Shown: positions 1 through 64,000 of the stretch, one piece after another
Position numbering within the stretch: the stretch's first letter is position 1
How the letters are laid out: every line of letters starts with the position of its first letter
Assembly (NCBI GenBank): GCA_034231615.1
Contig: CM067306.1
Span: forward strand, 59,377,057-59,441,056
From: Meghimatium bilineatum
Taxonomy: Eukaryota > Mollusca > Gastropoda > Stylommatophora > Philomycidae
Direction of reading: 5' to 3'
Length of the DNA stretch: 64,000 nt
Notes under the pieces: model-generated
The model's database searches: none
Seen by the model: the letters and a program-made list of their open reading frames with translations, nothing else
What the model was told of the DNA's origin: nothing
Program-made: the position numbers and the translations under genes

Positions 1-195
1 ACATTTGGTAAAAAAAGATCTCCATGTAGGGGTGTTACATCGGGAAACATTTGGTAAAAAAAACATCATCGCATTTATATTCTCTACCACCCTGAACAGT
101 TTGGAAACTTCACACCCCGTTCAGTCATTGATATTATCCAGCCAAGTCTTCTTCATACCACTTCGTCTTCTTCCTCCTTACACCGTACCTTGAGG
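1..195. mobile_element. Dispersed repeat, also at about 29310-29440
   Basis: ACAGTTTGGAAACTTCACAC, TCAGTCATTGATATTATCCA and GTCTTCTTCCTCC recur in diverged form near 29310-29440. It resembles a reversed LINE 3' part but no protein match is readable. The open frame here (5-193) is not considered a gene. Confidence 0.45.
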
Positions 196-547
196 AACAT
201 CTTTTTAAGGTTTTGTACCAATTCTTATCTTTATTAACTAAAACTTTATCTTTTAAGGTTTATCAGTTTGTTATTCCAACCCCCCCCCCGCCCCTTATAC
301 ATTAGGAAATCAGAACTTGACATTTAGTACTAGAAGTACACATTAGTACTAAGGGTCAACCAATCCACCCCCTAAACATCTTTTGTGAAAGGTCATATAA
401 TTTCTCATCAAAAAGAGGGAATTGTCCACGAAAATCTACGGCCATCTTTCCAGTAGTAGATGGGGGTGGGGGGAGTTGTGATTATATTTATTAGTTCTGC
501 AGTGCTGACAATCATTTTCTATTCTCTGAAAGGGGGAGGGTGATACA
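196..547. other. No gene seen
   Basis: AT-rich with short C-, G- and A-runs (near 281 and 463). Nothing recognised. Confidence 0.6.
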
Positions 548-1080
548 TTGAACCCTACAACCATCACCTCCGCCTCCCCTCTCCATTTTTATCTTCTCTC
601 TACATCACCTCCATCTCACCTCTCTATCACCTACATCTCCCCACTCAATCACCTCCATCTCCCCACTCAATCACCTCCATTTCACCTCTCTATCACCTAC
701 ATCTCCCCTCTGCATCACCTCCATGTCATCTCTCTATCTCCCCTCTCCATAACTTCCATCTCCCCTCTCCATCACCCCATCTCCCCTCTCAATCACCTCC
801 ATCTCCCATCTCAATCACCTCCATCTCCCCACTCAATCACCTCCATCTCCTCATTCAATCACCTCCATTTCCTCTGTAAATTACCTCCATCTCCCCTCTA
901 AATTACCTCCATCTCCCCTCTAAATTACCTCCATCTCCCCACTCAATGACCTCCATCTCCCATCTCAATCACCTCCATCTCCCCACTCAATCACCTCCAT
1001 CTCCCCTCTAAATTACCTCCATCTCCCCTCTAAATTACCTCCATCTCCCCACTCAATGACCTCCATCTCCCCTCTCACTT
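548..1080. repeat. ~22-base C/T-rich tandem array
   Basis: ACCTCCATCTCCCC core repeated ~24 times with variable CTCTAAATT / ACTCAATC joins. Open frame 548-901 is read through it and is not a gene. Confidence 0.9.
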
Positions 1081-1288
1081 AATTGAGAAATTGTGTGTTC
1101 AAACTCAAATCTGAATGAAATGAAATCAGATGTGTGGGTTGTATCTATGATTTGTGTCAAACTTGAACTGGAATACATGTGGAATGTAGTTTTTGTAAAA
1201 GTCGGATGTTCTAGCCGATAGCTCACGATGAAGCATTGAAAAAACTATAATATACGTTTGGAAATATAAATGCGAAGTAAGTAAAAAA

Positions 1289-1552
1289 GTAAAGTAACCC
1301 ATATCATTTATTCATGCCGTAGGGGTGTGAGATGTTAGTGATCTCACATTTCACAGGCTCTGCAAATGAGGGCGGTAGCCATTTCCTCTCCCTCGCAGTC
1401 TTTACTTCCCGGATTAATCCGGTACCCATTTAAGGCTGGGTCGACCTGGGAGCCGTTGCGATCTGAATACATTTCCGCCTCAACTGGGGAATGAACCCAG
1501 GACCACTCATATGCGAAGCCAGTGCGCTAACCACTGCGCTAACGCGGCTCCC
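1289..1552 (-). mobile_element. SINE-C, tRNA-derived
   Basis: On the minus strand the head reads GGAGCCGCGTTAGCGCAGTG, with an A-box-like TTAGCGCAGTGG (complement at 1531-1542) and a B-box-like GGTTCATTCCC (complement at 1487-1497). The body contains GGATTAATCCGG and a hairpin GTGAGATGTTAGTGATCTCAC. It lacks a mature tRNA fold at its 3' end, so it is not a tRNA gene. A second copy is at 5763-6028. Confidence 0.85.
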
Positions 1553-1703
1553 TCAAGTACGAAGTATGCGAAGTATGCGAAGTATAACCAGTTGAAACAG
1601 GGTCACACAAATACGTCTTCAGGATGGAGGGGGGAGTGGTAGGGGGAAGAATTAATAATAAAACACAACAACAGGGAATTCTCTTTTTTTGAGTGTGATT
1701 TAT

Positions 1704-1866
1704 TCAAGACGGATGTGTTGGGCCATTGATACAAATAATACGGCTGAAGACAAAACACATTTTCTTTCTCTGGACTACATTCTGCTGGACATCTAGTAGG
1801 AGCATTGTTCTGCTACAAGAGAGACTCAACGGGAGTTTGAGAATGAGCACGGATTAAGAAGAAACA
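1704..1866 (+). mobile_element. SINE-A copy
   Basis: AAGACGGATGTGTTGGGCCA at the start, CTCTGGACTACATTCTGCT in the middle and GGGAGTTTGAGAATGAGC near a GAAGAA tail follow the family order. Confidence 0.75.
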
Positions 1867-1896
1867 GCTAAGGGGTGGATGTGTTTACCTACCATT

Positions 1897-2240
1897 TGGT
1901 TAAGTTCCTAGTACTAAATTTTACGTCAAGTTACTAGTACTAAATTTTACGTCACGTTACTAGTACTAAATTTTACGTCAAGTTCCTAATACTAAATTTT
2001 TACGTCAAGTTCCTAGTACTAAATTTTACGTCAAGTTCCTAATACTAAATTTTTTACGTCAAGTTCCTAATACTAAATTTACGTCAAGTTCCTAATACTA
2101 AATTTCACGTGAAGTTCCTAGTACTAAATTTTACGTCAAGTTCCTAATACTAATTTTTTACGTCAAGTTCCTAGTACTAAATTTTACGTCAAGTTCCTAA
2201 TACTAAATTTTACGTCAAGTTCCTAGTAATAAATTTTAAG
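1897..2240. repeat. 26-base tandem array (~13 copies)
   Basis: AAGTTCCTAGTACTAAATTT plus TACGTC, with TAATACTAAA variants. Confidence 0.95.
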
Positions 2241-2254
2241 TTCTCATAGAAACA

Positions 2255-2460
2255 TGCCACCCTGAAGATATTACTTGAAGGAAGAGTGGAGTGGAGGCGA
2301 GAAATAGGTAGGCAGAGATATAAGTGGAAGGGAAACACCTTGAGATGGACATATTACAAGCATGTCAGAGTGTAAGCCCCTGGCACCTAGGAAAATATAG
2401 AGGATGTAGCAGCCCGTTGCAGCAGAGCTTCGTTGCAGAGACGTCATGTGGTGAAAATTA
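2255..2460 (+). pseudogene. LINE-X 3' tail, decayed
   Basis: ACATGCCACCCTGAAGATAT, GGCAGAGATATAAGTGGAAG and GATGTAGCAGCCCGTTGCAG match the LINE-X tail at 15718-15985 (R-G-x-R-G-R-Q-R-Y-K-W region). Confidence 0.6.
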
Positions 2461-2514
2461 GTAAACAGTGCAGAAATGTATGGGGCTTACGTGCGTCGGC
2501 CTAAATTCGCTCAA

Positions 2515-2905
2515 GGAACTCATTATGTAATCATCATCATTATGTGACATATTCTTTCCAGAACGTAGTCTTCTTTATGGACCTTCTAAACATCTTGCCA
2601 TCTTGGGCGAGTTGACCTGCTTCTTCCAAGAACACGTTTAAACAGTCAGACATATCGTTTGTTCATCGTCGTCTTGGGTGGCCTCTTCCTCTGCTGCCAC
2701 TTACTCTGTCTTCTGCTATTAGTCTTTGGATGATGTTATTCCTCTTTAAATTACCAAAAACGTTCAACTTTCTTGTTATGGTGTTATTTAGGAACCAGCT
2801 CTCTTCGACGTTTAATGGTTATAATACTTCTTTCATTGTTTGCTGGTTTTTTTTTTGTTACTGTCCATGGTATATGCAAAGTTTTTCTGTAGCATTTCAA
2901 TTCTA
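2515..2905 (-). pseudogene. LINE-W C-terminal fragment, decayed
   Basis: The minus strand reads R-P-P-K-T-T, then L-A-Q-D-G-K-M-F-R-R-S-I-K-K-T-T-F-W-K-E-Y-V-T, the C-terminal tail seen also at 10653-10967 and 22560-22806. Many stops. Confidence 0.5.
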
Positions 2906-2934
2906 AGGCGGCAAATCTCTTTATGTAATAAATT

Positions 2935-3248
2935 ACTTTAATGTGTCATATATAAATGAATATTATGTATCATATATAAATGATTATTATTTGACGTATA
3001 TAAATGATTATTATGTGACGCATATAAATGATTATTATGTGACGTGTATAAATGATTATTATGTGACGCATATAAATGATTATTATGTGACGTGTATAAA
3101 TAAATAATTATTATACGTATATACATGATTATTATGTGACGTATACAAATGATTATTATATATATCATATAAATGATTATTATGTATTATATATAAATGA
3201 TTATTGTGTGACGTATATAAGAAATTGTTGTGTGCCATATATAAATGC
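2935..3248. repeat. ~24-base AT-rich tandem array (~13 copies)
   Basis: ATATAAATGATTATTATGTG plus ACGC. Minus-strand frames at 2938-3168 and 3083-3304 are artefacts. Confidence 0.93.
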
Positions 3249-3274
3249 ATTCTGAGTTTTATTTCAATATACTT

Positions 3275-3549
3275 CCCTTCTTCTTCAACTGCGTTCTTTC
3301 TCAAACTCCTGTAGGATAATCAGGATGTAGTCCAAATAACGGAATGCATTGTGACAGGGTTTACAGCGTGGCCGCGATGTCTGCGTCTTTTGACATAATG
3401 CACACCTTCGATCTGGTTTTTGAGTCGCTTTTATCCTCTATTTGATGAGACAGCCAACTCAACAGCAAATGTCCTTACTAGTTTCATATGACATGCATGG
3501 TAGATATCAGTATTGTTATTCTTTGTTTCACTATCGGGTCGCCGCAACT
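3275..3549 (-). mobile_element. SINE-B copy, diverged
   Basis: TCTCAAACTCCTGTAGGATA, CAGGATGTAGTCCAAATAAC, ATGACATGCATGG and ATTCTTTGTTTCACTATCGG follow the SINE-B order in reverse. Confidence 0.7.
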
Positions 3550-4304
3550 CATTCGCACAAACAATTCCTTGAACTTTTATTTCGATTCAGAAGATAACTT
3601 TGTATTTGTATTTTGAATTACCTCCCATAGATAACTTTTGTTTCCCGCATCATATTTGTGTATTATTTGGTTGCATCCCTTATACGTAAAAAAAAAGTAT
3701 GTCATTCTGACAAAAAAAAGTATGGCATACTCTGCAGAACGTTGAACTCACTTCAATCCCGTAAAAGGCTAAATACTCAGTGTTTTCGAATAACCTAACG
3801 TACTAAAGATGTGAGGGCTGGTGCAACACAGAGCAATGAGTAAAAAAAAAACTGAGATATGTGGGGAGTGTTGTTGTGAAATACAGAACACGCTAACGAC
3901 GTCAACAGGGACAAACGACGTTTTGACTAAAATGTCTTGATCAAAACAAATGCGAACAACAAGGAATGAATATTACAGAGAATCGTGTTGTAAGAGAGCA
4001 ACAAAAGAAGATGATAAGGGTGATGAGATGAGAGAAAAGGAAAAAAAGAGAAAATGACAAATACGGCAAGGATAGGGAGGGGGCAGTATTCTCTCTCTCC
4101 CCCTCCCTTTTTTGTTTGCTTCCTAGTACTAAATGACATAGTCAGCATGCCTGTGGAACGGAGAAGTGAATGATATTTGAACCCTTACTCACCCCTCGTC
4201 CCTCCGTAACTACGAGCTTGCCTTACCAGTTCTGTTTATGACTGGATGTGCTGCAGTAAAAGATATATTAAAAAGAAATAGCTTTTGTCCATCGTCGTTT
4301 TGGA
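3550..4304. other. No gene seen
   Basis: AT-rich; a duplicated AAAAAAAGTATG motif near 3690 and 3717, and a pyrimidine-rich minus-strand frame (3927-4148) with no domain. Confidence 0.6.
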
Positions 4305-4525
4305 TTGAATTATATGGCAACTTCGGCGGTGAAGACCTCCGTATGGAAATAAACAATAACTTTATTAATTTTTAAAAATTATTGTCGTGATTTTCGTTGA
4401 TCAGTAATGTTATACTTGGTGATGTCAAAAAAGCCAAAACCGACCACCGAAATGCACGGAATTAATCAATAAGCAGCCTCTTAGATCATGTTTACTTTCT
4501 GTAGAGATGTCTTTACTTGAGCAGG
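4305..4525. mobile_element. Foldback MITE, related to 43765-44015
   Basis: GGCGGTGAAGACCTCCG on the left and GAGATGTCTTTACTTGAGC on the right are imperfect inverted ends. The centre has ATTATTGTCGTGATTTTCG and CCAAAACCGACCACCGAA as in the other copies. Confidence 0.55.
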
Positions 4526-4620
4526 TCATGCCTTGTTACTGTATTTGCCTTATATCATCTCCAAAGTTTTTTAGTTGATGTAAAATCTGTTATTCCTTTA
4601 TTCTTGTTGTTGTTACTTGC

Positions 4621-5080
4621 AGCCATGCCCTGTTACCAGCAGCCATGCCCTATTACCAGCAGCCATGCCCTGTTACCAGCAGCCATGTCCTGTTACCAGC
4701 AGCCATGCCATGTTACCAGCAGCCATGCCCTGTTACCAGCAGCCATGCCCTGTTACCAGCAGCCATGCCCTGTTACCAGCAGCCATGCCCTGTTACCAGC
4801 AGCCATGCCCTGTTACCAGCAGCCATGCCCTGTTACCAGCAGCCATGCCCTGTTACCAGCAGCCATGCCATGTTACCAGCAGCCATGCCCTGTTACCAGC
4901 AGCCATGCCATGTTACCAGCAGCCATGCCCTGTTACCAGCAGCCATGCCCTGTTACCAGAAGCCATGCCTTATTACCAGCAGCCATGCCCTGTTACCAGC
5001 AGCCATGCCCTGTTACCAGCAGCCATGCCTTGTTACCAGCAGCAATGCCCTGTTACCAGCAGTCATGCCTTGTTAACAGT
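4621..5080. repeat. 20-base tandem array (23 copies)
   Basis: AGCCATGCCCTGTTACCAGC repeated exactly in register. Because 20 is not a multiple of 3, all three + frames are open and give the same 20-residue peptide repeat, a sign of sequence rather than protein selection. Confidence 0.97.
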
Positions 5081-5198
5081 ATCCATTACTATTGTATTCC
5101 ACCCGTGACCGCCCTGGTTCGAAGCCCAAATCATCGATCCATTCACTCTTGGCGTTCATAAACAACACATTCCTTTAAACAAAAAGTGTAACTTCTGA

Positions 5199-5368
5199 TT
5201 CTTCTTCTTCTTCTTCTACTTCTTCAGCGTTCATTCTCAAACTCCCACTGGATCTCTGTTGTAGCAGGACAATGGTCATACTAGATTTCCAGCAGGATGT
5301 AAGTAAATGAAAATACGCTGTGTCGTCGTTTATTTGCACAATGACCCAACACATACGTCTTCGGTGGG
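5199..5368 (-). mobile_element. SINE-A copy
   Basis: Reverse orientation: CTTCTTCTTC tail, AGCGTTCATTCTCAAACTCC, GTAGCAGGACAATGGTC, then CGTCTTCGGTGGG. Confidence 0.8.
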
Positions 5369-5369
5369 T

Positions 5370-5762
5370 AACTACTGATTCGAGGTAATCCTAAAAATAA
5401 TCATAGTTCTTATTTCAAGCCTGATCACATGACTTGCACATGACTTTACTAAATTGTATACGTTTGTTTAGGCGTAGAAAAATTTGTGTCAACAAACAAA
5501 GAACAGGTACTGTTAGCTATCGTGTGACCTACACCGTGGATGAAATCAAGTGGAAATCGGTACACCTATGGTCGTGCAGTGATCCGCTGACTAAATAACA
5601 ACACATTACGCTCACAACACACCATATATATATTGGTAGCGTATCCTATTCAGGACGTAGCTATCATAACATCATGTGTGAGCTATAGTGATTTTCTAGG
5701 CAGTGGAAATACGTTCAGTAATTTGCCACTGCTTTTTGAACAGATGCACATTTGCCTATAAA
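5370..5762. other. No gene seen
   Basis: Unique-looking sequence between a SINE-A and a SINE-C copy; nothing recognised. Confidence 0.6.
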
Positions 5763-6028
5763 AAGTAAAGTAACCCATAACATTTATTAATGCCGTAGGG
5801 GTGTGAGATGTTAGCGATCTCACATTTCAGAGGGTCTGTAAATGAGGGCGGTAGCCATCTCCTCTCCCTTGCAGTCTTTACTTACCGGATTAATCCGGTA
5901 CCCATTTAAGGCTGGGTCGACTTGGGAGTCGTTGGGATCTTAAAAACATTTCCGTCTCATCTGGGGAATGAACCCAGGACCACTCATATGCGAAGTCAGT
6001 GCGCCAACCACTGTGCTAACGCGGCTCC
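5763..6028 (-). mobile_element. SINE-C, tRNA-derived, second copy
   Basis: Same length and structure as 1289-1552, with the same tRNA-like head and the hairpin around GTGTGAGATGTTAGCGATC. The high similarity by eye suggests recent activity. Confidence 0.85.
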
Positions 6029-6194
6029 ATTTGCCTACATTTGTCTATGGCGGGGATTGAACTTGGTACCTTGGCCGTCACAGACGTACTCTTATGTACT
6101 GTTATTTATTGTGTAATGGTGGATGCACTCAAGTGAAAATAGATACACCTATGGACGTCTCTAAAGTGCAGTGTCCCGCTAACTAACACATCCC

Positions 6195-6310
6195 GTTATA
6201 CGGGCTACATCAAATTCGCCTTAGATTTTTTGGCATGCGATTCCAAATAGGAAATAGTGACCAACCGAAATCAAACAAAAATTTAAAACGTAACGTATGG
6301 GTCCTAATTA
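6195..6310. mobile_element. Half copy of the foldback MITE
   Basis: TTTTTGGCATGCGATTCCAAA, AATAGTGACCAACCGAA and CGTAACGTATG match the right half of the 43765-44015 element. The ends are decayed. Confidence 0.45.
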
Positions 6311-6489
6311 ATTCTGGTGGAATGTTTTTATTGGAGACTGTCGGTGGCCGTTACTACATCCTACAAGATCTTTATTGGAGACAGTCGGTGACAGTTACCA
6401 CATACTGCTTATCGACTAGAGTTTTGAGAACAAACCCGGAAGAATGTTGTCAACATTATTTATTGACTCGATTTAGTGTGAGCATTTGA

Positions 6490-6590
6490 ATGGAAATACA
6501 ACTAGGATTAGATACTCAACTAGGATCGGATACTCAACTAGGATTAGATACTTAACTAGGATCGGATACTCAACTAGGATTAGATCACCA
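6490..6590. repeat. 18-base tandem array (~5 copies)
   Basis: ACTAGGATTAGATACTCA with alternating ATTAG / ATCGG units. Confidence 0.85.
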
Positions 6591-6599
6591 GATACGTTT

Positions 6600-7094
6600 C
6601 CCTTAAAAAAAAAAAAGGGAGGGGTTTTTCATTAAAGAAATGTCTTTTCACGTGTCAATTCTTCACTTTACCTTTGTTGTGGCAAATCACTAAGAGGGGA
6701 AACGAGGGGAGAGTGGGGTTTTGGCCATTGGCTTCGTTTCTAATGTTTTAATTTTCTATTAAAAAAATGGGGGGGGGGGGTGGTTGAACACTTAAACCCA
6801 ATACCATCCCCTTCTCTACGAGATTGGTTAGAATCATATCTAGTCATGGCATTGGGTTGGAACACACACACCAGCACTGTGGACAGATTGGAAGACAGTG
6901 ACACGGCGCGGAAGATTACCCGAAGATTACGCAAGACAGAAAGGAATGTAATAAGCCTAGGCCTATATTTGACAACTTAAAAACCTTTTCACAACTTATC
7001 TACACTCCTCCTGTTAAATCGCACATGGAATCTGGATAGTTAAGAGTGAACGCCAGCGAACCACATACGGCTTATCTATGATATACTGCGGAAC
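6600..7094. other. No gene seen
   Basis: Contains A-runs and a G-run (6771-6780). Overlapping 64-66 codon frames on both strands have no domain. Confidence 0.55.
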
Positions 7095-7190
7095 GCATGC
7101 GGTTGCGTCTGTGTATCTCACCAATGGCCCAGTAGACAAACCACCCGTGCAACAGAAAACCTTAGTAGCTGACATGCCGTTATATTAAGG
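7095..7190. repeat. Short dispersed repeat (also 31065-31135 and 54505-54565, inverted)
   Basis: GGTTGCGTCTGTGTATCTCA, AGACAAACCACCCGTGCAAC and AGAAAACCTTAGTAGCTGAC occur in complement at the other two sites. Identity unknown; may be part of an unrecognised transposon. Confidence 0.55.
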
Positions 7191-7367
7191 CCATCTTGTG
7201 CAAGCTTTGTAGAATTTTATCTATACGTTTATAGACCCCCTCTCAATAGAAGGCTCCTTCAATAGGCAATGCACTAAGCCGAAAGCTGAAGTATTCTTGG
7301 TATGGAAGAATGCTCAGAGAAACTACACCACTGTACATAGGAAGTAAGAGCTAATCATCATAATCAT

Positions 7368-7790
7368 GAAGTGCAGTCTCCGCAACGAAGGTTGGCAACG
7401 AAGACCAACATCCCTTGTCTCTTGTTTTGGTGGTGCACTCTGCTAGACTGTAACCTGTCCATCTTGTAATGTTACTCTACCACTTGTATCTCTCTCTGCC
7501 TACCTTTTTGTTCGCTTCCCTTTGACTTTACCCTCAAGTAAGGTCTTCAATAAGGTGTCATGTTTTTTAATGTGTCCAAAATATTTTATTTGCCTGATCT
7601 TTGTTTCTCTTAGTAGTTCTTTCTTCATATTAAGTGTTTTTAGAACCCCTTTACTTGTTTTCTTCTCTTTCTACAATGTTCTCCCTATTCTTCTATTTAC
7701 CAACCTCAAATGCATCAATTATGTCTTCTAAATGTTTGTCAGTGTCCATGTTTCTGAGCCATACATTGATATAGAATAGATGTAAGTAAA
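7368..7790 (-). pseudogene. LINE-X 3' end
   Basis: Complement of 15564-15985: it contains the reverse of 'Y-G-S-E-T-W' (CTGAGCCATACATTGAT) through the Q-R-Y-K-W and C-C-x-N-F-V-A-E tail. Frameshifted; open frame 7522-7731 (+) is a shadow. Confidence 0.7.
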
Positions 7791-7904
7791 AGCTAATCGT
7801 TCACAATTTAGGGTTGCTTAAGGCTTTCCTCGTTTTCTTTTACCCTCAGGTGTCCACACAAAGGCTTGTTGGTTATGGGCCAGTACTACCCTCCTAATTA
7901 AACA

Positions 7905-8400
7905 AAATACACTTACGACAAATTAAATATTTTGGACATATTAAAAAACATGACACCCTTTAAAGATCTTGCTTGAAGGTAGAACACAGGCGCGGAGACC
8001 AAGAGGTAGACAGAATTACAAGTGGCAGTGTAACATAATGAGATGGAAAGGATGTTGTCTGGGGTAGTGTAAAGGACCGTGCCGGGCTATGATGCAGAGA
8101 GCCGGTCGTATCAGGAGGCATCATTCAAAATACAATTAAGGGATGGCATTTCGAAGAAAAAATCTTTTAAGGGACGGCATTTCGAAGAACAAAACTTTAA
8201 AGAGGCGGAATTTCGAAGAGCAAAACTTTTAAGTGGCGGCATTTCGAAGAAAAATTTTTTAAGGGGCGGCATTTCGAAGACATACATCATACTGAGAAAA
8301 TCTACCGCGTGGTCCTGGCAGTGTACTGCCAATTCAAGAGACAGGAGATGTTGGAGGATCGTTCCACCAACATTCGATGCGGAGACGACACCTAATGATA
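7905..8400 (+). pseudogene. LINE-X 3' end interrupted by a 31-base tandem expansion
   Basis: ATTTTGGACATATTAAAAAA and AGGTAGACAGAATTACAAGT match LINE-X. After the five-copy 31-base repeat (8137-8285), GAGACAGGAGATGTTGGAGG and CGGAGACGACACCTAATGAT give the LINE-X 3' terminus. Confidence 0.65.
8137..8285. repeat. 31-base tandem repeat (5 copies) within LINE-X
   Basis: GGCATTTCGAAGAA core followed by an A/T tract. It makes frames open on both strands (8079-8549 +, 8111-8332 -). Confidence 0.85.
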
Positions 8401-8824
8401 ATGAATTTTTTATTTATCGTAAAAATATTTACCTTCCTGATAGCCTCAATATTCTTCAATCTTATGGAATCATTAACCCCACGCTGAGAACCGCTGCTTC
8501 ACGCGTACAAAAAAATACTGCAGACAGGAACAGGCACGAACACACGTAAATCATTTAAAGTGTGTATTTCTCGGCATCAGCTGATAACCTTTCATGCTGT
8601 GTGTTGAGTGACAGGATATATGTAATAAATTAGTAACATGACTGTGTAGTATCCGGAGTGTGTTTCAATTAGTAACTTACACTCTTAATATAAATATCAT
8701 TTTATGTGTGTACTTACGTAGGCCTACTATTGTTTTTAGAATAAAATTCAGAGAAGCGACCGCTTGTGTTTATTGTGTGCAGTGTGTCTTGTGCTGTGCT
8801 AGGGGCATTTGTTATTCGAACATA
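8401..8824 (+). other. Gene A upstream region
   Basis: Should hold the gene A promoter and 5' UTR; I see no TATA box or clear initiator. The coding frame remains open upstream to 8660 (ATG), but that stretch shows no similarity to gene B. Confidence 0.4.
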
Positions 8825-8918
8825 ATGGCTCATTTGGTAGAACTTCTAGGCAAGGAGATCGAACGTAAAGACGGCAGTAGAATCCCTTCAAGCACACTTG
8901 AGGAGAATGACATAATAG
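8825..8918 (+). CDS. Gene A exon 1
   Basis: Encodes MAHLVELLGKEIERKDG and the following residues up to the first base of the G32 codon. The exon ends at ATAATAG followed by a GTATTTT donor (phase 1). The N-terminal pattern 'M-A-x-L-x-x-L-L-G' and 'K-D-G-S' matches gene B exon 1 (33087-33177). About 65 bases past the donor a SINE-B copy begins. Confidence 0.85.
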
Positions 8919-11900
8919 GTATTTTATTGAACATATTTTTTTACATTTATTATCTCAATGTTTTTCCTGCATTTATATATTCATTCTCTTCTTCTTCTTC
9001 TGCGTTCGTTCTCAAACTCCTGCAGATTAGCAGGATGTAGTCCGGAGAACGAAATGCATTGTGTCATGGTTTACAGCATTGCTGCGCTATCTGCGCGTTT
9101 CGGCCTGACATCTGAGTTAAGCATGACTTTGGGTCACTGACCCTATATGGGATGGGACAGCCAACTCCATCTCATAACCTCCTTAGTCGCCTCTTACGAC
9201 ATGCATGGAAGGTAAACAGTGTTGCTATTCTTTGTTCCCCTTTCGGGCCACGGCAACACAGGGGCGATATATTCATTCTCTTATATTTCTATTTTAAAAA
9301 CAGTTTCCCCTTTAATACAGTTTAGTAGCGTTTATATATCTGGCACTGTAGATCAGGGCTATTCAAATAGTGGCCCGTGGAGGCCTAGTAAGTGGCCCGC
9401 GGATCATTGCTAAAATAGTGAAATAGTTATAAATACCACCGAAGACAGATGTGTCGGGCCATTGGCGTAAATAAAATGACGACACAACGCATTTCCATTC
9501 TCTGGACTACATCCTGCTTGAAATCTAATAGGACCATGGTCCTGATACAAACGAGATTCAGTGGGAGTTTGAGAATGAACGCTGAAGACGAAGAAGAAGA
9601 AGAAGTTATAAAAAAAACTAAATGTATATAACTACGAGGCGTGTTCAAATGAAAACGGGACTTGTGGATTTATTTAAAAAGTATCATACGCAATTTAATA
9701 TTTTCAACGGAATTGAACAAAGCAACCACTTGTGAATAAGAATGCACCTGGGTTCATCAGAAAAAATCTCCGTATGCATTTAGGCAAGCATCCCACTGTT
9801 TAGGTAGACGTCGAATGCCGTCCGAGAAAAAGTTGCTAGTTCAATTTCTTCCGAACAACCATGTGGGCTGTCCCAATTGACATATGGAATTCTTCTGCAA
9901 GCGAACGAATGCTCCGACGACGGTCAGTCAGTACTGCTTTATCAAGCACGGCTATGGCTTCTTCTGTTGCAACAATATGCGCCTGACCTGGCCGTGCAAG
10001 ATCTGCCGTTAACTCACGTCCGTCTTTAAACATACGCACCCACTCCATCACTCTGGTCCTCGACAAACATTTGTCACCATATGCTGCCTTCATTCTCCGA
10101 TGAATGTCTACTGCTTGACATCCTTCAAATGAAAGAAACTGGATCACAGCACGCTGATTCACTTTGGACGGGTTCGGAATCACACCCGCCATATTGTTAA
10201 CAGTCTTCTGCAGCACATATGCATGCTGGGAAGATGAACACGTGACCGTATGTAAATTATTGGATACTCATTACTAGTGCAAAATGTCATCAATATCAGT
10301 GCGCTCTATCACGCGTGGTGTAACAAGTCCCGTTTTCATTTGAACACGCCTCGTATATTCGGACCTCTGGCCCGTGATGATCCCCATTTTCTACATTTTG
10401 GTCCCCGGGTATATATAGTTGAATACCACTGCTGTAGTATCTATTGTCTTTTCTCTGTTTTTGATGTAGGGCAGGAATGAATGAGGATCTGTTTTCGGGT
10501 TGTGACACGTTTGATCGCTTTATATGCAGAAATGTTGTGACCCCTCAGAATGTTGGTAACTCTTTCAATCCACATTTTTCTTGGTTTACCCCTGTATCTT
10601 GCTGTTTCCATTTTCATGATGTATGCTCTTGCCGCTGGAAAATGAGGGTGTGTCATGTGACGTATTCCTTCCAGAACGTTGTCTTCCCAATGAAATCTCT
10701 GAACCTCTCTCTGTCTTGGGCGATGTGGATTGCATTTTCTAGCGATGTATTCATGTTATCTTTAATGTCGTAAGTCCATTGTCTTCTTGGTCTGCCCTTT
10801 CTCCTCTTTCCAGGAACTCTTCCCTCCATTATTTGTCTTTCTAAACAGTTGTGTCTCTTTATATGACAAACAGGCGTAGTTTTCTTTTTGTTATTGTGTT
10901 TAGTAACCAACACTCTGGAATTTTCACTGTGTTTATAATATCTGAGTTTCTGATTTTTTCCTTCCATGATATTCTAAGTATCTTTCTGTAATAAGGGTGT
11001 ATTCTCATTAAATAACAAAACCATCACAGGTAAGCCCTATGTATTTACATTTAACCACAGATGTTGTTCCAACAGTTGGTGTAATCTCTTCATTTCCTCA
11101 CATGATCTCTTCTTGTTCTATTTGCTGTTTTTCTTAGAAATCTCATTCCACACGTGGTATTCCTAAGCTTTCTTTCTTGTTCTTTTGTTAATGTTCAAGT
11201 CGAAGATTGAATTTATGATTCCCTTTAGTTTCCTTCGGGATAGATTCGTTTTACTTGTTGTCTTTCGATATGCTCAATACATGATATTATACCAACTCTT
11301 TTCCTAATTTCTTCATTTCTTATTTTATCTAGTTGATTATAAAAATTATTATCTTTCGTTGTCCTATCAAAATGTCAAGAAATTCCTGACTAACGTAATA
11401 ATACAACTAGATAAAGCGTGTGGGAAATTGACTGGTGCTAGGGTCCAGGTTACGGTGCATGAGCTCGCCCAGTTACACTCGAAACCAAAAAACTTAATTA
11501 TATGCACAGATGGCTCAGCCAACTGAAATATAAGCAAAAACAGTTGGGGTTTTGTTGCCTATAGAAACGGCGTGAAGTTGGTTGAAAAATCATCTGCATA
11601 ATTCACTGTTACATCGAGCATGAAGGATGGAGAAAGACGGGAGTCACAGCAGCACTGAGTTGGTTGATAACTGGTACAATACATCAACACACTCGGTAAT
11701 ACTCAGACTCTCAAAGCATTCTGTACTAGATAGAAAAGTACATGCTGAGAAAGGAATGGTCTGATTTATTGAATAACTTAATTGTCGAGAGCATTACATG
11801 TATATACTGCCCTGGTCATGCCGGAGTCAGAGGAAACGAGAGATCCGACTTATTGGCAGGCAATAGACGGCACAATGCGGAGGAGAGATAAAGCAGACTT

Positions 11901-14900
11901 GATCAAGGCAGTAATAAATTCATTTCAAGATGAAGATGACATCAATGAGATTGAGAACCTACACATACAGATAATGTCAGAAATGGGAGCGTCTAGAGGT
12001 GAGGGGAGGAAAAGTAGTTTTTTTATTGTCTTTCCCTCATCACCAATATTTTGTATATATTCACTAACAGACAGTGCATTGTTTTCTTTTTTTGGTTTGA
12101 AGGTCTGTATTTCTCTGCACACTGGTGTCCACCTTGCCGAAATTTCACACCCGTTTTGACTGGATGCTATAATAAAGTTAAGGAGTCTGGCAAGAAGTGG
12201 GAGATTGTCTTTATCAGCTTTGATAAAGAGCTTGATATGTGCAAAGAGTACTTCAGCTCAATGCCTTGGCTATTGTTCCCATATAAAAGTGATCTGAAGG
12301 TAGGCTATGTTTTAGTAGTAAGCACATAGATAAGGGTTGTGAGGTGAGTGGACACACTCACTTCCCTAACACCCCCCCCCCCTTAGGATATCATAACATA
12401 ATATGTAGTATGAGGAAGCAAGCAAAAATCGTGTAATACACTAAAACAGCCCCCCCCCAATCCCCTCCTTGTTTTCTTTAATTGTTTTCCCAAGACATTG
12501 TCATGTAAATAAAAAAAGTTACAAAAGCGTAGGAATTATCCACGAAGTCAAGAAAACTACCTTTTTAAATAACCCTCTATCCAAGACGGATGTGTCGGGC
12601 CATTTGAGCAGATAAAACGGCAACACAACGCATTACCATTCTCTGGACTATATCCCTGCTGGAAATCTAGTCGGGTCATGGTCCTACTATAAAGGAGATG
12701 CAACGGGAGTTTGAGAATTTGAAGAAGAAGAAATAACATTCAATAACATCATTTAAGGTTTATCATGATCAAATTATGCCTACTGAATATTTCAAGTGTA
12801 TTTCAGAAGTAAATAATGTGTTTGAACAGAAAAGAAAAGCTGTATAGCAAAGTTTATATGGATGTGGTGCCCCTTTCTATATGATATGTGGTTCGGAGGG
12901 CAAGGAGCTTATTTGATCAGAAACTGAATACATAAGTAAACTGAAGTGTATCAATACTGAATATTTCATGTTAGAAAACTAACTGAAGTGTTATCAATAC
13001 AGTCAGTGGCGTAGCGTGGGTCAATGGCGCCCGGGGCGGAATCATAAATTTCCGCCCTTGTGACATTAAAAAAGTATGTCAGTGATTGTGAAAGACTGGA
13101 CGAAAATAAATTTACCGCCCTGCCGATGATGCCGCCCGGGAGGTCCGCACCTCCGCCCCCCGCTCGCTACGCCACTGAATTCAGTCTTCAACAGGAGGTG
13201 TGACTCTGGGTCTTTGACTACGAGTCTGGTCTGCCACTGGGCCAGTTTGTTGAAGTCCCCTGCAAAAGCGACTAATTTTGTTTCTAACCAAATTTAGTTG
13301 TCTGACCACTACACTTTATGATTGTTCATTGTGTTAGCCTCCATTGATGATGTATCGTTGTTCTGTAGTGAAATGAACCATACTTGCGCGTAGAATTTTC
13401 AACCTAATTTATTCTAGAACCGTTTGTAGGCATTACATAATATGGTTAGAGATTTGTATGTTCAGTAAGTTTCATGTAATTCTCATGATCTTGTCACGAG
13501 TTATTGCAAAATAATGTTGTTTTGAACTTGACCTCGCGAATCATGAGGTGAGTACAATTCAGGTAACCGCGAGAAGTCAATGACCAGGTGGGCACAGCGG
13601 AAAAAGTGAATGATTTTCAAATCAGCGAATATATTTTATAAATGTAACTCCAAAAAAGTTGCATTTCATTTTTTGAACAGTATATTATCATTTTTACATG
13701 TATCGTTAAGAATCGTGGGGGAAAATTGGAGTTGTATGTTTTTGGTCATTTGAGTCGTATTGGCTTCAAGTCGTCAGCTTGTGTCTCTTTACGGTTTCTT
13801 CGATTGTCTGCACCTATTTAGTTGTTGGTCTTCCTTGTGCCTTGTAACCCAATCTTCTGCTGTTGTATTCACGAAGGGCTGGTTGAGTTGAGTTAGTTCC
13901 TGTACTCTTGATATGAGACGATCTGTATTTCTTTCTTGATATCTTCATTTCTTTCTTGATATCTTCATTTCTTTCTTGATATCTTTATTTCTTTCTTGAT
14001 ATCTTTATTTCTTTCTTGATATCTGTATTTCTTTCTTGATATCTTTATTTCTTTCTTGATATCTGTATTTCTTTCTTGATATCTTTATTTCTTTCTTGAT
14101 ATCTTTATTTCTTTCTTGATATCTTTATTTCTTTCTTGATATCTTTATTTCTTTCTTGATATCTTTATTTCTTTCTTGATATCTTTATTTCTTTCTTGAT
14201 ATCTTTCTTTCTTTCTTGATATCTTTATTTCTTTCTTGATATCTTTATTTCTCCATCATTCTCTTCTAGTGACAGTTACAACTTATGAAAATAGTTTTGC
14301 CTCATAGGCGATAATTTTATTAATATTCAAGATACACAATGAACTTTACCTTTTATGAAAGCTTGGAATGTCCTTATAAGTGAAGTGTCATTATTTTTCA
14401 ACATAGTCCCCATTCCGGTCCTCGCAAAAAACGCCAACGTCGGACTAGTTGTTGCATCCCATCGAGGAAGAAATCAGACGTTTTCCCCCGAAAGCAAGTA
14501 CTCTCGTATATTACATTATGATTGATTTATTGAGACGGGGATCGAAGCACATATGGACCTTGTTCGGTCGGTGTGCTTTGATAATAACTAGCAGTCAAAA
14601 TTCATAAGTCATAACTACAATACAACATTGCTAATATTTGAATATTTCAAGCGAACGAGAGAAGAAAAGTAAAATACATTCTGAAATATGAGTGGAAGTA
14701 ATGGGTATAAGATAAAAACCAATAAACACACGGATTAATAACCGATACAGAGCAAACATTAATAATAACAGTGATTATTATCATGAAATTTATGACTTAA
14801 ACATTTCTATTTCTCCAATAGGAAAAACTAGCAGAGAAATATGGGGTCCGTGGGATCCCAGCTCTTATTCTTTTGGATGCAAAAACGGGATCACTGCTGT

Positions 14901-14962
14901 CAACAAATGCCAGACATTCTGTTCAAGAAGACCCAAATGGTGACAAGTACCCATGGAAATAA
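8825..14962 (+). CDS. Gene A: tryparedoxin/nucleoredoxin-like thioredoxin-fold protein (143 aa, 3 exons)
   Basis: Joined exons 8825-8918, 12103-12299 and 14822-14962 give 432 coding bases (94+197+141) ending in TAA. Residues 33-44 read LYFSAHWCPPCR, the dithiol active site (C40, C43) of the tryparedoxin/nucleoredoxin branch of thioredoxin-fold oxidoreductases. Then come a conserved 'WEIVFIS' strand, 'MPWLLFPY' (85-92) and the cis-proline loop VRGIP (P110). The protein ends in Y-P-W-K, as family members commonly do. By family it should reduce or isomerise disulfides in the cytosol or nucleus; the electron donor and substrate cannot be read from sequence. There is no signal peptide or membrane segment. 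At 143 aa it matches single-domain tryparedoxins rather than the ~430 aa three-domain nucleoredoxin. The start is chosen because gene B begins in the same way (ATG, A at -3, G at +4), although the frame stays open further upstream. Introns are 3184 and 2522 bases. Expression is not tested. Confidence 0.88.
8985..9263 (-). mobile_element. SINE-B copy in gene A intron 1
   Basis: CTTCTTCTTCTGCGTTCG, GCAGATTAGCAGGATGTAGT, GACAGCCAACTCCATC, ACGACATGCATGGAAGGTAA, CCCCTTTCGGGCC. Nearly full length (~275 bases). Confidence 0.82.
9435..9606 (+). mobile_element. SINE-A copy nested in the hAT-type element
   Basis: ACCGAAGACAGATGTGTCGG to GAACGCTGAAGACGAAGAAG. AGTTATAAA flanks both sides, a likely target duplication. 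Confidence 0.8.
9635..10353 (-). mobile_element. Internally deleted mariner (719 bases) with perfect 30-base TIRs
   Basis: Terminal inverted repeats at 9635-9664 and 10324-10353 match at all 30 bases (start CGAGGCGTGTTCAAATGAAA) and are flanked by TA duplications at 9633-9634 and 10354-10355. Inside, on the minus strand, lies a broken mariner transposase gene. The small size (full mariners are ~1.3 kb), exact TIRs and TA duplication suggest a recent, non-autonomous copy. Confidence 0.93.
9746..10216 (-). pseudogene. Mariner transposase, N-terminal HTH fused to C-terminal tail, catalytic core deleted
   Basis: The 126-codon frame (10216 down to 9836) carries the paired HTH domain of mariner transposases, including 'NQRAVIQFLSFEGCQAVDIH', the W-V-R-x-F-K-D-G-R motif and 'R-S-I-R-S-L-A-E-E'. 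It ends in V-V-R-K-K-L-N. One base out of frame the sequence resumes as FFSDGIRRLPKQWDACLNAY-G-D-F-F-stop, the usual mariner C-terminus. The DD34D core between them is absent. It could still encode a DNA-binding-only protein, but cannot transpose by itself. Confidence 0.88.
10441..11350 (-). pseudogene. LINE C-terminal fragments (families Y and W)
   Basis: Three minus-strand pieces. 10441-10656 encodes R-Y-R-G-K-P-R-K-M-W-I-E-R-V, the 'GRPRxRW' tail of family Y. 10653-10967 encodes RQIMEGRVPGKRRKGRPRRQ, then TTFWKEYVT (family W). 10985-11350 reads N-Q-L-D-K-I-R-N-E-E-I-R-K-R-V-G-I, the family Y 'RIRNxxIR' segment. All are broken. Confidence 0.7.
11380..11995 (+). pseudogene. RNase H domain of a non-LTR retrotransposon, decayed
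   Basis: Reads I-C-T-D-G-S-A-N, then N-S-W-G-F-V-A-Y-R-N-G-V-K-L and, after frameshifts, Y-C-P-G-H-A-G-V-R-G-N-E-R-S-D-L-L-A-G, the TDGS and PGHxGxxGNExAD signatures of LINE-encoded RNase H. Several stops. It sits ~100 bases before gene A exon 2; the open frame 11782-12159 is partly this fragment and partly exon 2 out of frame. Confidence 0.75.
12103..12299 (+). CDS. Gene A exon 2 (WCPPC active site)
   Basis: Acceptor is TTTGAAG before 12103; donor is AAG/GTAGGCT at 12300. Phase 1 in, phase 0 out. It encodes residues 32-97 with the W-C-P-P-C motif at 39-43. It lies just downstream of a decayed RNase H-type LINE fragment (11380-11995) in intron 1. Confidence 0.9.
12581..12736 (+). mobile_element. 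SINE-A copy in gene A intron 2
   Basis: CCAAGACGGATGTGTCGGGC through GCAACGGGAGTTTGAGAATT and a GAAGAAGAAG tail. Confidence 0.78.
13004..13177. mobile_element. hAT-type MITE (174 bases)
   Basis: Begins CAGTGGCGTAGCG and ends with its exact complement (13-base TIRs). Flanking octamers AATACAGT and AATTCAGT (12996-13003, 13178-13185) agree at 7 of 8 positions. It is GC-rich, with no coding capacity. It lies in gene A intron 2. Confidence 0.75.
13190..13926. other. Gene A intron 2, no feature recognised
   Basis: Unique-looking AT-rich sequence between the hAT-type MITE and the 20-base array. Confidence 0.55.
13927..14255. repeat. 20-base T/C-rich tandem array (~16 copies)
   Basis: TATCTTTATTTCTTTCTTGA in gene A intron 2, with TATCTTCATT and TATCTGTATT variants. 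As a pyrimidine-rich tract 600 bases before exon 3 it might affect splicing. Confidence 0.95.
14822..14962 (+). CDS. Gene A exon 3 (cis-proline loop, C-terminus)
   Basis: Acceptor is TTTCTCCAATAG. Reads EKLAEKYGVRGIPALILLD and on to Y-P-W-K and TAA at 14960-14962. It is 141 bases, exactly the length of gene B exon 3. A foldback element is inserted only 38 bases after the stop codon, so the 3' UTR or poly(A) site has probably been altered. Confidence 0.88.
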   Translation, partial: EKLAEKYGVRGIPALILLDAKTGSLLSTNARHSVQEDPNGDKYPWK

Positions 14963-15000
14963 ATAGAAGAATACCTCTCAACAACACATCTGAATCATCA

Positions 15001-15523
15001 AAAATTCTTGAGACTAACGGGAATAGAGCCAGTCCGTTCAACGGCACCAAATCGCCTAGCAGCTATTGAACACGCGGTCTTCCGTACTTGACTTACCGCA
15101 TCTCCAAAAATAGATGAGATTTTGTCAAGCCACTCAAACCGTGCACTCAAAGTCACCAGAATTTACAATTCGAAACAAGGACTATTACAACAACAACAAA
15201 CATATAACATTTAATATCCGTATTAGTGTTATTATATCCGTGTGATTAATATCCGTGTTACTGAGGATATTTCAATACATGTACGGGATGTTTGTTGTTG
15301 TTGTAATAGTCCTTATATCGATTGGTCCGTTCGGGTGACTTTGAGTGCACGGTTTGAATGTCTTGACAAAATCGCATCTTTTTTGGAGATGCGGTTAGTC
15401 AAGTACTGAAGAACGCGTGTTCAATAGTTGCTAGGCGATTTGGTACCGTTGAACGGACTGGTTCAATACCCGTTAGTCTCAAGAATTTTTAAAAATTGTC
15501 CTCTGGCTTCCTACTTAAATTTA
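15001..15523. mobile_element. Foldback insertion with 12-base target duplication
   Basis: TCTGAATCATCA occurs at 14989-15000 and 15524-15535, bounding a 523-base insertion just past the stop of gene A. Its two arms (about 15001-15212 and 15279-15495) are inverted copies of one ~215-base sequence containing CCGTTGAACGGACTGG. The right arm is followed by TGTCCTCTGGCTTCC, which in the solitary copy at 38069 is the opposite end of the element. Confidence 0.82.
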
Positions 15524-15559
15524 TCTGAATCATCATCATCATTAACGTCCCCCGTCTCT

Positions 15560-15985
15560 TGCCTATTTTAATGTATGGCTCAGAAACATGGACACTAAAT
15601 AAACAATTAGAAGACAAAATTGATGCCTTAGAGATGTGGGTATATAGAAGAATAGGGAGAACATCATGGAAAAAGAATAAAACAAATAAAGAGGTGCTAA
15701 AAAACACTTAATATGAAGAAAGAACTACTAAGAGAAATAAAGATCATGCAAATAAAATATTTGGGACACATTAAAAGACATTACACCTTATTGAAGACCT
15801 TACTTGAGGGTAAAGTCAAAGGGAGGGGAACAAGAGGTAGGCAGAGATACAAGTGGGAGAGTAACATCACACGAAGGGCAGGTTACAGTCTAGCAGAGTG
15901 CACCACCAAGACAGGAGACAGGGGATGTTGGAGATCCGTTGCAGCCAACTTCGTTGCGGAGACGGCACTTGATGGCGATGACCCT
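15560..15985 (+). pseudogene. LINE-X reverse transcriptase C-terminal tail and 3' end
   Basis: MYGSETWTLNKQLEDKIDAL, then W-V-Y-R-R-I-G-R-T-S-W. One frameshift later MKKELLREIKIMQIKYLGHI, R-G-R-Q-R-Y-K-W, C-C-W-R-S-V-A-A-N-F-V-A-E-T. Nearly identical to 26755-26915. Confidence 0.8.
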
Positions 15986-16095
15986 AAAAAAAGTCTTCAA
16001 CAAGGTGTTGTGTATTTTAATAGTCCAAAATACATTATTTGCTTGATATTTATTTCTTTTAAAAGTTCTTTTTTCATTTGAAATGTTAATATGAT
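15986..16095 (-). pseudogene. LINE-X fragment in opposite orientation
   Basis: AAGTCTTCAACAAGGTGTTG and TAGTCCAAAATACATTATTT are the complement of the LINE-X segment at 15725-15800, so two LINE-X pieces meet in inverted orientation at ~15985, next to the 13-base array. Confidence 0.6.
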
Positions 16096-16103
16096 CTAAA
16101 CAA

Positions 16104-16652
16104 CACACTTGGATAACACACTTGGATAACACACTTGGATAACACACTTGAATAACACACTTGAATAACACACTTGAATAACACACTTGGATAACACACT
16201 TGAATAACACACTTGAATAACACACTTGAATAACACACTTGAATAACACACTTGAATAACACACTTGAATAATACACTTGAATAACACACTTACATAACA
16301 CATTGGATAACACACTTGGATAACACACTTGAATAACACACTTGAATAACACACTTGAATAACACACTTGGATAACACATTGGATAACACACTTGGATAA
16401 CACACTTGAATAACACACTTGAATAACACACTTGAATAACACACTTGAATAACACACTTGAATAACACACTTGGATAACACATTGGATAACACACTTGGA
16501 TAACACACTTGAATAACACACTTGGAATGACACACTTGGATAACACACTTGAATAACACACTTGAATAAAACACTTGAATAACACACTTGAATAACACAT
16601 TTGGATAACACACTTGAATAACACACTTGGATAACACATTTGGATAACACAC
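16104..16652. repeat. 13-base tandem array (~42 copies)
   Basis: ATAACACACTTGA / ATAACACACTTGG. Minus-strand frames of up to 249 codons through it (C-V-I-Q-V-C-Y-S-S-V-L-F-K repeats) are artefacts of the 39-base frame period. Confidence 0.97.
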
Positions 16653-16764
16653 CCTAAATAAGTTAGATTTCAGACACAGAAGATGCAATCTCTTCCTAGT
16701 TTGTACACAATTATGTCCCTTGAGTTTAGTATCAAAATTCTGTGACTAATTTATGCAGTAGTTT

Positions 16765-16925
16765 TCATTGAAGTCATTAAGTTTTCAATTAAGTCATTAA
16801 GTTTTCAATTAAGTCATTAAGTTTTCAATTAAGTCATTAAGTTTTCAATTAAGTCATTAAGTTTTCAATTAAGTCATTAAGTTTTCAATTAAGTCATTAA
16901 GTTTTCAATTAAGTCATTATGCAGT
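16765..16925. repeat. 20-base tandem array (8 copies)
   Basis: GTCATTAAGTTTTCAATTAA. Confidence 0.95.
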
Positions 16926-17097
16926 AGTTTTCAATGTAAGCCATAAGCCCCCCCTCACCTGAGAGCCAACGCGATTTGCTGTGGCGGTGTCACAAAGACA
17001 AATTGAGAATCGGAGAACACAGATCTGTTCAAGGGCACAAAAAGTAATTATTAACAATAGTTCAATATTCTGTAAAATATCTGACTATTAACTTTCT

Positions 17098-17350
17098 TCA
17101 TCTTCTTCTGCGTTCTTTCTCAAACTCATGCAGATTAGCAGGATGTTGTCCGGAGAACGGAATGCGTTGTGTCATGGTTTACAGCATCGCTGCGATATCT
17201 GCGCATTTCGGCCTGACACATCCGACTTCAGCATGGCTTTGGGTCACTGACCTTATATGGGATGGGACAGCCAACTCCATCCCATAACCTCCTTAGTCGC
17301 CTCGTACGACATGCATGGAAGGTAAATAGTGATGCTATTCATTGCTCCAG
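17098..17350 (-). mobile_element. SINE-B copy
   Basis: CTTCTTCTGCGTTCTTTCTC to ACATGCATGGAAGGTAAATA. One of the best preserved copies; the 5' end joins a GC-rich hAT-like piece. Confidence 0.82.
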
Positions 17351-17480
17351 TGGGCCCCGCACTTTCATAGGCCCATAAATTCATATTATAATTTATTTTA
17401 TTATCCTCTTCCCTACGCAGACTGGGCCCCGCGCAATCCATTTCGCATAGGGCCCCGCAATTATTAGGGGCGGCCCTGTG
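17350..17480. mobile_element. Possible hAT-type MITE fragment
   Basis: GC-rich segments GGGCCCCGC near 17353, 17424 and 17450, and GGGGCGGCCCTG near 17467, resemble the ends of short hAT-derived elements. The copy directly abuts the 5' end of a SINE-B copy. I could not define matching termini. Confidence 0.3.
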
Positions 17481-18289
17481 CCTTATCCTACCCCGAAATC
17501 GACCTCCTCATAATATGCTGTATGGTTGGGAGAGTTGAACACTATTGCAGACATAGAGGTATGGGGATATACACCTTGTATTACAAGTACAGTTGAATCC
17601 CTCTATAGCGCATTCTCTTATAAAAAAATTTCTTTTATAACAACACTGTTCAAAATCCCCAATTATGTGTATCGTATGTTGGTTTTACGTGTATCTCTCC
17701 TAGTCTGCAATGAGTATCAACTATATAGCGAATGCGTATTATTCTATACATATTTTGTCAGTCGGAAACAAAGTTGTTATAATGGGATTCCACTGTATTA
17801 CATATGATTTCAGAGCATCTCCTATTTTCCTTAGTAATTTCAAACTTTTTCAATTTTTTAATAAGTCTCACCTACTACTGTATCCTTGCCCACAAGTGGC
17901 ATGCATAGGAAATTCAAAATGCCCCCCTCCATTCCCTCTCGTGACCATCATCACGTGTTCTGACACCTGTTCTCTTTAACTAGTCTATCCAACTCTCTCA
18001 TAATCCCAAACTCCAGCATGATCTGGTCTGTACTTTATACATTACTTTACTAAAAGTCAGTATAGGAGGTCAATATGGTCATATGTAATAAAACTGGAAT
18101 AATTTCTACACAAACACTGAAAATCTGTAGCAATTGACAGGTATGCATGTATCTCAATAACCAGATGTCTAATTTATTTTTACAAGATTTGTTTTCTACT
18201 TTACATTATCTCTGTAGATTGTGATTACTGGATTACTAGAACTGCGACATCCATTATAATTTTATGTTTCAAAGCACTGATATAACCAA
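17481..18289. other. No gene seen
   Basis: Frames 17526-17807 and 17710-17979 overlap each other and show no domain. GTTGAATCCCTCTATAGCGC and ATGGGATTCCACTGTATT may be decayed transposon ends. Confidence 0.4.
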
Positions 18290-18832
18290 ATTGAACTAAC
18301 GTTTGTGGATTAAGAAACCAAATTGAACTAACGTTGGTGGTTTAAGAAACCAAATTGAACGAACGTTTGTGGTTTAAGAAACCAAATTGAACTAACGTTT
18401 GTGGTTTAAGAAACCAAATTGAACTAATGTTTGTGGTTTAAGAAACCAAATTGAACGAACGTTTGTGGTTTAAGAAACCAAATTGAACTAACGTTTGTGG
18501 TTTAAGAAACCAAATTGAACTAACGTTTTTGGACTAAGAAACCAAATTGAACTAACGTTTGTGGTTTAAGAAACCAAATTGAACTAACGTTTATGGTTTA
18601 AGAAACCAAATTGAACTAACGTTTGTGGTTTAAGAAACCAAATTGAACTAACGTTTGTGGTTTAAGAAACCAAATTGAACTAACGTTTGTGGTTTAAGAA
18701 ACCAAATTGAACTAACGTTTGTGGTTTAAGAAACCAAATTGAACTAACGTTTGTGGTTTAAGAAACCAAATTTAACTAACGTTTGTGGTTTAAAAATCCA
18801 AATTGAACTAACGTTTGTGGTTTAAGAAAGTG
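18290..18832. repeat. 32-base tandem array (~17 copies)
   Basis: GAACTAACGTTTGTGGTTTA plus AGAAACCAAATT; very homogeneous. Confidence 0.96.
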
Positions 18833-19024
18833 TACCTCGCGATTGGGGATTCTTGTGACTTAGCGAAAATACACTTTATGCAGATATTACTAGTGGAATA
18901 TATATTTGGATTTTTTATCTCATGAAGTACTTTAAATGTCTGTACATTTGTGATATCTATTTATATGTTTGATTTTAAGTCATATGAATTCAGTAAATTG
19001 GTCAATCTAGCTACCTGTAGCTAT

Positions 19025-19255
19025 ATGGCACTGAAGTTTTATGAATTCAGTAAATCGGTCGATGTAGCTCCATGCCTTTATAGGTCACATATGAATTCAG
19101 TATATAGGTAAATCTAGCTCCATACCATAATAGGTCACATATGAATTCAGTATATAGTTAAATCTAGCTCCATACCATAATAGGTCACATATGAATTCAG
19201 TATATAGGTAAATCTAGCTCCATACCATTAAAGGTCACATATGAATTCAGTATAG
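19025..19255. repeat. 50-base tandem array (~4.5 copies)
   Basis: TAGGTCACATATGAATTCAG, TATATAGGTAAATCTAGCTC, CATACCATAA. Confidence 0.93.
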
Positions 19256-20254
19256 AGTACTACTTGTTTTAGGATACGGCAATTTGGCAATCTGCGGACG
19301 TGACTCACCGAACACTGGTGACTTGGATGACATGAACGGAATTACACAGTTCATTGAAGCTATTGGCGCTGTAACCTGATAACTAACAGAAGAACGATGA
19401 AGAAGAAGAATACAAGTATTACAGAAAATTCTGCGCATTTCATACAGTGCAGTTTATAAAATTAGAAGATTTGAATAGTTTATCACTGATTACTTTGTAC
19501 ATTTTCCCTTTGACATTACATCTGTTCCGGCAAATTACCGTAAGAATTGACGGAGTGAGCACCAGCAAACTCAGAAAGTTTGACAATTGTTTACAAGGGA
19601 AGATGAGTTTGACAGAAGTCGGTGTCAATAATACTGTTTTTGACACATCAATTAAATTGTTTGAATTAAAAAAGATTAGAATAAAAAATTGTGAATAAAC
19701 ACATATTTTTTGCATATTTTTTGTACTGAAGTTTTTTTTTATTTTTAGAGGTGTGAGGGCTCAATATTTTGGACACAATTATGCATGGTGCAGTTCCTGA
19801 ATTATTGACAGTTCTTGACAATAGTTAACGGGAAGGTGTTAAAAGTTGACAAAAAGTGTGTGTTTTTGGCGGAATTTATGGACACTCGAAGCAAAGTAAT
19901 CGTTTATTGCCATTGGAGATTTTGACTGTATTAGACAGGACAAGAGAACCTTTGACGTTATTAAGAGTCGAAGATATGGTTAATCATTGATCTGTGATTC
20001 CTATATTAAATTATTAAAATCTGTAAAGATATATATCTGCTTTATAAAGTTTCCATACTTTTTGTAAAGTTTGTTTTGTGGCTTTGTATTTTGTCCATGT
20101 TTTATTTGTATCTGAGCAACTTGGAGAAATGTCTAAATATGTGATTTGAAAAAAAGATAATTGGCTAAATGATCAAAGTGTCATAAAATTGTATTTTAAT
20201 AGAAAATCGAAATGATAAAATAAATATTATTTCTTTAATGCATGCTTAATACAC
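19256..20254. other. Mostly unrecognised AT-rich sequence
   Basis: At 19350-19412 is a single copy of the 33-base unit with a GAAGAA tail. Overlapping frames 19447-19698 (+) and 19440-19715 (-) show no domain and I do not call them genes. Confidence 0.5.
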
Positions 20255-20460
20255 CACCAATCTCTTGAATGGATGGATACCTACAGACAAAAGAGCCAGG
20301 GGTAGACCAAAAGAAACACTCAGAAGGACAATATTTAGAGAAAGTAGAACAATCAATATACATACTGTTCAAGAACTGCACAGAATAGCTTTGAACAGAC
20401 AGAATTGAAGAGATATGACTTCTGCTCTATGCGCTAATTTCAGCGCTAAATGAAAATGAA
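20255..20460 (+). pseudogene. LINE 3' tail
   Basis: R-A-R-G-R-P-K-E-T-L-R-R-T-I-F-R-E-S, then I-H-T-V-Q-E-L-H-R-I-A-L-N-R-Q-N: the basic GRP tail typical of non-LTR pol C-termini. Ends in an AATGAATGAAAA-type simple tail. Confidence 0.5.
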
Positions 20461-20699
20461 TGAATGAAAATGCATGATAGCAGATATTGATAGCAGATTC
20501 CTATGTGTAAATTATAGTAATCTTTATGTTGCCAGTTTGCAATTAGGTCAATTGTTAGATATTAGTTTTGGCCAGAATGTAAACATTATCTTTCCTGAAA
20601 TCATAGTCATTTTAAGTTTCAGTCAGAACTTTTAACAAATTCATCTGTCAAATATCGATGTTGTCAGGCCATTGGCGCAAATAAAACTGTCAGCAATAT

Positions 20700-21660
20700 T
20701 TCGAATTTCTCCCAGCATATTTTGAATTTCTCAATCTCTCCCAGCATATTTCGAATTACTCAGTCTCTCCCAGCATATTTCGAATCTCTCCCAGCATATT
20801 TCGAATTTCTCAATCTCTCCCATTACATTTCGAATTTCTCAATCTCTCCCAGCATATTTCGAATTTCTCAATTTCTCTCATCACATTTCGAATTTCTCAA
20901 TCTCTCCTAGCATATTTCGAATTTCTCAATATCTCCCATCACATTTCGAATTTCTCAATTTCTCCCAGCATTTTTCGAATTTCTCAATCTCTCCTAGCAT
21001 ATTTCGAATCTTTCTCAGCATATTTCGAATTTCTAAATCTCTCCTAGCATATTTCGAATCTCTCCCAGCATATTTCGAATTTCTCAATCTCCCCTAGCAT
21101 ATTTTGAATCTCTCCCAGCATATTTCGAATTTCTCAATCTCTCCCAGCATATTTCGAATTTCTCAATCTCTCCCATCACATTTCGAATTTCTCAATCTCT
21201 CCTAGCAATATTTCGAATTTCTCAATCTCTCCTAGCAATATTTCGAATTACTCATTCTCTCCAAGCAATATTTCGAATTTCTCAATCTCTCCCATCATAT
21301 TTCGAATTACTCAATCTCTCCTAGCAATATTTCGAATTACTCAATCTCTCCTAGCAATATTTCGAATTTCTCAATCTCTCCTAGCATATTTCGAATCTCT
21401 CCCAGCATATTTCGAATTTCTCAATCTCTCCTAGCATATTTCGAATCTCTCCCAGCATATTTCGAATTTCTCAATCTCTCCTAGCATATTTCTCAATCTC
21501 TCCCAGCATATTTCGAATTTCTCAATCTCTCCCATCACATTTCGAATTACTCAATCTCTCCTAGCAATATTTCGAATTACTCAATCTCTCCTAACAATAT
21601 TTCGAATTTCTCAATCTCTCCCAGCATATTTCGAATTACTCAATCTCTCCTAGCAAATGC
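20700..21660. repeat. 29-base / 19-base tandem array
   Basis: ATTTCGAATTTCTCAATCTC plus TCCCAGCAT, mixed with a shorter form lacking the middle (ATTTCGAATCTCTCCCAGC). At ~960 bases it is among the longest arrays in the window. Confidence 0.95.
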
Positions 21661-21702
21661 CGAAGAGTATACTTCCTGATATTTTATATAGCTCACTGGT
21701 TA

Positions 21703-21709
21703 CACACAC

Positions 21710-21740
<31 letters not shown>

Positions 21741-21741
21741 A
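21703..21741. repeat. (AC)n microsatellite
   Basis: About 18 CA units with one CG interruption. Confidence 0.95.
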
Positions 21742-22084
21742 GCTAGATTGCCCCAATCCCTCATTCGTCCCGTTCTCCTCGCCCGAGGATAATTCACAAT
21801 TCTTTAAGCCTCATTATTATATCTCATCTCAGTCTAGTGTCCTCATTTAGAAAACGTTCATGTAAAGATAATAAAATGTCATTATTATCCATTGCTACAT
21901 CATGTAGTAAAGATAAGCTATATAAACCAGAAATGTTCACATTAAATGCTAATATATTTTAACACATTGTCAACATTCAGGATTTAGCAATCAACCCATA
22001 ATTTCTTTTTTCTTTATTGTGGGGATTTATTGGCAGTATTTACGTTTGTTTAGTTATCGAGAACATACTACAATTTTACATAGA

Positions 22085-22806
22085 GCCCATACTGTTAAAT
22101 GGTAGTAAAGCATGGACAATTGACAATATTGCAAGAAAATATCTGGAGGTCACAGAGATGTGTTTTAAAAATATCATGGACGGCTAAAAAGTAATGCTAT
22201 AATTCTACAACTGTCAACTCAAATAGAGAAATTATTAACTGTATTAGAAGACGATAATCACAGTTTCAGGGTCATGTCATGAGGAGAGGTAGATTGGATA
22301 ACATCGTAACAACTGGAAAGATCGAGGGTAAGAGAGACAGGGGAAGACAACGTGAGAAAATGTTGGATGGCTTGAAAGCCTGACATGATGCGGAATCATC
22401 AGAAACTATATTTAAATGTATAACAAACAGAGGGCTGTGGAGGGACATGATCGTCTACGCCGGGAAGGCATGGTACCAATGAATTAATTTACGTTTAGTA
22501 GTTTACTATAAGGATAAACGCAAGCTAACTATTTCGGACTTATAAAAATAGACAATGGTTTAGACAGATTAATCATGATAGGAAAAGTTCTAGGGAAGAG
22601 ATAAAATTAGACAATGGTTTAGACAGATTAATCATGAAAGGAAAAGTTCTAGGGAAGAGAACAAGAGGAAGACAAAGACAACGATGGACACGTGACATCG
22701 AAGACTTTTTGAACATAACACTGGAAGAGGCTTGGCAGCTTGCACAGATACGAGAGGCTTACATAGTTGCATTGAGAACAACATTCCGTAAAGGACACGT
22801 CACATA
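22085..22806 (+). pseudogene. Two LINE C-terminal tails in tandem
   Basis: 22085-22500 reads G-S-K-A-W-T-I-D, then G-H-V-M-R-R-G-R-L-D-N, K-I-E-G-K-R-D-R-G-R-Q-R, L-W-R-D-M-I-V-Y-A. 22620-22806 reads GKVLGKRTRGRQRQRWTRDI, E-E-A-W-Q-L-A-Q-I-R-E and T-T-F-R-K-G-H-V-T-stop (family W). A 45-base segment around GACAATGGTTTAGACAGATT is tandemly duplicated between them. Confidence 0.7.
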
Positions 22807-22974
22807 GAGAGATATGTAGTTTACCATTGTTGTCTGAAAGGGCCGGGTGCACAATTGCCTGCGGCTGGGTTTGAAACCCTTTCGTAGATACGGTTACAGA
22901 CGCATTGTTTTCATAAAAGATAAACAGGATGTTCTCATAAAAGATAGACAAAATGCAGCACAAGAGAGAAATCC

Positions 22975-23205
22975 AGACCGTCGGCGGTAAAGACCTCTAT
23001 GCAGAGCGTAAATAAACCTTCACTCGTTACGTTTTTGATTATTGTCGGGATTTTTGTTGGTCACTATCTATATACTTGGAGTCACGTTCCAAAAAAAGCA
23101 AAGACCGACCTACGAAATGAACAAAAATAATCAAAAATCAGTCTTTCAAGTCACGTTTAATTTCTGTACAAAGGTCTTTACTGTAGAGCGGTCATGGAGA
23201 AATGA
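22975..23205. mobile_element. Foldback MITE, related to 43765-44015
   Basis: Left GGCGGTAAAGACCTCTATG and right ACAAAGGTCTTTACTGTAG are inverted; the centre has ATTATTGTCGGGATTTTTG and AAAGACCGACCTACGAA. An open frame at 23042-23377 crosses it and is not considered a gene. Confidence 0.6.
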
Positions 23206-23589
23206 ACAAGAGATGTGTGAAAGAATCGGCGTGAATACTCTTTCTATCTCTCTCCCGCTCAATCCACGCTCTCATTGTAGTAGGATATTTTTGTTACCCT
23301 GGCATCTTCCTCGTCGCTACAATTTTCCAAAAGTTCTTTTTTTAGATATTGTTTCCTATTTCTGCTTTAATACCTGACATTTTTACGGGGTACAAATTGG
23401 GAAAATTCGACATAGAAGAAATAGATAGAGAAGAAAACAAATATGTATTACTTCGGCTTCATTTTTAGAAATAGGCCCTAGGGCCTACAATTAAAAAGTA
23501 ATGACGAAATCTACCGCATTTGCTGTACTGATTAATTTTAAACCAAGTTTCAGAAACCGGGGCTTTTTTTTTTTAATCGAAGTTAGCAT

Positions 23590-24478
23590 GGTACAGAGGA
23601 GAAGAATCTGAAGATGAATTAAATAAAACAACGAAATGATATTTGCTGATGATCAATGTATTATTGACGAAGATAAACATCAGTTATAACATCTTATTAA
23701 CGCGCTCACGATAACATGCGTAAAGTATGAAAATAAATAAGCAGATAACATAAGCAATTAAAATTAGCAAGTCGCTAAACCCAGTGAATATAACGATAAA
23801 CAAAAGCAAAGTGAAACAAACTTCTGAATTTAAATAACTGGGAAGTATAAGCACAGAATACGGAAAATTAGACAGAGAGGTTTAGACAAGATGCCAGGAA
23901 TCAAATATAGTGATAAACCAGCTATCATCATTACTGTTCAACCTAAAGATGAAGACGGAAGTCAAGAGACAGATGATAAACGGTATTTACATGCCACCAT
24001 TATGTTATCAATGCCAAACATGGCCGCTAACAGTAGCCCAGCAGAGAAAACTACACCATGTGAGAGGAAATGCTTGAGAAAAGCTGCAACAGTGACCACA
24101 CTAGAGAAAATCAGAAATGTGTAAATCAGGAGAAGAATCTGATTACATCGAAGATTACATCAGGAGAAGACCATGTAAAGAATACATCGAGAAACAACAA
24201 ATAAAATGGTTTTGACACATTACGAGAATGAACCATGACCAACTACCAACACACACACACATAACGAGAAGATCCGGATACACGACCAGGGGAAGACCTA
24301 GAAGACGATGTACATATAATATCAAGACAACCCTGAACAGATATGTATTAAAATCAGACAGAGCGGCACATCTGACCTTGAATAGACAGCTAAAGCTTCC
24401 AGTCACCACGCCTACGCTTAACGCCAAGTGTAGATATTCTGACAATTATCCACCTGGGGATAAACAACAGACACCTTG
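23590..24478 (+). pseudogene. LINE-Y reverse transcriptase fragment with FADD box
   Basis: I-F-A-D-D-Q-C-I-I-D at about 23639-23668 is the RT catalytic box. Then C-E-R-K-C-L-R-K-A-A-T-V-T-T-L-E-K-I-R-N (to 24120) and the G-R-P-R-R-R-C-T-Y-N-I-K tail at 24290-24325. Frameshifted and with stops; open frames 23891-24124 and 24228-24479 are its pieces. Confidence 0.7.
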
Positions 24479-24678
24479 ACACAGAGAATGATCTTTTTTA
24501 GTATTTCTGTAGGAATTTGAGGATGGACTCAGAAAAAGAGTCATATTATTATGAAATACCTAGGCCTAATTGCTCCGTGCAGCACGAAGACCTAGCTTAC
24601 GTGTTTTGGTCCTCTCGAAAAGTACATGCTTGTGTCATATTTGTGTTATTCTGCATTTCCATCCACCGGTGCATATTC

Positions 24679-24836
24679 TTCTTCTTCAGTGTTCATTCTC
24701 AAACTCTCGCTGGATCTCTTTTGTAGCAGGACAATGGTCTTAGTAGATTTACGGCAGCATGTAGTCCAGAGAATAGAAATGCATTGTGTCGCCGTTTTAT
24801 TTGCGCCAATGACTCGATACATCCGTATTCGGCGGT
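24679..24836 (-). mobile_element. SINE-A copy, 12-base target duplication
   Basis: CGGTGCATATTC at 24667-24678 and 24837-24848 exactly bounds a reverse-oriented copy (TTCTTCTTCAGTGTTCATTC to CCGTATTCGGCGGT). Confidence 0.88.
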
Positions 24837-24848
24837 CGGTGCATATTC

Positions 24849-26285
24849 AAGTGACTCAGAATACAATTGTACGTTTTTTTAGGGATGCGGACGTGACGAA
24901 TTTGGAAAAAGTTTGACACACATTGCCTGGCGAGCTGGTGTTACCAGATTACCGAAACGCACCTGGTTCAAATCCTGCCTGCTTCCTTTGGACTTTACAC
25001 CATTAAAATGTGTACATTATTTTTAAAAAAAGTTCGGCTCTATGACGGCGAGATATACAGCGCGTCTGTGATGGTCAATGTACCGGGTTAGAATCCCGCC
25101 TGAAGGTCACTGTGCATTCGGACCATTCAGTAAGCAATGGCAAACTACTAAATGTATTTCTATTGCCTAGAAAATCAATACAGCCAATTAAGTGCTGAGT
25201 CAATGGCTAAATATTGGATAGAACATTCTACCAATTTCTTCTTTAATGAGGACATTTAGTTACTGAATATTTCAAGTGTGTTATGTTCAGGTACGTATAG
25301 TTTTAAAAAAAAATAGATGTAATATATATGTTTTTAAAAACTAAATATATGTTTTTTTAAAATAACAGTAATATTTTATATTACTGTTTCTATTGGTGTC
25401 CTACTCATTTTTCTTTAGTATTTTTGTTTGTTTGTTTGTTTGTTGTTTGTTTGTTTGTTTTTTAAATGGGGGATTAAAAACTATCTGCCGAGGAACGACT
25501 CTTTAAACCTAAGACAGAAGTCTATTTTGATGATACATGTGGTTTGGTGAGAAGTAATTTATTTATCCAAAAACAAAACGTATAACTAAACTAAACTGGT
25601 ATCAATATTGAATATCTCATTTTAGAAAGCTAAGTCAAGTGAAACTAAATAAGAACAATATACCTCGTCAAAAGGCACAAACATTTTTGTATTTACACAA
25701 CTGTTTGCAGAACTTTTTAAAATAAATTGTAATACGTGTAGAATATCAGAGCAATAACGAATATCTCGAAATAGTCAAAGATACCTTGAAATGCAACTAG
25801 CTTTATAGGGAAACAACTCTTAACATCATGAACATAAAAATGACCAAGCTATATGTGTCCAATCAGTTTGTTGTAAGAAAATTACAATTTTGCTGTAGAG
25901 ACAAGCGCTGTATTTGATCTGAATTGCAAATAACGTTATAAATTAATGGTAATTAATTATAATTAGTGGCTACGAGTTATGTGCTCTAAGGCTCCAAGAC
26001 GCCCTCGACAGTGACAAGTCAATTTAAAGTGGATGAGTTAGCATGAATTTATCATCATAATTATTAATGGTAAATATGTATGTATAGATGGTCCAGGATA
26101 ACGCTGTATGAACAAGATGTTAGAAGTATGATACTGTTTAATTATACAATTATTTGTTGATACCCGTATCTTTTTGTAAGTTTGTTTTACTACTTTGTCT
26201 TCTTCTTTGTCGTTCAAACCCGCATCTTTTTGTTCGTAGTCTTACTAATGCCTTCTTCTTTGTCTTCGTTCAAACTCCTGTACAT
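24849..26285. other. No gene seen; weak tRNA-like motifs
   Basis: GGTTCAAATCC near 24969 and GGGTTAGAATCCC near 25086 resemble pol III B boxes of decayed SINEs (24910-25110). The rest is AT-rich with a TTTG-repeat near 25425. Confidence 0.4.
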
Positions 26286-26317
26286 TAATACTAATAATAA
26301 TAATAATAATAATAATT

Positions 26318-26388
<71 letters not shown>
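26286..26388. repeat. (AAT)n microsatellite
   Basis: Over 30 AAT units with two interruptions, directly before the LINE-X YADD segment. Confidence 0.95.
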
Positions 26389-26389
<1 letters not shown>

Positions 26390-26925
26390 GATATGCAGAT
26401 GACACTGTTCTTTTGGCAGAAAGTGAACATGAACTACAAATACTAATAGATCAAGTCAATAAATCAAGTAATGAATATGGGCTGGATATAAACATTCAAA
26501 AAACAAATACCATGATAATCAACGACACAGAAGAACAGGAGGTAAACATAAACATACAGGGAGAGAAACTACAACAAGTAAAACAGTATCAATATCTTGG
26601 ACACATAGTCACAAATGATGGCAGATGTGAAACAGAAGTTAAAAGGAGAATAGGAATGGCTAAAAGTACCTTCAATGACATGAGGAAATTATTAATATCT
26701 AAACAAATTACAAACAAGTTAAAAATGAGAATTATAAAATGCTACATCTACTCCATATTAATGTATGGCTCAGAAACATGGACACTAAATAAACAATTAG
26801 AAGACAATATTGATGCCTTTGAGATGTGGGTATATAGAAGAATAGGGAGAACAACATGGAACGAGAAGAAAACAAATAAAGAGGTGCTAAAAACACTTAA
26901 TATGAAGAAAGAACTAGTCCGTTCA
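26386..26925 (+). pseudogene. LINE-X reverse transcriptase, C-terminal part (YADD)
   Basis: Open from an AAT microsatellite into RYADDTVLLAESEHELQIL, then YQYLGHIVTNDGRCETEVKR, LMYGSETWTLNKQ and WVYRRIGRTTWNEKKTNKEV. These are RT motif 5 and thumb of an RTE/Jockey-like non-LTR element. The poly-Asn stretch at the front of the 267-codon frame is the translated microsatellite, not protein. LINE-X homology stops at ~26920, where unrelated sequence leading to the DDE transposase begins. Confidence 0.85.
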
Positions 26926-27406
26926 GATTCGTTTGCCGAGATGTTAAATTATTTTTATCAAAAACGTATTGTTCATTTGGATTGATCATTTGAAGTTAGG
27001 TTTAGAATAATAATGTCGCTATAGAAATATTTTTTTATCAAAGAAATGTGATCCAGTATCAAAGATACCTTATTTAACCTATATTAAAAAAAAGTTAATC
27101 TAAATTATAAACAACCGCTGGATTATGTAGATGCTTACATCTCACAGCTGATTATTAAATATAAAGGCATGACCCTCACGGTAGAATGTGCACCGTTCTA
27201 AAAGTAGTTGTTTCCACTGTACATTTGTATAAAGCAATGTTACATATGGAAATTCCCGTTTAGCACCAAATATTATTTTTCCTGAACTTAGAATTATGTG
27301 AAATCAAAAACGGCTATTTACTCGATTTCAAGTCACAAGTCAGAGGCACGTCTCAATATTTACAGAAAGTAGGCGGCACTAAGCATATTACCTTCTGCAA
27401 GTCTAT
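26926..27406. other. Upstream region of the DDE transposase
   Basis: AT-rich; presumably the 5' UTR and left end of the transposon, but no terminal inverted repeat was found by eye. Confidence 0.4.
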
Positions 27407-28690
27407 GTGAGAATGAATCTGAAAGCGAAATATTTTACTGAGCATAACATTGCTATAAAGATTTATCAATACTTCTGCAGAGAGCGTAAAAAGGGACATC
27501 TTTATTGTTCTTTATCAAATCCTGAGAAGAGAACAATGCATATTTTAGGTTTGTGTAAACGTTCATTTGATCGAATAGTGGAAGCAAGCGGATATTTATT
27601 GCCAACAAATTCACGAAAGCAAGGAAGGAAAGAAAAGATAGACAGTTTCGATAAGGACCTAGTAAAAAGAGAAATATGTAGAATGTTTGATAAAAACGAA
27701 GAAGTGACACTTAGAAAGTTGAAGATTTGGCTGAAAACTAATAACGACATTGAAATATCAAAAACTTTATTATGGAAAACTGTAAGAAATGCAGGCTTCA
27801 CCTTTAGAAAGTATGCTGGTGGAAAAAACATTATTTGTGAAAAGCCACATCTGGTAGCTCTTAGAAGCAAGTATTTACGTGAAGTGAAGGGAATGCGCGA
27901 GAATGGTTATGATATTGTGTATTTAGATGAAACTTGGATCAACGCTCATCATACAAATGAAAAGGAATGGCAGTTAGCAGATGGAAGTATTAAAAGATCA
28001 GTACCAAGTAGTAAAGGGCAACGTTTGATAGTTGCACATGCAGGTAGCAGACATGATGGGTTGTTGCAGAATGCTCATCTAATTTTCATTTCAAAATCCA
28101 TTGACAATAGAGACTACCACTCCGAAATGAATGGGCACATATTCGAAGACTGGATCGAAAAAAGTATTCTTCCAATATTAGATAGACCTTCTTGTCTGAT
28201 AATGGACAATGCTTCATACCATAACGTAGTGAACGTAGAAGATAGAATCCCAACATCATCAAGTACAAAAGATGCAATCAAAACGTGGCTCATAAAAGAA
28301 CACATACCAGTTACCGACAGGTACTTGAAACCCGAATTGCTTAACCTTGTAAAACAGACACAACGAACAAAGATATTTAAAATAGACAAGTTAATTGAAG
28401 AACATGGTCATAGATGTTTGAGACTACCTCCATATCATGCACACTTAAATCCTATAGAGCTAATTTGGGCAAAAGTTAAAGGACACGTAGCATCTACAAA
28501 TACAACTTTCAAATTATGTGATATTGAGACACTTACAAATCAGGCTCTATCAAATATACATAAAGACTACTGGGTGAAATGTGAGGATCATGTGTTACGC
28601 CAAGAAGAGGAATATTGGAAAAAGGAAGGTTTGTTGTTTGTTCAGCCGAAAACAGTAATCGACCTATTTGACTCGTCTGATTATGAATGA
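27407..28690 (+). CDS. IS630/Tc1/mariner-superfamily DDE transposase, intact (427 aa)
   Basis: Uninterrupted 427-codon frame. The N-terminal ~130 residues look like a helix-turn-helix DNA-binding region ('CKRSFDRIVEASGY', then 'LRKLKIWLKTNNDIEISKTLLWKTVRNAGF'-type second HTH). The DDE core shows YLDETWINAHH (D174), CLIMDNASYHN (D267) and LPPYHAHLNPIELIW (E351). The 83 residues between the second D and the E are far more than the 34-41 of classical Tc1/mariner; the insert carries 'LKPELL' and an 'EEHGH' stretch. I recall a wide-spaced group of this superfamily in animals (DD82E, 'Sailor'), but membership needs a tree. It cuts and pastes DNA, normally at TA. I found no convincing terminal inverted repeats by eye in 26930-27400 or 28690-28840. 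LINE-X sequence stops at ~26920 just upstream, which may mark the element's left edge. Confidence 0.9.
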   Translation: MRMNLKAKYFTEHNIAIKIYQYFCRERKKGHLYCSLSNPEKRTMHILGLCKRSFDRIVEASGYLLPTNSRKQGRKEKIDSFDKDLVKREICRMFDKNEEVTLRKLKIWLKTNNDIEISKTLLWKTVRNAGFTFRKYAGGKNIICEKPHLVALRSKYLREVKGMRENGYDIVYLDETWINAHHTNEKEWQLADGSIKRSVPSSKGQRLIVAHAGSRHDGLLQNAHLIFISKSIDNRDYHSEMNGHIFEDWIEKSILPILDRPSCLIMDNASYHNVVNVEDRIPTSSSTKDAIKTWLIKEHIPVTDRYLKPELLNLVKQTQRTKIFKIDKLIEEHGHRCLRLPPYHAHLNPIELIWAKVKGHVASTNTTFKLCDIETLTNQALSNIHKDYWVKCEDHVLRQEEEYWKKEGLLFVQPKTVIDLFDSSDYE

Positions 28691-28834
28691 TCATTACTCT
28701 GATTAAGTCTACACTAAAAAAATTTTGATTTGCAAAATTTACAAGTTGATTTGTAAAACATTTCATTGCTCAATACCACCCAAGCAATTCAAAAAAATAT
28801 TATAAGCAAACCATCAACCATTACTTATAAAAAT

Positions 28835-29195
28835 TAGCCCGCTTGATTCAATACAGAAGTTCAGATATCTTGGATCAACTATTACAGACAAAATTTCCTT
28901 ACATGAAGAAGTATATGTACTTATTTCAAAGGCAGCGACAACATTTGTGAAACTCACACCAAGAGCATGGAACAATATCAAATTGACTCTACGAACAAAA
29001 GATATATTTTAAATTTTTATTTTACACCTGCCACCATGTAAAATTTTGTGGACACGCCTATGGGTCATCATTGCACTAGCACGATGGACAGGTTACAGTC
29101 TAGCAGAGTGCACCACCAAGACAAGATACAGGAGATGTTGGAGATACGTTGCAGTCAACCTTCGTTGCGGAGACGGCACTTGATGATGATGATGA
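28835..29195 (+). pseudogene. RT fragment plus LINE-X 3' terminus
   Basis: 28855-28990 reads Q-K-F-R-Y-L-G-S-T-I-T-D-K-I-S and W-N-N-I-K-L-T-L-R-T-K-D-I (RT thumb of another family). 29085-29185 is the LINE-X end (ACAGTCTAGCAGAGTGCACC, CGTTGCGGAGACGGCACTTG), running into a TGATGA simple tail. Confidence 0.65.
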
Positions 29196-29219
29196 TGAAT
29201 AATGATGATGATGATGATG

Positions 29220-29252
<33 letters not shown>

Positions 29253-29255
29253 CCG
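29180..29255. repeat. (TGA)n/(TAA)n microsatellite
   Basis: Follows the LINE-X 3' end and is probably its expanded simple tail. Confidence 0.9.
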
Positions 29256-29299
29256 ATAACACGCCAAGGACGTGGGATACCACATCGAGACATATGGTG

Positions 29300-29439
29300 C
29301 AGATAGATCGCCACTCATTTCTATTTTCTAACATCCTGACGAGTTTGGAAATTTTCCACTCTGTTCAGTCCTTGATATTATCCAGCATGCCTTCCACTGA
29401 CAATCTTGTCTTCTTCCTCCCTCAACCGTACCGTTCTAA
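29300..29439. mobile_element. Dispersed repeat, second copy of 1-195
   Basis: ACGAGTTTGGAAATTTTCCA, TCAGTCCTTGATATTATCCA and GTCTTCTTCCTCC align with the start of the window. A truncated SINE-B follows directly. Confidence 0.45.
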
Positions 29440-29627
29440 TCTGCAGAGTTAAACTTTCGGCCGGACACATCCGACTTCAGTATTGCTTCTGGATCACTTT
29501 GACCCAATATGGGATGAGGATAGCCAACTCCACCACCATAATCTCCTTCGTTGCCTTTTACGACGTGATTGTAAGATAAACAGTGCTGCTATTCTTTGCT
29601 CCCCTTTCGGGCTCAGGCAACACAGAG
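29440..29627 (-). mobile_element. SINE-B copy, tail truncated
   Basis: GGCCGGACACATCCGACTTC, GGATGAGGATAGCCAACTCC, CTCCCCTTTCGGGCTCAGGC. The GAA tail and ~80 bases of 3' end are missing. Confidence 0.7.
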
Positions 29628-29837
29628 ACTTATGATAATGATGTTTACGTTACATATTATGATGATGGTAGTGGTGTCGGCAGTGATCTTGAAGATGGTA
29701 ATAATGATCCTGGGGTGGTGGCAATGGTTGTAGTTTTGGTGGTGGTGGTGGTGGTGGTGATAAAGATGGTGATGTCGATATATGATTCTAGATCAGACGA
29801 GTTATGAAACGACCAGATACAAAACTGACATTATATC

Positions 29838-30470
29838 TATCATGTGATATCTATCATGTGATATCTATCATGTGATATCTATCATGTGATATCTATCACG
29901 ATATATCTATCATGTGATATCTATCACGATATATCTATCATGTGATATCTATCACGATATATCTATCATGTGATATCTATCATGTGATATCTATCATGTG
30001 ATATCTATCACGATATATCTATCATGTGATATCTATCACGATATATCTATCATGTGATATCTATCGTGTGATATATATCATGTGATATCTATCACGATAT
30101 ATCTATCATGTGATATCTATCACGATATATCTATCATGTGATATCTATCATGTGATATCTATCATGTGATATCTATCACGATATATCTATCATGTGATAT
30201 CTATCACGATATATCTATCATGTGATATCTATCGTGTGATATATATCATGTGATATCTATCACGATATATCTATCATGTGATATCTATCACGATATATCT
30301 ATCATGTGATATCTATCATGTGATATCTATCATGTGATATCTATCACGATATATCTATCATGTGATATCTATCACGATATATCTATCATGTGATATATAT
30401 CATGTGATATATATCATGTGATATCTATCATGTGATATCTATCATGTGATATCTATCATGTGTTGTATAT
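29838..30470. repeat. 14-base array with 168-base higher-order period
   Basis: Basic unit GATATCTATCATGT, alternating with a CACGATAT variant. The marker CTATCGTGTGATATATATC recurs at 30061 and 30229, exactly 12 units apart, and the pattern of variants between them repeats. Confidence 0.93.
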
Positions 30471-30564
30471 ATTGAGAGAAAGCAAACAAACGGTGTGGAG
30501 AAATAATATAAAAGAATACATCCTACTCGCTATAAGCACGTATAATAAAACATAAAAATAATAC

Positions 30565-30665
30565 AGGTTACCGAGTCAGAGGAAGTCCACGAAAAAGATG
30601 GATAGATAACATCAATAGCATTTTGAACAATCACGGATATAGCGCAACCTGCACCTAATAATATG
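30565..30665 (+). pseudogene. LINE-Y tail fragment
   Basis: Reads G-Y-R-V-R-G-S-P-R-K-R-W-I-D-N-I-N-S-I-L-N-N-H-G. About 100 bases, matching 46295-46345 and 40745-40810. Confidence 0.55.
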
Positions 30666-30669
30666 TAAT

Positions 30670-31650
30670 GTACACAGATCTCTAGTGTTAATTATTGTTT
30701 TGTATGTGTATGTGAGGTGAACTCTAATTCAGACACGGAAATAACGATTCAAACTTTTCTTGATTCTTGATTAGAAAATTGGCATCACAGCACATGGGGC
30801 ATTCCCATAAGTGCTTCGCCCTCTGTTCCAGCAGCCATTTGACTCAATGGTGTTTCAAGTCCAATGCTGCAGAAACAGACGTCGACATCAGAGCACAACT
30901 CTGGCAATTGCGACAGTTTTCATTGTTGTTCCGCCCACCCAAGCCGTGCCCGTAACTAGTTCAAGAACAACGTCGGCATGTCGGAACAACATGGTAACTG
31001 TTATCGAAGGTTACGACTACGGGATAGATGACGTGCCATGAAGCTTCTATAAGAAGATAACCTCTATGTAAAGGCATGTCATCTACTAAGGTTTTCTGTT
31101 GCATGGTTGGTTTGTCTAGTGAGCCATTGGTGTGAGACACGGAAAAATTCAGACACGGAAATAACGATTCAAACTTTTGAATACAAGTGTTACAAATATC
31201 TGTTAAAAATTGAGTTATCTGCAACATAAGATAAATATATTTGTTCGGCAACAAATAAGCATACTTGCAGGTTATCAAGAACAACTTTTTGCCATGATGA
31301 AACAGCGTAAACTTGTAACAGTCCTACTTTTGGAACGACCTAAAGAAAGAGAGTGGAGACATTGTGGAGACAGTGGAGAGATATTATAGACAATATTACA
31401 AAATTGTTTGGTGTGGACATGCAAATAGATACGACTAACTTTTTAAAACTATTTTGCAAGGAACAGTTGAGGAGGGGGGGGAGGAAAAGATGCGGGAAAT
31501 AGAAAATTTTGAATTGACAACATTAAGGGATGGTTCCGGCTTTAATTTTCGAATGAATAAGGACAAATATGTTGGATGGGGGCGCTGTTGCTGAAGTCTC
31601 CAATGTGTTAAAATGTCTAGTTTACGATATTGCCTGTTCTTCTTCATCGT
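30670..31650. other. No gene seen
   Basis: A 34-base segment (TTCAGACACGGAAATAACGA plus TTCAAACTTTT) occurs twice, at 30729 and 31148. The second lies beside the dispersed repeat at 31065-31135. Frames 30767-31041 have no domain. Confidence 0.45.
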
Positions 31651-31654
31651 TCTT

Positions 31655-32382
31655 CAGTCAGATATCAGGTTACAGCGTCTATAGATTCAGTCAGATATCC
31701 GGTTACAGCGCATATAGCTTCAATCAGATACCAGGTTACAGCGCCAATAGCTTCAGTCAGATTTAAGGTTACAGCGTCAATAGCTTCAGTCAGATATCAG
31801 ACTACAGCGGCAATAGCTTCAATCAGATATCAGGTTACATCGTCAATAGCTTCAGTCAGATATCAGGTTACAGGGTCAATAGCTTTAGTCAGATATCAGG
31901 TTACAGGGTCAATAGCTTTAGTCAGATATCAGGTTACATCGTCAATAGCTTTAGTCAGATATCAGGTTACAGGGTCAATAGCTTTAGTCAGATATCAGGT
32001 TACAGGGTCAATAGCTTTAGTCAGATATCAGGTTACATCGTCAATAGCTTTAGTCAGATATCAGGTTACAGGGTCAATAGCTTCAGTCAGATATCAGGTT
32101 ACAGCTCCAATAGCTTCAGTCAGATATCAGATTACAGCATCAATAGCTTCAGTCAGATATCAGGTTACAGCATCAATAGCTTCAGTCAGATATCAGGTTA
32201 CAGCATCAATAGCTTCAGTCAGATATTTAGGCTACAGCATCACTAGCTGTGGTCAGATATCAGGTTACAGCGCCAATAGCTGTGGTCAGATATCAGGTTA
32301 CAGCGCCAATAGCTGTGGTCAGATATCAGGTTACAGCGCCAATAGCTGTGGTCAGATATCAGGTTACAGCGCCAATCAAGTG
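31655..32382. repeat. 33-base tandem array (~22 copies)
   Basis: TCAGTCAGATATCAGGTTAC plus AGCGCCAATAGCT, with subfamilies (CAGGGTC, CATCGTC, TGTGGTC). Period 33 keeps a 299-codon frame open. A single unit with the same flank GAAGAACGATGAAGAAGA exists at about 19350-19412. Confidence 0.95.
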
Positions 32383-32560
32383 ACATTATTTCCAGAACGT
32401 TGTCTTCATCGTAGATACTCTGAGACCTGCATTGGTCACAGACATGTGCATACATTCTTCAATGTCGCTGGTCCATCGTTTTCATGGTCTACCTCTTCTT
32501 CTCCTCTGGCACTTTGCCCTCCAGAATAAGCTGTTCGAATCTATGATATCACTTAAAGTG
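32383..32560 (-). pseudogene. LINE-W C-terminal tail adjoining the 33-base array
   Basis: The minus strand reads A-K-C-Q-R-R-R-R-G-R-P-W-K-R-W-T-S-D-I-E-E-C-M, then T-T-F-W-K-stop, and runs directly into the first unit of the 33-base array, so the array is the expanded 3' tail of this LINE copy. Confidence 0.7.
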
Positions 32561-33086
32561 TCAACAATAATGTAGCTCCCTTATGGTGATAACGACGGGA
32601 AAAAAGGCTAAATTATGGTGAGCAGAAACATTATAACGGAAAAATCGTCTAAAATGTGTTGAAAAACATTACTTACATTAAAATTATTATACAAATTCTA
32701 ATTCGTTAATAAATTTAGATACATCCATTTTAAGGTGCTTAAGGGATCATGTTATACAGCGCGCCAGCTGTATTGTCAAATCGTCTTGAAAAGAAAAAAG
32801 TCTCATTCACAAAAAAAGAACTAAATGTAGTCTGGAAAAGACTAAAATGGCAACACTGCAACCAGGATGAACTAATCGATTACACGAACTTCAAGTCACG
32901 AGAGTCTTAAATTAACCGAGTGAGACGTGGCTGAGGGTTTTGTGTGCAGTGACACAGCATATAACACTTTGTAAATAAATAGGCGAAGCACACAGAACGT
33001 GGCCTACATTTATTGAAAACATATCTCCGAATATACTATATAATACGCACACTGTTTAATAAGCATCACTCATACGGACATCCATA
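32561..33086 (+). other. Gene B upstream region
   Basis: Contains the likely promoter and 5' UTR; an AT-rich TATACTATATAATACG at ~33031-33050 could hold a TATA-like element, 40-55 bases before the ATG. Not otherwise recognised. Confidence 0.35.
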
Positions 33087-33177
33087 ATGGCTCTTGTTAG
33101 TTTACTCGGAAATGAAGTCATTGGAAAAGATGGATCAGCAGTCGATGTACAATCGTTATCTGACAACGAAGTAGTTG
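33087..33177 (+). CDS. Gene B exon 1
   Basis: Reads MALVSLLGNEVIGKDGSAV and on, ending in V-V plus the first base of the G31 codon. Donor is GTAGTTG/GTAAGT, a perfect consensus. The start context is A at -3 and G at +4, as in gene A. Confidence 0.85.
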
Positions 33178-35784
33178 GTAAGTAAATGTGTCGATCTGGC
33201 TTGTTTCTGGTAGAAGACAAAATATTCATAGGTCAGCGTTTTTACTCCCGTGTTGTTGCTGTTGTTTTTTCTGTACATCGATTGCTTTTGTAAATTTAAC
33301 AAGCCTTTAGCTAATTCATAATTACCGTTTTATAATATCCAGTGTGTTGTTGGGCCCGAAAGGGGGCATAAAATAGCAACAGTGTGGCATGTCACGAGTT
33401 TCATAAGAGGCGACTAAGGAGATTAGGAATTAAGTTTACTGCTCCATCACTAAGGTCAGCGTGATCCACAATGGCATGCTGAAATCGAATGGATCCGACC
33501 GAATGATGGATACGACGCAAATAAACTCTAATACATGACATTGAATTCCGTTCTCCAGACTACATCATGCTAACTAGCAGGAGTTTGAGCAGTTCATTTT
33601 GGGCCAAGGATAGTACATAAGACATTAATTATGTCGGTGCAAGTGGCTTTTAATTCTTTGTTGTGACCTTTGCTCTAGTTTTAAGGTATTACCTAACCTT
33701 TGTTGTGTGATTTAGCAAGCTTAAGTTTAAGTACTTAGAATACGGTTAGGATTAGAAATAATATTTCTGTGTGCGCGCACCTGGCTCCATGTGTAGCGCG
33801 CAGAAATACTGATCGATCAGTACAAATCATAGGAAATTGTAAAAGAAACAGATTATACATAAGTTCGTCTGTCTAGAGTTGAACTCAGTGATTGTCGGAA
33901 TGTGACGTCACGGCAGCCATTAATTTCATTGGTGTTACACGGAAATCCGTGAAGTCGATTAGTTAAAAATGTAAACAGTGTGCTATTTATAGCACAGTGA
34001 AAAATCAAAAGCAACTTTTACCGTTATTTCTTCCTAGACGGCACCTTCTTCAACCAGATCAGCGGTGTTGCTATGGCCACCAAAATGGGTCCTAGCTATG
34101 CTTGTCTGTTCATGGGTCATCTTGAGCATCTTATGTTCTCTAGCTTCCAGGGTCCCATTCCCCAGTTCTATCGCCGCTACATTGACGATGGCTTTGGGTT
34201 CACGGACATGCCTGTTGCAGACCTTACAGCCTTCATCTCATTCGTTAGCAACTTCCATCCCTCTATCAAATTCACTTCCATCGTCTCTGCTTCCTCTGCT
34301 ACGTTCTTGGACATCTCTGTCTCTATTGGTCCAGGTTCGCTCTCTACCTCGGTCTATTATAAACCGACTGACTCTCACAGCTTCCTTCTATATTCCTCTT
34401 CTCACCCTCGCTCATGCCGTGATTCCCTTCCCTTCTCTCAACTTCTTCGTCTCCGTCGCCTTTGCCAGGAGGACTCTGACTTTCTACAGCATGCCCATGA
34501 TATGCTTGACTTCTTCCGCCGACGTGCTTATCCGGAGGATGTCCTTCTCTCTGCCCTTGGTCGTGTCCTTCCTATCTCCCGTGCTGATGCCTTATCACGC
34601 ACTCCTCAGCTTCCGTCGACTCGTCCTAAACTGATCCTCACTTTCCACCCTCATAATATTCCAGCTCTCAAGATCCTCCTACGGGACTTCTCTATCCTCT
34701 CATCTGATCGCCTTACCAAAGAGGCGTTTCCACAACCACCTCTTGTGGCTTTCCGTCGAGATAGGAACCTACGGGACTCTCTGGTTCACTCTCACCTCCG
34801 GCCGGCGGGACCTCCTACCGGTACCTCTCCGTGCCACCGCCCGTGCCTCACGTGCCCGTTTGTCTACCTTACCTCCTCTATCCGATTTCCTAAATCGGTA
34901 TTTCATATCCATCACACTTTTTCCTGTGTCTCCCGTAACGTCGTGTACGTGATAACTTGCAAACGCTGTAACCTGATGTACATTGGTGAGACGGGTAGAT
35001 TCCTAGCCACTAGGTTTGCCGAACACTTACGGGATATCCGTAACTGTGGATCTTCTCCGGTGGCCCTCCACTTCAACAGCAATTCTCACCGGGGGGCACA
35101 GGACATTCAGGTCACTGGCCTGGTCTCTTGCCACTCTGGTGACCGGCAACGTTTCTCATTAGAGAACCGCCTTATTCTCAACCTTGGCACTCTTAAGCCC
35201 TATGGCATCAATGACCAGTTATACTTTCAATAATCTCTTAAAACCCCCCCTCCCTGCTCTGCCTCCCTGCTGCTCCTACTATCTTTACCTTACCCTTATT
35301 TCTTCCTGCTCATCTCCTTGATACTGTTGCTCTCTATTGTGGTGGCTCGGCCGGGGCCCCCACCCAGGGTTTGGGGCTACGGTGACATGTCACGTTGCGA
35401 TTGGTGTGTTGGTGGGTGGTTACGCCATGGGACTGGGACCGGTGCAGCTTCATCCGGGGTGGGTCTGTTGCGGTTTGGTACGTCGGTTTGATGGTTGATC
35501 TGTATCCCCTCGCTACCACACTCTACTCTCTCTCTACGGGTTGTTTCACCCATGCTTCATCCTCCTCTTCTCCTTTAGATTCTTTGTCATACTCTGTCTA
35601 CTTTCTCTATTTCCATTGCTTAGGGCTATGTCCGCTCTTTCTCTTGTGCCATTCTCTGTGGCTCGTGGGCGACACCACGTACCTATTATCATATTTCTTC
35701 TGGCCACATTCTTATCAATTGGGGCGGCTACCCATACAGTTACGTAGCATGTGGTATGTGGTGACTGTTTGATGACTGACAAAT

Positions 35785-35817
<33 letters not shown>

Positions 35818-36615
35818 AAATAGACTTTGCAGCGCCAACAGGCTTCCTGCTTCACTCAACTTGGATGGCTCGGATGCAGTGGTTCCCCCATATATATTTA
35901 TGGAGCCAGCGTGCAGTACGGGCAACGCCCCCAAACGGGTTGCAACGTACGGTTGGTCTCACACAGATGCGAACCTCGTTTCATCGGACACTTCGCTCCC
36001 CACGGTGCATGCCCCAAACCAAGGGATCGTGTATCGTGGCCAGAGTCTCTGTCCTTTGATCGTTGTTCCCATAGATGAACTAGTGTACAGTGCGAGCAAT
36101 ACCCACATAGGGGTTGCGACGTGCGGCTAACTCATCCCTTTATCATCTTCGGTTTATGCGACCGGTCTCATTTCCCAACACCTGGCCTACAAGGTACTTG
36201 TCGTTGTGGTTGTGACCTTGGTCCATCTTCCGTCACATTTTATTGGAACCTCTGCTACACCGACCTCCATTTACTGCGACACTGTGGACAGATGACTCTT
36301 ACTTTGTCACCTACGACGCTACGACATTCCATTTCCTCACATGATTTGGCTGTAACTCCGGGTCTGCCTCCTCCCGCTATGGTCTTCTTTTCCTGTCTCC
36401 TTATTCCCTATCTTCTCTGGTGCCCTTATCTCCGGCACCCTCTTCCTATGTCTCGCTATATCAGCCTGATACCATCTCACGACGTGCTTCCCAGTGATAG
36501 TCCCATACCCTCCCTTGTTGTACCCTCCCTGTGTCCTCTGGGCTCCCTCCCACCCGCACTTCACTTTCTTGCGTGACGTATCTCCGTCTAGGGGATTTCG
36601 TCGATCCACTACGTC

Positions 36616-36665
<50 letters not shown>

Positions 36666-39600
36666 TCTGCATTTGTCTTATACTCTGTCTTCTTTCTCTA
36701 TGGCTATTTACCTATTTACTTACACCCCTTTACTCTCATCAGTTGGTATGCACTGTGACCATACCTGGATATTGTCTTTTCTATTGTTCCCCTTTCGCGG
36801 GTGTGTTTTCTTTTCACTTCAGCGCCTCGGGTACCGTCTATTACTGTGGCATGTCTTTATTTTTCTAACCTGTAACAATACGTGCTATCATGACCCTTGA
36901 TAGGAATCTGACTTTCACTGTCCATTCTTTACTTTATTGCCATTATGCGTGTGCTCATTCACATGGGAGGACCATAGACTAGTCGCTGCATCAGTTAAGT
37001 TATTTTACTACTATTTTATTCTCATATATCACAATTATCTGCTCATATTCTCTTCCTTCTGTTTGCTCATTCTCTTCTGTTCCTGCCGTTTTTGGCCTCT
37101 TTTTCTCTCTCCCACCTGATCCCTCGTATCATCTCATTTTGCTCTTCCCTTACATCATGATTGCTTGTCTGTAGCACTCATTCTCTGTTGACACTTTTGA
37201 GGTGAGTATTTTTACTTTATTTTAATGTAATTTACTTGCTACCATATCTTTTCCTTTGTTCATCTCACATTCTTCAGTCTACTTTCTCCTCCCTACTTAC
37301 TACCCATACGTTTTTCTCACCTGTCATGGTTCCACATCTTTTCTTCCCTCATTACCTATCTGCTATTGTCCTCATTATAACCCTATTTGTCTCCATGTAA
37401 GACTTGTTTTATTGTGGTCATTTGTTTGTCCTGATGAAGGCTTTATAGTCGAAACGTCGTCTGTCTCTGTATCTCGTTGTTAAGTTGTTTTGTTTCATTT
37501 TGGTAACACACCTACCTATTTTTGTATTTCTTGACATTTTGCCCTGTGTTACCCCAGCCACCTACTTCCTGTTTAGGGTTGTTACCCTACACTGGTTGAT
37601 TTATCCCTTAGTTAATAGTGAGCTTGCTTGCTATCACCGGGTTACAGCGTGACAGGTTCGAAACCACGGACAAAAACCTCTTGGTTGTGATTTCTTGCTT
37701 GACATGACCACCCTTCAAGTCGACTCAGCTGTAAATTATACCTGGCGCATGAGTTTGGGGAGGTAAAAAAAAACAAGGAAGTGAACTCCACCTAATAGTT
37801 GCTTTGGTTTAGTACATGAAGAGTTGTCCTTATCCCCGACGGCAGAGCCCATGGGGCATACCTTTACCTTTACATTTATTTTGAAGTTAACGGTATATGG
37901 TAAACTTTTATTCGATCCAACTACACATAGGGAGGGGGGGGCGACAGCTGTGTGTTCAGTTTCTTGAATGTGTACGAACCAGTAGTAGAAAATAACAACT
38001 TTCCGTCTTTCCAAACGATAGTGTTATTGTTGTACTCTAAGAAATACAATCTACTATCTATGACGAATTGTCCTCTGGCTTCCTACTTAAATTTACTTGT
38101 ATAAAAACAATTATTCGAAGCAAAATTGTATTGTCTATATATGTTATCCATGTTTACAAGAAGACCTATCGGTCCTTGTATAACTAATACGGATATTATG
38201 TTATATGTTTGTTGTTACTGAGGATATTTCAAAAACCTGTACGGGATGTTTGTTGTTGTTGTAATAGTCCTTGTCTCGATCGGTCCGTTCTGGTGACTTT
38301 GTGTGCACGGTTTGAATGGCTTGATAAAATCGCATCTTTTTTTTGGAGATGCGGTTAGTCAAATACTAAAGTACGCGTGTTCAATAGTTGCTAGGCGATT
38401 TGGTGCCGTTGAACGGACTGGTTCAATTCCCGTTAGTCTCAAGAATTTTTATCTATGACGAATGTGACTCACAAGAACAATCTGAGCTACAAAGTGTCTT
38501 CCACAGTAGGATCTTAGGAATCACATGCTAACTTGCTTCATCGTGTGCCTTAGTCTGTCTTCTTATTCGTGCGACCCTTGAATTAGATGATATCGCTGTC
38601 TCCAGTGTTTGTCCTTAATGCAATTTCTAATCTTTCCCTTTCATGCAATATGATCCATAGCAACCTGTTCCATAGTAATGTCTGTATCATGTATACCAGG
38701 TTTGCGTACAGCTTTGTACCGACGTAGAGGTCGATCCCGACATCTTTTCCCAGACTGCAACACTTCATAAAGTAGATACTTCGTAATTCTGGTATCTTCC
38801 ATCCTCCTGGTGTGTCCCAACCGTGAATCTGTGAAGAGTGAGTATAGAAAATCGCGAGTCTGTGAAGAGTGAGTATAGAAAACCGTGAGTCTGTGAAGAG
38901 TGAGTATAGAAAACCTCGAGTCTGTGAAGAGTGAGTATAGAAAACCGCGAGTCTGTGAAGAGTGAGTATAGAAAACCGTGAGTCTGTGAAGAGTGAGTAT
39001 AGAAAACCACGAGTCTGTGAAGAGTGAGTATAGAAAACCTCGAGTCTGTGAAGAGTGAGTATAGAAAACCGTGAATCTGTGAACAGTGAGTATAGAAAAC
39101 CGCGAGTCTGTGAAGAGTGAGTATAGAAAATGCTGTTGTATTTCCTGTTCTTTCCAATACCTCTGTAAAAGTGTTTATCCACGAAACAGTAAACGCCTTC
39201 TATAACAGCGTGTTTTGTTTTGTTGTTTCTTTTGATTATCAGAAATATTCTTCGTCTGTTTTGTTCACTCTCATACTTCTGTAAATTAGCAAGATGTAGT
39301 CCAAATAACGGAATGTGCTGTGTCGTGATGTTTACATCTTATCTAGGATATATGCATCTTTCCCTGACACATCCGACTTCAGCATGGTCATTATGACCCC
39401 CTGTACGATGTTGCAGCCAGCTTCATCATACATACATACATACGCAGTCGCCAATTACGACATGGATGACAATAAACATCGTCGCAATTCTTTGCTCCCT
39501 TTCAAAGTTCCTTAAGCACACAGGCATATACCAGAAATATGTTTTCATACAGTAAGTTATTCTGAAGCCTGGTGTTCCAGGCCATAAGTCATTCTGAAGA

Positions 39601-42600
39601 CAGATGTGTCAGGCCGTAAGTCATTCTGAATATTGATGTGTCAGGCGGTAAGTAATTATGAAGTCCATGTCATGTCGTAAGTCATTCTGAAGACTGATGC
39701 GTTAGACCGTAAGTATTCTAAGGATGATGTATAAGGCCATATGTTTTCTGAAGACGGATGCATCAGGTCGTAAGTATTCTGAAGACTGTTGCGTCAACAT
39801 CAGGTCGTAAGTATTCTGAAGACTGTTGCGTCAGGTCGTAAGTATTCTGAAGACTGTTGCGTCAGGTCGTAAGTATTCTGAGGACTGATATGTCCTGCCG
39901 TAAAGTGTAGATATTGCAACTAAACTTGAAAACATATTCACAGCTCATTCCGTTCTACGGACTATATCATGTCACCACAGGAGTTAAAAAATAAAAACAG
40001 AAGAAGAAGAACATTACGCAACATACTATTTTCTAGTATTTAACACTTTGTCAAATATTGGTGTCAAATATCGGTGTCAAATATCAGTGTCAAAAATCGG
40101 TGTCAAATATCGGTGTCAATTATCAGTGTCAATTATCGGTGTCAAATATCGGTGTCAAATATTGGTGTCAAATATCGGCGTCAAATATTGGTGTCAAATA
40201 TTGGTGTCAAATATCGGTGTCAAATATCGGTGTCAAATATCGGTGTCAAATATTGGTCTTTAGCAACCTCGCAGCAGAGAAAAATCATCACATGTGAGAT
40301 ACAGTGTTTGAGGAAAGCTGCTATGGTCACCAAACTAGACAGAATTAGAAATGACGATATTAGATGAAGAGTAGGAATAATGCCTTGCATCACCGCCGAA
40401 GACTGATGTGTCGGGCCAGACATAATTAGAAAGGACTATCAGCTGACGAGTAGAAATAATATCTTGCAACACCACCGAAGACGGATGTGTCGGGCCATTG
40501 GCGCAAATAAAACGGGGACACAACGCATTTCCCTTCTATGGACTACATCCTTCTGGAAATATAATAGGACCATGGTCCTGCTACAAGAAATATCCAGTGG
40601 GAGTTTGAGAATGAACGCTGAAGAAGAAGATGCCTTGCATCGAATATATAGAACGTAAGTAGATAAAGTGGTTTGGTCACAGTGAGAATAGACCAAAATC
40701 GAATACCAATGAGAGCTTATAACAAACGATTATCTGGATACAGAGCCAAGGGAAGACCGAGACAGAGATGGATTGATAACAGCACGACTACGCTCCACAA
40801 ACACGGACTCAACACGACTTAGGCGTCACATCTGGTCTTGAAAAGAAACTTACAGCTCCACCCCGAAGCTTAACGGCAAGTGTGGATGCTTACAACCAGC
40901 TTCACCCTGTAAGACACAATAGACATTTTAGTAACGCGATGGTTCTCCTCGCCATTGCCCGCCCTATAAGATACTTGCCCTTGATCTATTGCTCAGTTTA
41001 TGTAAACGTTATTGATTCACTCGTGTTGCGTGACTGGCTAAGCTCCAATCGAGCGAAATTACTGTGAACGTTGAATGTGTTTCTGACCAGAACTTGGGAA
41101 GATGCTGAACTGTTTCTTTATCTGTTAATGTGTTTGTATGTTTGTTTTGTGTGGCGTTCTCTCTGTTTATCGAATTGCCTGTCCATGTTTTTAGTTGTCT
41201 ATCTATCTATCGTATTCATGCATCTATATCCGTCTATGTATATATATTTCTATCGCTATTTCTATCTAACTAATTGTATCTCTGTCTCTAGGTATACCTT
41301 TATGTATGTCTGCCCTGTCTGTCTCTTTGTCTAATTCTCTTTGTATTTCTCCCTATCTATTCATTTTTGTTGGTCTGTCTGTAATTATGACTTCATGTAT
41401 GTCTGTCTGTCTCTATATCTGTCTTTCTGTACGACATAATGTGTGTATTTCTGTCTGTCTGATAATCTGCATCTGAGTCTGTAGGTATGAATCATGCCTG
41501 TCTCTATATCTGTCTGGCTGTAGGTATGAATCATATCTGTCACTATATCTGTCTGTCTGTATGCCTATAACTTAATGTTTGTATATGGATTCCTCGGTAT
41601 GTCTATTTATATTTCTACTGTAGGTATAACTTAATGTATGTATATCTGTTTTATCTCTGTATGTATGTTTATATGTCGGTATATTTATCTGTGTTTGTTT
41701 ATCTATCTTTATATTTATCTGTCTGTAGGTATGAATCATGTATGTCTGCCTGTCTCTATTTCTGTCTGTCTGAGGTATGAATCATGTCTGTCTCTATATC
41801 TGTCTGTCTGTAGGTATGAATCATGTCTGTCTCTATATCTGTCTGTCTGTAGGTATGAATCATGTCTGTCTCTATATCTGTCTGTCTGAGGTATGAATCA
41901 TGTTTGTCTCTATATCTGTCTGTCTGTAGGTATGAATCATGTCTGTCTCTATATCTGTCTGTCTGTAGGTATGAATCATGTCTGTCTCTATATCTGTCTG
42001 TCTGAGGTATGAATCATGTTTGTCTCTATATCTGTCTGTCTGTAGGTATGAATCATGTCTATCTCTATATCTGTCTGTCTGTAGGTATGAATCATGTCTG
42101 TCTCTATATCTGTCTGTCTGAGGGATGATTCATGTCTCTCTGTATATCTGTCTGTAGGTATGAATCATATCTGTCTCTATATCTGTCTGTCTGAGGTATG
42201 ATTCATGTCTCTCTCTATATCTGTCTGTAGGTATGAATCATGTCTGTCTCTATATCTGTCTGTCTGAGGTATGAATCATGTCTGTCTAAATATCTGTCTG
42301 TAGGTATGAATCATGTCTGTCTCTATATCTGTCTGTCTGTAGGTAGGAATCATGTCTGTCTATACGTTTCAGTTACTTCATGTTTATATATCAATATGTA
42401 TGCATAGCTGCCAATGTGTGGGTATATCTTTTATTTCTGTCATCTGTCTTTAAATTTTACATACATATCTTTTGTAGGTGTTTGTGAGTTTGTTACAAAA
42501 CAAGATTCAACAGGTCTTGTAAAGCCACAAAATTATATGTGTTGGTATACTATTGAGAATAATAGTAATATAAACAGATAAATTACGCCGAAGACGGGTG

Positions 42601-45600
42601 TGTCGGGCCATTTGTGCAAATAAAACTGCGACACAACGCATTTCCATTCTCTGGACTGAATCCTGCTGGAGATCTAGTAGTACTGCTACAGGAGAGATCC
42701 AGCGGGAGTTTGAGAATGTACGCTGAAGAAGAAGAAAAAACAGATAACGAGAAGGTAAAATAACCCATTACATCTTAGTTGCCATTTTAGTAGTTTTATT
42801 TGTCAAACAAGTTGGCAACTATGATTACATTATGCTGATTGTGTCTGGGTCGTGTAGACCGAGATGAGGTTATATTTGATTATACAAGGAGAAATAACGA
42901 ACAATAATGGATGAAATAACGAACAATAATGGATGAAATAACGAACAATAATGTATCGGTTCTATTAAACTCTTTGTATGTGCAGGGATCTATATGTTCT
43001 GTCGCAATATGATTGGTCGTCACTGTAAACAATTGACTGTTTATTGGCTTGTTGGATGTGTCCAGCTCGCGAGTTTAGTGGCCTATGATAGAAAGATATT
43101 TAAATCTATTTTATTAAATTAATAAAATTGACATTTTGCTAAGTGTATCGACTTCTATTTTTCTGTTATGTGTGGCAGGATTGAATGAGGCTATCCATTC
43201 AAAATATAAAAATCTGACGCATGTATGTATTACTGTAATTATTTCTGTCCATTATGTGTTTTCTATGTGACCGAATATTGTTTCTTTGTTTTTAGAACCG
43301 CTCAAAATGTGCAGAGGATTGATTCGTTGTAATCTCTTTTCCCCATATACATAGTCAATCTCTTTCAACAGCAGCTTATACTATAATCTCCAGGAAAAAG
43401 TGAAAACTATACTAAAGAGGATGGATTGGGGAACAAGCTCAGATAAAACTCAAAACACATAAAACCAGCAAAAAACGTAGCTGGACGACCATTAAAAAAA
43501 TATAACCAACATGAAAAAAGGATGTGATAAAGGCAAAGGAACACATGGAGAACAGAGGTCTTGAAGTACTTAACAGATATCGCATGGAGAAGACAGGTCA
43601 AGGGAGGCCAAGAAGTACTTGAAAGAAATGGGAAACGTAAGAAATGATACTTGGAACAATGTAGAATTATCTTAATTTTTTTTCCTGGAAAGATGTTTTT
43701 GATGAGCATGTTTGCTACCAAATTTTTAAAGTTTGTCAACTGAGCAATCTATATAAATTAACCCATGACCGCTTGAAGTATAGAAGACCTCTGCACCGAA
43801 AGTAAACAAGCCTTCTTTCGTTGTTTTTTTATTATTCTCGTGGTTTTCATTGTTCAATATTTATATACTTGATATCGCCATGACTATTTTGGCATGCGAT
43901 TCCATGTATGTAAATAGTGATCAATGGAACTCACGACAATAATAAAAAACATAACGAATGAAGGCTTGTTTACTTCCTGTGCAGAGGTCTTCTATACCGT
44001 AGACTGCCATGATTGATCCCAATTCTAACACATTGTTTATTTGAGTATGCTAATAAAATACAACGAGGACAGGACGAGTTCTTCTTCAAGATAACTAAGT
44101 GCGCTTACTGTTTCATACCATGCGGCATAAGAATTGTATTAACGTCGATTCAGCATGACAAAGGATTTTTATTATGAATGGGGAATAATGAGATAGCTTA
44201 TCTCCTAGCTCATCGCTGAGTTGTTGTTTTTTTTTTTTAAATTTTGAATCAAACAGTTTATTGTTTATATGAACTTTGCTTGACACCTTTGCTGTGGTGC
44301 GGCATAACAAGCCTTTTTATAACATTTAAGCGTAGCGAACCGATTTCATCATGTAATGTCAATAATGTTATGTTATGTATGTCGGTAATGTACTGTAATT
44401 CTGTACTATAATGTACTCGCATTGCTGCGATATATGCGCCTTTCTGCCTGACACATCCGACTTCAGCATGGCTTTGGGTCATTGACCCTGTATGGGATGG
44501 GACAGCCAACTCCATCCCCTAACCTCCTTAGTCGCCTTTTACGACATGCATGGAAGGTAAACAGCGTTACTATTCTTTGCTCCACTTTCGGGCCCCGGCA
44601 ACACACGGGCGTAATGTACTGTAATTTAGTGCCAGCAATGTCATGTCATTAATGTAAAGTTATGTAATACCTACAATGTAGTGTCATGTGATGTCAGTAA
44701 TGTAATGCCATTAGTGTCAGTAATGTAATATAATGTAGTGTCAGTAATGCCATGTAGTTTAATGTCATACAATGTCAGTAACGTAATGTAATACCAGTAA
44801 TGTAATGTCAGCAATATAATGTCGCGAAATACCAGTACTGTAATGTCGGTAACGGAATGTCATGTAATGCCAGTAATAATGTCATGTTATGTAATGTCAA
44901 TAATGTAATGCCATGTGGTGTTAGCAATGTAATGTCTTGAAATGCGGTGTAATATAACACCATGTGTTGTGGTGAAATGTAATTTCATGCAGCATCAGTA
45001 ATATAATGTCATATAATGTATGTAATGTAATGTTATGTCATGTAATGTCATGTAATGTCCGTATAGAAAATATCGTAAACGAAACTTCGATAACGGAAAC
45101 CACAAGTGAACGAAACTTTGGTTAACGAAACTTCAGTGAACGAAACCACGGTGAATGAAAGCTCGGTGAATGAAACCTCGGTGAATGACACCTCGATGAA
45201 TGACACCTCGGTGAATGAAACCTCGGTGAATGAAACCTCGGTGAATGAAACCTCGGTGAATGAAACCTCGGTGAATGAAACCTCGGTGAATGAAAGCTCG
45301 GTGAATGAAAGCTCGGTGAATGAAGGCTCAGTAAATGAAACATCAGCTAATAGAAGTTAATAAAATCAGCTAATAAAATCAGCAAGAATAGAGCTACGCC
45401 CAGCCCCCCTTTACTGTTTGAGCAACCACCTACACTGAAACCATGCTCACAATTGAGATAAGGACACCCAACGACAAGTGACAATAAAATCGTTCAATTA
45501 CACGAGACGAGTTCAGTGAACACCTAGATAGACGTAGTCGACCCAAGTTTAACTTTCTGCTTACCGTCACCTCGGAGACTGTTTCTCGGGAACATGTTTG

Positions 45601-48600
45601 ATATGTGAAGTACAAGAGCATAATAGGTAATAAACCGTCATGGTGTACATATGATACATATTCGCTGCCTATTGTTACATAGGAAGTCAGTAACAGGCTA
45701 GGGAAGCTCATCTGAATTAGAATTCCGAAATCGGATGTGCTAGGCCTACATGGCACAAAATGAACAGTCGCATAACGTACTTTCGCGCTCCCTGGCGGAA
45801 ATCACACGACATTCGTGAGGATTTTTTGAGAGCTAACGCAATACAAACAAACATCAGTCAAACTGTTCTTTTCAGCAAAAACCAGATTATCAAGTAACAG
45901 CAAATAGTGAGAGGCCAATACTGGTGACCACAGCACGGCTCATTGAGGACACCCATATACGATTGTGGCGCCTAAAATATGAGACAGAATATTGACTGGG
46001 CATGCCATGTTTAATTATTCTGCGTGGTAATTGTTACAACTAGTAATTGCGTAGTAATTCAACTGGTTACAACAGAGATGAGATGTCTGAGAAACACCAC
46101 AGGAGTGACCAGAAGACACAGAATTAGAAACGATGTCATAAGAGAAATAGTGGGTGTCATATCAATTCTACAATACATACAACACCAAAAGATACAATGG
46201 TTTGGTCATCTGGAAAGAATGCCGTGTGATTCATTAGTTTATAAAGCATATATAAAGAGGGGAAAAGTAGAAAGAAGAGCCACGGTTAGTCCTAGAGTAC
46301 GCTGGATCGACAACATCAAAGAGACATTACACGAACACCGAATAACATCCGCAGCTGCCAGAAAAGCGAGAACAAGAACATTGTATCGCCCTCGATACCC
46401 GTGAAGGGTAAAAGAGGAAGGAAAGAAGAAGAAGAAGTAGTAGTAATTGTTTCAATGATTCATAACCACCGAAGTAGGGTATGTCGAGCCAATAAAACGG
46501 CGAAGCAACGTATTTCTGTTCCCATGATCATATAATTGCTGGAAACCCAGTAACACCATTGTCCTGCTAGAAGAGAGACTTATAGTGAGTGTGAAAACGT
46601 ATTATTTGTTTCATGACTCGGAACAACTAGTTTTGAATTACTTGTGAATGATATTTCATCTTTAATTATTTGATATGACAAAATTTGTTTGCAATGATCA
46701 TCCGGGTTACTTGTTTATGTACTGCTGGTTCAGACGATCAAGGATAATAAGGACTGTACTAAAACTGTATACCAACACATGGGAACAAAGAACACGCGTA
46801 TTAAGATGGCCAGTTTCCAAAACAGACGAAATAATTGTTACTATATGTGTGTTTCAATGTGATCTTGCATTTGAATAAACGTCTGTCCTAATGTGATCAT
46901 TAATCTCTACAAACGTCTGTCATAATGTGATCATTAATCTCTACAAACATCTGTCATAATGTGACTATATATCTCTACAAACGTCTGTCCTAATTTGATT
47001 ATATATCTCTACAAACGTCTGTCCTAATTTGATTATATATCTCTACAAACGTCTGTCCTAATTTGATTATATATCTCTACAAACGTCTGTCCTAATTTGA
47101 TTATATATCTCTACAAACGTCTGTCCTAATTTGATTATATATCTCTACAAACGTCTGTCCTAATGTGATCATATATCTCTACAAACGTCTGTCCTAATGT
47201 GATCATATATCTCTACAAACGTCTGTCCTAATGTGATCATATATCTCTACAAACGTCTGTCCTAATTTGATTATATATCTCTACAAACGTCTGTCCTAAT
47301 TTGATTATATATCTCTACAAACGTCTGTCCTAATTTGATTATATATCTCTACAAACGTCTGTCCTAATTTGATTATATATCTCTACAAACGTCTGTCCTA
47401 ATTTGATTATATATCTCTACAAACGTCTGTCCTAATTTGATTATATATCTCTACAAACGTCTGTCCTAATTTGATTATATATCTCTACAAACGTCTGTCC
47501 TAATGTGATCATATATCTCTACAAACGTCTGTCCTAATGTGATCATTAATCTCTACAAACGTCTGTCCTAATGTGACTATATATATCTCTACAAACGTCT
47601 GTCCTAATGTGACTATATATATCTCTACACACGTCTGTCCTAATGTGACTATATATATCTCTACACACGTCTGTCCTAATGTGACTATATATATCTCTAC
47701 AAACGTCTGTCCTAATGTGACTATATATATCTCTACAAACGTCTGTCCTAATGTGACTATATATATCTCTACAAACGTCTGTCCTAATGTGACTATATAT
47801 ATCTCTACAAACGTCTGTCCTAATGTGACTATATATCTCTACAAACGCGATATCTGCTAGCTTGCCATACTATTGTTCGTCCATCACATGATGATGATGA
47901 CCATTTGTTACATCCACTTTTTAAAATTCAGTTAGAGTTATGTCCTTGATTATGAGTTCGTAGATGGTTAATGAGAACTATTTCAGTTGTAAATGTCCTT
48001 GGACAGTTCGCACATGGAATGACCACTGTAGACGTATCTTGGACTATCCATGACTTTCTAGCTACTCTCCGCTGTTGAGCTCTGCATTTCTCCTTCACAA
48101 GATGATGCGCTATTTTTAATTGTAGAACGCCATGTAGATTTTTTGTGTGCAAGTTCTTCCCATTTATCGTGGTCTATTTCAAAGGCTTTCAATGAGGCCT
48201 TTAACGAGTTCTTGTAGCGCTTCTTTTGGCCACCATGAGATCGCATACACTTCTCCAGCTCACCATAGAGAAGTATATTTCTTAGACGATGGTCTGGCAT
48301 ACGCACCAAATAACTAGTCCAACGAATCTGTGTCTGCATCAGGATAGTCAATGCTGGGGATACCAGTTCTATCAAGGACAGTGGTATCTGGAATCTTGTC
48401 TTGCCATTTGATGTTTATAACCTTTCTGAGACAAGTTGTGTGAAAGTGATAAGAGTTTTTTCACATACCTCCATACACAGTCCATGTTTCACTAGCGTAT
48501 AACAGCACTGGAAGTACCACTGCTCTGTAAACTTTCAGCTTAGTCTGTAGGTTAATGCCATTTCTACGCCAAACATTTGCGTACAATTTGCCGAAAGTGC

Positions 48601-51600
48601 TGCTTGCCTTGGCGATCATTGTATACACATCAACGTTGGCATTTTGTGATAACGTACTACCAAGGTATGTGATCTATTCACAATTTTCAGTGCTACGCCA
48701 TTTATCTTTCTGTAGGGATCGAGATAGCTTTTGCCAGGTGCTGTTGTAGCATGACTTCTGTTTTCTCTGTGTTAATAGTAAGCCCAAAGTTGGTATATGC
48801 TTTGGAGAATCTTTGGAGAATTTTAGTACGTTGTAGATCAGCCTCCAGTTGGCATTTAGGAAACAGTCATCAGCAAATAGGAGATCCCTGATTGTGTGTG
48901 ATTTAATTTTGCTTACTCTACTAGCGATATGGTAACAGACATCCACCGTTGAGTGGAAGTGGTACAAAATATTACCACTTATTAGTTACATACTAGTAAC
49001 CAATTAGTTACCAATACCGTAATAACTACCAATTGTTAACTACATATTATATACAAGTGTCGAAGTTGGATTTGTCAGACCATTGGAGCAAATAAAACGA
49101 TGTCACATCGCATTTCCTTTCTCTGGACACCATCCTCCTGGGAATCTAGTAAGGATATTGTCCCGCTATAAGAAAGATCTGGCGGGAGTTTGAGAACGCC
49201 AAAAAATACTCCGTGATACTGGAAGATATATTGGTCTACAGGTATGTCGTGTGTATCGAAGTCGCTGTTTCAACGGCTTATTGGAAATAAAGAGTTAAAA
49301 GATTCTCAATATATTTTGCTCAACTACATTTTGTGCCGCTTCGTATTCTTTATTCTAAAACCGGCCTTCACATGATTAACCTTTTCATTGCGTATTTTTC
49401 CTTGCCCAAACTATGCTCACTTGGAATTTTTGATAGTTTAATGTTATGTTTTCATGTATATTTTTCTAAGCCCAGCAGACTAAAATAATATATTGATCTT
49501 ATTTACATGTTTTTTCAATCACCGTTTTATTGGTTGATGACGTTTGATCGATGAAACAGCTGGCTACGACAGCAGGATTTTTTAATGCAGATGTAAAGAT
49601 AATATGAGTTTTGAACCAGCGTCATAGCACACAACTTCCTATAAGTGCTAGACTTCTTAGTCAGTGGTTGCCCAGAAACCGCCTGACTGGCACTGTATAG
49701 AGCACTTGCTCAGTAACGATGGCGCCATTTCTCGACCTTCCCATAGCATGAGACCTGGTACCCTACTTACAATAAATAACTAAAATATCGGAGGATTTCC
49801 GACAAAATTGATTGCTATTTGTTTCGTGAAAAAGGTCTCGGTTGGACCACAATGTAGAAAATTGTCCCTGTTTTATATTTTATTGTTAGTCTTTTATTTT
49901 TTACTATTGTTAGGTATTTTATAGTAACCTGTATACCTAATTTAGTATACCTTACTTACTCGTGGTTGAGTGAACCACGATTGAAAGGGTGGGGGGGGGT
50001 ATTTTTTATTTCAAACCACGAATAACGAGAAGATTCGAAATCTCGGTTTGCTGGTCGGCGGGCGACAGACTTATATTACACTACATGGGATCCCATTTTT
50101 ATTGTGCCGCAGCGTATGACAATGTTTCTTCACAAACATATGCACAATAGTGATTAGGCATTCCATAAACATATATCTTAATGTGATAAATCAATCCATC
50201 TCCACAAACGTATGTCCCAGAGTGATCGTGCATCTCCACAAACGTATGTCATAAACAATTAGCATGCATTTCCAAAAGCTTATATCTCAATGTGATTTAT
50301 CAATCCATCGTCACAAACATATGTCACAAAGTGAGTATGCATCTCCACAGACGTATGTCACAAAGTGAGTATGCATCTCCACAGACGTATGTCACAAAGT
50401 GAGTATGCATCTCCACCGTCGTATGTCACAAAGTGAGTATGTATCTCCACCGTCGTATCTCACAAATTGAGTATGCATCTCCACAGACGTATGTCACAAA
50501 TTGAGTATGCATCTCCACAGACGTATGTCACAAATTGAGTATGCATCTCCACAGACGTATGTCACAAATTGAGTATGCATCTCCACAGACGTATGTCACA
50601 AATTGAGTATGCATCTCCACAGACGTATGTCACAAATTGAGTATGCATCTCCACAGACGTATGTCACAAATTGAGTTTGCATCTCCACAGACGTATGTCA
50701 CAAATTGAGTATGCATCTCCACAGACGTATGTCACAAATTGAGTATGCATCTCCACAGACGTATGTCACAAATTGAGTATGCATCTCCACAGACGTATGT
50801 CACAAATTGAGTATGCATCTCCACAGACGTATGTCACAAATTGAGTTTGCATCTCCACAGACGTATATCACAAGAACGCGATCTAAGAAAATCACATATT
50901 GAAACTCCAAAGTACTGTGAAAATATTTTAGTCGTATACCCAACGATAAAAATTTAATTTGGGGCCTCCCAATTGCTCATATCTGTCCTAATTCCCCATC
51001 CCACTTATCACTTCCCCCATCGCTATTTTCCTTATGTGTTCCCAAGTATTTCCGTCGTTGTTTGTGTATTATTTTCGCCCCGATAATAACTTCGTTCCGA
51101 AACGTTGTATGCCATTTTATTTAGTTCTTAGTTTGTCGTTTTTATTAATGGTAACGCTTTGACTAGCTTTTTTGTATTCATACTCAGATTTGTTATATAT
51201 TACCTCAGCCCCTATTTTTCCAACTTGTTGGATTATCTCTGACTCGCGTAATTTACCATTGATTTCATTCTCTTCTACAGGTATCTATTTCTCGGCACAC
51301 TGGTGCCCACCTTGCAGGGCGTTTACCCCTGTGTTAGCACAGTACTATGAGAAATTACGTAATGATGGAAAGAAGTTTGAGATCGTCTTTGTTAGTTCTG
51401 ATCGAGAAGAACATGAATGTATTGATTACTATGGGGCAATGCCTTGGTTGCTTCTACCCTACAAGGATAGACAGAGGAAGGTGAGTTGAGAATGTATTGA
51501 TTACTATGGGGCAGTGCCTTGGTTGCTTCTACCCTACAAGGATAGACACAGGAAGGTGAGTTGTGAATGTGTTGATTACTATGGGGCAATGCCTTGGTTG

Positions 51601-54600
51601 TTTCTACCATACAAGGATAGACAGAGGAAGGTGAGTTGTGAATGTGTTGATTACTATGGGGCAATGCCTTGGTTGCTTCTACCATACAAGGATAGACAGA
51701 GGAAGGTGAGTTGTGAATGTGTTGATTACTATGGGGCAATGCCTTGGTTGCTTCTACCCTACAAGGATAGACAGAGGAAGGTGAGTTGTGAATGTGTTGA
51801 TTACTATGGGGCAATGCCTTGGTTGCTTCTACCCTACAAGGATAGACAGAGGAAGGTGAGTTGTGAATGTGTTGATTACTATGGGGCAATGCCTTGGTTG
51901 TTTCTACCATACAAGGATAGACAGAGGAAGGTGAGTTGTGAATGTGTTGATTACTATGGGGCAATGCCTTGGTTGCTTCTACCCTACAAGGATAGACAGA
52001 GGAAGGTGAGTTGTGAATGTGTTGATTACTATGGGGCAATGCCTTGGTTGCTTCTACCCTACAAGGATAGACAGAGGAAGGTGAGTTGTGAATGTGTTGA
52101 TTACTATGGGGCAATGCCTTGGTTGTTTCTACCATACAAGGATAGACAGAGGAAGGTGAGTTGTGAATGTGTTGATTACTATGGGGCAATGCCTTGGTTG
52201 CTTCTACCATACAAGGATAGACAGAGGAAGGTGAGTTGTGAATGTGTTGATTACTATGGGGCAATGCCTTGGTTGCTTCTACCCTACAAGGATAGACAGA
52301 GGAAGGTGAGTTGTGAATGTGTTGATTACTATGGGGCAATGCCTTGGTTGTTTCTACCATACAAGGATAGACAGAGGAAGGTGAGTTGTGAATGTGTTGA
52401 TTACTATGGGGCAATGCCTTGGTTGTTTCTACCATACAAGGATAGACAGAGGAAGGTGAGTTGTGAATGTGTTGATTACTATGGGGCAATGCCTTGGTTG
52501 TTTCTACCATACAAGGATAGACAGAGGAAGGTGAGTTGTGAATGTGTTGATTACTATGGGGCAATGCCTTGGTTGCTTCTACCCTACAAGGATAGACAGA
52601 GGAAGGTGAGTTGTGAATGTGTTGATTACTATGGGGCAATGCCTTGGTTGCTTCTACCCTACAAGGATAGACAGAGGAAGGTGAGTTGTGAATGTGTTGA
52701 TTACTATGGGGCAATGCCTTGGTTGTTTCTACCATACAAGGATAGACAGAGGAAGGTGAGTTGTGAATGTGTTGATTACTATGGGGCAATGCCTTGGTTG
52801 CTTCTACCCTACAAGGATAGACAGAGGAAGGTGAGTTGTGAATGTGTTGATTACTATGGGGCAATGCCTTGGTTGCTTCTACCCTACAAGGATAGACAGA
52901 GGAAGGTGAGTTTTGGGTGACTGGTGGATGAAGAAGGAAAACTTTGAATGTGTTTTCCTTCTTATTCTTCTTCAGCGTTCATTCTCACACTCCCGCTGGT
53001 TCTCTCTTGCAGCAGGTCAATGGCTCTAGTAGATTTCTAGCAGGATGTAGTCCAGAGACAGGAAATACACTGTGTCAGTGTTTTATTTGCGCAGAGCGTG
53101 TTAACTTATGGACGTAACTTGGTGTCTCATCTGTTAGTTGCCGTGGACCCGAGAGGGGAGTAAAATAAGAACAACGCTGTTACTATACCATGTATGTCAA
53201 AGGAGGCGACTAAGGAGCCTTATGGTGGAATGGTGTCCCATCAAATACATGGTCAATATAGCCTAGAAACCATGCTGAATTCTCATGTGTCAGACCGAAA
53301 GTAGCAGATATCGCAGCTAAGCTGTAAACCATGGCAACGCATTAGGTTTTCTGAATTACATTGTGCTCATTTGCAGGAGCTTAAGTACGAAAGAAGAAGA
53401 AGACGTAATATTTGATTTTCTAATATCTGATGAATACAATACAGTATCATGTCACCATAAAACAGAGGTATGCAGAATACGTCCCGCGAACCAGATCTTG
53501 CCCGATCAGTCATGTTGTGTCTGGTCTGCCATGCTAATTTAACCCAATAATGCATTTCGTCTTTTTTTTTTTTTTTAAATCAATACTGCATTTTTCCTGT
53601 TAGACGGGAGCTGCAAGGATGTTGCGAGTGGTTTGTGTGATAAAGATTGCATATCTAGCTGTTGTCATCACGTCACGTTTAGAGGTGGTTTTTAATTTAC
53701 TCTCCGACAAAAACAAATCTCAGTCCTTAAAGTGAGTCAATCCCTGAATGACAAATTGTAGCGGTTGCGAGACCCACACTCTAACCTCTCTGCCACGCGT
53801 CAAGGTATATCGTCCGTTATAAATGACAAATTACATTATCATCTTTTGTATGCCTTTTGTCTATTGTCTTTCCCAAGGTTAATGATGGTACATAGTATCC
53901 ATACTTGCCGTTACGCGTATGGGCGTGAGCCTCAGTTGTCGTTCCAGGGGCAGATGTTTCGGCTCGGTTGCGTTGAGTCCATGTTTGTTCAAGGTTATCT
54001 TGATATTTTCTATCGACCGTTTTCTTAGTCTACCTTTTGTCTGTATATCCAGACACTTCTTTGTTATATGATTTTATTAGTATTTGACTGAGTTCATTCT
54101 CATAAGTCGACCCCCTAATTTTACTTGTTCTCTTTCGATATACTTAATACATGATATTAAACCTATGTTTTCTTAATTACTTCTCTTATCTAGTACAGTA
54201 ACTATTTCAACCTTTTTTTTGCAACATACACGAGTGCCCTGCTTTCCGTCACATACATGAGTGCCCTGCTTTCCGTCACATACATGAGTGCCCTGCTTTC
54301 CGTCACATACATGAGTGCCCTGCTTTCCGTCACATACATGAGTGCCCTGCTTTCCGTCACATACATGAGTGCCCTGCTTTCCGTCACATACATGAGTGCC
54401 CTGCTTTCCGTCACATACATGAGTGCCCTGCTTTCCGTCACATACATGAGTGCCATGCTAAGCTCCTTATTCTGTCTCAGAAGTGTCTATAGCAATCCAG
54501 ATCTGAATTGCATGGGTGGTTTGTCTAGTGGGCCATTGGTGAAACCCACAGACGCAACCGCATACGTATTAGTATTGTTATTATTACTATTATTATTATT

Positions 54601-56370
54601 ATTATTATTATCATTATTATTATTATTATTATTATTATATTTCTGGCATTGTCTGCACAGCTTTATTGTCTCCATAGCCAGCAATCGAACATCCAATATA
54701 TAAAGTCATAGGACAACACTGCTATAAAGAATAAGGTGACATTTATAAACCTATGTTGATGTGCTGCATAAGGTAGATTAGGCATGCATTGGTCATTCTC
54801 TCGATGTCAATAATCGTCACATGACATATTAGGCATATATTGGTCATTCTCCTCTAGATGTCAATACTTATCACATGACATATTGTTTCCAGAATGTAGC
54901 TTTCATTATGGATTCTATGAAATTTCAAGGATTGTTGGCAAGCTAACTCACAAACATGGACATTTTCAAACTAATGTAAAATAAATAAGTAACAATAAAC
55001 AAGAGTACAAGTAATATTTCTATGTTGCCGTACAACAGGGACACTTTTTCAAGAAACGAATACAAACTAGAAACAGAAACACAAATTTATTTAATTATAC
55101 AAAACAATGCACAGAGATGTCTCACCAACCATGTCCGGGGCATCTCTATGCCGTTTTAAAATAATTAAATAAGTTTGTGTTTCTGTTTCCAGTTTGTATT
55201 CCTTTTTTTTGGTGGAAAAAGGTCTTCTGTTAGACTGCGATGTAGAAAAATGCATTGTTCTTCTGTTTACTGTTAATTGTTTTTTATATTAGTTTTACTA
55301 TTAGATATTTAGAATATCTAGTCTTATTCTTATGCGTTCAGCAACTGTGGTCATGCTATATTGCCAGGCCCGTCGTCAAGACGAAGTCCACCGTCTTCTC
55401 CAGGTCAGAGCTGCTGCCCCATAGCTTTTGCCTCAAATCTGTATCCTTTGGCCAGGTCTGTTGTCTCTGCTCTTTGTATGTTGAGCAGTCCTGAAGTATG
55501 TGTTCCGGAGTCTGGGTTCCGGATCCACATGGACTTTCATCTGTGTATGAGATCCTCAATCGGTAAAGGTGACCCAACAGTCTGCAGTGGCCTTTTCCAC
55601 AGCGAAATATTATGGTATGTTGATATCTTTGGAGGAAATGTATTGCATCATATTGTCTTCCACTTCCATTTGTTTCTTCCACTTTGCTGTGTATAGAATA
55701 TAAAGTAATATTATGACATTACTATTGTATTTATCGCTTCGTTGTTTCTGTTATTGCGACTCTCTCTACTTTGTCGACATCCTCTCATAGTTTGGTTATT
55801 TACACATTGTCAAACTCTGTGATATTTTATTTCTATCTTCTATTTGGACGGTTATTTTGTTCTGTCCAAACCAGTCATGCTGTACGGAAACATAGAAAAA
55901 TTACTTGTACTTTTGTTTATTGTTATTTATTTTTTACATTAGTTTGTAAATGTCCGTGTATGTGGGTTAGCTTTCCTAGAATCCTTGAAAATTCAAAGCA
56001 TCCGTAATGAAGGCTACACTATGGAAACAATATGTCATGTGACAAGTATTGACATCTAGAGGTGAATGACCAATATAACCCATCCCACCTCCCCTACCTT
56101 CTCCCATAAATACGCTCATGCAATGAAGAAATCTTATGCCTGTATAAATCGTGAATAAAATTAATGATAGTAAATTTAACTGTGAACTTGTCATTCTAAA
56201 ACTGTCTCGAAATTTAACTTTCTTTTCAGGAGCAGCTTTCCCAGAAGTATGGAGTTCGGGGAATCCCCACACTTATACTGTTAAATGGCAAAAATGCTGA
56301 AACTATTACACAAGATGGCAGAAAAATCGTTAATACGGATATCAACGGGGATGGTTTCCCTTGGAAGTGA
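33087..56370 (+). CDS. Gene B: tryparedoxin/nucleoredoxin-like thioredoxin-fold protein (143 aa, 3 exons)
   Basis: Joined exons 33087-33177, 51281-51480 and 56230-56370 give 432 bases (91+200+141) ending in TGA. Residues 32-43 read IYFSAHWCPPCR (C39, C42). A strand 'FEIVFVSSD', then 'MPWLLLPYKDRQRK' (84-97) and the loop VRGIP (P110) follow. Role as for gene A: a single-domain disulfide reductase by family, substrate unknown. It is a clear paralogue of gene A with the same three exons, the same phases (1, then 0) and the same total length, so the pair arose by duplication including introns. Intron 1 is 18,103 bases and holds a Penelope-like element, SINEs, LINE pieces and six or more tandem arrays. 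Intron 2 (4,749 bases from the first donor) starts with 19 tandem copies of the exon 2 tail plus splice donor. Only use of the first donor gives the full-length reading frame. Confidence 0.86.
33348..33598 (+). mobile_element. SINE-B copy in gene B intron 1
   Basis: GGGCCCGAAAGGGGGCATAA, TAAGAGGCGACTAAGGAG, CATGCTGAAATCGAATGGAT, CAGACTACATCATGCTAACT, AGGAGTTTGAG. Confidence 0.75.
33599..34000. other. Gene B intron 1, nothing recognised
   Basis: Sequence between a SINE-B copy and the 5'-truncated Penelope-like element. Confidence 0.5.
34001..35233 (+). CDS. Penelope-like element polyprotein, 5'-truncated (RT C-terminal part + GIY-YIG endonuclease)
   Basis: The frame is open from just after a TGA at 33998 to TAA after 35233; the first ATG is at 34073. 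The start reads as RT (FFLDGTFFNQISGVAMATKMGPSYA), followed by the catalytic YIDDGF and the Penelope thumb region. A Cys/His linker (CHRPCLTCPF, then H-I-H-H) leads into a GIY-YIG nuclease: VVYVITCKRCNLMYIGETGR with R-F-A-E-H further on and a downstream N. This RT plus GIY-YIG order is diagnostic of EN+ Penelope-like elements, which insert by target-primed reverse transcription. The N-terminal half of RT (motifs 1-3) is missing, so the copy is dead as a unit. It lies in gene B intron 1. Its base composition is markedly richer in C/T than its neighbours. Confidence 0.9.
   Translation, partial: KIKSNFYRYFFLDGTFFNQISGVAMATKMGPSYACLFMGHLEHLMFSSFQGPIPQFYRRYIDDGFGFTDMPVADLTAFISFVSNFHPSIKFTSIVSASSATFLDISVSIGPGSLSTSVYYKPTDSHSFLLYSSSHPRSCRDSLPFSQLLRLRRLCQEDSDFLQHAHDMLDFFRRRAYPEDVLLSALGRVLPISRADALSRTPQLPSTRPKLILTFHPHNIPALKILLRDFSILSSDRLTKEAFPQPPLVAFRRDRNLRDSLVHSHLRPAGPPTGTSPCHRPCLTCPFVYLTSSIRFPKSVFHIHHTFSCVSRNVVYVITCKRCNLMYIGETGRFLATRFAEHLRDIRNCGSSPVALHFNSNSHRGAQDIQVTGLVSCHSGDRQRFSLENRLILNLGTLKPYGINDQLYFQ
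35234..37560 (+). mobile_element. Probable Penelope-like 3' region with homopolymer-T tracts and hammerhead-like motif
   Basis: C/T-rich sequence continues without a break from the Penelope-like frame, unlike the AT-rich surroundings. It contains T-runs at about 35786-35812 and 36619-36661, and CTGATGA...GAAAC at 37431-37455, a hammerhead-type core. Small open frames here have no recognisable domain. I infer it belongs to the element or to a second such insertion; the right edge is not sharp. Confidence 0.45.
37613..37870 (+). mobile_element. SINE-D copy, 5' end decayed
   Basis: AGTGAGCTTGCTTGCTATC, GACAGGTTCGAAACCACG (B box), CGACTCAGCTGTAAAT and CCCCGACGGCAGA follow the order of the 60271 copy. 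The first tRNA-like bases are lost. Confidence 0.75.
38069..38449 (+). mobile_element. Solitary 381-base copy of the same element, 14-base target duplication
   Basis: Flanked by TATCTATGACGAAT at 38055-38068 and 38450-38463. Starts TGTCCTCTGGCTTCC and ends GTCTCAAGAATTTTT. Near the right end, GGTTCAATTCCC looks like a pol III B box, so this may be a SINE whose tRNA-like part is at the right; the 12-14 base duplications fit retrotransposition. It lies in gene B intron 1. Confidence 0.8.
38825..39130. repeat. 31-base tandem array (~10 copies)
   Basis: GAGTCTGTGAAGAGTGAGTA plus TAGAAAACCGC. Minus-strand frames (199 and 130 codons) are artefacts. Confidence 0.95.
39258..39510 (-). mobile_element. 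SINE-B copy, diverged
   Basis: CAAGATGTAGTCCAAATAAC, GACACATCCGACTTCAGCAT, ATTACGACATGGATGA, TTCTTTGCTCCCTTTC. Confidence 0.65.
39560..39900. repeat. Degenerate ~30-base tandem array
   Basis: TAAGTATTCTGAAGACTG plus TTGCGTCAGGTCG, increasingly regular towards 39880. The unit resembles the SINE-A head (GAAGAC.GATGTGTCAGGCC), so the array may be an expanded SINE-A start. Confidence 0.8.
40050..40258. repeat. 13-base tandem array (~16 copies)
   Basis: TCAAATATCGGTG / TCAAATATTGGTG; open in all three + frames. Confidence 0.95.
40270..40880 (+). pseudogene. LINE-Y C-terminal part, interrupted by SINE-A
   Basis: Before the SINE: C-E-I-Q-C-L-R-K-A-A-M-V-T-K-L-D-R-I-R-N-D. After it: I-K-W-F-G-H-S-E, R-L-S-G-Y-R-A-K-G-R-P-R-Q-R-W-I-D-N. 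The two halves join at the 12-base duplication ATGCCTTGCATC. Confidence 0.78.
40392..40629 (+). mobile_element. SINE-A compound insertion inside a LINE, 12-base target duplication
   Basis: ATGCCTTGCATC at 40380-40391 and 40630-40641. Between them lies a 25-base SINE-A head fragment, then ~55 bases resembling the host LINE itself (about 40419-40472), then a full SINE-A ending GAAGAAGAAG. Confidence 0.85.
41200..42365. repeat. 39-base tandem array growing out of TCTG-rich sequence
   Basis: TGTAGGTATGAATCATGTCT plus GTCTCTATATCTGTCTGTC. Degenerate CTGT/TATC-rich from 41200, regular from ~41730. In gene B intron 1. Confidence 0.9.
42582..42737 (+). mobile_element. SINE-A copy, ~10-base target duplication
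   Basis: AAACAGATAA at 42572-42581 and 42738-42747 flanks CGCCGAAGACGGGTGTGTCG to GCTGAAGAAGAAGAAAA. Confidence 0.82.
42890..42955. repeat. 22-base repeat (3 copies)
   Basis: AATAACGAACAATAATGGAT plus GA. Confidence 0.85.
42956..43379. other. Gene B intron 1, nothing recognised
   Basis: AT-rich, no repeats or long frames. Confidence 0.5.
43380..43680 (+). other. Possible LINE-like remnant, weak
   Basis: The + strand contains V-A-G-R-P-L-K-K-Y-N-Q-H-E-K-R and later GGCCAAGAAGTACTTGAAAG, basic G-R-P-like motifs, but no continuous frame. The minus-strand frame 43407-43739 has no recognisable domain. Confidence 0.2.
43765..44015. mobile_element. Foldback MITE with ~110-base inverted arms
   Basis: The left arm (GTATAGAAGACCTCTGCAC, then AGTAAACAAGCCTTC) and the right arm (GAAGGCTTGTTTACTTCC, then GCAGAGGTCTTCTATACC) are near-perfect complements around a short centre with TTTGGCATGCGATTCC. 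No coding potential. Related copies: 4305-4525, 22975-23205, and half copies near 6200-6310 and 62140-62245. Confidence 0.7.
44340..45060. repeat. Degenerate TAATGTCA/TAATGTA-rich array split by SINE-B
   Basis: GTAATGTCATGTAATGTCAG-like 5-8 base motifs on either side of the SINE-B copy at 44409-44610. Confidence 0.8.
44409..44610 (-). mobile_element. SINE-B copy, tail truncated
   Basis: TGCGATATATGCGCCTTTCT, CACATCCGACTTCAGCATGG, GACAGCCAACTCCATCCCCT, CCACTTTCGGGCCCCGG. It splits a TAATGT-rich array; TAATGTACT on both sides may be the target duplication. Confidence 0.75.
45075..45352. repeat. 15-base tandem array (~18 copies)
   Basis: GTGAATGAAACCTCG; a multiple of 3, so N-E-T-S-V frames appear on the + strand and a matching frame on the minus strand. 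No gene. Confidence 0.94.
45353..46059. other. Gene B intron 1, nothing recognised
   Basis: A minus-strand frame (45430-45756) shows no domain. Confidence 0.5.
46060..46402 (+). pseudogene. LINE-Y pol C-terminal tail, open
   Basis: MRCLRNTTGVTRRHRIRNDV, then Q-K-I-Q-W-F-G-H-L-E-R-M-P and R-V-R-W-I-D-N-I-K-E-T-L-H-E-H-R. Best-preserved copy of the family Y tail; the RT core is missing, so it is a 5'-truncated insertion. Confidence 0.8.
46466..46600 (+). mobile_element. SINE-A copy, decayed
   Basis: ACCACCGAAGTAGGGTATGT, AATAAAACGGCG and CATTGTCCTGCTAGAAGAGA keep the family order; the tail is lost. Confidence 0.6.
46872..47852. repeat. 34/36-base tandem array (~28 copies)
   Basis: ACAAACGTCTGTCCTAATTT plus GATTATATATCTCT; the last third uses a 36-base form with an extra TA. 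Related to the array at 50130-50880. Confidence 0.96.
47928..48990 (-). pseudogene. Non-LTR retrotransposon pol with FADD box and C-terminal zinc finger, broken
   Basis: Minus strand, three frames: 48967-48674 has I-R-D-L-L-F-A-D-D-C (RT motif 5). 48375-48058 has T-Q-I-R-W-T-S-Y-L-V-R-M-P-D-H-R, L-L-Y-G-E-L, H-G-G-Q-K-K-R-Y-K and D-H-D-K-W-E-E-L-A. 48152-47928 has CANCPRTFTTEIVLINHLRT-H, a C2H2 finger. These follow the order of a well-known animal LINE tail. In gene B intron 1. Confidence 0.82.
49058..49198 (+). mobile_element. SINE-A copy, decayed
   Basis: GTCGAAGTTGGATTTGTCAG, GCAAATAAAACGATGTCACA and GGCGGGAGTTTGAGAACGCC; no GAA tail remains. Confidence 0.65.
49199..50129. other. Gene B intron 1, mostly unrecognised
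   Basis: 49840-49960 resembles the foldback element arms at 54975-55050 (GTAGAAAATTGTCCCTGTTT). A G-run lies at 49991. Confidence 0.4.
50130..50880. repeat. 34-base tandem array (~22 copies), related to 46872-47852
   Basis: GCATCTCCACAGACGTATGT plus CACAAATTGAGTAT; the earliest units (50190-50340) have CTCCACAAACGTATGTC, intermediate with the other array. Confidence 0.95.
50881..51280. other. Gene B intron 1 end, approach to exon 2
   Basis: CCCGATAATAACTTCGTTCC-GAAACG at about 51078-51104 resembles the Penelope-like motif at 37431 in decayed form. A good pyrimidine tract precedes the exon 2 acceptor. Confidence 0.4.
51281..51480 (+). CDS. Gene B exon 2 (WCPPC active site)
   Basis: Acceptor is a pyrimidine tract ending TCTTCTACAG. 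Donor is GGAAG/GTGAGTTG at 51481. It encodes residues 31-97 with W-C-P-P-C at 38-42. From about 51416 to the end, and a few bases into the intron, this sequence is the founder of the 75-base tandem array that follows. Confidence 0.9.
51481..52905 (+). repeat. 75-base tandem array of exon tail plus 5' splice site (19 copies)
   Basis: Nineteen units of exactly 75 bases begin at 51481 and every 75 bases after; the twentieth donor is at 52906. Each unit is ~10 intron bases (GTGAGTTGTG) followed by ~65 bases copied from the end of gene B exon 2, so each ends in GGAAG and abuts another GTGAGTT. As 75 is a multiple of three, the frame stays open on both strands, giving long repetitive frames (468 and 490 codons) that are not separate genes. 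Unit 1 differs: GTGAGTTGAG puts an in-frame TGA right after the real exon, and it has GTG for ATG and CACAGG for CAGAGG. Other units alternate CTTCTACCC/TTTCTACCA variants. Confidence 0.97.
51481..52912 (+). promoter_or_regulatory. Twenty tandem 5' splice sites
   Basis: AAG/GTGAGT occurs at 51481, 51556 and every 75 bases to 52906. Each is a near-consensus U1-binding site in the same sequence context. Using donor 1 gives normal exon 2. Using any later donor adds one or more units but meets the TGA in unit 1 two codons after K97, so it would give a truncated product. Which donors are used cannot be told from DNA. Confidence 0.75.
52958..53098 (-). mobile_element. SINE-A copy, head truncated, just past the 75-base array
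   Basis: TTCTTCTTCAGCGTTCATTC, CAGCAGGTCAATGGCTC, CAGGATGTAGTCCAGAGA. It lies 50 bases after the last splice donor of gene B. Confidence 0.72.
53138..53398 (+). mobile_element. SINE-B copy in gene B intron 2
   Basis: GTTGCCGTGGACCCGAGAGG, AAGGAGGCGACTAAGGAGCC, CATGCTGAATTCTCATGTGT, then GGAGCTTAAGTACGAAAGAA and GAAGAAGA. Confidence 0.7.
53399..53869. other. Gene B intron 2, nothing recognised
   Basis: A T-run at 53563 is the only notable feature. Confidence 0.5.
53870..54195 (-). pseudogene. LINE-Y C-terminal fragment
   Basis: Complement of TCTTTCGATATACTTAATAC and ATAAGTCGACCCCCTAATTT parallels 11190-11350. The 3' part gives N-M-D-S-T-Q-P-S-R-N and the R-Q-x-x-D basic tail. Many stops. 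Confidence 0.5.
54230..54455. repeat. 27-base tandem array (~8 copies)
   Basis: ACATACATGAGTGCCCTGCT plus TTCCGTC. Open on both strands because 27 is a multiple of 3. Confidence 0.95.
54568..54642. repeat. (TTA)n microsatellite
   Basis: About 24 TTA/TTATCA units, in gene B intron 2. Confidence 0.93.
54795..56090. repeat. Large inverted repeat (foldback), ~240-base arms
   Basis: The left arm (54795-55045: CTAGATGTCAATACTTATCA, CAAACATGGACATTTTCAAA, AAGAGTACAAGTAATATTTC) and the right arm (55860-56085: GAAAAATTACTTGTACTTTT, AGTATTGACATCTAGAGG) are inverted copies. Inside, a second inverted pair lies at 55058-55105 / 55158-55204, along with the LINE fragment. It ends ~140 bases before gene B exon 3. 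A related piece is at 49840-49960. Confidence 0.7.
55356..55690 (-). pseudogene. LINE pol C-terminal domain (CCHC-like)
   Basis: A 108-codon minus frame reads F-R-C-G-K-G-H-C-R-L-L-G-H-L-Y-R-L, then S-P-C-G-S-G-T-Q-T-P-E-H-I-L-Q-D-C-S-T-Y and L-E-K-T-V-D-F-V-L-T-T-G-L. This C-x-x-x-H/C tail follows RNase H in Jockey/I-type LINEs. It sits in the centre of the large inverted repeat 54795-56090. Confidence 0.75.
56230..56370 (+). CDS. Gene B exon 3 (cis-proline loop, C-terminus)
   Basis: Acceptor is CTTTCTTTTCAG. Reads EQLSQKYGVRGIPTLILL and on to F-P-W-K and TGA at 56368-56370. It is 141 bases like gene A exon 3. The inner segment differs (G-K-N-A-E-T, then D-G-R-K), closer to the usual 'D-G-x-x' of nucleoredoxins than gene A is. 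Confidence 0.88.
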   Translation, partial: EQLSQKYGVRGIPTLILLNGKNAETITQDGRKIVNTDINGDGFPWK

Positions 56371-56937
56371 TGTGCCGTATTGGACATCATGTAACCAACA
56401 AAAAAAACAACCACATACCGGTAGTCAGTTCTGTCTTCACGTACTAGTACTAGTACTAGCGACTGTTGATTTATTTATATATACACACATGTGATATTTA
56501 AATACAGTATGTGCCAAAATATACAGTTCAAAATATATACAAATGAAAACTATTACACAGTTGTCGTCTGGAGTTAGATCAAGGTTATGATATTGACCAT
56601 TTTATGCCATATTTTATCAAATGTTGCCTATTTTTGTGGGATCTAGCCATAAAATTTATTTTTTCACCATTTTTTGGCCTGTAAAAACCATATATCTTCC
56701 CAATTTTCTTGTTTGAATTTGGCTAAATATGTGAGCTATGATCCTTTCTAAATATTAACTAATTTCTAAACATCTTGTCTACTTATGTATAAATGTAAAA
56801 TGAAAATTACTGCTTCAAACAGATATTTGATACTATTCCTCATTTCTCATGATGTCCACGTTGACGCTGTGTTATAATAGTACAACCTGATACGGCAAAC
56901 AATGAGAACAGACGTTTTAACGTGGTGAAAAAACACT
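56371..56937. other. Gene B 3' flank
   Basis: Includes a short CTAGTA repeat (56441-56457). AATAAA-like signals are common in this AT-rich stretch, so the poly(A) site cannot be fixed. Confidence 0.4.
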
Positions 56938-56991
56938 AGATAATAATAATAACAATAATAATAATAATAATAAAATAATAATAACAACAGC

Positions 56992-57026
<35 letters not shown>

Positions 57027-57042
57027 TAATAATAATAAAACT
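56938..57042. repeat. (TAA)n microsatellite
   Basis: TAA units with AAC and AGC interruptions. Confidence 0.93.
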
Positions 57043-57072
57043 AAAAAGAAACTGGTTCGGAATTAGTATCTA

Positions 57073-57290
57073 CATAGTTGATTATTTCCCTTGACTATGT
57101 TTATCAGTTTGTTTTATCATTTGTTAATTTAAATATAAATATATTTTGGGTTAGGGTTATGATTAGTTATGTAGAACATAACTAACCCTAATACCTAACA
57201 CTAAAAAATTAGTATTTAAATTAATTATTGATTAATTATTGATATAATATTTGGATTAATGAGTCATAAAAACGAAGGTAGGCACTAATT
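57073..57290. repeat. AT-rich dispersed repeat with telomere-like palindrome, copy 1
   Basis: GATTATTTCCCTTGACTATG, GGGTTAGGGTTATGATTAGT, ACATAACTAACCCTAATACC, AGGTAGGCACTAATTGC. The GTTAGGG and CCCTAAT parts form a hairpin. A diverged copy lies at 58245-58455 and a partial one at 59790-59850. Confidence 0.6.
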
Positions 57291-57324
57291 GCAAATCAGA
57301 AACAATGAATAGGGCCACAACCAA

Positions 57325-57385
57325 CAACACCGAACAACAACAACAACAACAACAGCAAACAATAACAACGACCAACAACAACAAT
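57325..57385. repeat. (CAA)n microsatellite
   Basis: CAACAACAACAACAACAACA followed by degenerate units. Confidence 0.9.
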
Positions 57386-58244
57386 TTAACTGTAAATTCA
57401 ATTTCTACATTTGGAAATTGGTAGTTAATGAGTTTGCCTCTTTTGGAGAGACGTACCTCTTTCAACCAGCTGACCTAGTTCAATTAGGTTATATCAGGAC
57501 ACACTACCATAAAATATTAGAGGTAACAAAGACCCGAAGAATTAATTGTAATAATTATCAATAACGTTACATATTGAAATGTATAATTGTAGCATGCTTT
57601 GAAGCAGCCTCATTGCTTTAAAAGTTAAGACTCACAAAATTATAATAACTAAAATTTAGTTAGCAATAGCATATAATTGTTGTACAATGAATCAGTGTTG
57701 ATAATTGAAGAGTTGCAGTACACGTTCATAGAAAGGTCGCATTCTTGAAAATATAGCATGTTTTTAGTAGTTTATATACAGTTTTGAAGCTTAACCATTT
57801 TGGCCATTTTCGACCAACAATTTAGCCATAAACAATTTCAATCTTCTGGCAACCCTGAGTCAGACTCGAGGATGAATGCACGTTCGAGATACGGAAGTCT
57901 CAGAACAGTATATTTTGGTGCACACAGTACATTTTAAATGACAATATGTAATAATATTATTACTTTATTACTCAGTTGGCCGTAAATTATAAATGGCATC
58001 TTATTATTCTTGTATTTCTTTAACATGTGTTAGTTAAGACAATTTAAATAAGCTTCGCTGTCATTTATTCACAAAAATTTCTACAGGTATTGCCAAGTTG
58101 GACCGCATTTATTCGTGAAAGTATTATGTCTGATCAAACATTGGCTTTTGTTCACTAAAACTGCAAGTTCATAATAAATTCCCAAAGTATTTTCTGGTAC
58201 AATGATAGCAGTCCAACCCCCACTGCACCAATTAGTGCCGACCT
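57386..58244. other. No gene seen
   Basis: AT-rich; nothing recognised between the two copies of the telomere-like dispersed repeat. Confidence 0.5.
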
Positions 58245-58455
58245 GTGTGATTATTTCCCTTGCCTATATTTATCAGTTTATGTTTATCATTTATTAATTT
58301 AAATATTATATTTAGGGTTAAGATTATTTATGTAAAACATAACTAACCCTAACCCTAAAAAATGAATATTTCAATTAATTATTGATTATTTATCGATATA
58401 ATATTTAGATCAATTAACCACAAAACACGTAGGTAGGCACTAATGTGAAACAAGA
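58245..58455. repeat. AT-rich dispersed repeat with telomere-like palindrome, copy 2
   Basis: GATTATTTCCCTTGCCTATA, ACTAACCCTAACCCTAAAA and CACAAAACACGTAGGTAGGC. The last part recurs at 59817-59850. Confidence 0.6.
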
Positions 58456-58746
58456 ACGAAACAAGAGTTGGACAGCGATCATAGTGTCGTTTTGCTTTTA
58501 TAATTTCAAGCTTTTCTACAGAATACATCGAGGGATAACAAATATAATGCTTTCGATCTGTGAGAATGAATCGCGCCGAACACAACACAATCGAGTATAA
58601 TACAGCCCGATCTGGCAACAGACTAGTAGAAGACCAGGAAAAAATTATACGACGCTCTCGTGACTGAATTACTAGAACTGCGACCTCCGCTATTGTTTGA
58701 TGATTAAACGCTCTGATATGATTAATTAGACTAGCACTCACGGTTT

Positions 58747-58903
58747 CTTCTTCAGCGTTCATTCTCAATCTTCCACTGAATATCTCTTGTATCAGGACCA
58801 TGGTCCTATTAGATTTCCAGAAGGATGTAGTCCAGAGAATGGAAATGCGTTGTGTCGCTGTTTTATTCGCGCCAATGGCCCGACACATCCGTCTTCGGCG
58901 GGA
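58747..58903 (-). mobile_element. SINE-A copy, 12-base target duplication
   Basis: CACTCACGGTTT at 58735-58746 and 58904-58915 bounds a near-complete reverse copy (CTTCTTCAGCGTTCATTC to CGTCTTCGGCGG). Confidence 0.9.
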
Positions 58904-58959
58904 CACTCACGGTTTAGAGTAGTTTATCTCTCTACAATATGTGCTTTAATTTAACCAAA

Positions 58960-59100
58960 CACACAAATGACCAAGAAAAACATGGAAAACAACACTAAAG
59001 ACGTTGTGAGTAGACACACATAACCGTGCAGCCGAGGCGACACATCTGGCTGTGGAAACTTTGAAACTTCCACCTCACCTTTAGCAACAGTTGTGGATCA
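58960..59100 (+). pseudogene. LINE-Y 3' tail
   Basis: ATGACCAAGAAAAACATGGA, GAGGCGACACATCTGGC and GAAACTTTGAAACTTCCACC match the LINE-Y 3' ends at 24365 and 40825. Confidence 0.45.
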
Positions 59101-59751
59101 GTAGTACTGAAGTCCTTAGATAAGGACCTCTTCGGACATCACGACATAACACTGAAGCAAGCCAAAAACGTGGGTAAACCCTCACCCTCTTCCTTTCTGA
59201 TTTCCCCTCCCTCCCCCCCCCCCCCCAACAACAACCAGGAAGTTATGTGTTTTTATTAGGTGAAACCCCCTCTCTGTCCAGTATCCAGTACTGTGGCCGC
59301 AAAGTACAGATCTCATCCGTGAGGGAACAGCGGAGTTATAACCTATTCGCCTCGCAACTTGAATTATTCATATAACTACTCAAGCTATGAGACGAATATG
59401 TATCAACTGAACGGATTTGGTTCAAATCCTATCTTCTGACTTCTGACTTTTTAATAATTTCTGTATATTTCTATTTATATTGTATCTTTAACTAAGATTG
59501 TGGGATTAGCAATTTCCATTGTTTTTGTGTTGTTTTTTATGTTATCTTTGACGTCTCATTTACTGGTAAACCATTCTTCCAACATTGATTGCCCCCCCTT
59601 GCCCCCAGCAAATTTATTTTTTTAGATACATTTCTTGTTTACATGTAGAAATTTGTTTTGCTCTGTGATGCTATTGGCAATAAAGAGCTTCAATTTAAAC
59701 AAACTGAGTTAGATTTTTTAATAAGTAATTTCTATAACTGTATTAATTAGT
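59101..59751. other. No gene seen
   Basis: C-run at 59214-59226; GGTTCAAATCC near 59420 may be the B box of a decayed SINE similar to 24910-25010. Confidence 0.4.
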
Positions 59752-59754
59752 GAT

Positions 59755-59935
59755 TTTGTGAATCTGACGATTTTGTGAATCTAAAGATTTTGTCGATATA
59801 ATATTTAGATAAATTAACCACAAAACACGTAGGTAGGCACTAATGTGAAATTAGTAGGCACTAATGTGGAATTAGTGATTTTGTGAATCTGACGATTTTG
59901 TGAATCTAAAGATTTTGTGAATCTAAAGATGGTGA
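59755..59935. repeat. 17-base repeat (two blocks)
   Basis: GATTTTGTGAATCTGAC / GATTTTGTGAATCTAAA at 59752-59795 and 59876-59932, split by a copy of the AGGTAGGCACTAATGTG segment. Confidence 0.8.
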
Positions 59936-59957
59936 TAAATCACGGATATCTCCATAT

Positions 59958-60116
59958 CTTCTTCTTCATCGTTCATTCTCAAACTCCTACTGGATATCCC
60001 TTGTAGCAAGACCATTGTCCTACTATATTTTTAGCAGGATGTAGTCCAGAGAATGGAGATGCGTTGCGTCGTCGTTTTATTTTACTCCAATGGCCCGACA
60101 CATCCGTCTTCGGTGG
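59958..60116 (-). mobile_element. SINE-A copy, ~13-base target duplication
   Basis: GATATCTCCATAT flanks the copy on both sides (from 59945 and from 60117). Reverse orientation, CTTCTTCTTCATCG to CGTCTTCGGTGG. Confidence 0.88.
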
Positions 60117-60270
60117 GATATCTCCATATGATCTGCTATATCTTCGGCATTTAGCATTGGGTATGTACATGAATATTTTCCATCTTGTTGATTTGTTGTT
60201 GGCGTGGAGTGAAGAATACAGGCTTTATAAAAAACATTTTACAGAAATAATATTACGCATCTATTTGACA

Positions 60271-60582
60271 GAATAGATCAAGGAGGAGCGCGGTAGCCTA
60301 GTGGATAGTGAGCTTGCTTGCTATCATCTGGTTACAGCGTGACAGGTTCGAAACCACGTCCGGACATTAAAAAAAAAAGAATCCGGGTTGTGATTTCTCA
60401 CTTGACACGACCACTCCTCCAGTCGACTCAGCTGTAAATGAGTACCCGACGCATGAGTTAGGGAAGGTAAAAAAAAAAAAGCAAGGAAGGGAACTGGCCA
60501 TCCCACCTAATAGTTACTGCGGCTTAGTACATGAAGAGTTATCTTCATCCCCGACGGCAGATGTCATTGGACCTACCGTTAC
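60271..60582 (+). mobile_element. SINE-D, tRNA-derived, 10-base target duplication
   Basis: CTATTTGACA at 60261-60270 and 60583-60592 bounds the copy. The head GCGCGGTAGCCTAGTGGATA carries an A box and GACAGGTTCGAAACCACG a B box. The body has CGACTCAGCTGTAAATGAGT, two A-runs and a tail near CCGACGGCAGATGTC. Confidence 0.85.
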
Positions 60583-60617
60583 CTATTTGACAAGAGTATA
60601 TGAATAAACGCCATGCT

Positions 60618-61010
60618 CCATTTCACTTAGTTTCCTCTTACGACATGCGTGTCACACCGTAGTACTGTTATTCTTTACTAAAAACTTAGGCCGTGTCAAC
60701 ACACGAGCCATCTCCTTACGATAAAAAAAGGTCCTTTAAACATGATACGTGTTTCTAATTTGGACATAATAGGTCGTCTTCTTTTTCTGCAATTGGTTTG
60801 ATATCCGCCATGTATAGAATTATTTTAGCTAGCAGGCGCAGAGAGTTTCAAACAATTTAGTATTTCATATCATATAACCATTAAACAATGGAGGTCACAG
60901 TTTAGATTATTAGACCGTCACGACCTCAGAGGCGAATATAACGATATTGAATTTATTTTTAGTTTTATTTAGATCTATTATTTGGGGTTGAATGACATGA
61001 TTGCACTGAG
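60618..61010 (+). repeat. Left arm of a long inverted repeat
   Basis: About 390 bases, inverted counterpart of 62275-62679, by eye roughly 75-85% alike. Both contain a SINE-B head piece (TTACGACATGCGTG), a conserved GAGTTTCAAACAATTT and GAGGCGAATATAACGAT. Confidence 0.75.
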
Positions 61011-61062
61011 TGAGGAAGTACAGATTTAATCGTTTATGACATTTATTTGTCATATCAAAATA

Positions 61063-61858
61063 TAGTCGTCTTGTGAAATTTAGTCGCCTTGTGAAATTTA
61101 GTCGTCTTATGAAATTTAGTGGTCTTTTGAAATTTAGTCGTCTTATGAAATTTAGTCGTCTTGTGAAATAGTCGTCTTGTAAAATTTAGTCGTCTTGTAA
61201 AATTTAGTCGCCTTGTGAAATTTAGTCACCTTGTGAAATTTAGTCGCCTTGTGAAATTTAGTCGCCTTGTTAAATTTAGTCATCTTGTGAAATTTAGTCG
61301 TCTTATGAAATTTAGTCGTCTTATGAAATTTAGTCGTCTTGTGAAATTTAGTCACCTTGTGAAATTTAGTCGTCTTGTGAAATTTAGTCGTCTTGTGAAA
61401 TTTAGTCGTCTTGTGAAATTTAGTCGCCTTGTGAAATTTAGTCGCCTTGTGAAATTTAGTCGTCTTGTGAAATTTAGTCGTCTTGTGAAATTTAGTCGTC
61501 TTGTGAAATTTAGTCGTCTTATGAATCCATCTGCTATGTAATTAAAGTGTTCTTTGTATAGTCGTCTTGTGAAATTTAGTCGTCTTATGAAATTTAGTCG
61601 TCTTGTGAAATTTAGTCACCTTGTGAAATTTAGTCGTCTTGTGAAATTTAGTCGTCTTGTGAAATTTAGTCGTCTTGTGAAATTTAGTCGTCTTGTGAAA
61701 TTTAGTCGTCTTGTGAAATTTAGTCGCCTTGTGAAATTTAGTCGCCTTGTGAAATTTAGTCGTCTTGTGAAATTTAGTCGTCTTGTGAAATTTAGTCGTC
61801 TTGTGAAATTTAGTCGCCTTGTGAAATTTAGTCGTCTTATGAATCCATCTGCTATGTA
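61063..61858. repeat. 18-base tandem array (~42 copies) with 318-base duplication
   Basis: TCGTCTTGTGAAATTTAG with CACC, CGCC and TTATG variants. The non-repeat spacer ATGAATCCATCTGCTATG occurs at 61521 and 61839 (318 bases apart), showing block duplication. Frames through it (V-K-F-S-R-L) are artefacts. Confidence 0.95.
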
Positions 61859-61904
61859 ATTAAAGTGTTCTTTGTATCTCAGGCATGAATCTAATACGAT
61901 TTCC

Positions 61905-62070
61905 AAGAACTAGGTGAATGCGGTGAATTTCCAAGAACTTGGTGAATGCGGTGAATTTCCAAGAACTTGGTGAATGCGGTGAATTTCCAAGAACTTGGTG
62001 AATGCGGTGAATTTCCAAGAACTTGGTGAATGCGGTGAATTTCCAAGAACTTGGTGAATGCGGTGAATTT
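61905..62070. repeat. 28-base tandem array (6 copies)
   Basis: GTGAATTTCCAAGAACTTGG plus TGAATGCG; each unit holds the near-palindrome CCAAGAACTTGG. Confidence 0.95.
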
Positions 62071-62139
62071 ACCTGGCACATTAAAAATATATTATATTTA
62101 TAAATAATTATAAATTTACCAAAAATAGCCAGGTCGACT

Positions 62140-62245
62140 CCAAGTATGTACGTAGTGACCCACAAAAATCACGGCAATAATCAAAAACGTAGCGAATGAA
62201 GTCTTAATTAATTCTGTGCATAGGTCTTCTACCGCCGAGGGCCTC
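62140..62245. mobile_element. Half copy of the foldback MITE
   Basis: ATCACGGCAATAATC, AAAACGTAGCGAATGAAG and CATAGGTCTTCTACCGCCGA match the right arm of the 43765-44015 element. Confidence 0.5.
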
Positions 62246-62274
62246 GGTTGAACGATTGATATCTTACTTGTCTA

Positions 62275-62679
62275 TTCAGCGCAGTCATGTCATTCAACTC
62301 CAAATAATAGATCTAATTCATACTCAAAATACATTCACTATCGTTATATTCGCCTCGGAGGTCGTGGCGGTCTCATAACCTAAACTGCGACCTCCATTGT
62401 TTATGGTTATATCATCTGAAATACCAAATTGTTTGAAACTCGCTGCGCCTGCTTGCTAAAATAAAACTTTTTATATATGGCGGATATTAGTAAACTGATT
62501 GCAGAAGAGGGCGGCAACTTGATTATGTCCAAATTAGAATCATGTCCCAGATTTAAATAGGCTTTTGTTTGTCATAAAATTTTACTCATGTGTTGCCACT
62601 GCCCAGATTTGGAGTAAAGAATAGCAACACTGCGGTGTGCTATGTATGTCGTAATTAAGAGGGGACTAAGTGAAATGGG
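62275..62679 (-). repeat. Right arm of the long inverted repeat
   Basis: Complement of 60618-61010. A short frame from ATG at 62479 (MADISKLIAEEGGNLIMSK) is retained in diverged form in the other arm (ATG complement near 60817) but has no continuation, so I do not call it a gene. Confidence 0.72.
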
Positions 62680-62786
62680 TGGAGTTGGCAGTATCAACAA
62701 TTGGTTCCGCTATATTGACACAAAAGCCATATTAAAGGCAGATGTGTTATGTTCAAAATGGTGGATATTGCATCAAGGCTATAAAC

Positions 62787-64000
62787 CATGAGACAATGAT
62801 TTCAGTTATCCAGCCTACATTCATGAGACAATTATTTCAGTTATCCAGCCTACATCCATGACACAATTATTTCAGTTTATCCAGCCTTACATTCATGAGA
62901 CAATGATTTCAGTTATCCAGCCTACATCCATGAGACAATGATTTCAGTTATCCAGCCTTACATTCATGAGACAATGATTTCAGTTATCCAGCCTACATCC
63001 ATGAGACAATGATTTCAGTTATCCAGCCTTACATTCACGAGACAATGATTTCAGTTATCCAGCCTACATCCATGAGACAAGGATTTCAGTTATCCAGCCT
63101 ACATCCATGAGACAATGATTTCAGTTATCCAGCCTACATCCATGAGACAATGATTTCAGTTATCCAGCCTACATTCATGAGACAATTATTTCAGTTTATC
63201 CAGCCTTACATTCATGAGACAATGATTTCAGATATCCAGCCTACATCCATGCGACAATGATTTCAGTTATCCAGCCTTACATTCATGAGACAATGATTTC
63301 AGTTATCCAGCCTACATCCATGAGACCATGATTTCAGTTATCCAGCCTACATCCATGAGACAATGATTTCAGTTATCCAGCCTACATTCATGACACATTT
63401 ATTTCAGTTTATCCAGCCTTACATCCATGAGACAATGATTTCAGTTATCCAGCCTACATCCATGAGACAATGATTTCAGTTATCCAGCCTACATTCATGA
63501 GACAATTATTTCAGTTATCCAGCCTACATTCATGAGACAATTATTTCAGTTTATCCAGCCTTACATTCATGAGACAATGATTTCAGTTATCCAGCCTACA
63601 TCAATGAGACAATGATTTCAGTTATCCAGCCTTACATTCATGAGACAATGATTTCAGTTATCCAGCCTACATCCATGAGACAATGATTTCAGTTATCCAG
63701 CCTACATTCATGAGACAATGATTTCAGTTATCCAGCCTACATTCATGAGACAATGATTTCAGTTATCCAGCCTACATCCATGAGACAATGATTTCAGTTA
63801 TCCAGCCTACATCCATGACACATTTATTTCAGTTTATCCAGCCTTACATTCATGAGACAATTATTTCAGTTATCCAGCCTACATCCACGAGACAATGATT
63901 TCAGTTATCCAGCCTACATCCACGAGACAATGATTTCAGTTATCCAGCCTACATCCATGAGACAATGATTTCAGTTATCCAGTCTACATCCATGAGACAA
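62787..64000. repeat. 34-base tandem array (~35 copies) running off the window end
   Basis: TTCAGTTATCCAGCCTACAT plus CCATGAGACAATGA, with CATTCATG and CAATTATT variants. Confidence 0.96.

Follow-up and report, generated by a model that had tools for sequence, protein, structure and literature searches.

Does an array in which the end of an exon, splice donor included, is repeated twenty times in a row serve the gene that carries it, or is it tolerated as a product of the surrounding DNA? We address this question in a 64-kb window (the whole stretch of DNA that was analyzed), in which the boundary between exon 2 and intron 2 of a gene hereafter called gene B has been multiplied in this manner. 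The features on which the argument rests are collected in Table 1.

Table 1. Gene B and the donor array at the end of its second exon (positions in the window)
Feature	Position	Strand	Evidence
Gene B exon 1, coding sequence beginning with ATG	33087..33177	+	Homology to paralog C exon 1; joined reading frame
Gene B exon 2 (WCPPC active site), bounded by donor 1	51281..51480	+	PF13905; final codon position and 9-base donor shared with paralog C exon 2
Array, 20 units of 75 bp, each with AAG/GTGAGT	51416..52915	+	TRF, motif count
Donor 1, genuine 5' splice site AAG/GTGAGT	51478..51486	+	Gap-free alignment with tryparedoxin 3s9f
In-frame TGA, unit 1 only; read by donor 2-20 transcripts joined directly to exon 3	51487..51489	+	Motif count, joined frame
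Gene B exon 3, coding sequence including the stop	56230..56370	+	Comparison with neighboring paralog; joined reading frame

Structure of the donor array

Scanning the window revealed 20 head-to-tail units of 75 bp without a single indel, each joining the final 65 nt of exon 2 to the initial 10 nt of intron 2; TRF delimited the same array at 51414-52912, with a period of 75, 20.0 copies, 98% matches and 0% indels. The exon 2 donor AAG/GTGAGT is followed by 19 exact copies (20/20 units), the last exonic bases lying at 51480, 51555 and onward to 52905, and identity among all 20 donors extends from -3 to +7 (AAG/GTGAGTT). On the plus strand of the 64-kb window AAGGTGAGT occurs 20 times, always inside the array, and all 19 intervals measure 75 bp. 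The initial annotation had described twenty equal donors in 75-base units, 19 of them extra, at an active-site exon, and these counts, together with the WCPPC motif in exon 2, bear it out. The twenty-donor array is real and striking, its unit number being that of one assembly, and the near-identical units, arranged head-to-tail at a size within about 10-100 bp, are those of a minisatellite.

Individual units deviate from the array consensus by 0-3 bases. Unit-specific differences were confined to units 1, 2 and 20, with one difference common to units 1 and 2. The interior is built from units of three types in the order AABcAABAABcABBBAABAA. Minisatellite turnover usually leaves divergent edge units and a block-like interior. 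A search of the whole genome at the DNA level gave at least 20 matches among the best scored, 19 of which lie in this array, the remaining one listed being a paralogous stretch of 107 bases on the other strand. The pyrimidine tract that had been attributed to every unit proved variable, since TTGCTTCTACCC is present in part of the units and TTGTTTCTACCA or TTGCTTCTACCA in the others.

An in-frame TGA is found in unit 1, whereas the following units have TGT at that place. Its restriction to unit 1 agrees with the initial annotation; it is, however, the third codon downstream of the exon end (GTG AGT TGA) and not the first, as had been implied by placing it straight after the exon. This stop amounts to a one-base difference (TTGAG versus TTGTG) in an edge unit, so selection is not needed to account for it. 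The reading frame through the array closes again after unit 20. Long open frames also cross the array (476 aa in sense and 528 aa in antisense) because the period is divisible by three; both were rejected as evidence of a coding gene. Among the units, four exonic variants change an amino acid and one is silent, over few sites, and this ratio, set against the constraint on gene B described below, speaks weakly against coding use of the spare units.

The host gene and the outcome of each donor

Gene B is intact in a model built by comparison with the neighboring paralog, with three coding exons that specify a 143-residue protein and introns of 18,103 nt (intron 1) and 4,749 nt (intron 2). The protein scores 98 bits with PF13905 (Thioredoxin_8), for which the cut-off is 27, and its best solved relative is tryparedoxin 3s9f (3e-34), with similarity over the full length. 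Judged by this domain, the WCPPC motif and the full-length similarity, gene B is a tryparedoxin/nucleoredoxin-like thioredoxin. Comparison with paralog C gave a dN of 0.15 and a dS of 0.53 (Nei-Gojobori), with 107 of 143 residues the same, which indicates that gene B evolves in the manner of a functional protein.

Searching the genome at the protein level with exon 2 returned 25 matches, comprising the 19 spare units, gene B and a further five, namely paralog C (about 21 kb downstream of gene B, on the other strand), paralog A (window position 12105) and single matches on contigs C8, C23 and C12. A donor array was present at none of these five paralogous exon matches, the C12 match having no clear exon boundary and the check on C23 covering the 3.2-kb locus; the array is thus no part of the family to which gene B belongs. 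The core donor AAG/GTGAGT recurs in paralog C, where it is followed by GGGGGAGG in place of the repeat. Within this one species, the array would most simply be read as a gain in gene B after the split between B and C.

When donor 1 is joined to exon 3 at 56230, the resulting protein aligns to tryparedoxin without a gap across the exon 2/3 junction, and donor 1 is therefore the functional donor by homology. In the joined frame, donors 2-20 spliced directly to exon 3 all include GTG AGT TGA, so that the truncation which the initial annotation had foreseen for any later donor is predicted here as well, exon 3 being lost together with its GIPT loop. The distance from the TGA to the exon junction is 66 nt for donor 2, 141 nt for donor 3 and 1,416 nt for donor 20. 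With the TGA at least 66 nt before the last junction, the usual 50-55-nt rule for nonsense-mediated decay predicts that the transcripts of donors 2-20 are degraded.

A possible preference for donor 1 was examined in terms of U1 pairing and local folding. The computed U1 duplex energy is -10.7 kcal/mol for donors 1, 2 and 20 alike, and of the 1,732 GT sites in the gene B pre-mRNA, 26 are at or below this value, 20 of them inside the array. In predicted folds of six units, the unpaired fraction of the donor core was 0.38 in unit 1 and 0.27-0.78 in the other five, unit 2 being the most exposed (0.78). The lowest-energy folds of four array stretches place AAGGTG in a stem, mostly with GCAATGCCTT of the same unit, and all four stretches are less stably folded than shuffled versions of themselves (z +1.1 to +2.2). 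RNA structure was accordingly rejected as the selector of donor 1, and neither computed U1 strength (donors 1, 2 and 20) nor local folding (six units) singles this donor out. The length of exon 2 is 200 nt via donor 1 versus 275-1,625 nt via later donors; exon length would favor donor 1, whereas closeness to the acceptor would favor the later ones. With equal U1 energy and folding that gives donor 1 no help, some leak to donors 2-3 is plausible, although we infer that donor 1 dominates. Searches of the literature for competition between equal 5' splice sites and for repeats at exon edges found no report, though phrase forms such as '5 splice site' may differ from those in print.

Origin of the array and competing explanations

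Most likely, the array is an expanded minisatellite that was seeded over an exon/intron boundary and is tolerated since donor 1 leads to the normal protein, unproductive splicing occurring to some extent as a side effect. Within gene B, the end of exon 2 together with the beginning of intron 2 would have been duplicated in tandem and then amplified to 20 copies, presumably by slippage or unequal exchange, amid abundant minisatellites. Unit 1 would still constitute the real exon end and the other 19 units would be intronic; they would be tolerated since the usual 143-residue enzyme is made when donor 1 is used. Transcripts leaking from donors 2-3 would carry the early TGA and be removed by the predicted nonsense-mediated decay, which would leave the array as at most a mild drag on expression. 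It is probably tolerated rather than useful, and probably near neutral for gene B.

Extensive minisatellite content in the surroundings supports this reading. We surveyed 114 kb, consisting of the window and five 10-kb stretches that hold paralogs or adjoin the window, a non-random choice in which 53 arrays (period of at least 10, at least three copies) cover 18.9% of the sequence, from 2.9% to 33% per stretch; 22 of the 53 have at least ten copies. Arrays occupy 3,672 of 18,103 nt in intron 1 of gene B and 1,668 of 4,749 nt in intron 2. In so minisatellite-rich a genome, an array at an exon edge is not astonishing, and the locus suggests that such a genome can tolerate one provided that the first copy works. 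The gene B array is nevertheless atypical of its surroundings, because it is the only one of the 53 whose consensus unit holds MAG/GTRAGT on either strand, and because its unit is the longest among the 22 arrays with at least ten copies. Likewise, only one of the 11 exons checked in six related genes meets an array, namely exon 2 of gene B. As a separate observation on this genome, 111 mitochondrial-carrier matches were listed.

We counted in favor of the minisatellite explanation the 20 near-identical units without indels, the edge-unit differences, the 53 arrays in 114 kb, the constraint on gene B, the conserved protein given by donor 1 and the four-to-one ratio of variants. Against it stand the three respects in which the array departs from its surroundings (1/53, the longest unit of 22, and 1/11 exons) and the presumed preference for donor 1, which neither U1 energy nor folding explains. 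The initial annotation had suggested, as one option, that a minisatellite is tolerated here since the first donor prevails; the first half of that proposal fits best, and the winning of donor 1 is the half that the energies and folds leave unsupported. That all 20 donors are intact does not discriminate, since selection would give the same picture and recent homogenization explains it as well as selection does.

An unlikely alternative is that the array acts as a splicing decoy or dosage switch, in which donors 2-20 vie with donor 1 both for U1 and for the acceptor of exon 3, a wrong choice adds the TGA, and unit number or the level of a splicing factor sets the share of productive mRNA. The concentration of strong U1 sites in the array (20/26) would suit such a device, as would the fact that one stop poisons all later donors, and in IFI6 downstream repeat units are reported to be used as donors (PMC4526556). 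The stop is nonetheless explained by a single base in an edge unit, none of the five paralogous exon matches shares the array, and minisatellites are common nearby. A bolder version, to which we assign a similarly low probability, would make the array a length-tunable poison-exon rheostat and U1 sink, where unit number sets how often later donors are used and hence how much mRNA is lost at the unit 1 stop, while the high density of U1 sites may protect the intron against premature polyadenylation. If true, it would constitute a heritable expression dial on a predicted redox enzyme, changing at minisatellite speed.

An assembly artefact, whether through an inflated unit number or a misassembled array, is very improbable. 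Tandem arrays are a known trouble spot of assemblies, but this genome comprises 1.61 Gb in 32 contigs and the contigs met here measure 44-87 Mb, few and long enough to suggest a long-read assembly; moreover, 1.5 kb of distinguishable units fits within one long read, and miscounted units would still leave an array.

Faintest of all is the reading in which ACAAG/GATAG acceptors and the unit donors produce 15-nt in-frame micro-exons (DRQRK), or in which AG/GT pairs delimit 75-nt introns or recursive splice sites, uses of the units that are possible and unlikely. A 15-nt in-frame segment does lie between the candidate acceptor and every unit donor, and the pyrimidine fraction of that acceptor (0.68, scored on a TTGTTTCTACCA unit) equals that of four of the six real acceptors of these genes (0.68-0.84); about 153 of 974 intronic AGs (16%) score equally well, however, which makes the micro-exon that the initial annotation thought conceivable a weak case. 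Introns can arise from duplicated AGGT segments, according to a review (PMC3443670), and every unit has such a segment (GGAAG/GTGAGT), but at the AG immediately preceding GTGAGT the pyrimidine fraction is 0.26, against 0.68-0.84 at the real acceptors, and introns between units would be just 60 or 75 nt long.

Comparison with known systems

Several described systems resemble parts of this arrangement. In earthworm metallothionein genes, the accessible text (PMC12783039) places minisatellite arrays inside the first intron; the likeness lies in intronic minisatellites of a small gene that differ between duplicated genes, and the difference in their position within the intron, repeated donors not being mentioned in that text. 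Where introns are gained through genomic segments with AGGT being duplicated in tandem, as the review cited above outlines (PMC3443670), duplicating the segment likewise multiplies donor-like sites, but the gene B segment already had the real donor of an existing intron, and its would-be acceptor has no pyrimidine tract. Among the literature matches listed first for nucleoredoxin and repeat terms, no report of such an array in the family of gene B was found.

The closest system is the human 6-16/IFI6 gene, which a 1995 study reportedly described as having an arrangement of this kind, in which a minisatellite lies at an exon/intron junction. The IFI6 unit is about 12 bp and its later donors give small in-frame insertions, whereas the gene B unit is 75 bp, holds 22 exon codons and has later donors that bring a stop. 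These differences, in another gene of another animal, set the gene B array apart. According to PMC4526556, two downstream repeat units of IFI6 serve as splice donors and three mRNA species result, and the likeness consists in a minisatellite at the junction with every unit supplying a donor. In gene B, the array begins on the genuine exon end, unit 1 being the last 65 nt of exon 2 with its donor, and the consensus 5' splice site recurs in 20 of 20 units. With this direct precedent, the donor-bearing minisatellite is an already known kind, and the remark in the initial annotation that it knew of no described array of this kind is not supported. For the question of how equal 5' splice sites compete, the gene B array is a moderately interesting natural test: its twenty donors share one core sequence and stand at a regular spacing of 75 nt, one being productive and the other 19 bearing a stop as their mark, so that nature has set up an experiment on the choice made by the spliceosome, with exon definition set against nearness to the acceptor.

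Tryparedoxin-like gene cluster

Three tryparedoxin-like genes (A, B and C) occur within about 65 kb; their positions and those of several repeats are listed below.

Features of the window and of the 10-kb stretches L034 and L035
Feature	Location	Strand or context
Gene A	window 12103-14962	same strand as B
Gene B	window 33087-56370	same strand as A
Gene C	L034/L035	opposite to A and B
Array of 34-bp units, first	window 46877-47847	gene B intron 1
Array of 34-bp units, second	window 50312-50873	gene B intron 1
Dispersed element	window 9413-9631, 12560-12739, 40338-40535, 42586-42774, 58730-58951	both strands
Dispersed element	L035 near 5343-5462	

Minisatellites

Across the 114 kb comprising the window and five 10-kb stretches (L034-L038, chosen for carrying paralogs or adjoining the window), the density of minisatellites (period at least 10, at least 3 copies) was high and uneven, ranging from 2.9 to 33% per stretch.

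Intron 1 of gene C harbors a 23-bp unit in 42 copies (97%; L034 8745-9720), starting approximately 315 bp from exon 2. The two separate arrays of gene B are built of 34-bp units that appear akin by eye, with a form of CTCYACARACGTMTGTC in both, and degenerate unit copies precede the second array. These arrays perhaps comprise a dispersed minisatellite family.

Probable mobile-element sequences

Gene B intron 1 also contains an open frame of 410 aa (window 34001-35233, +), at the end of which a GIY-YIG domain (PF01541) was detected; it scored 23.2 bits, where the cut-off is 22.6. This frame resembles the terminal part of a Penelope-like retroelement. The dispersed element, copies of which lie on both strands, yielded on translation a stretch resembling RRRMCRAIGANKTATQRISILWTTS and is probably a transposon remnant.
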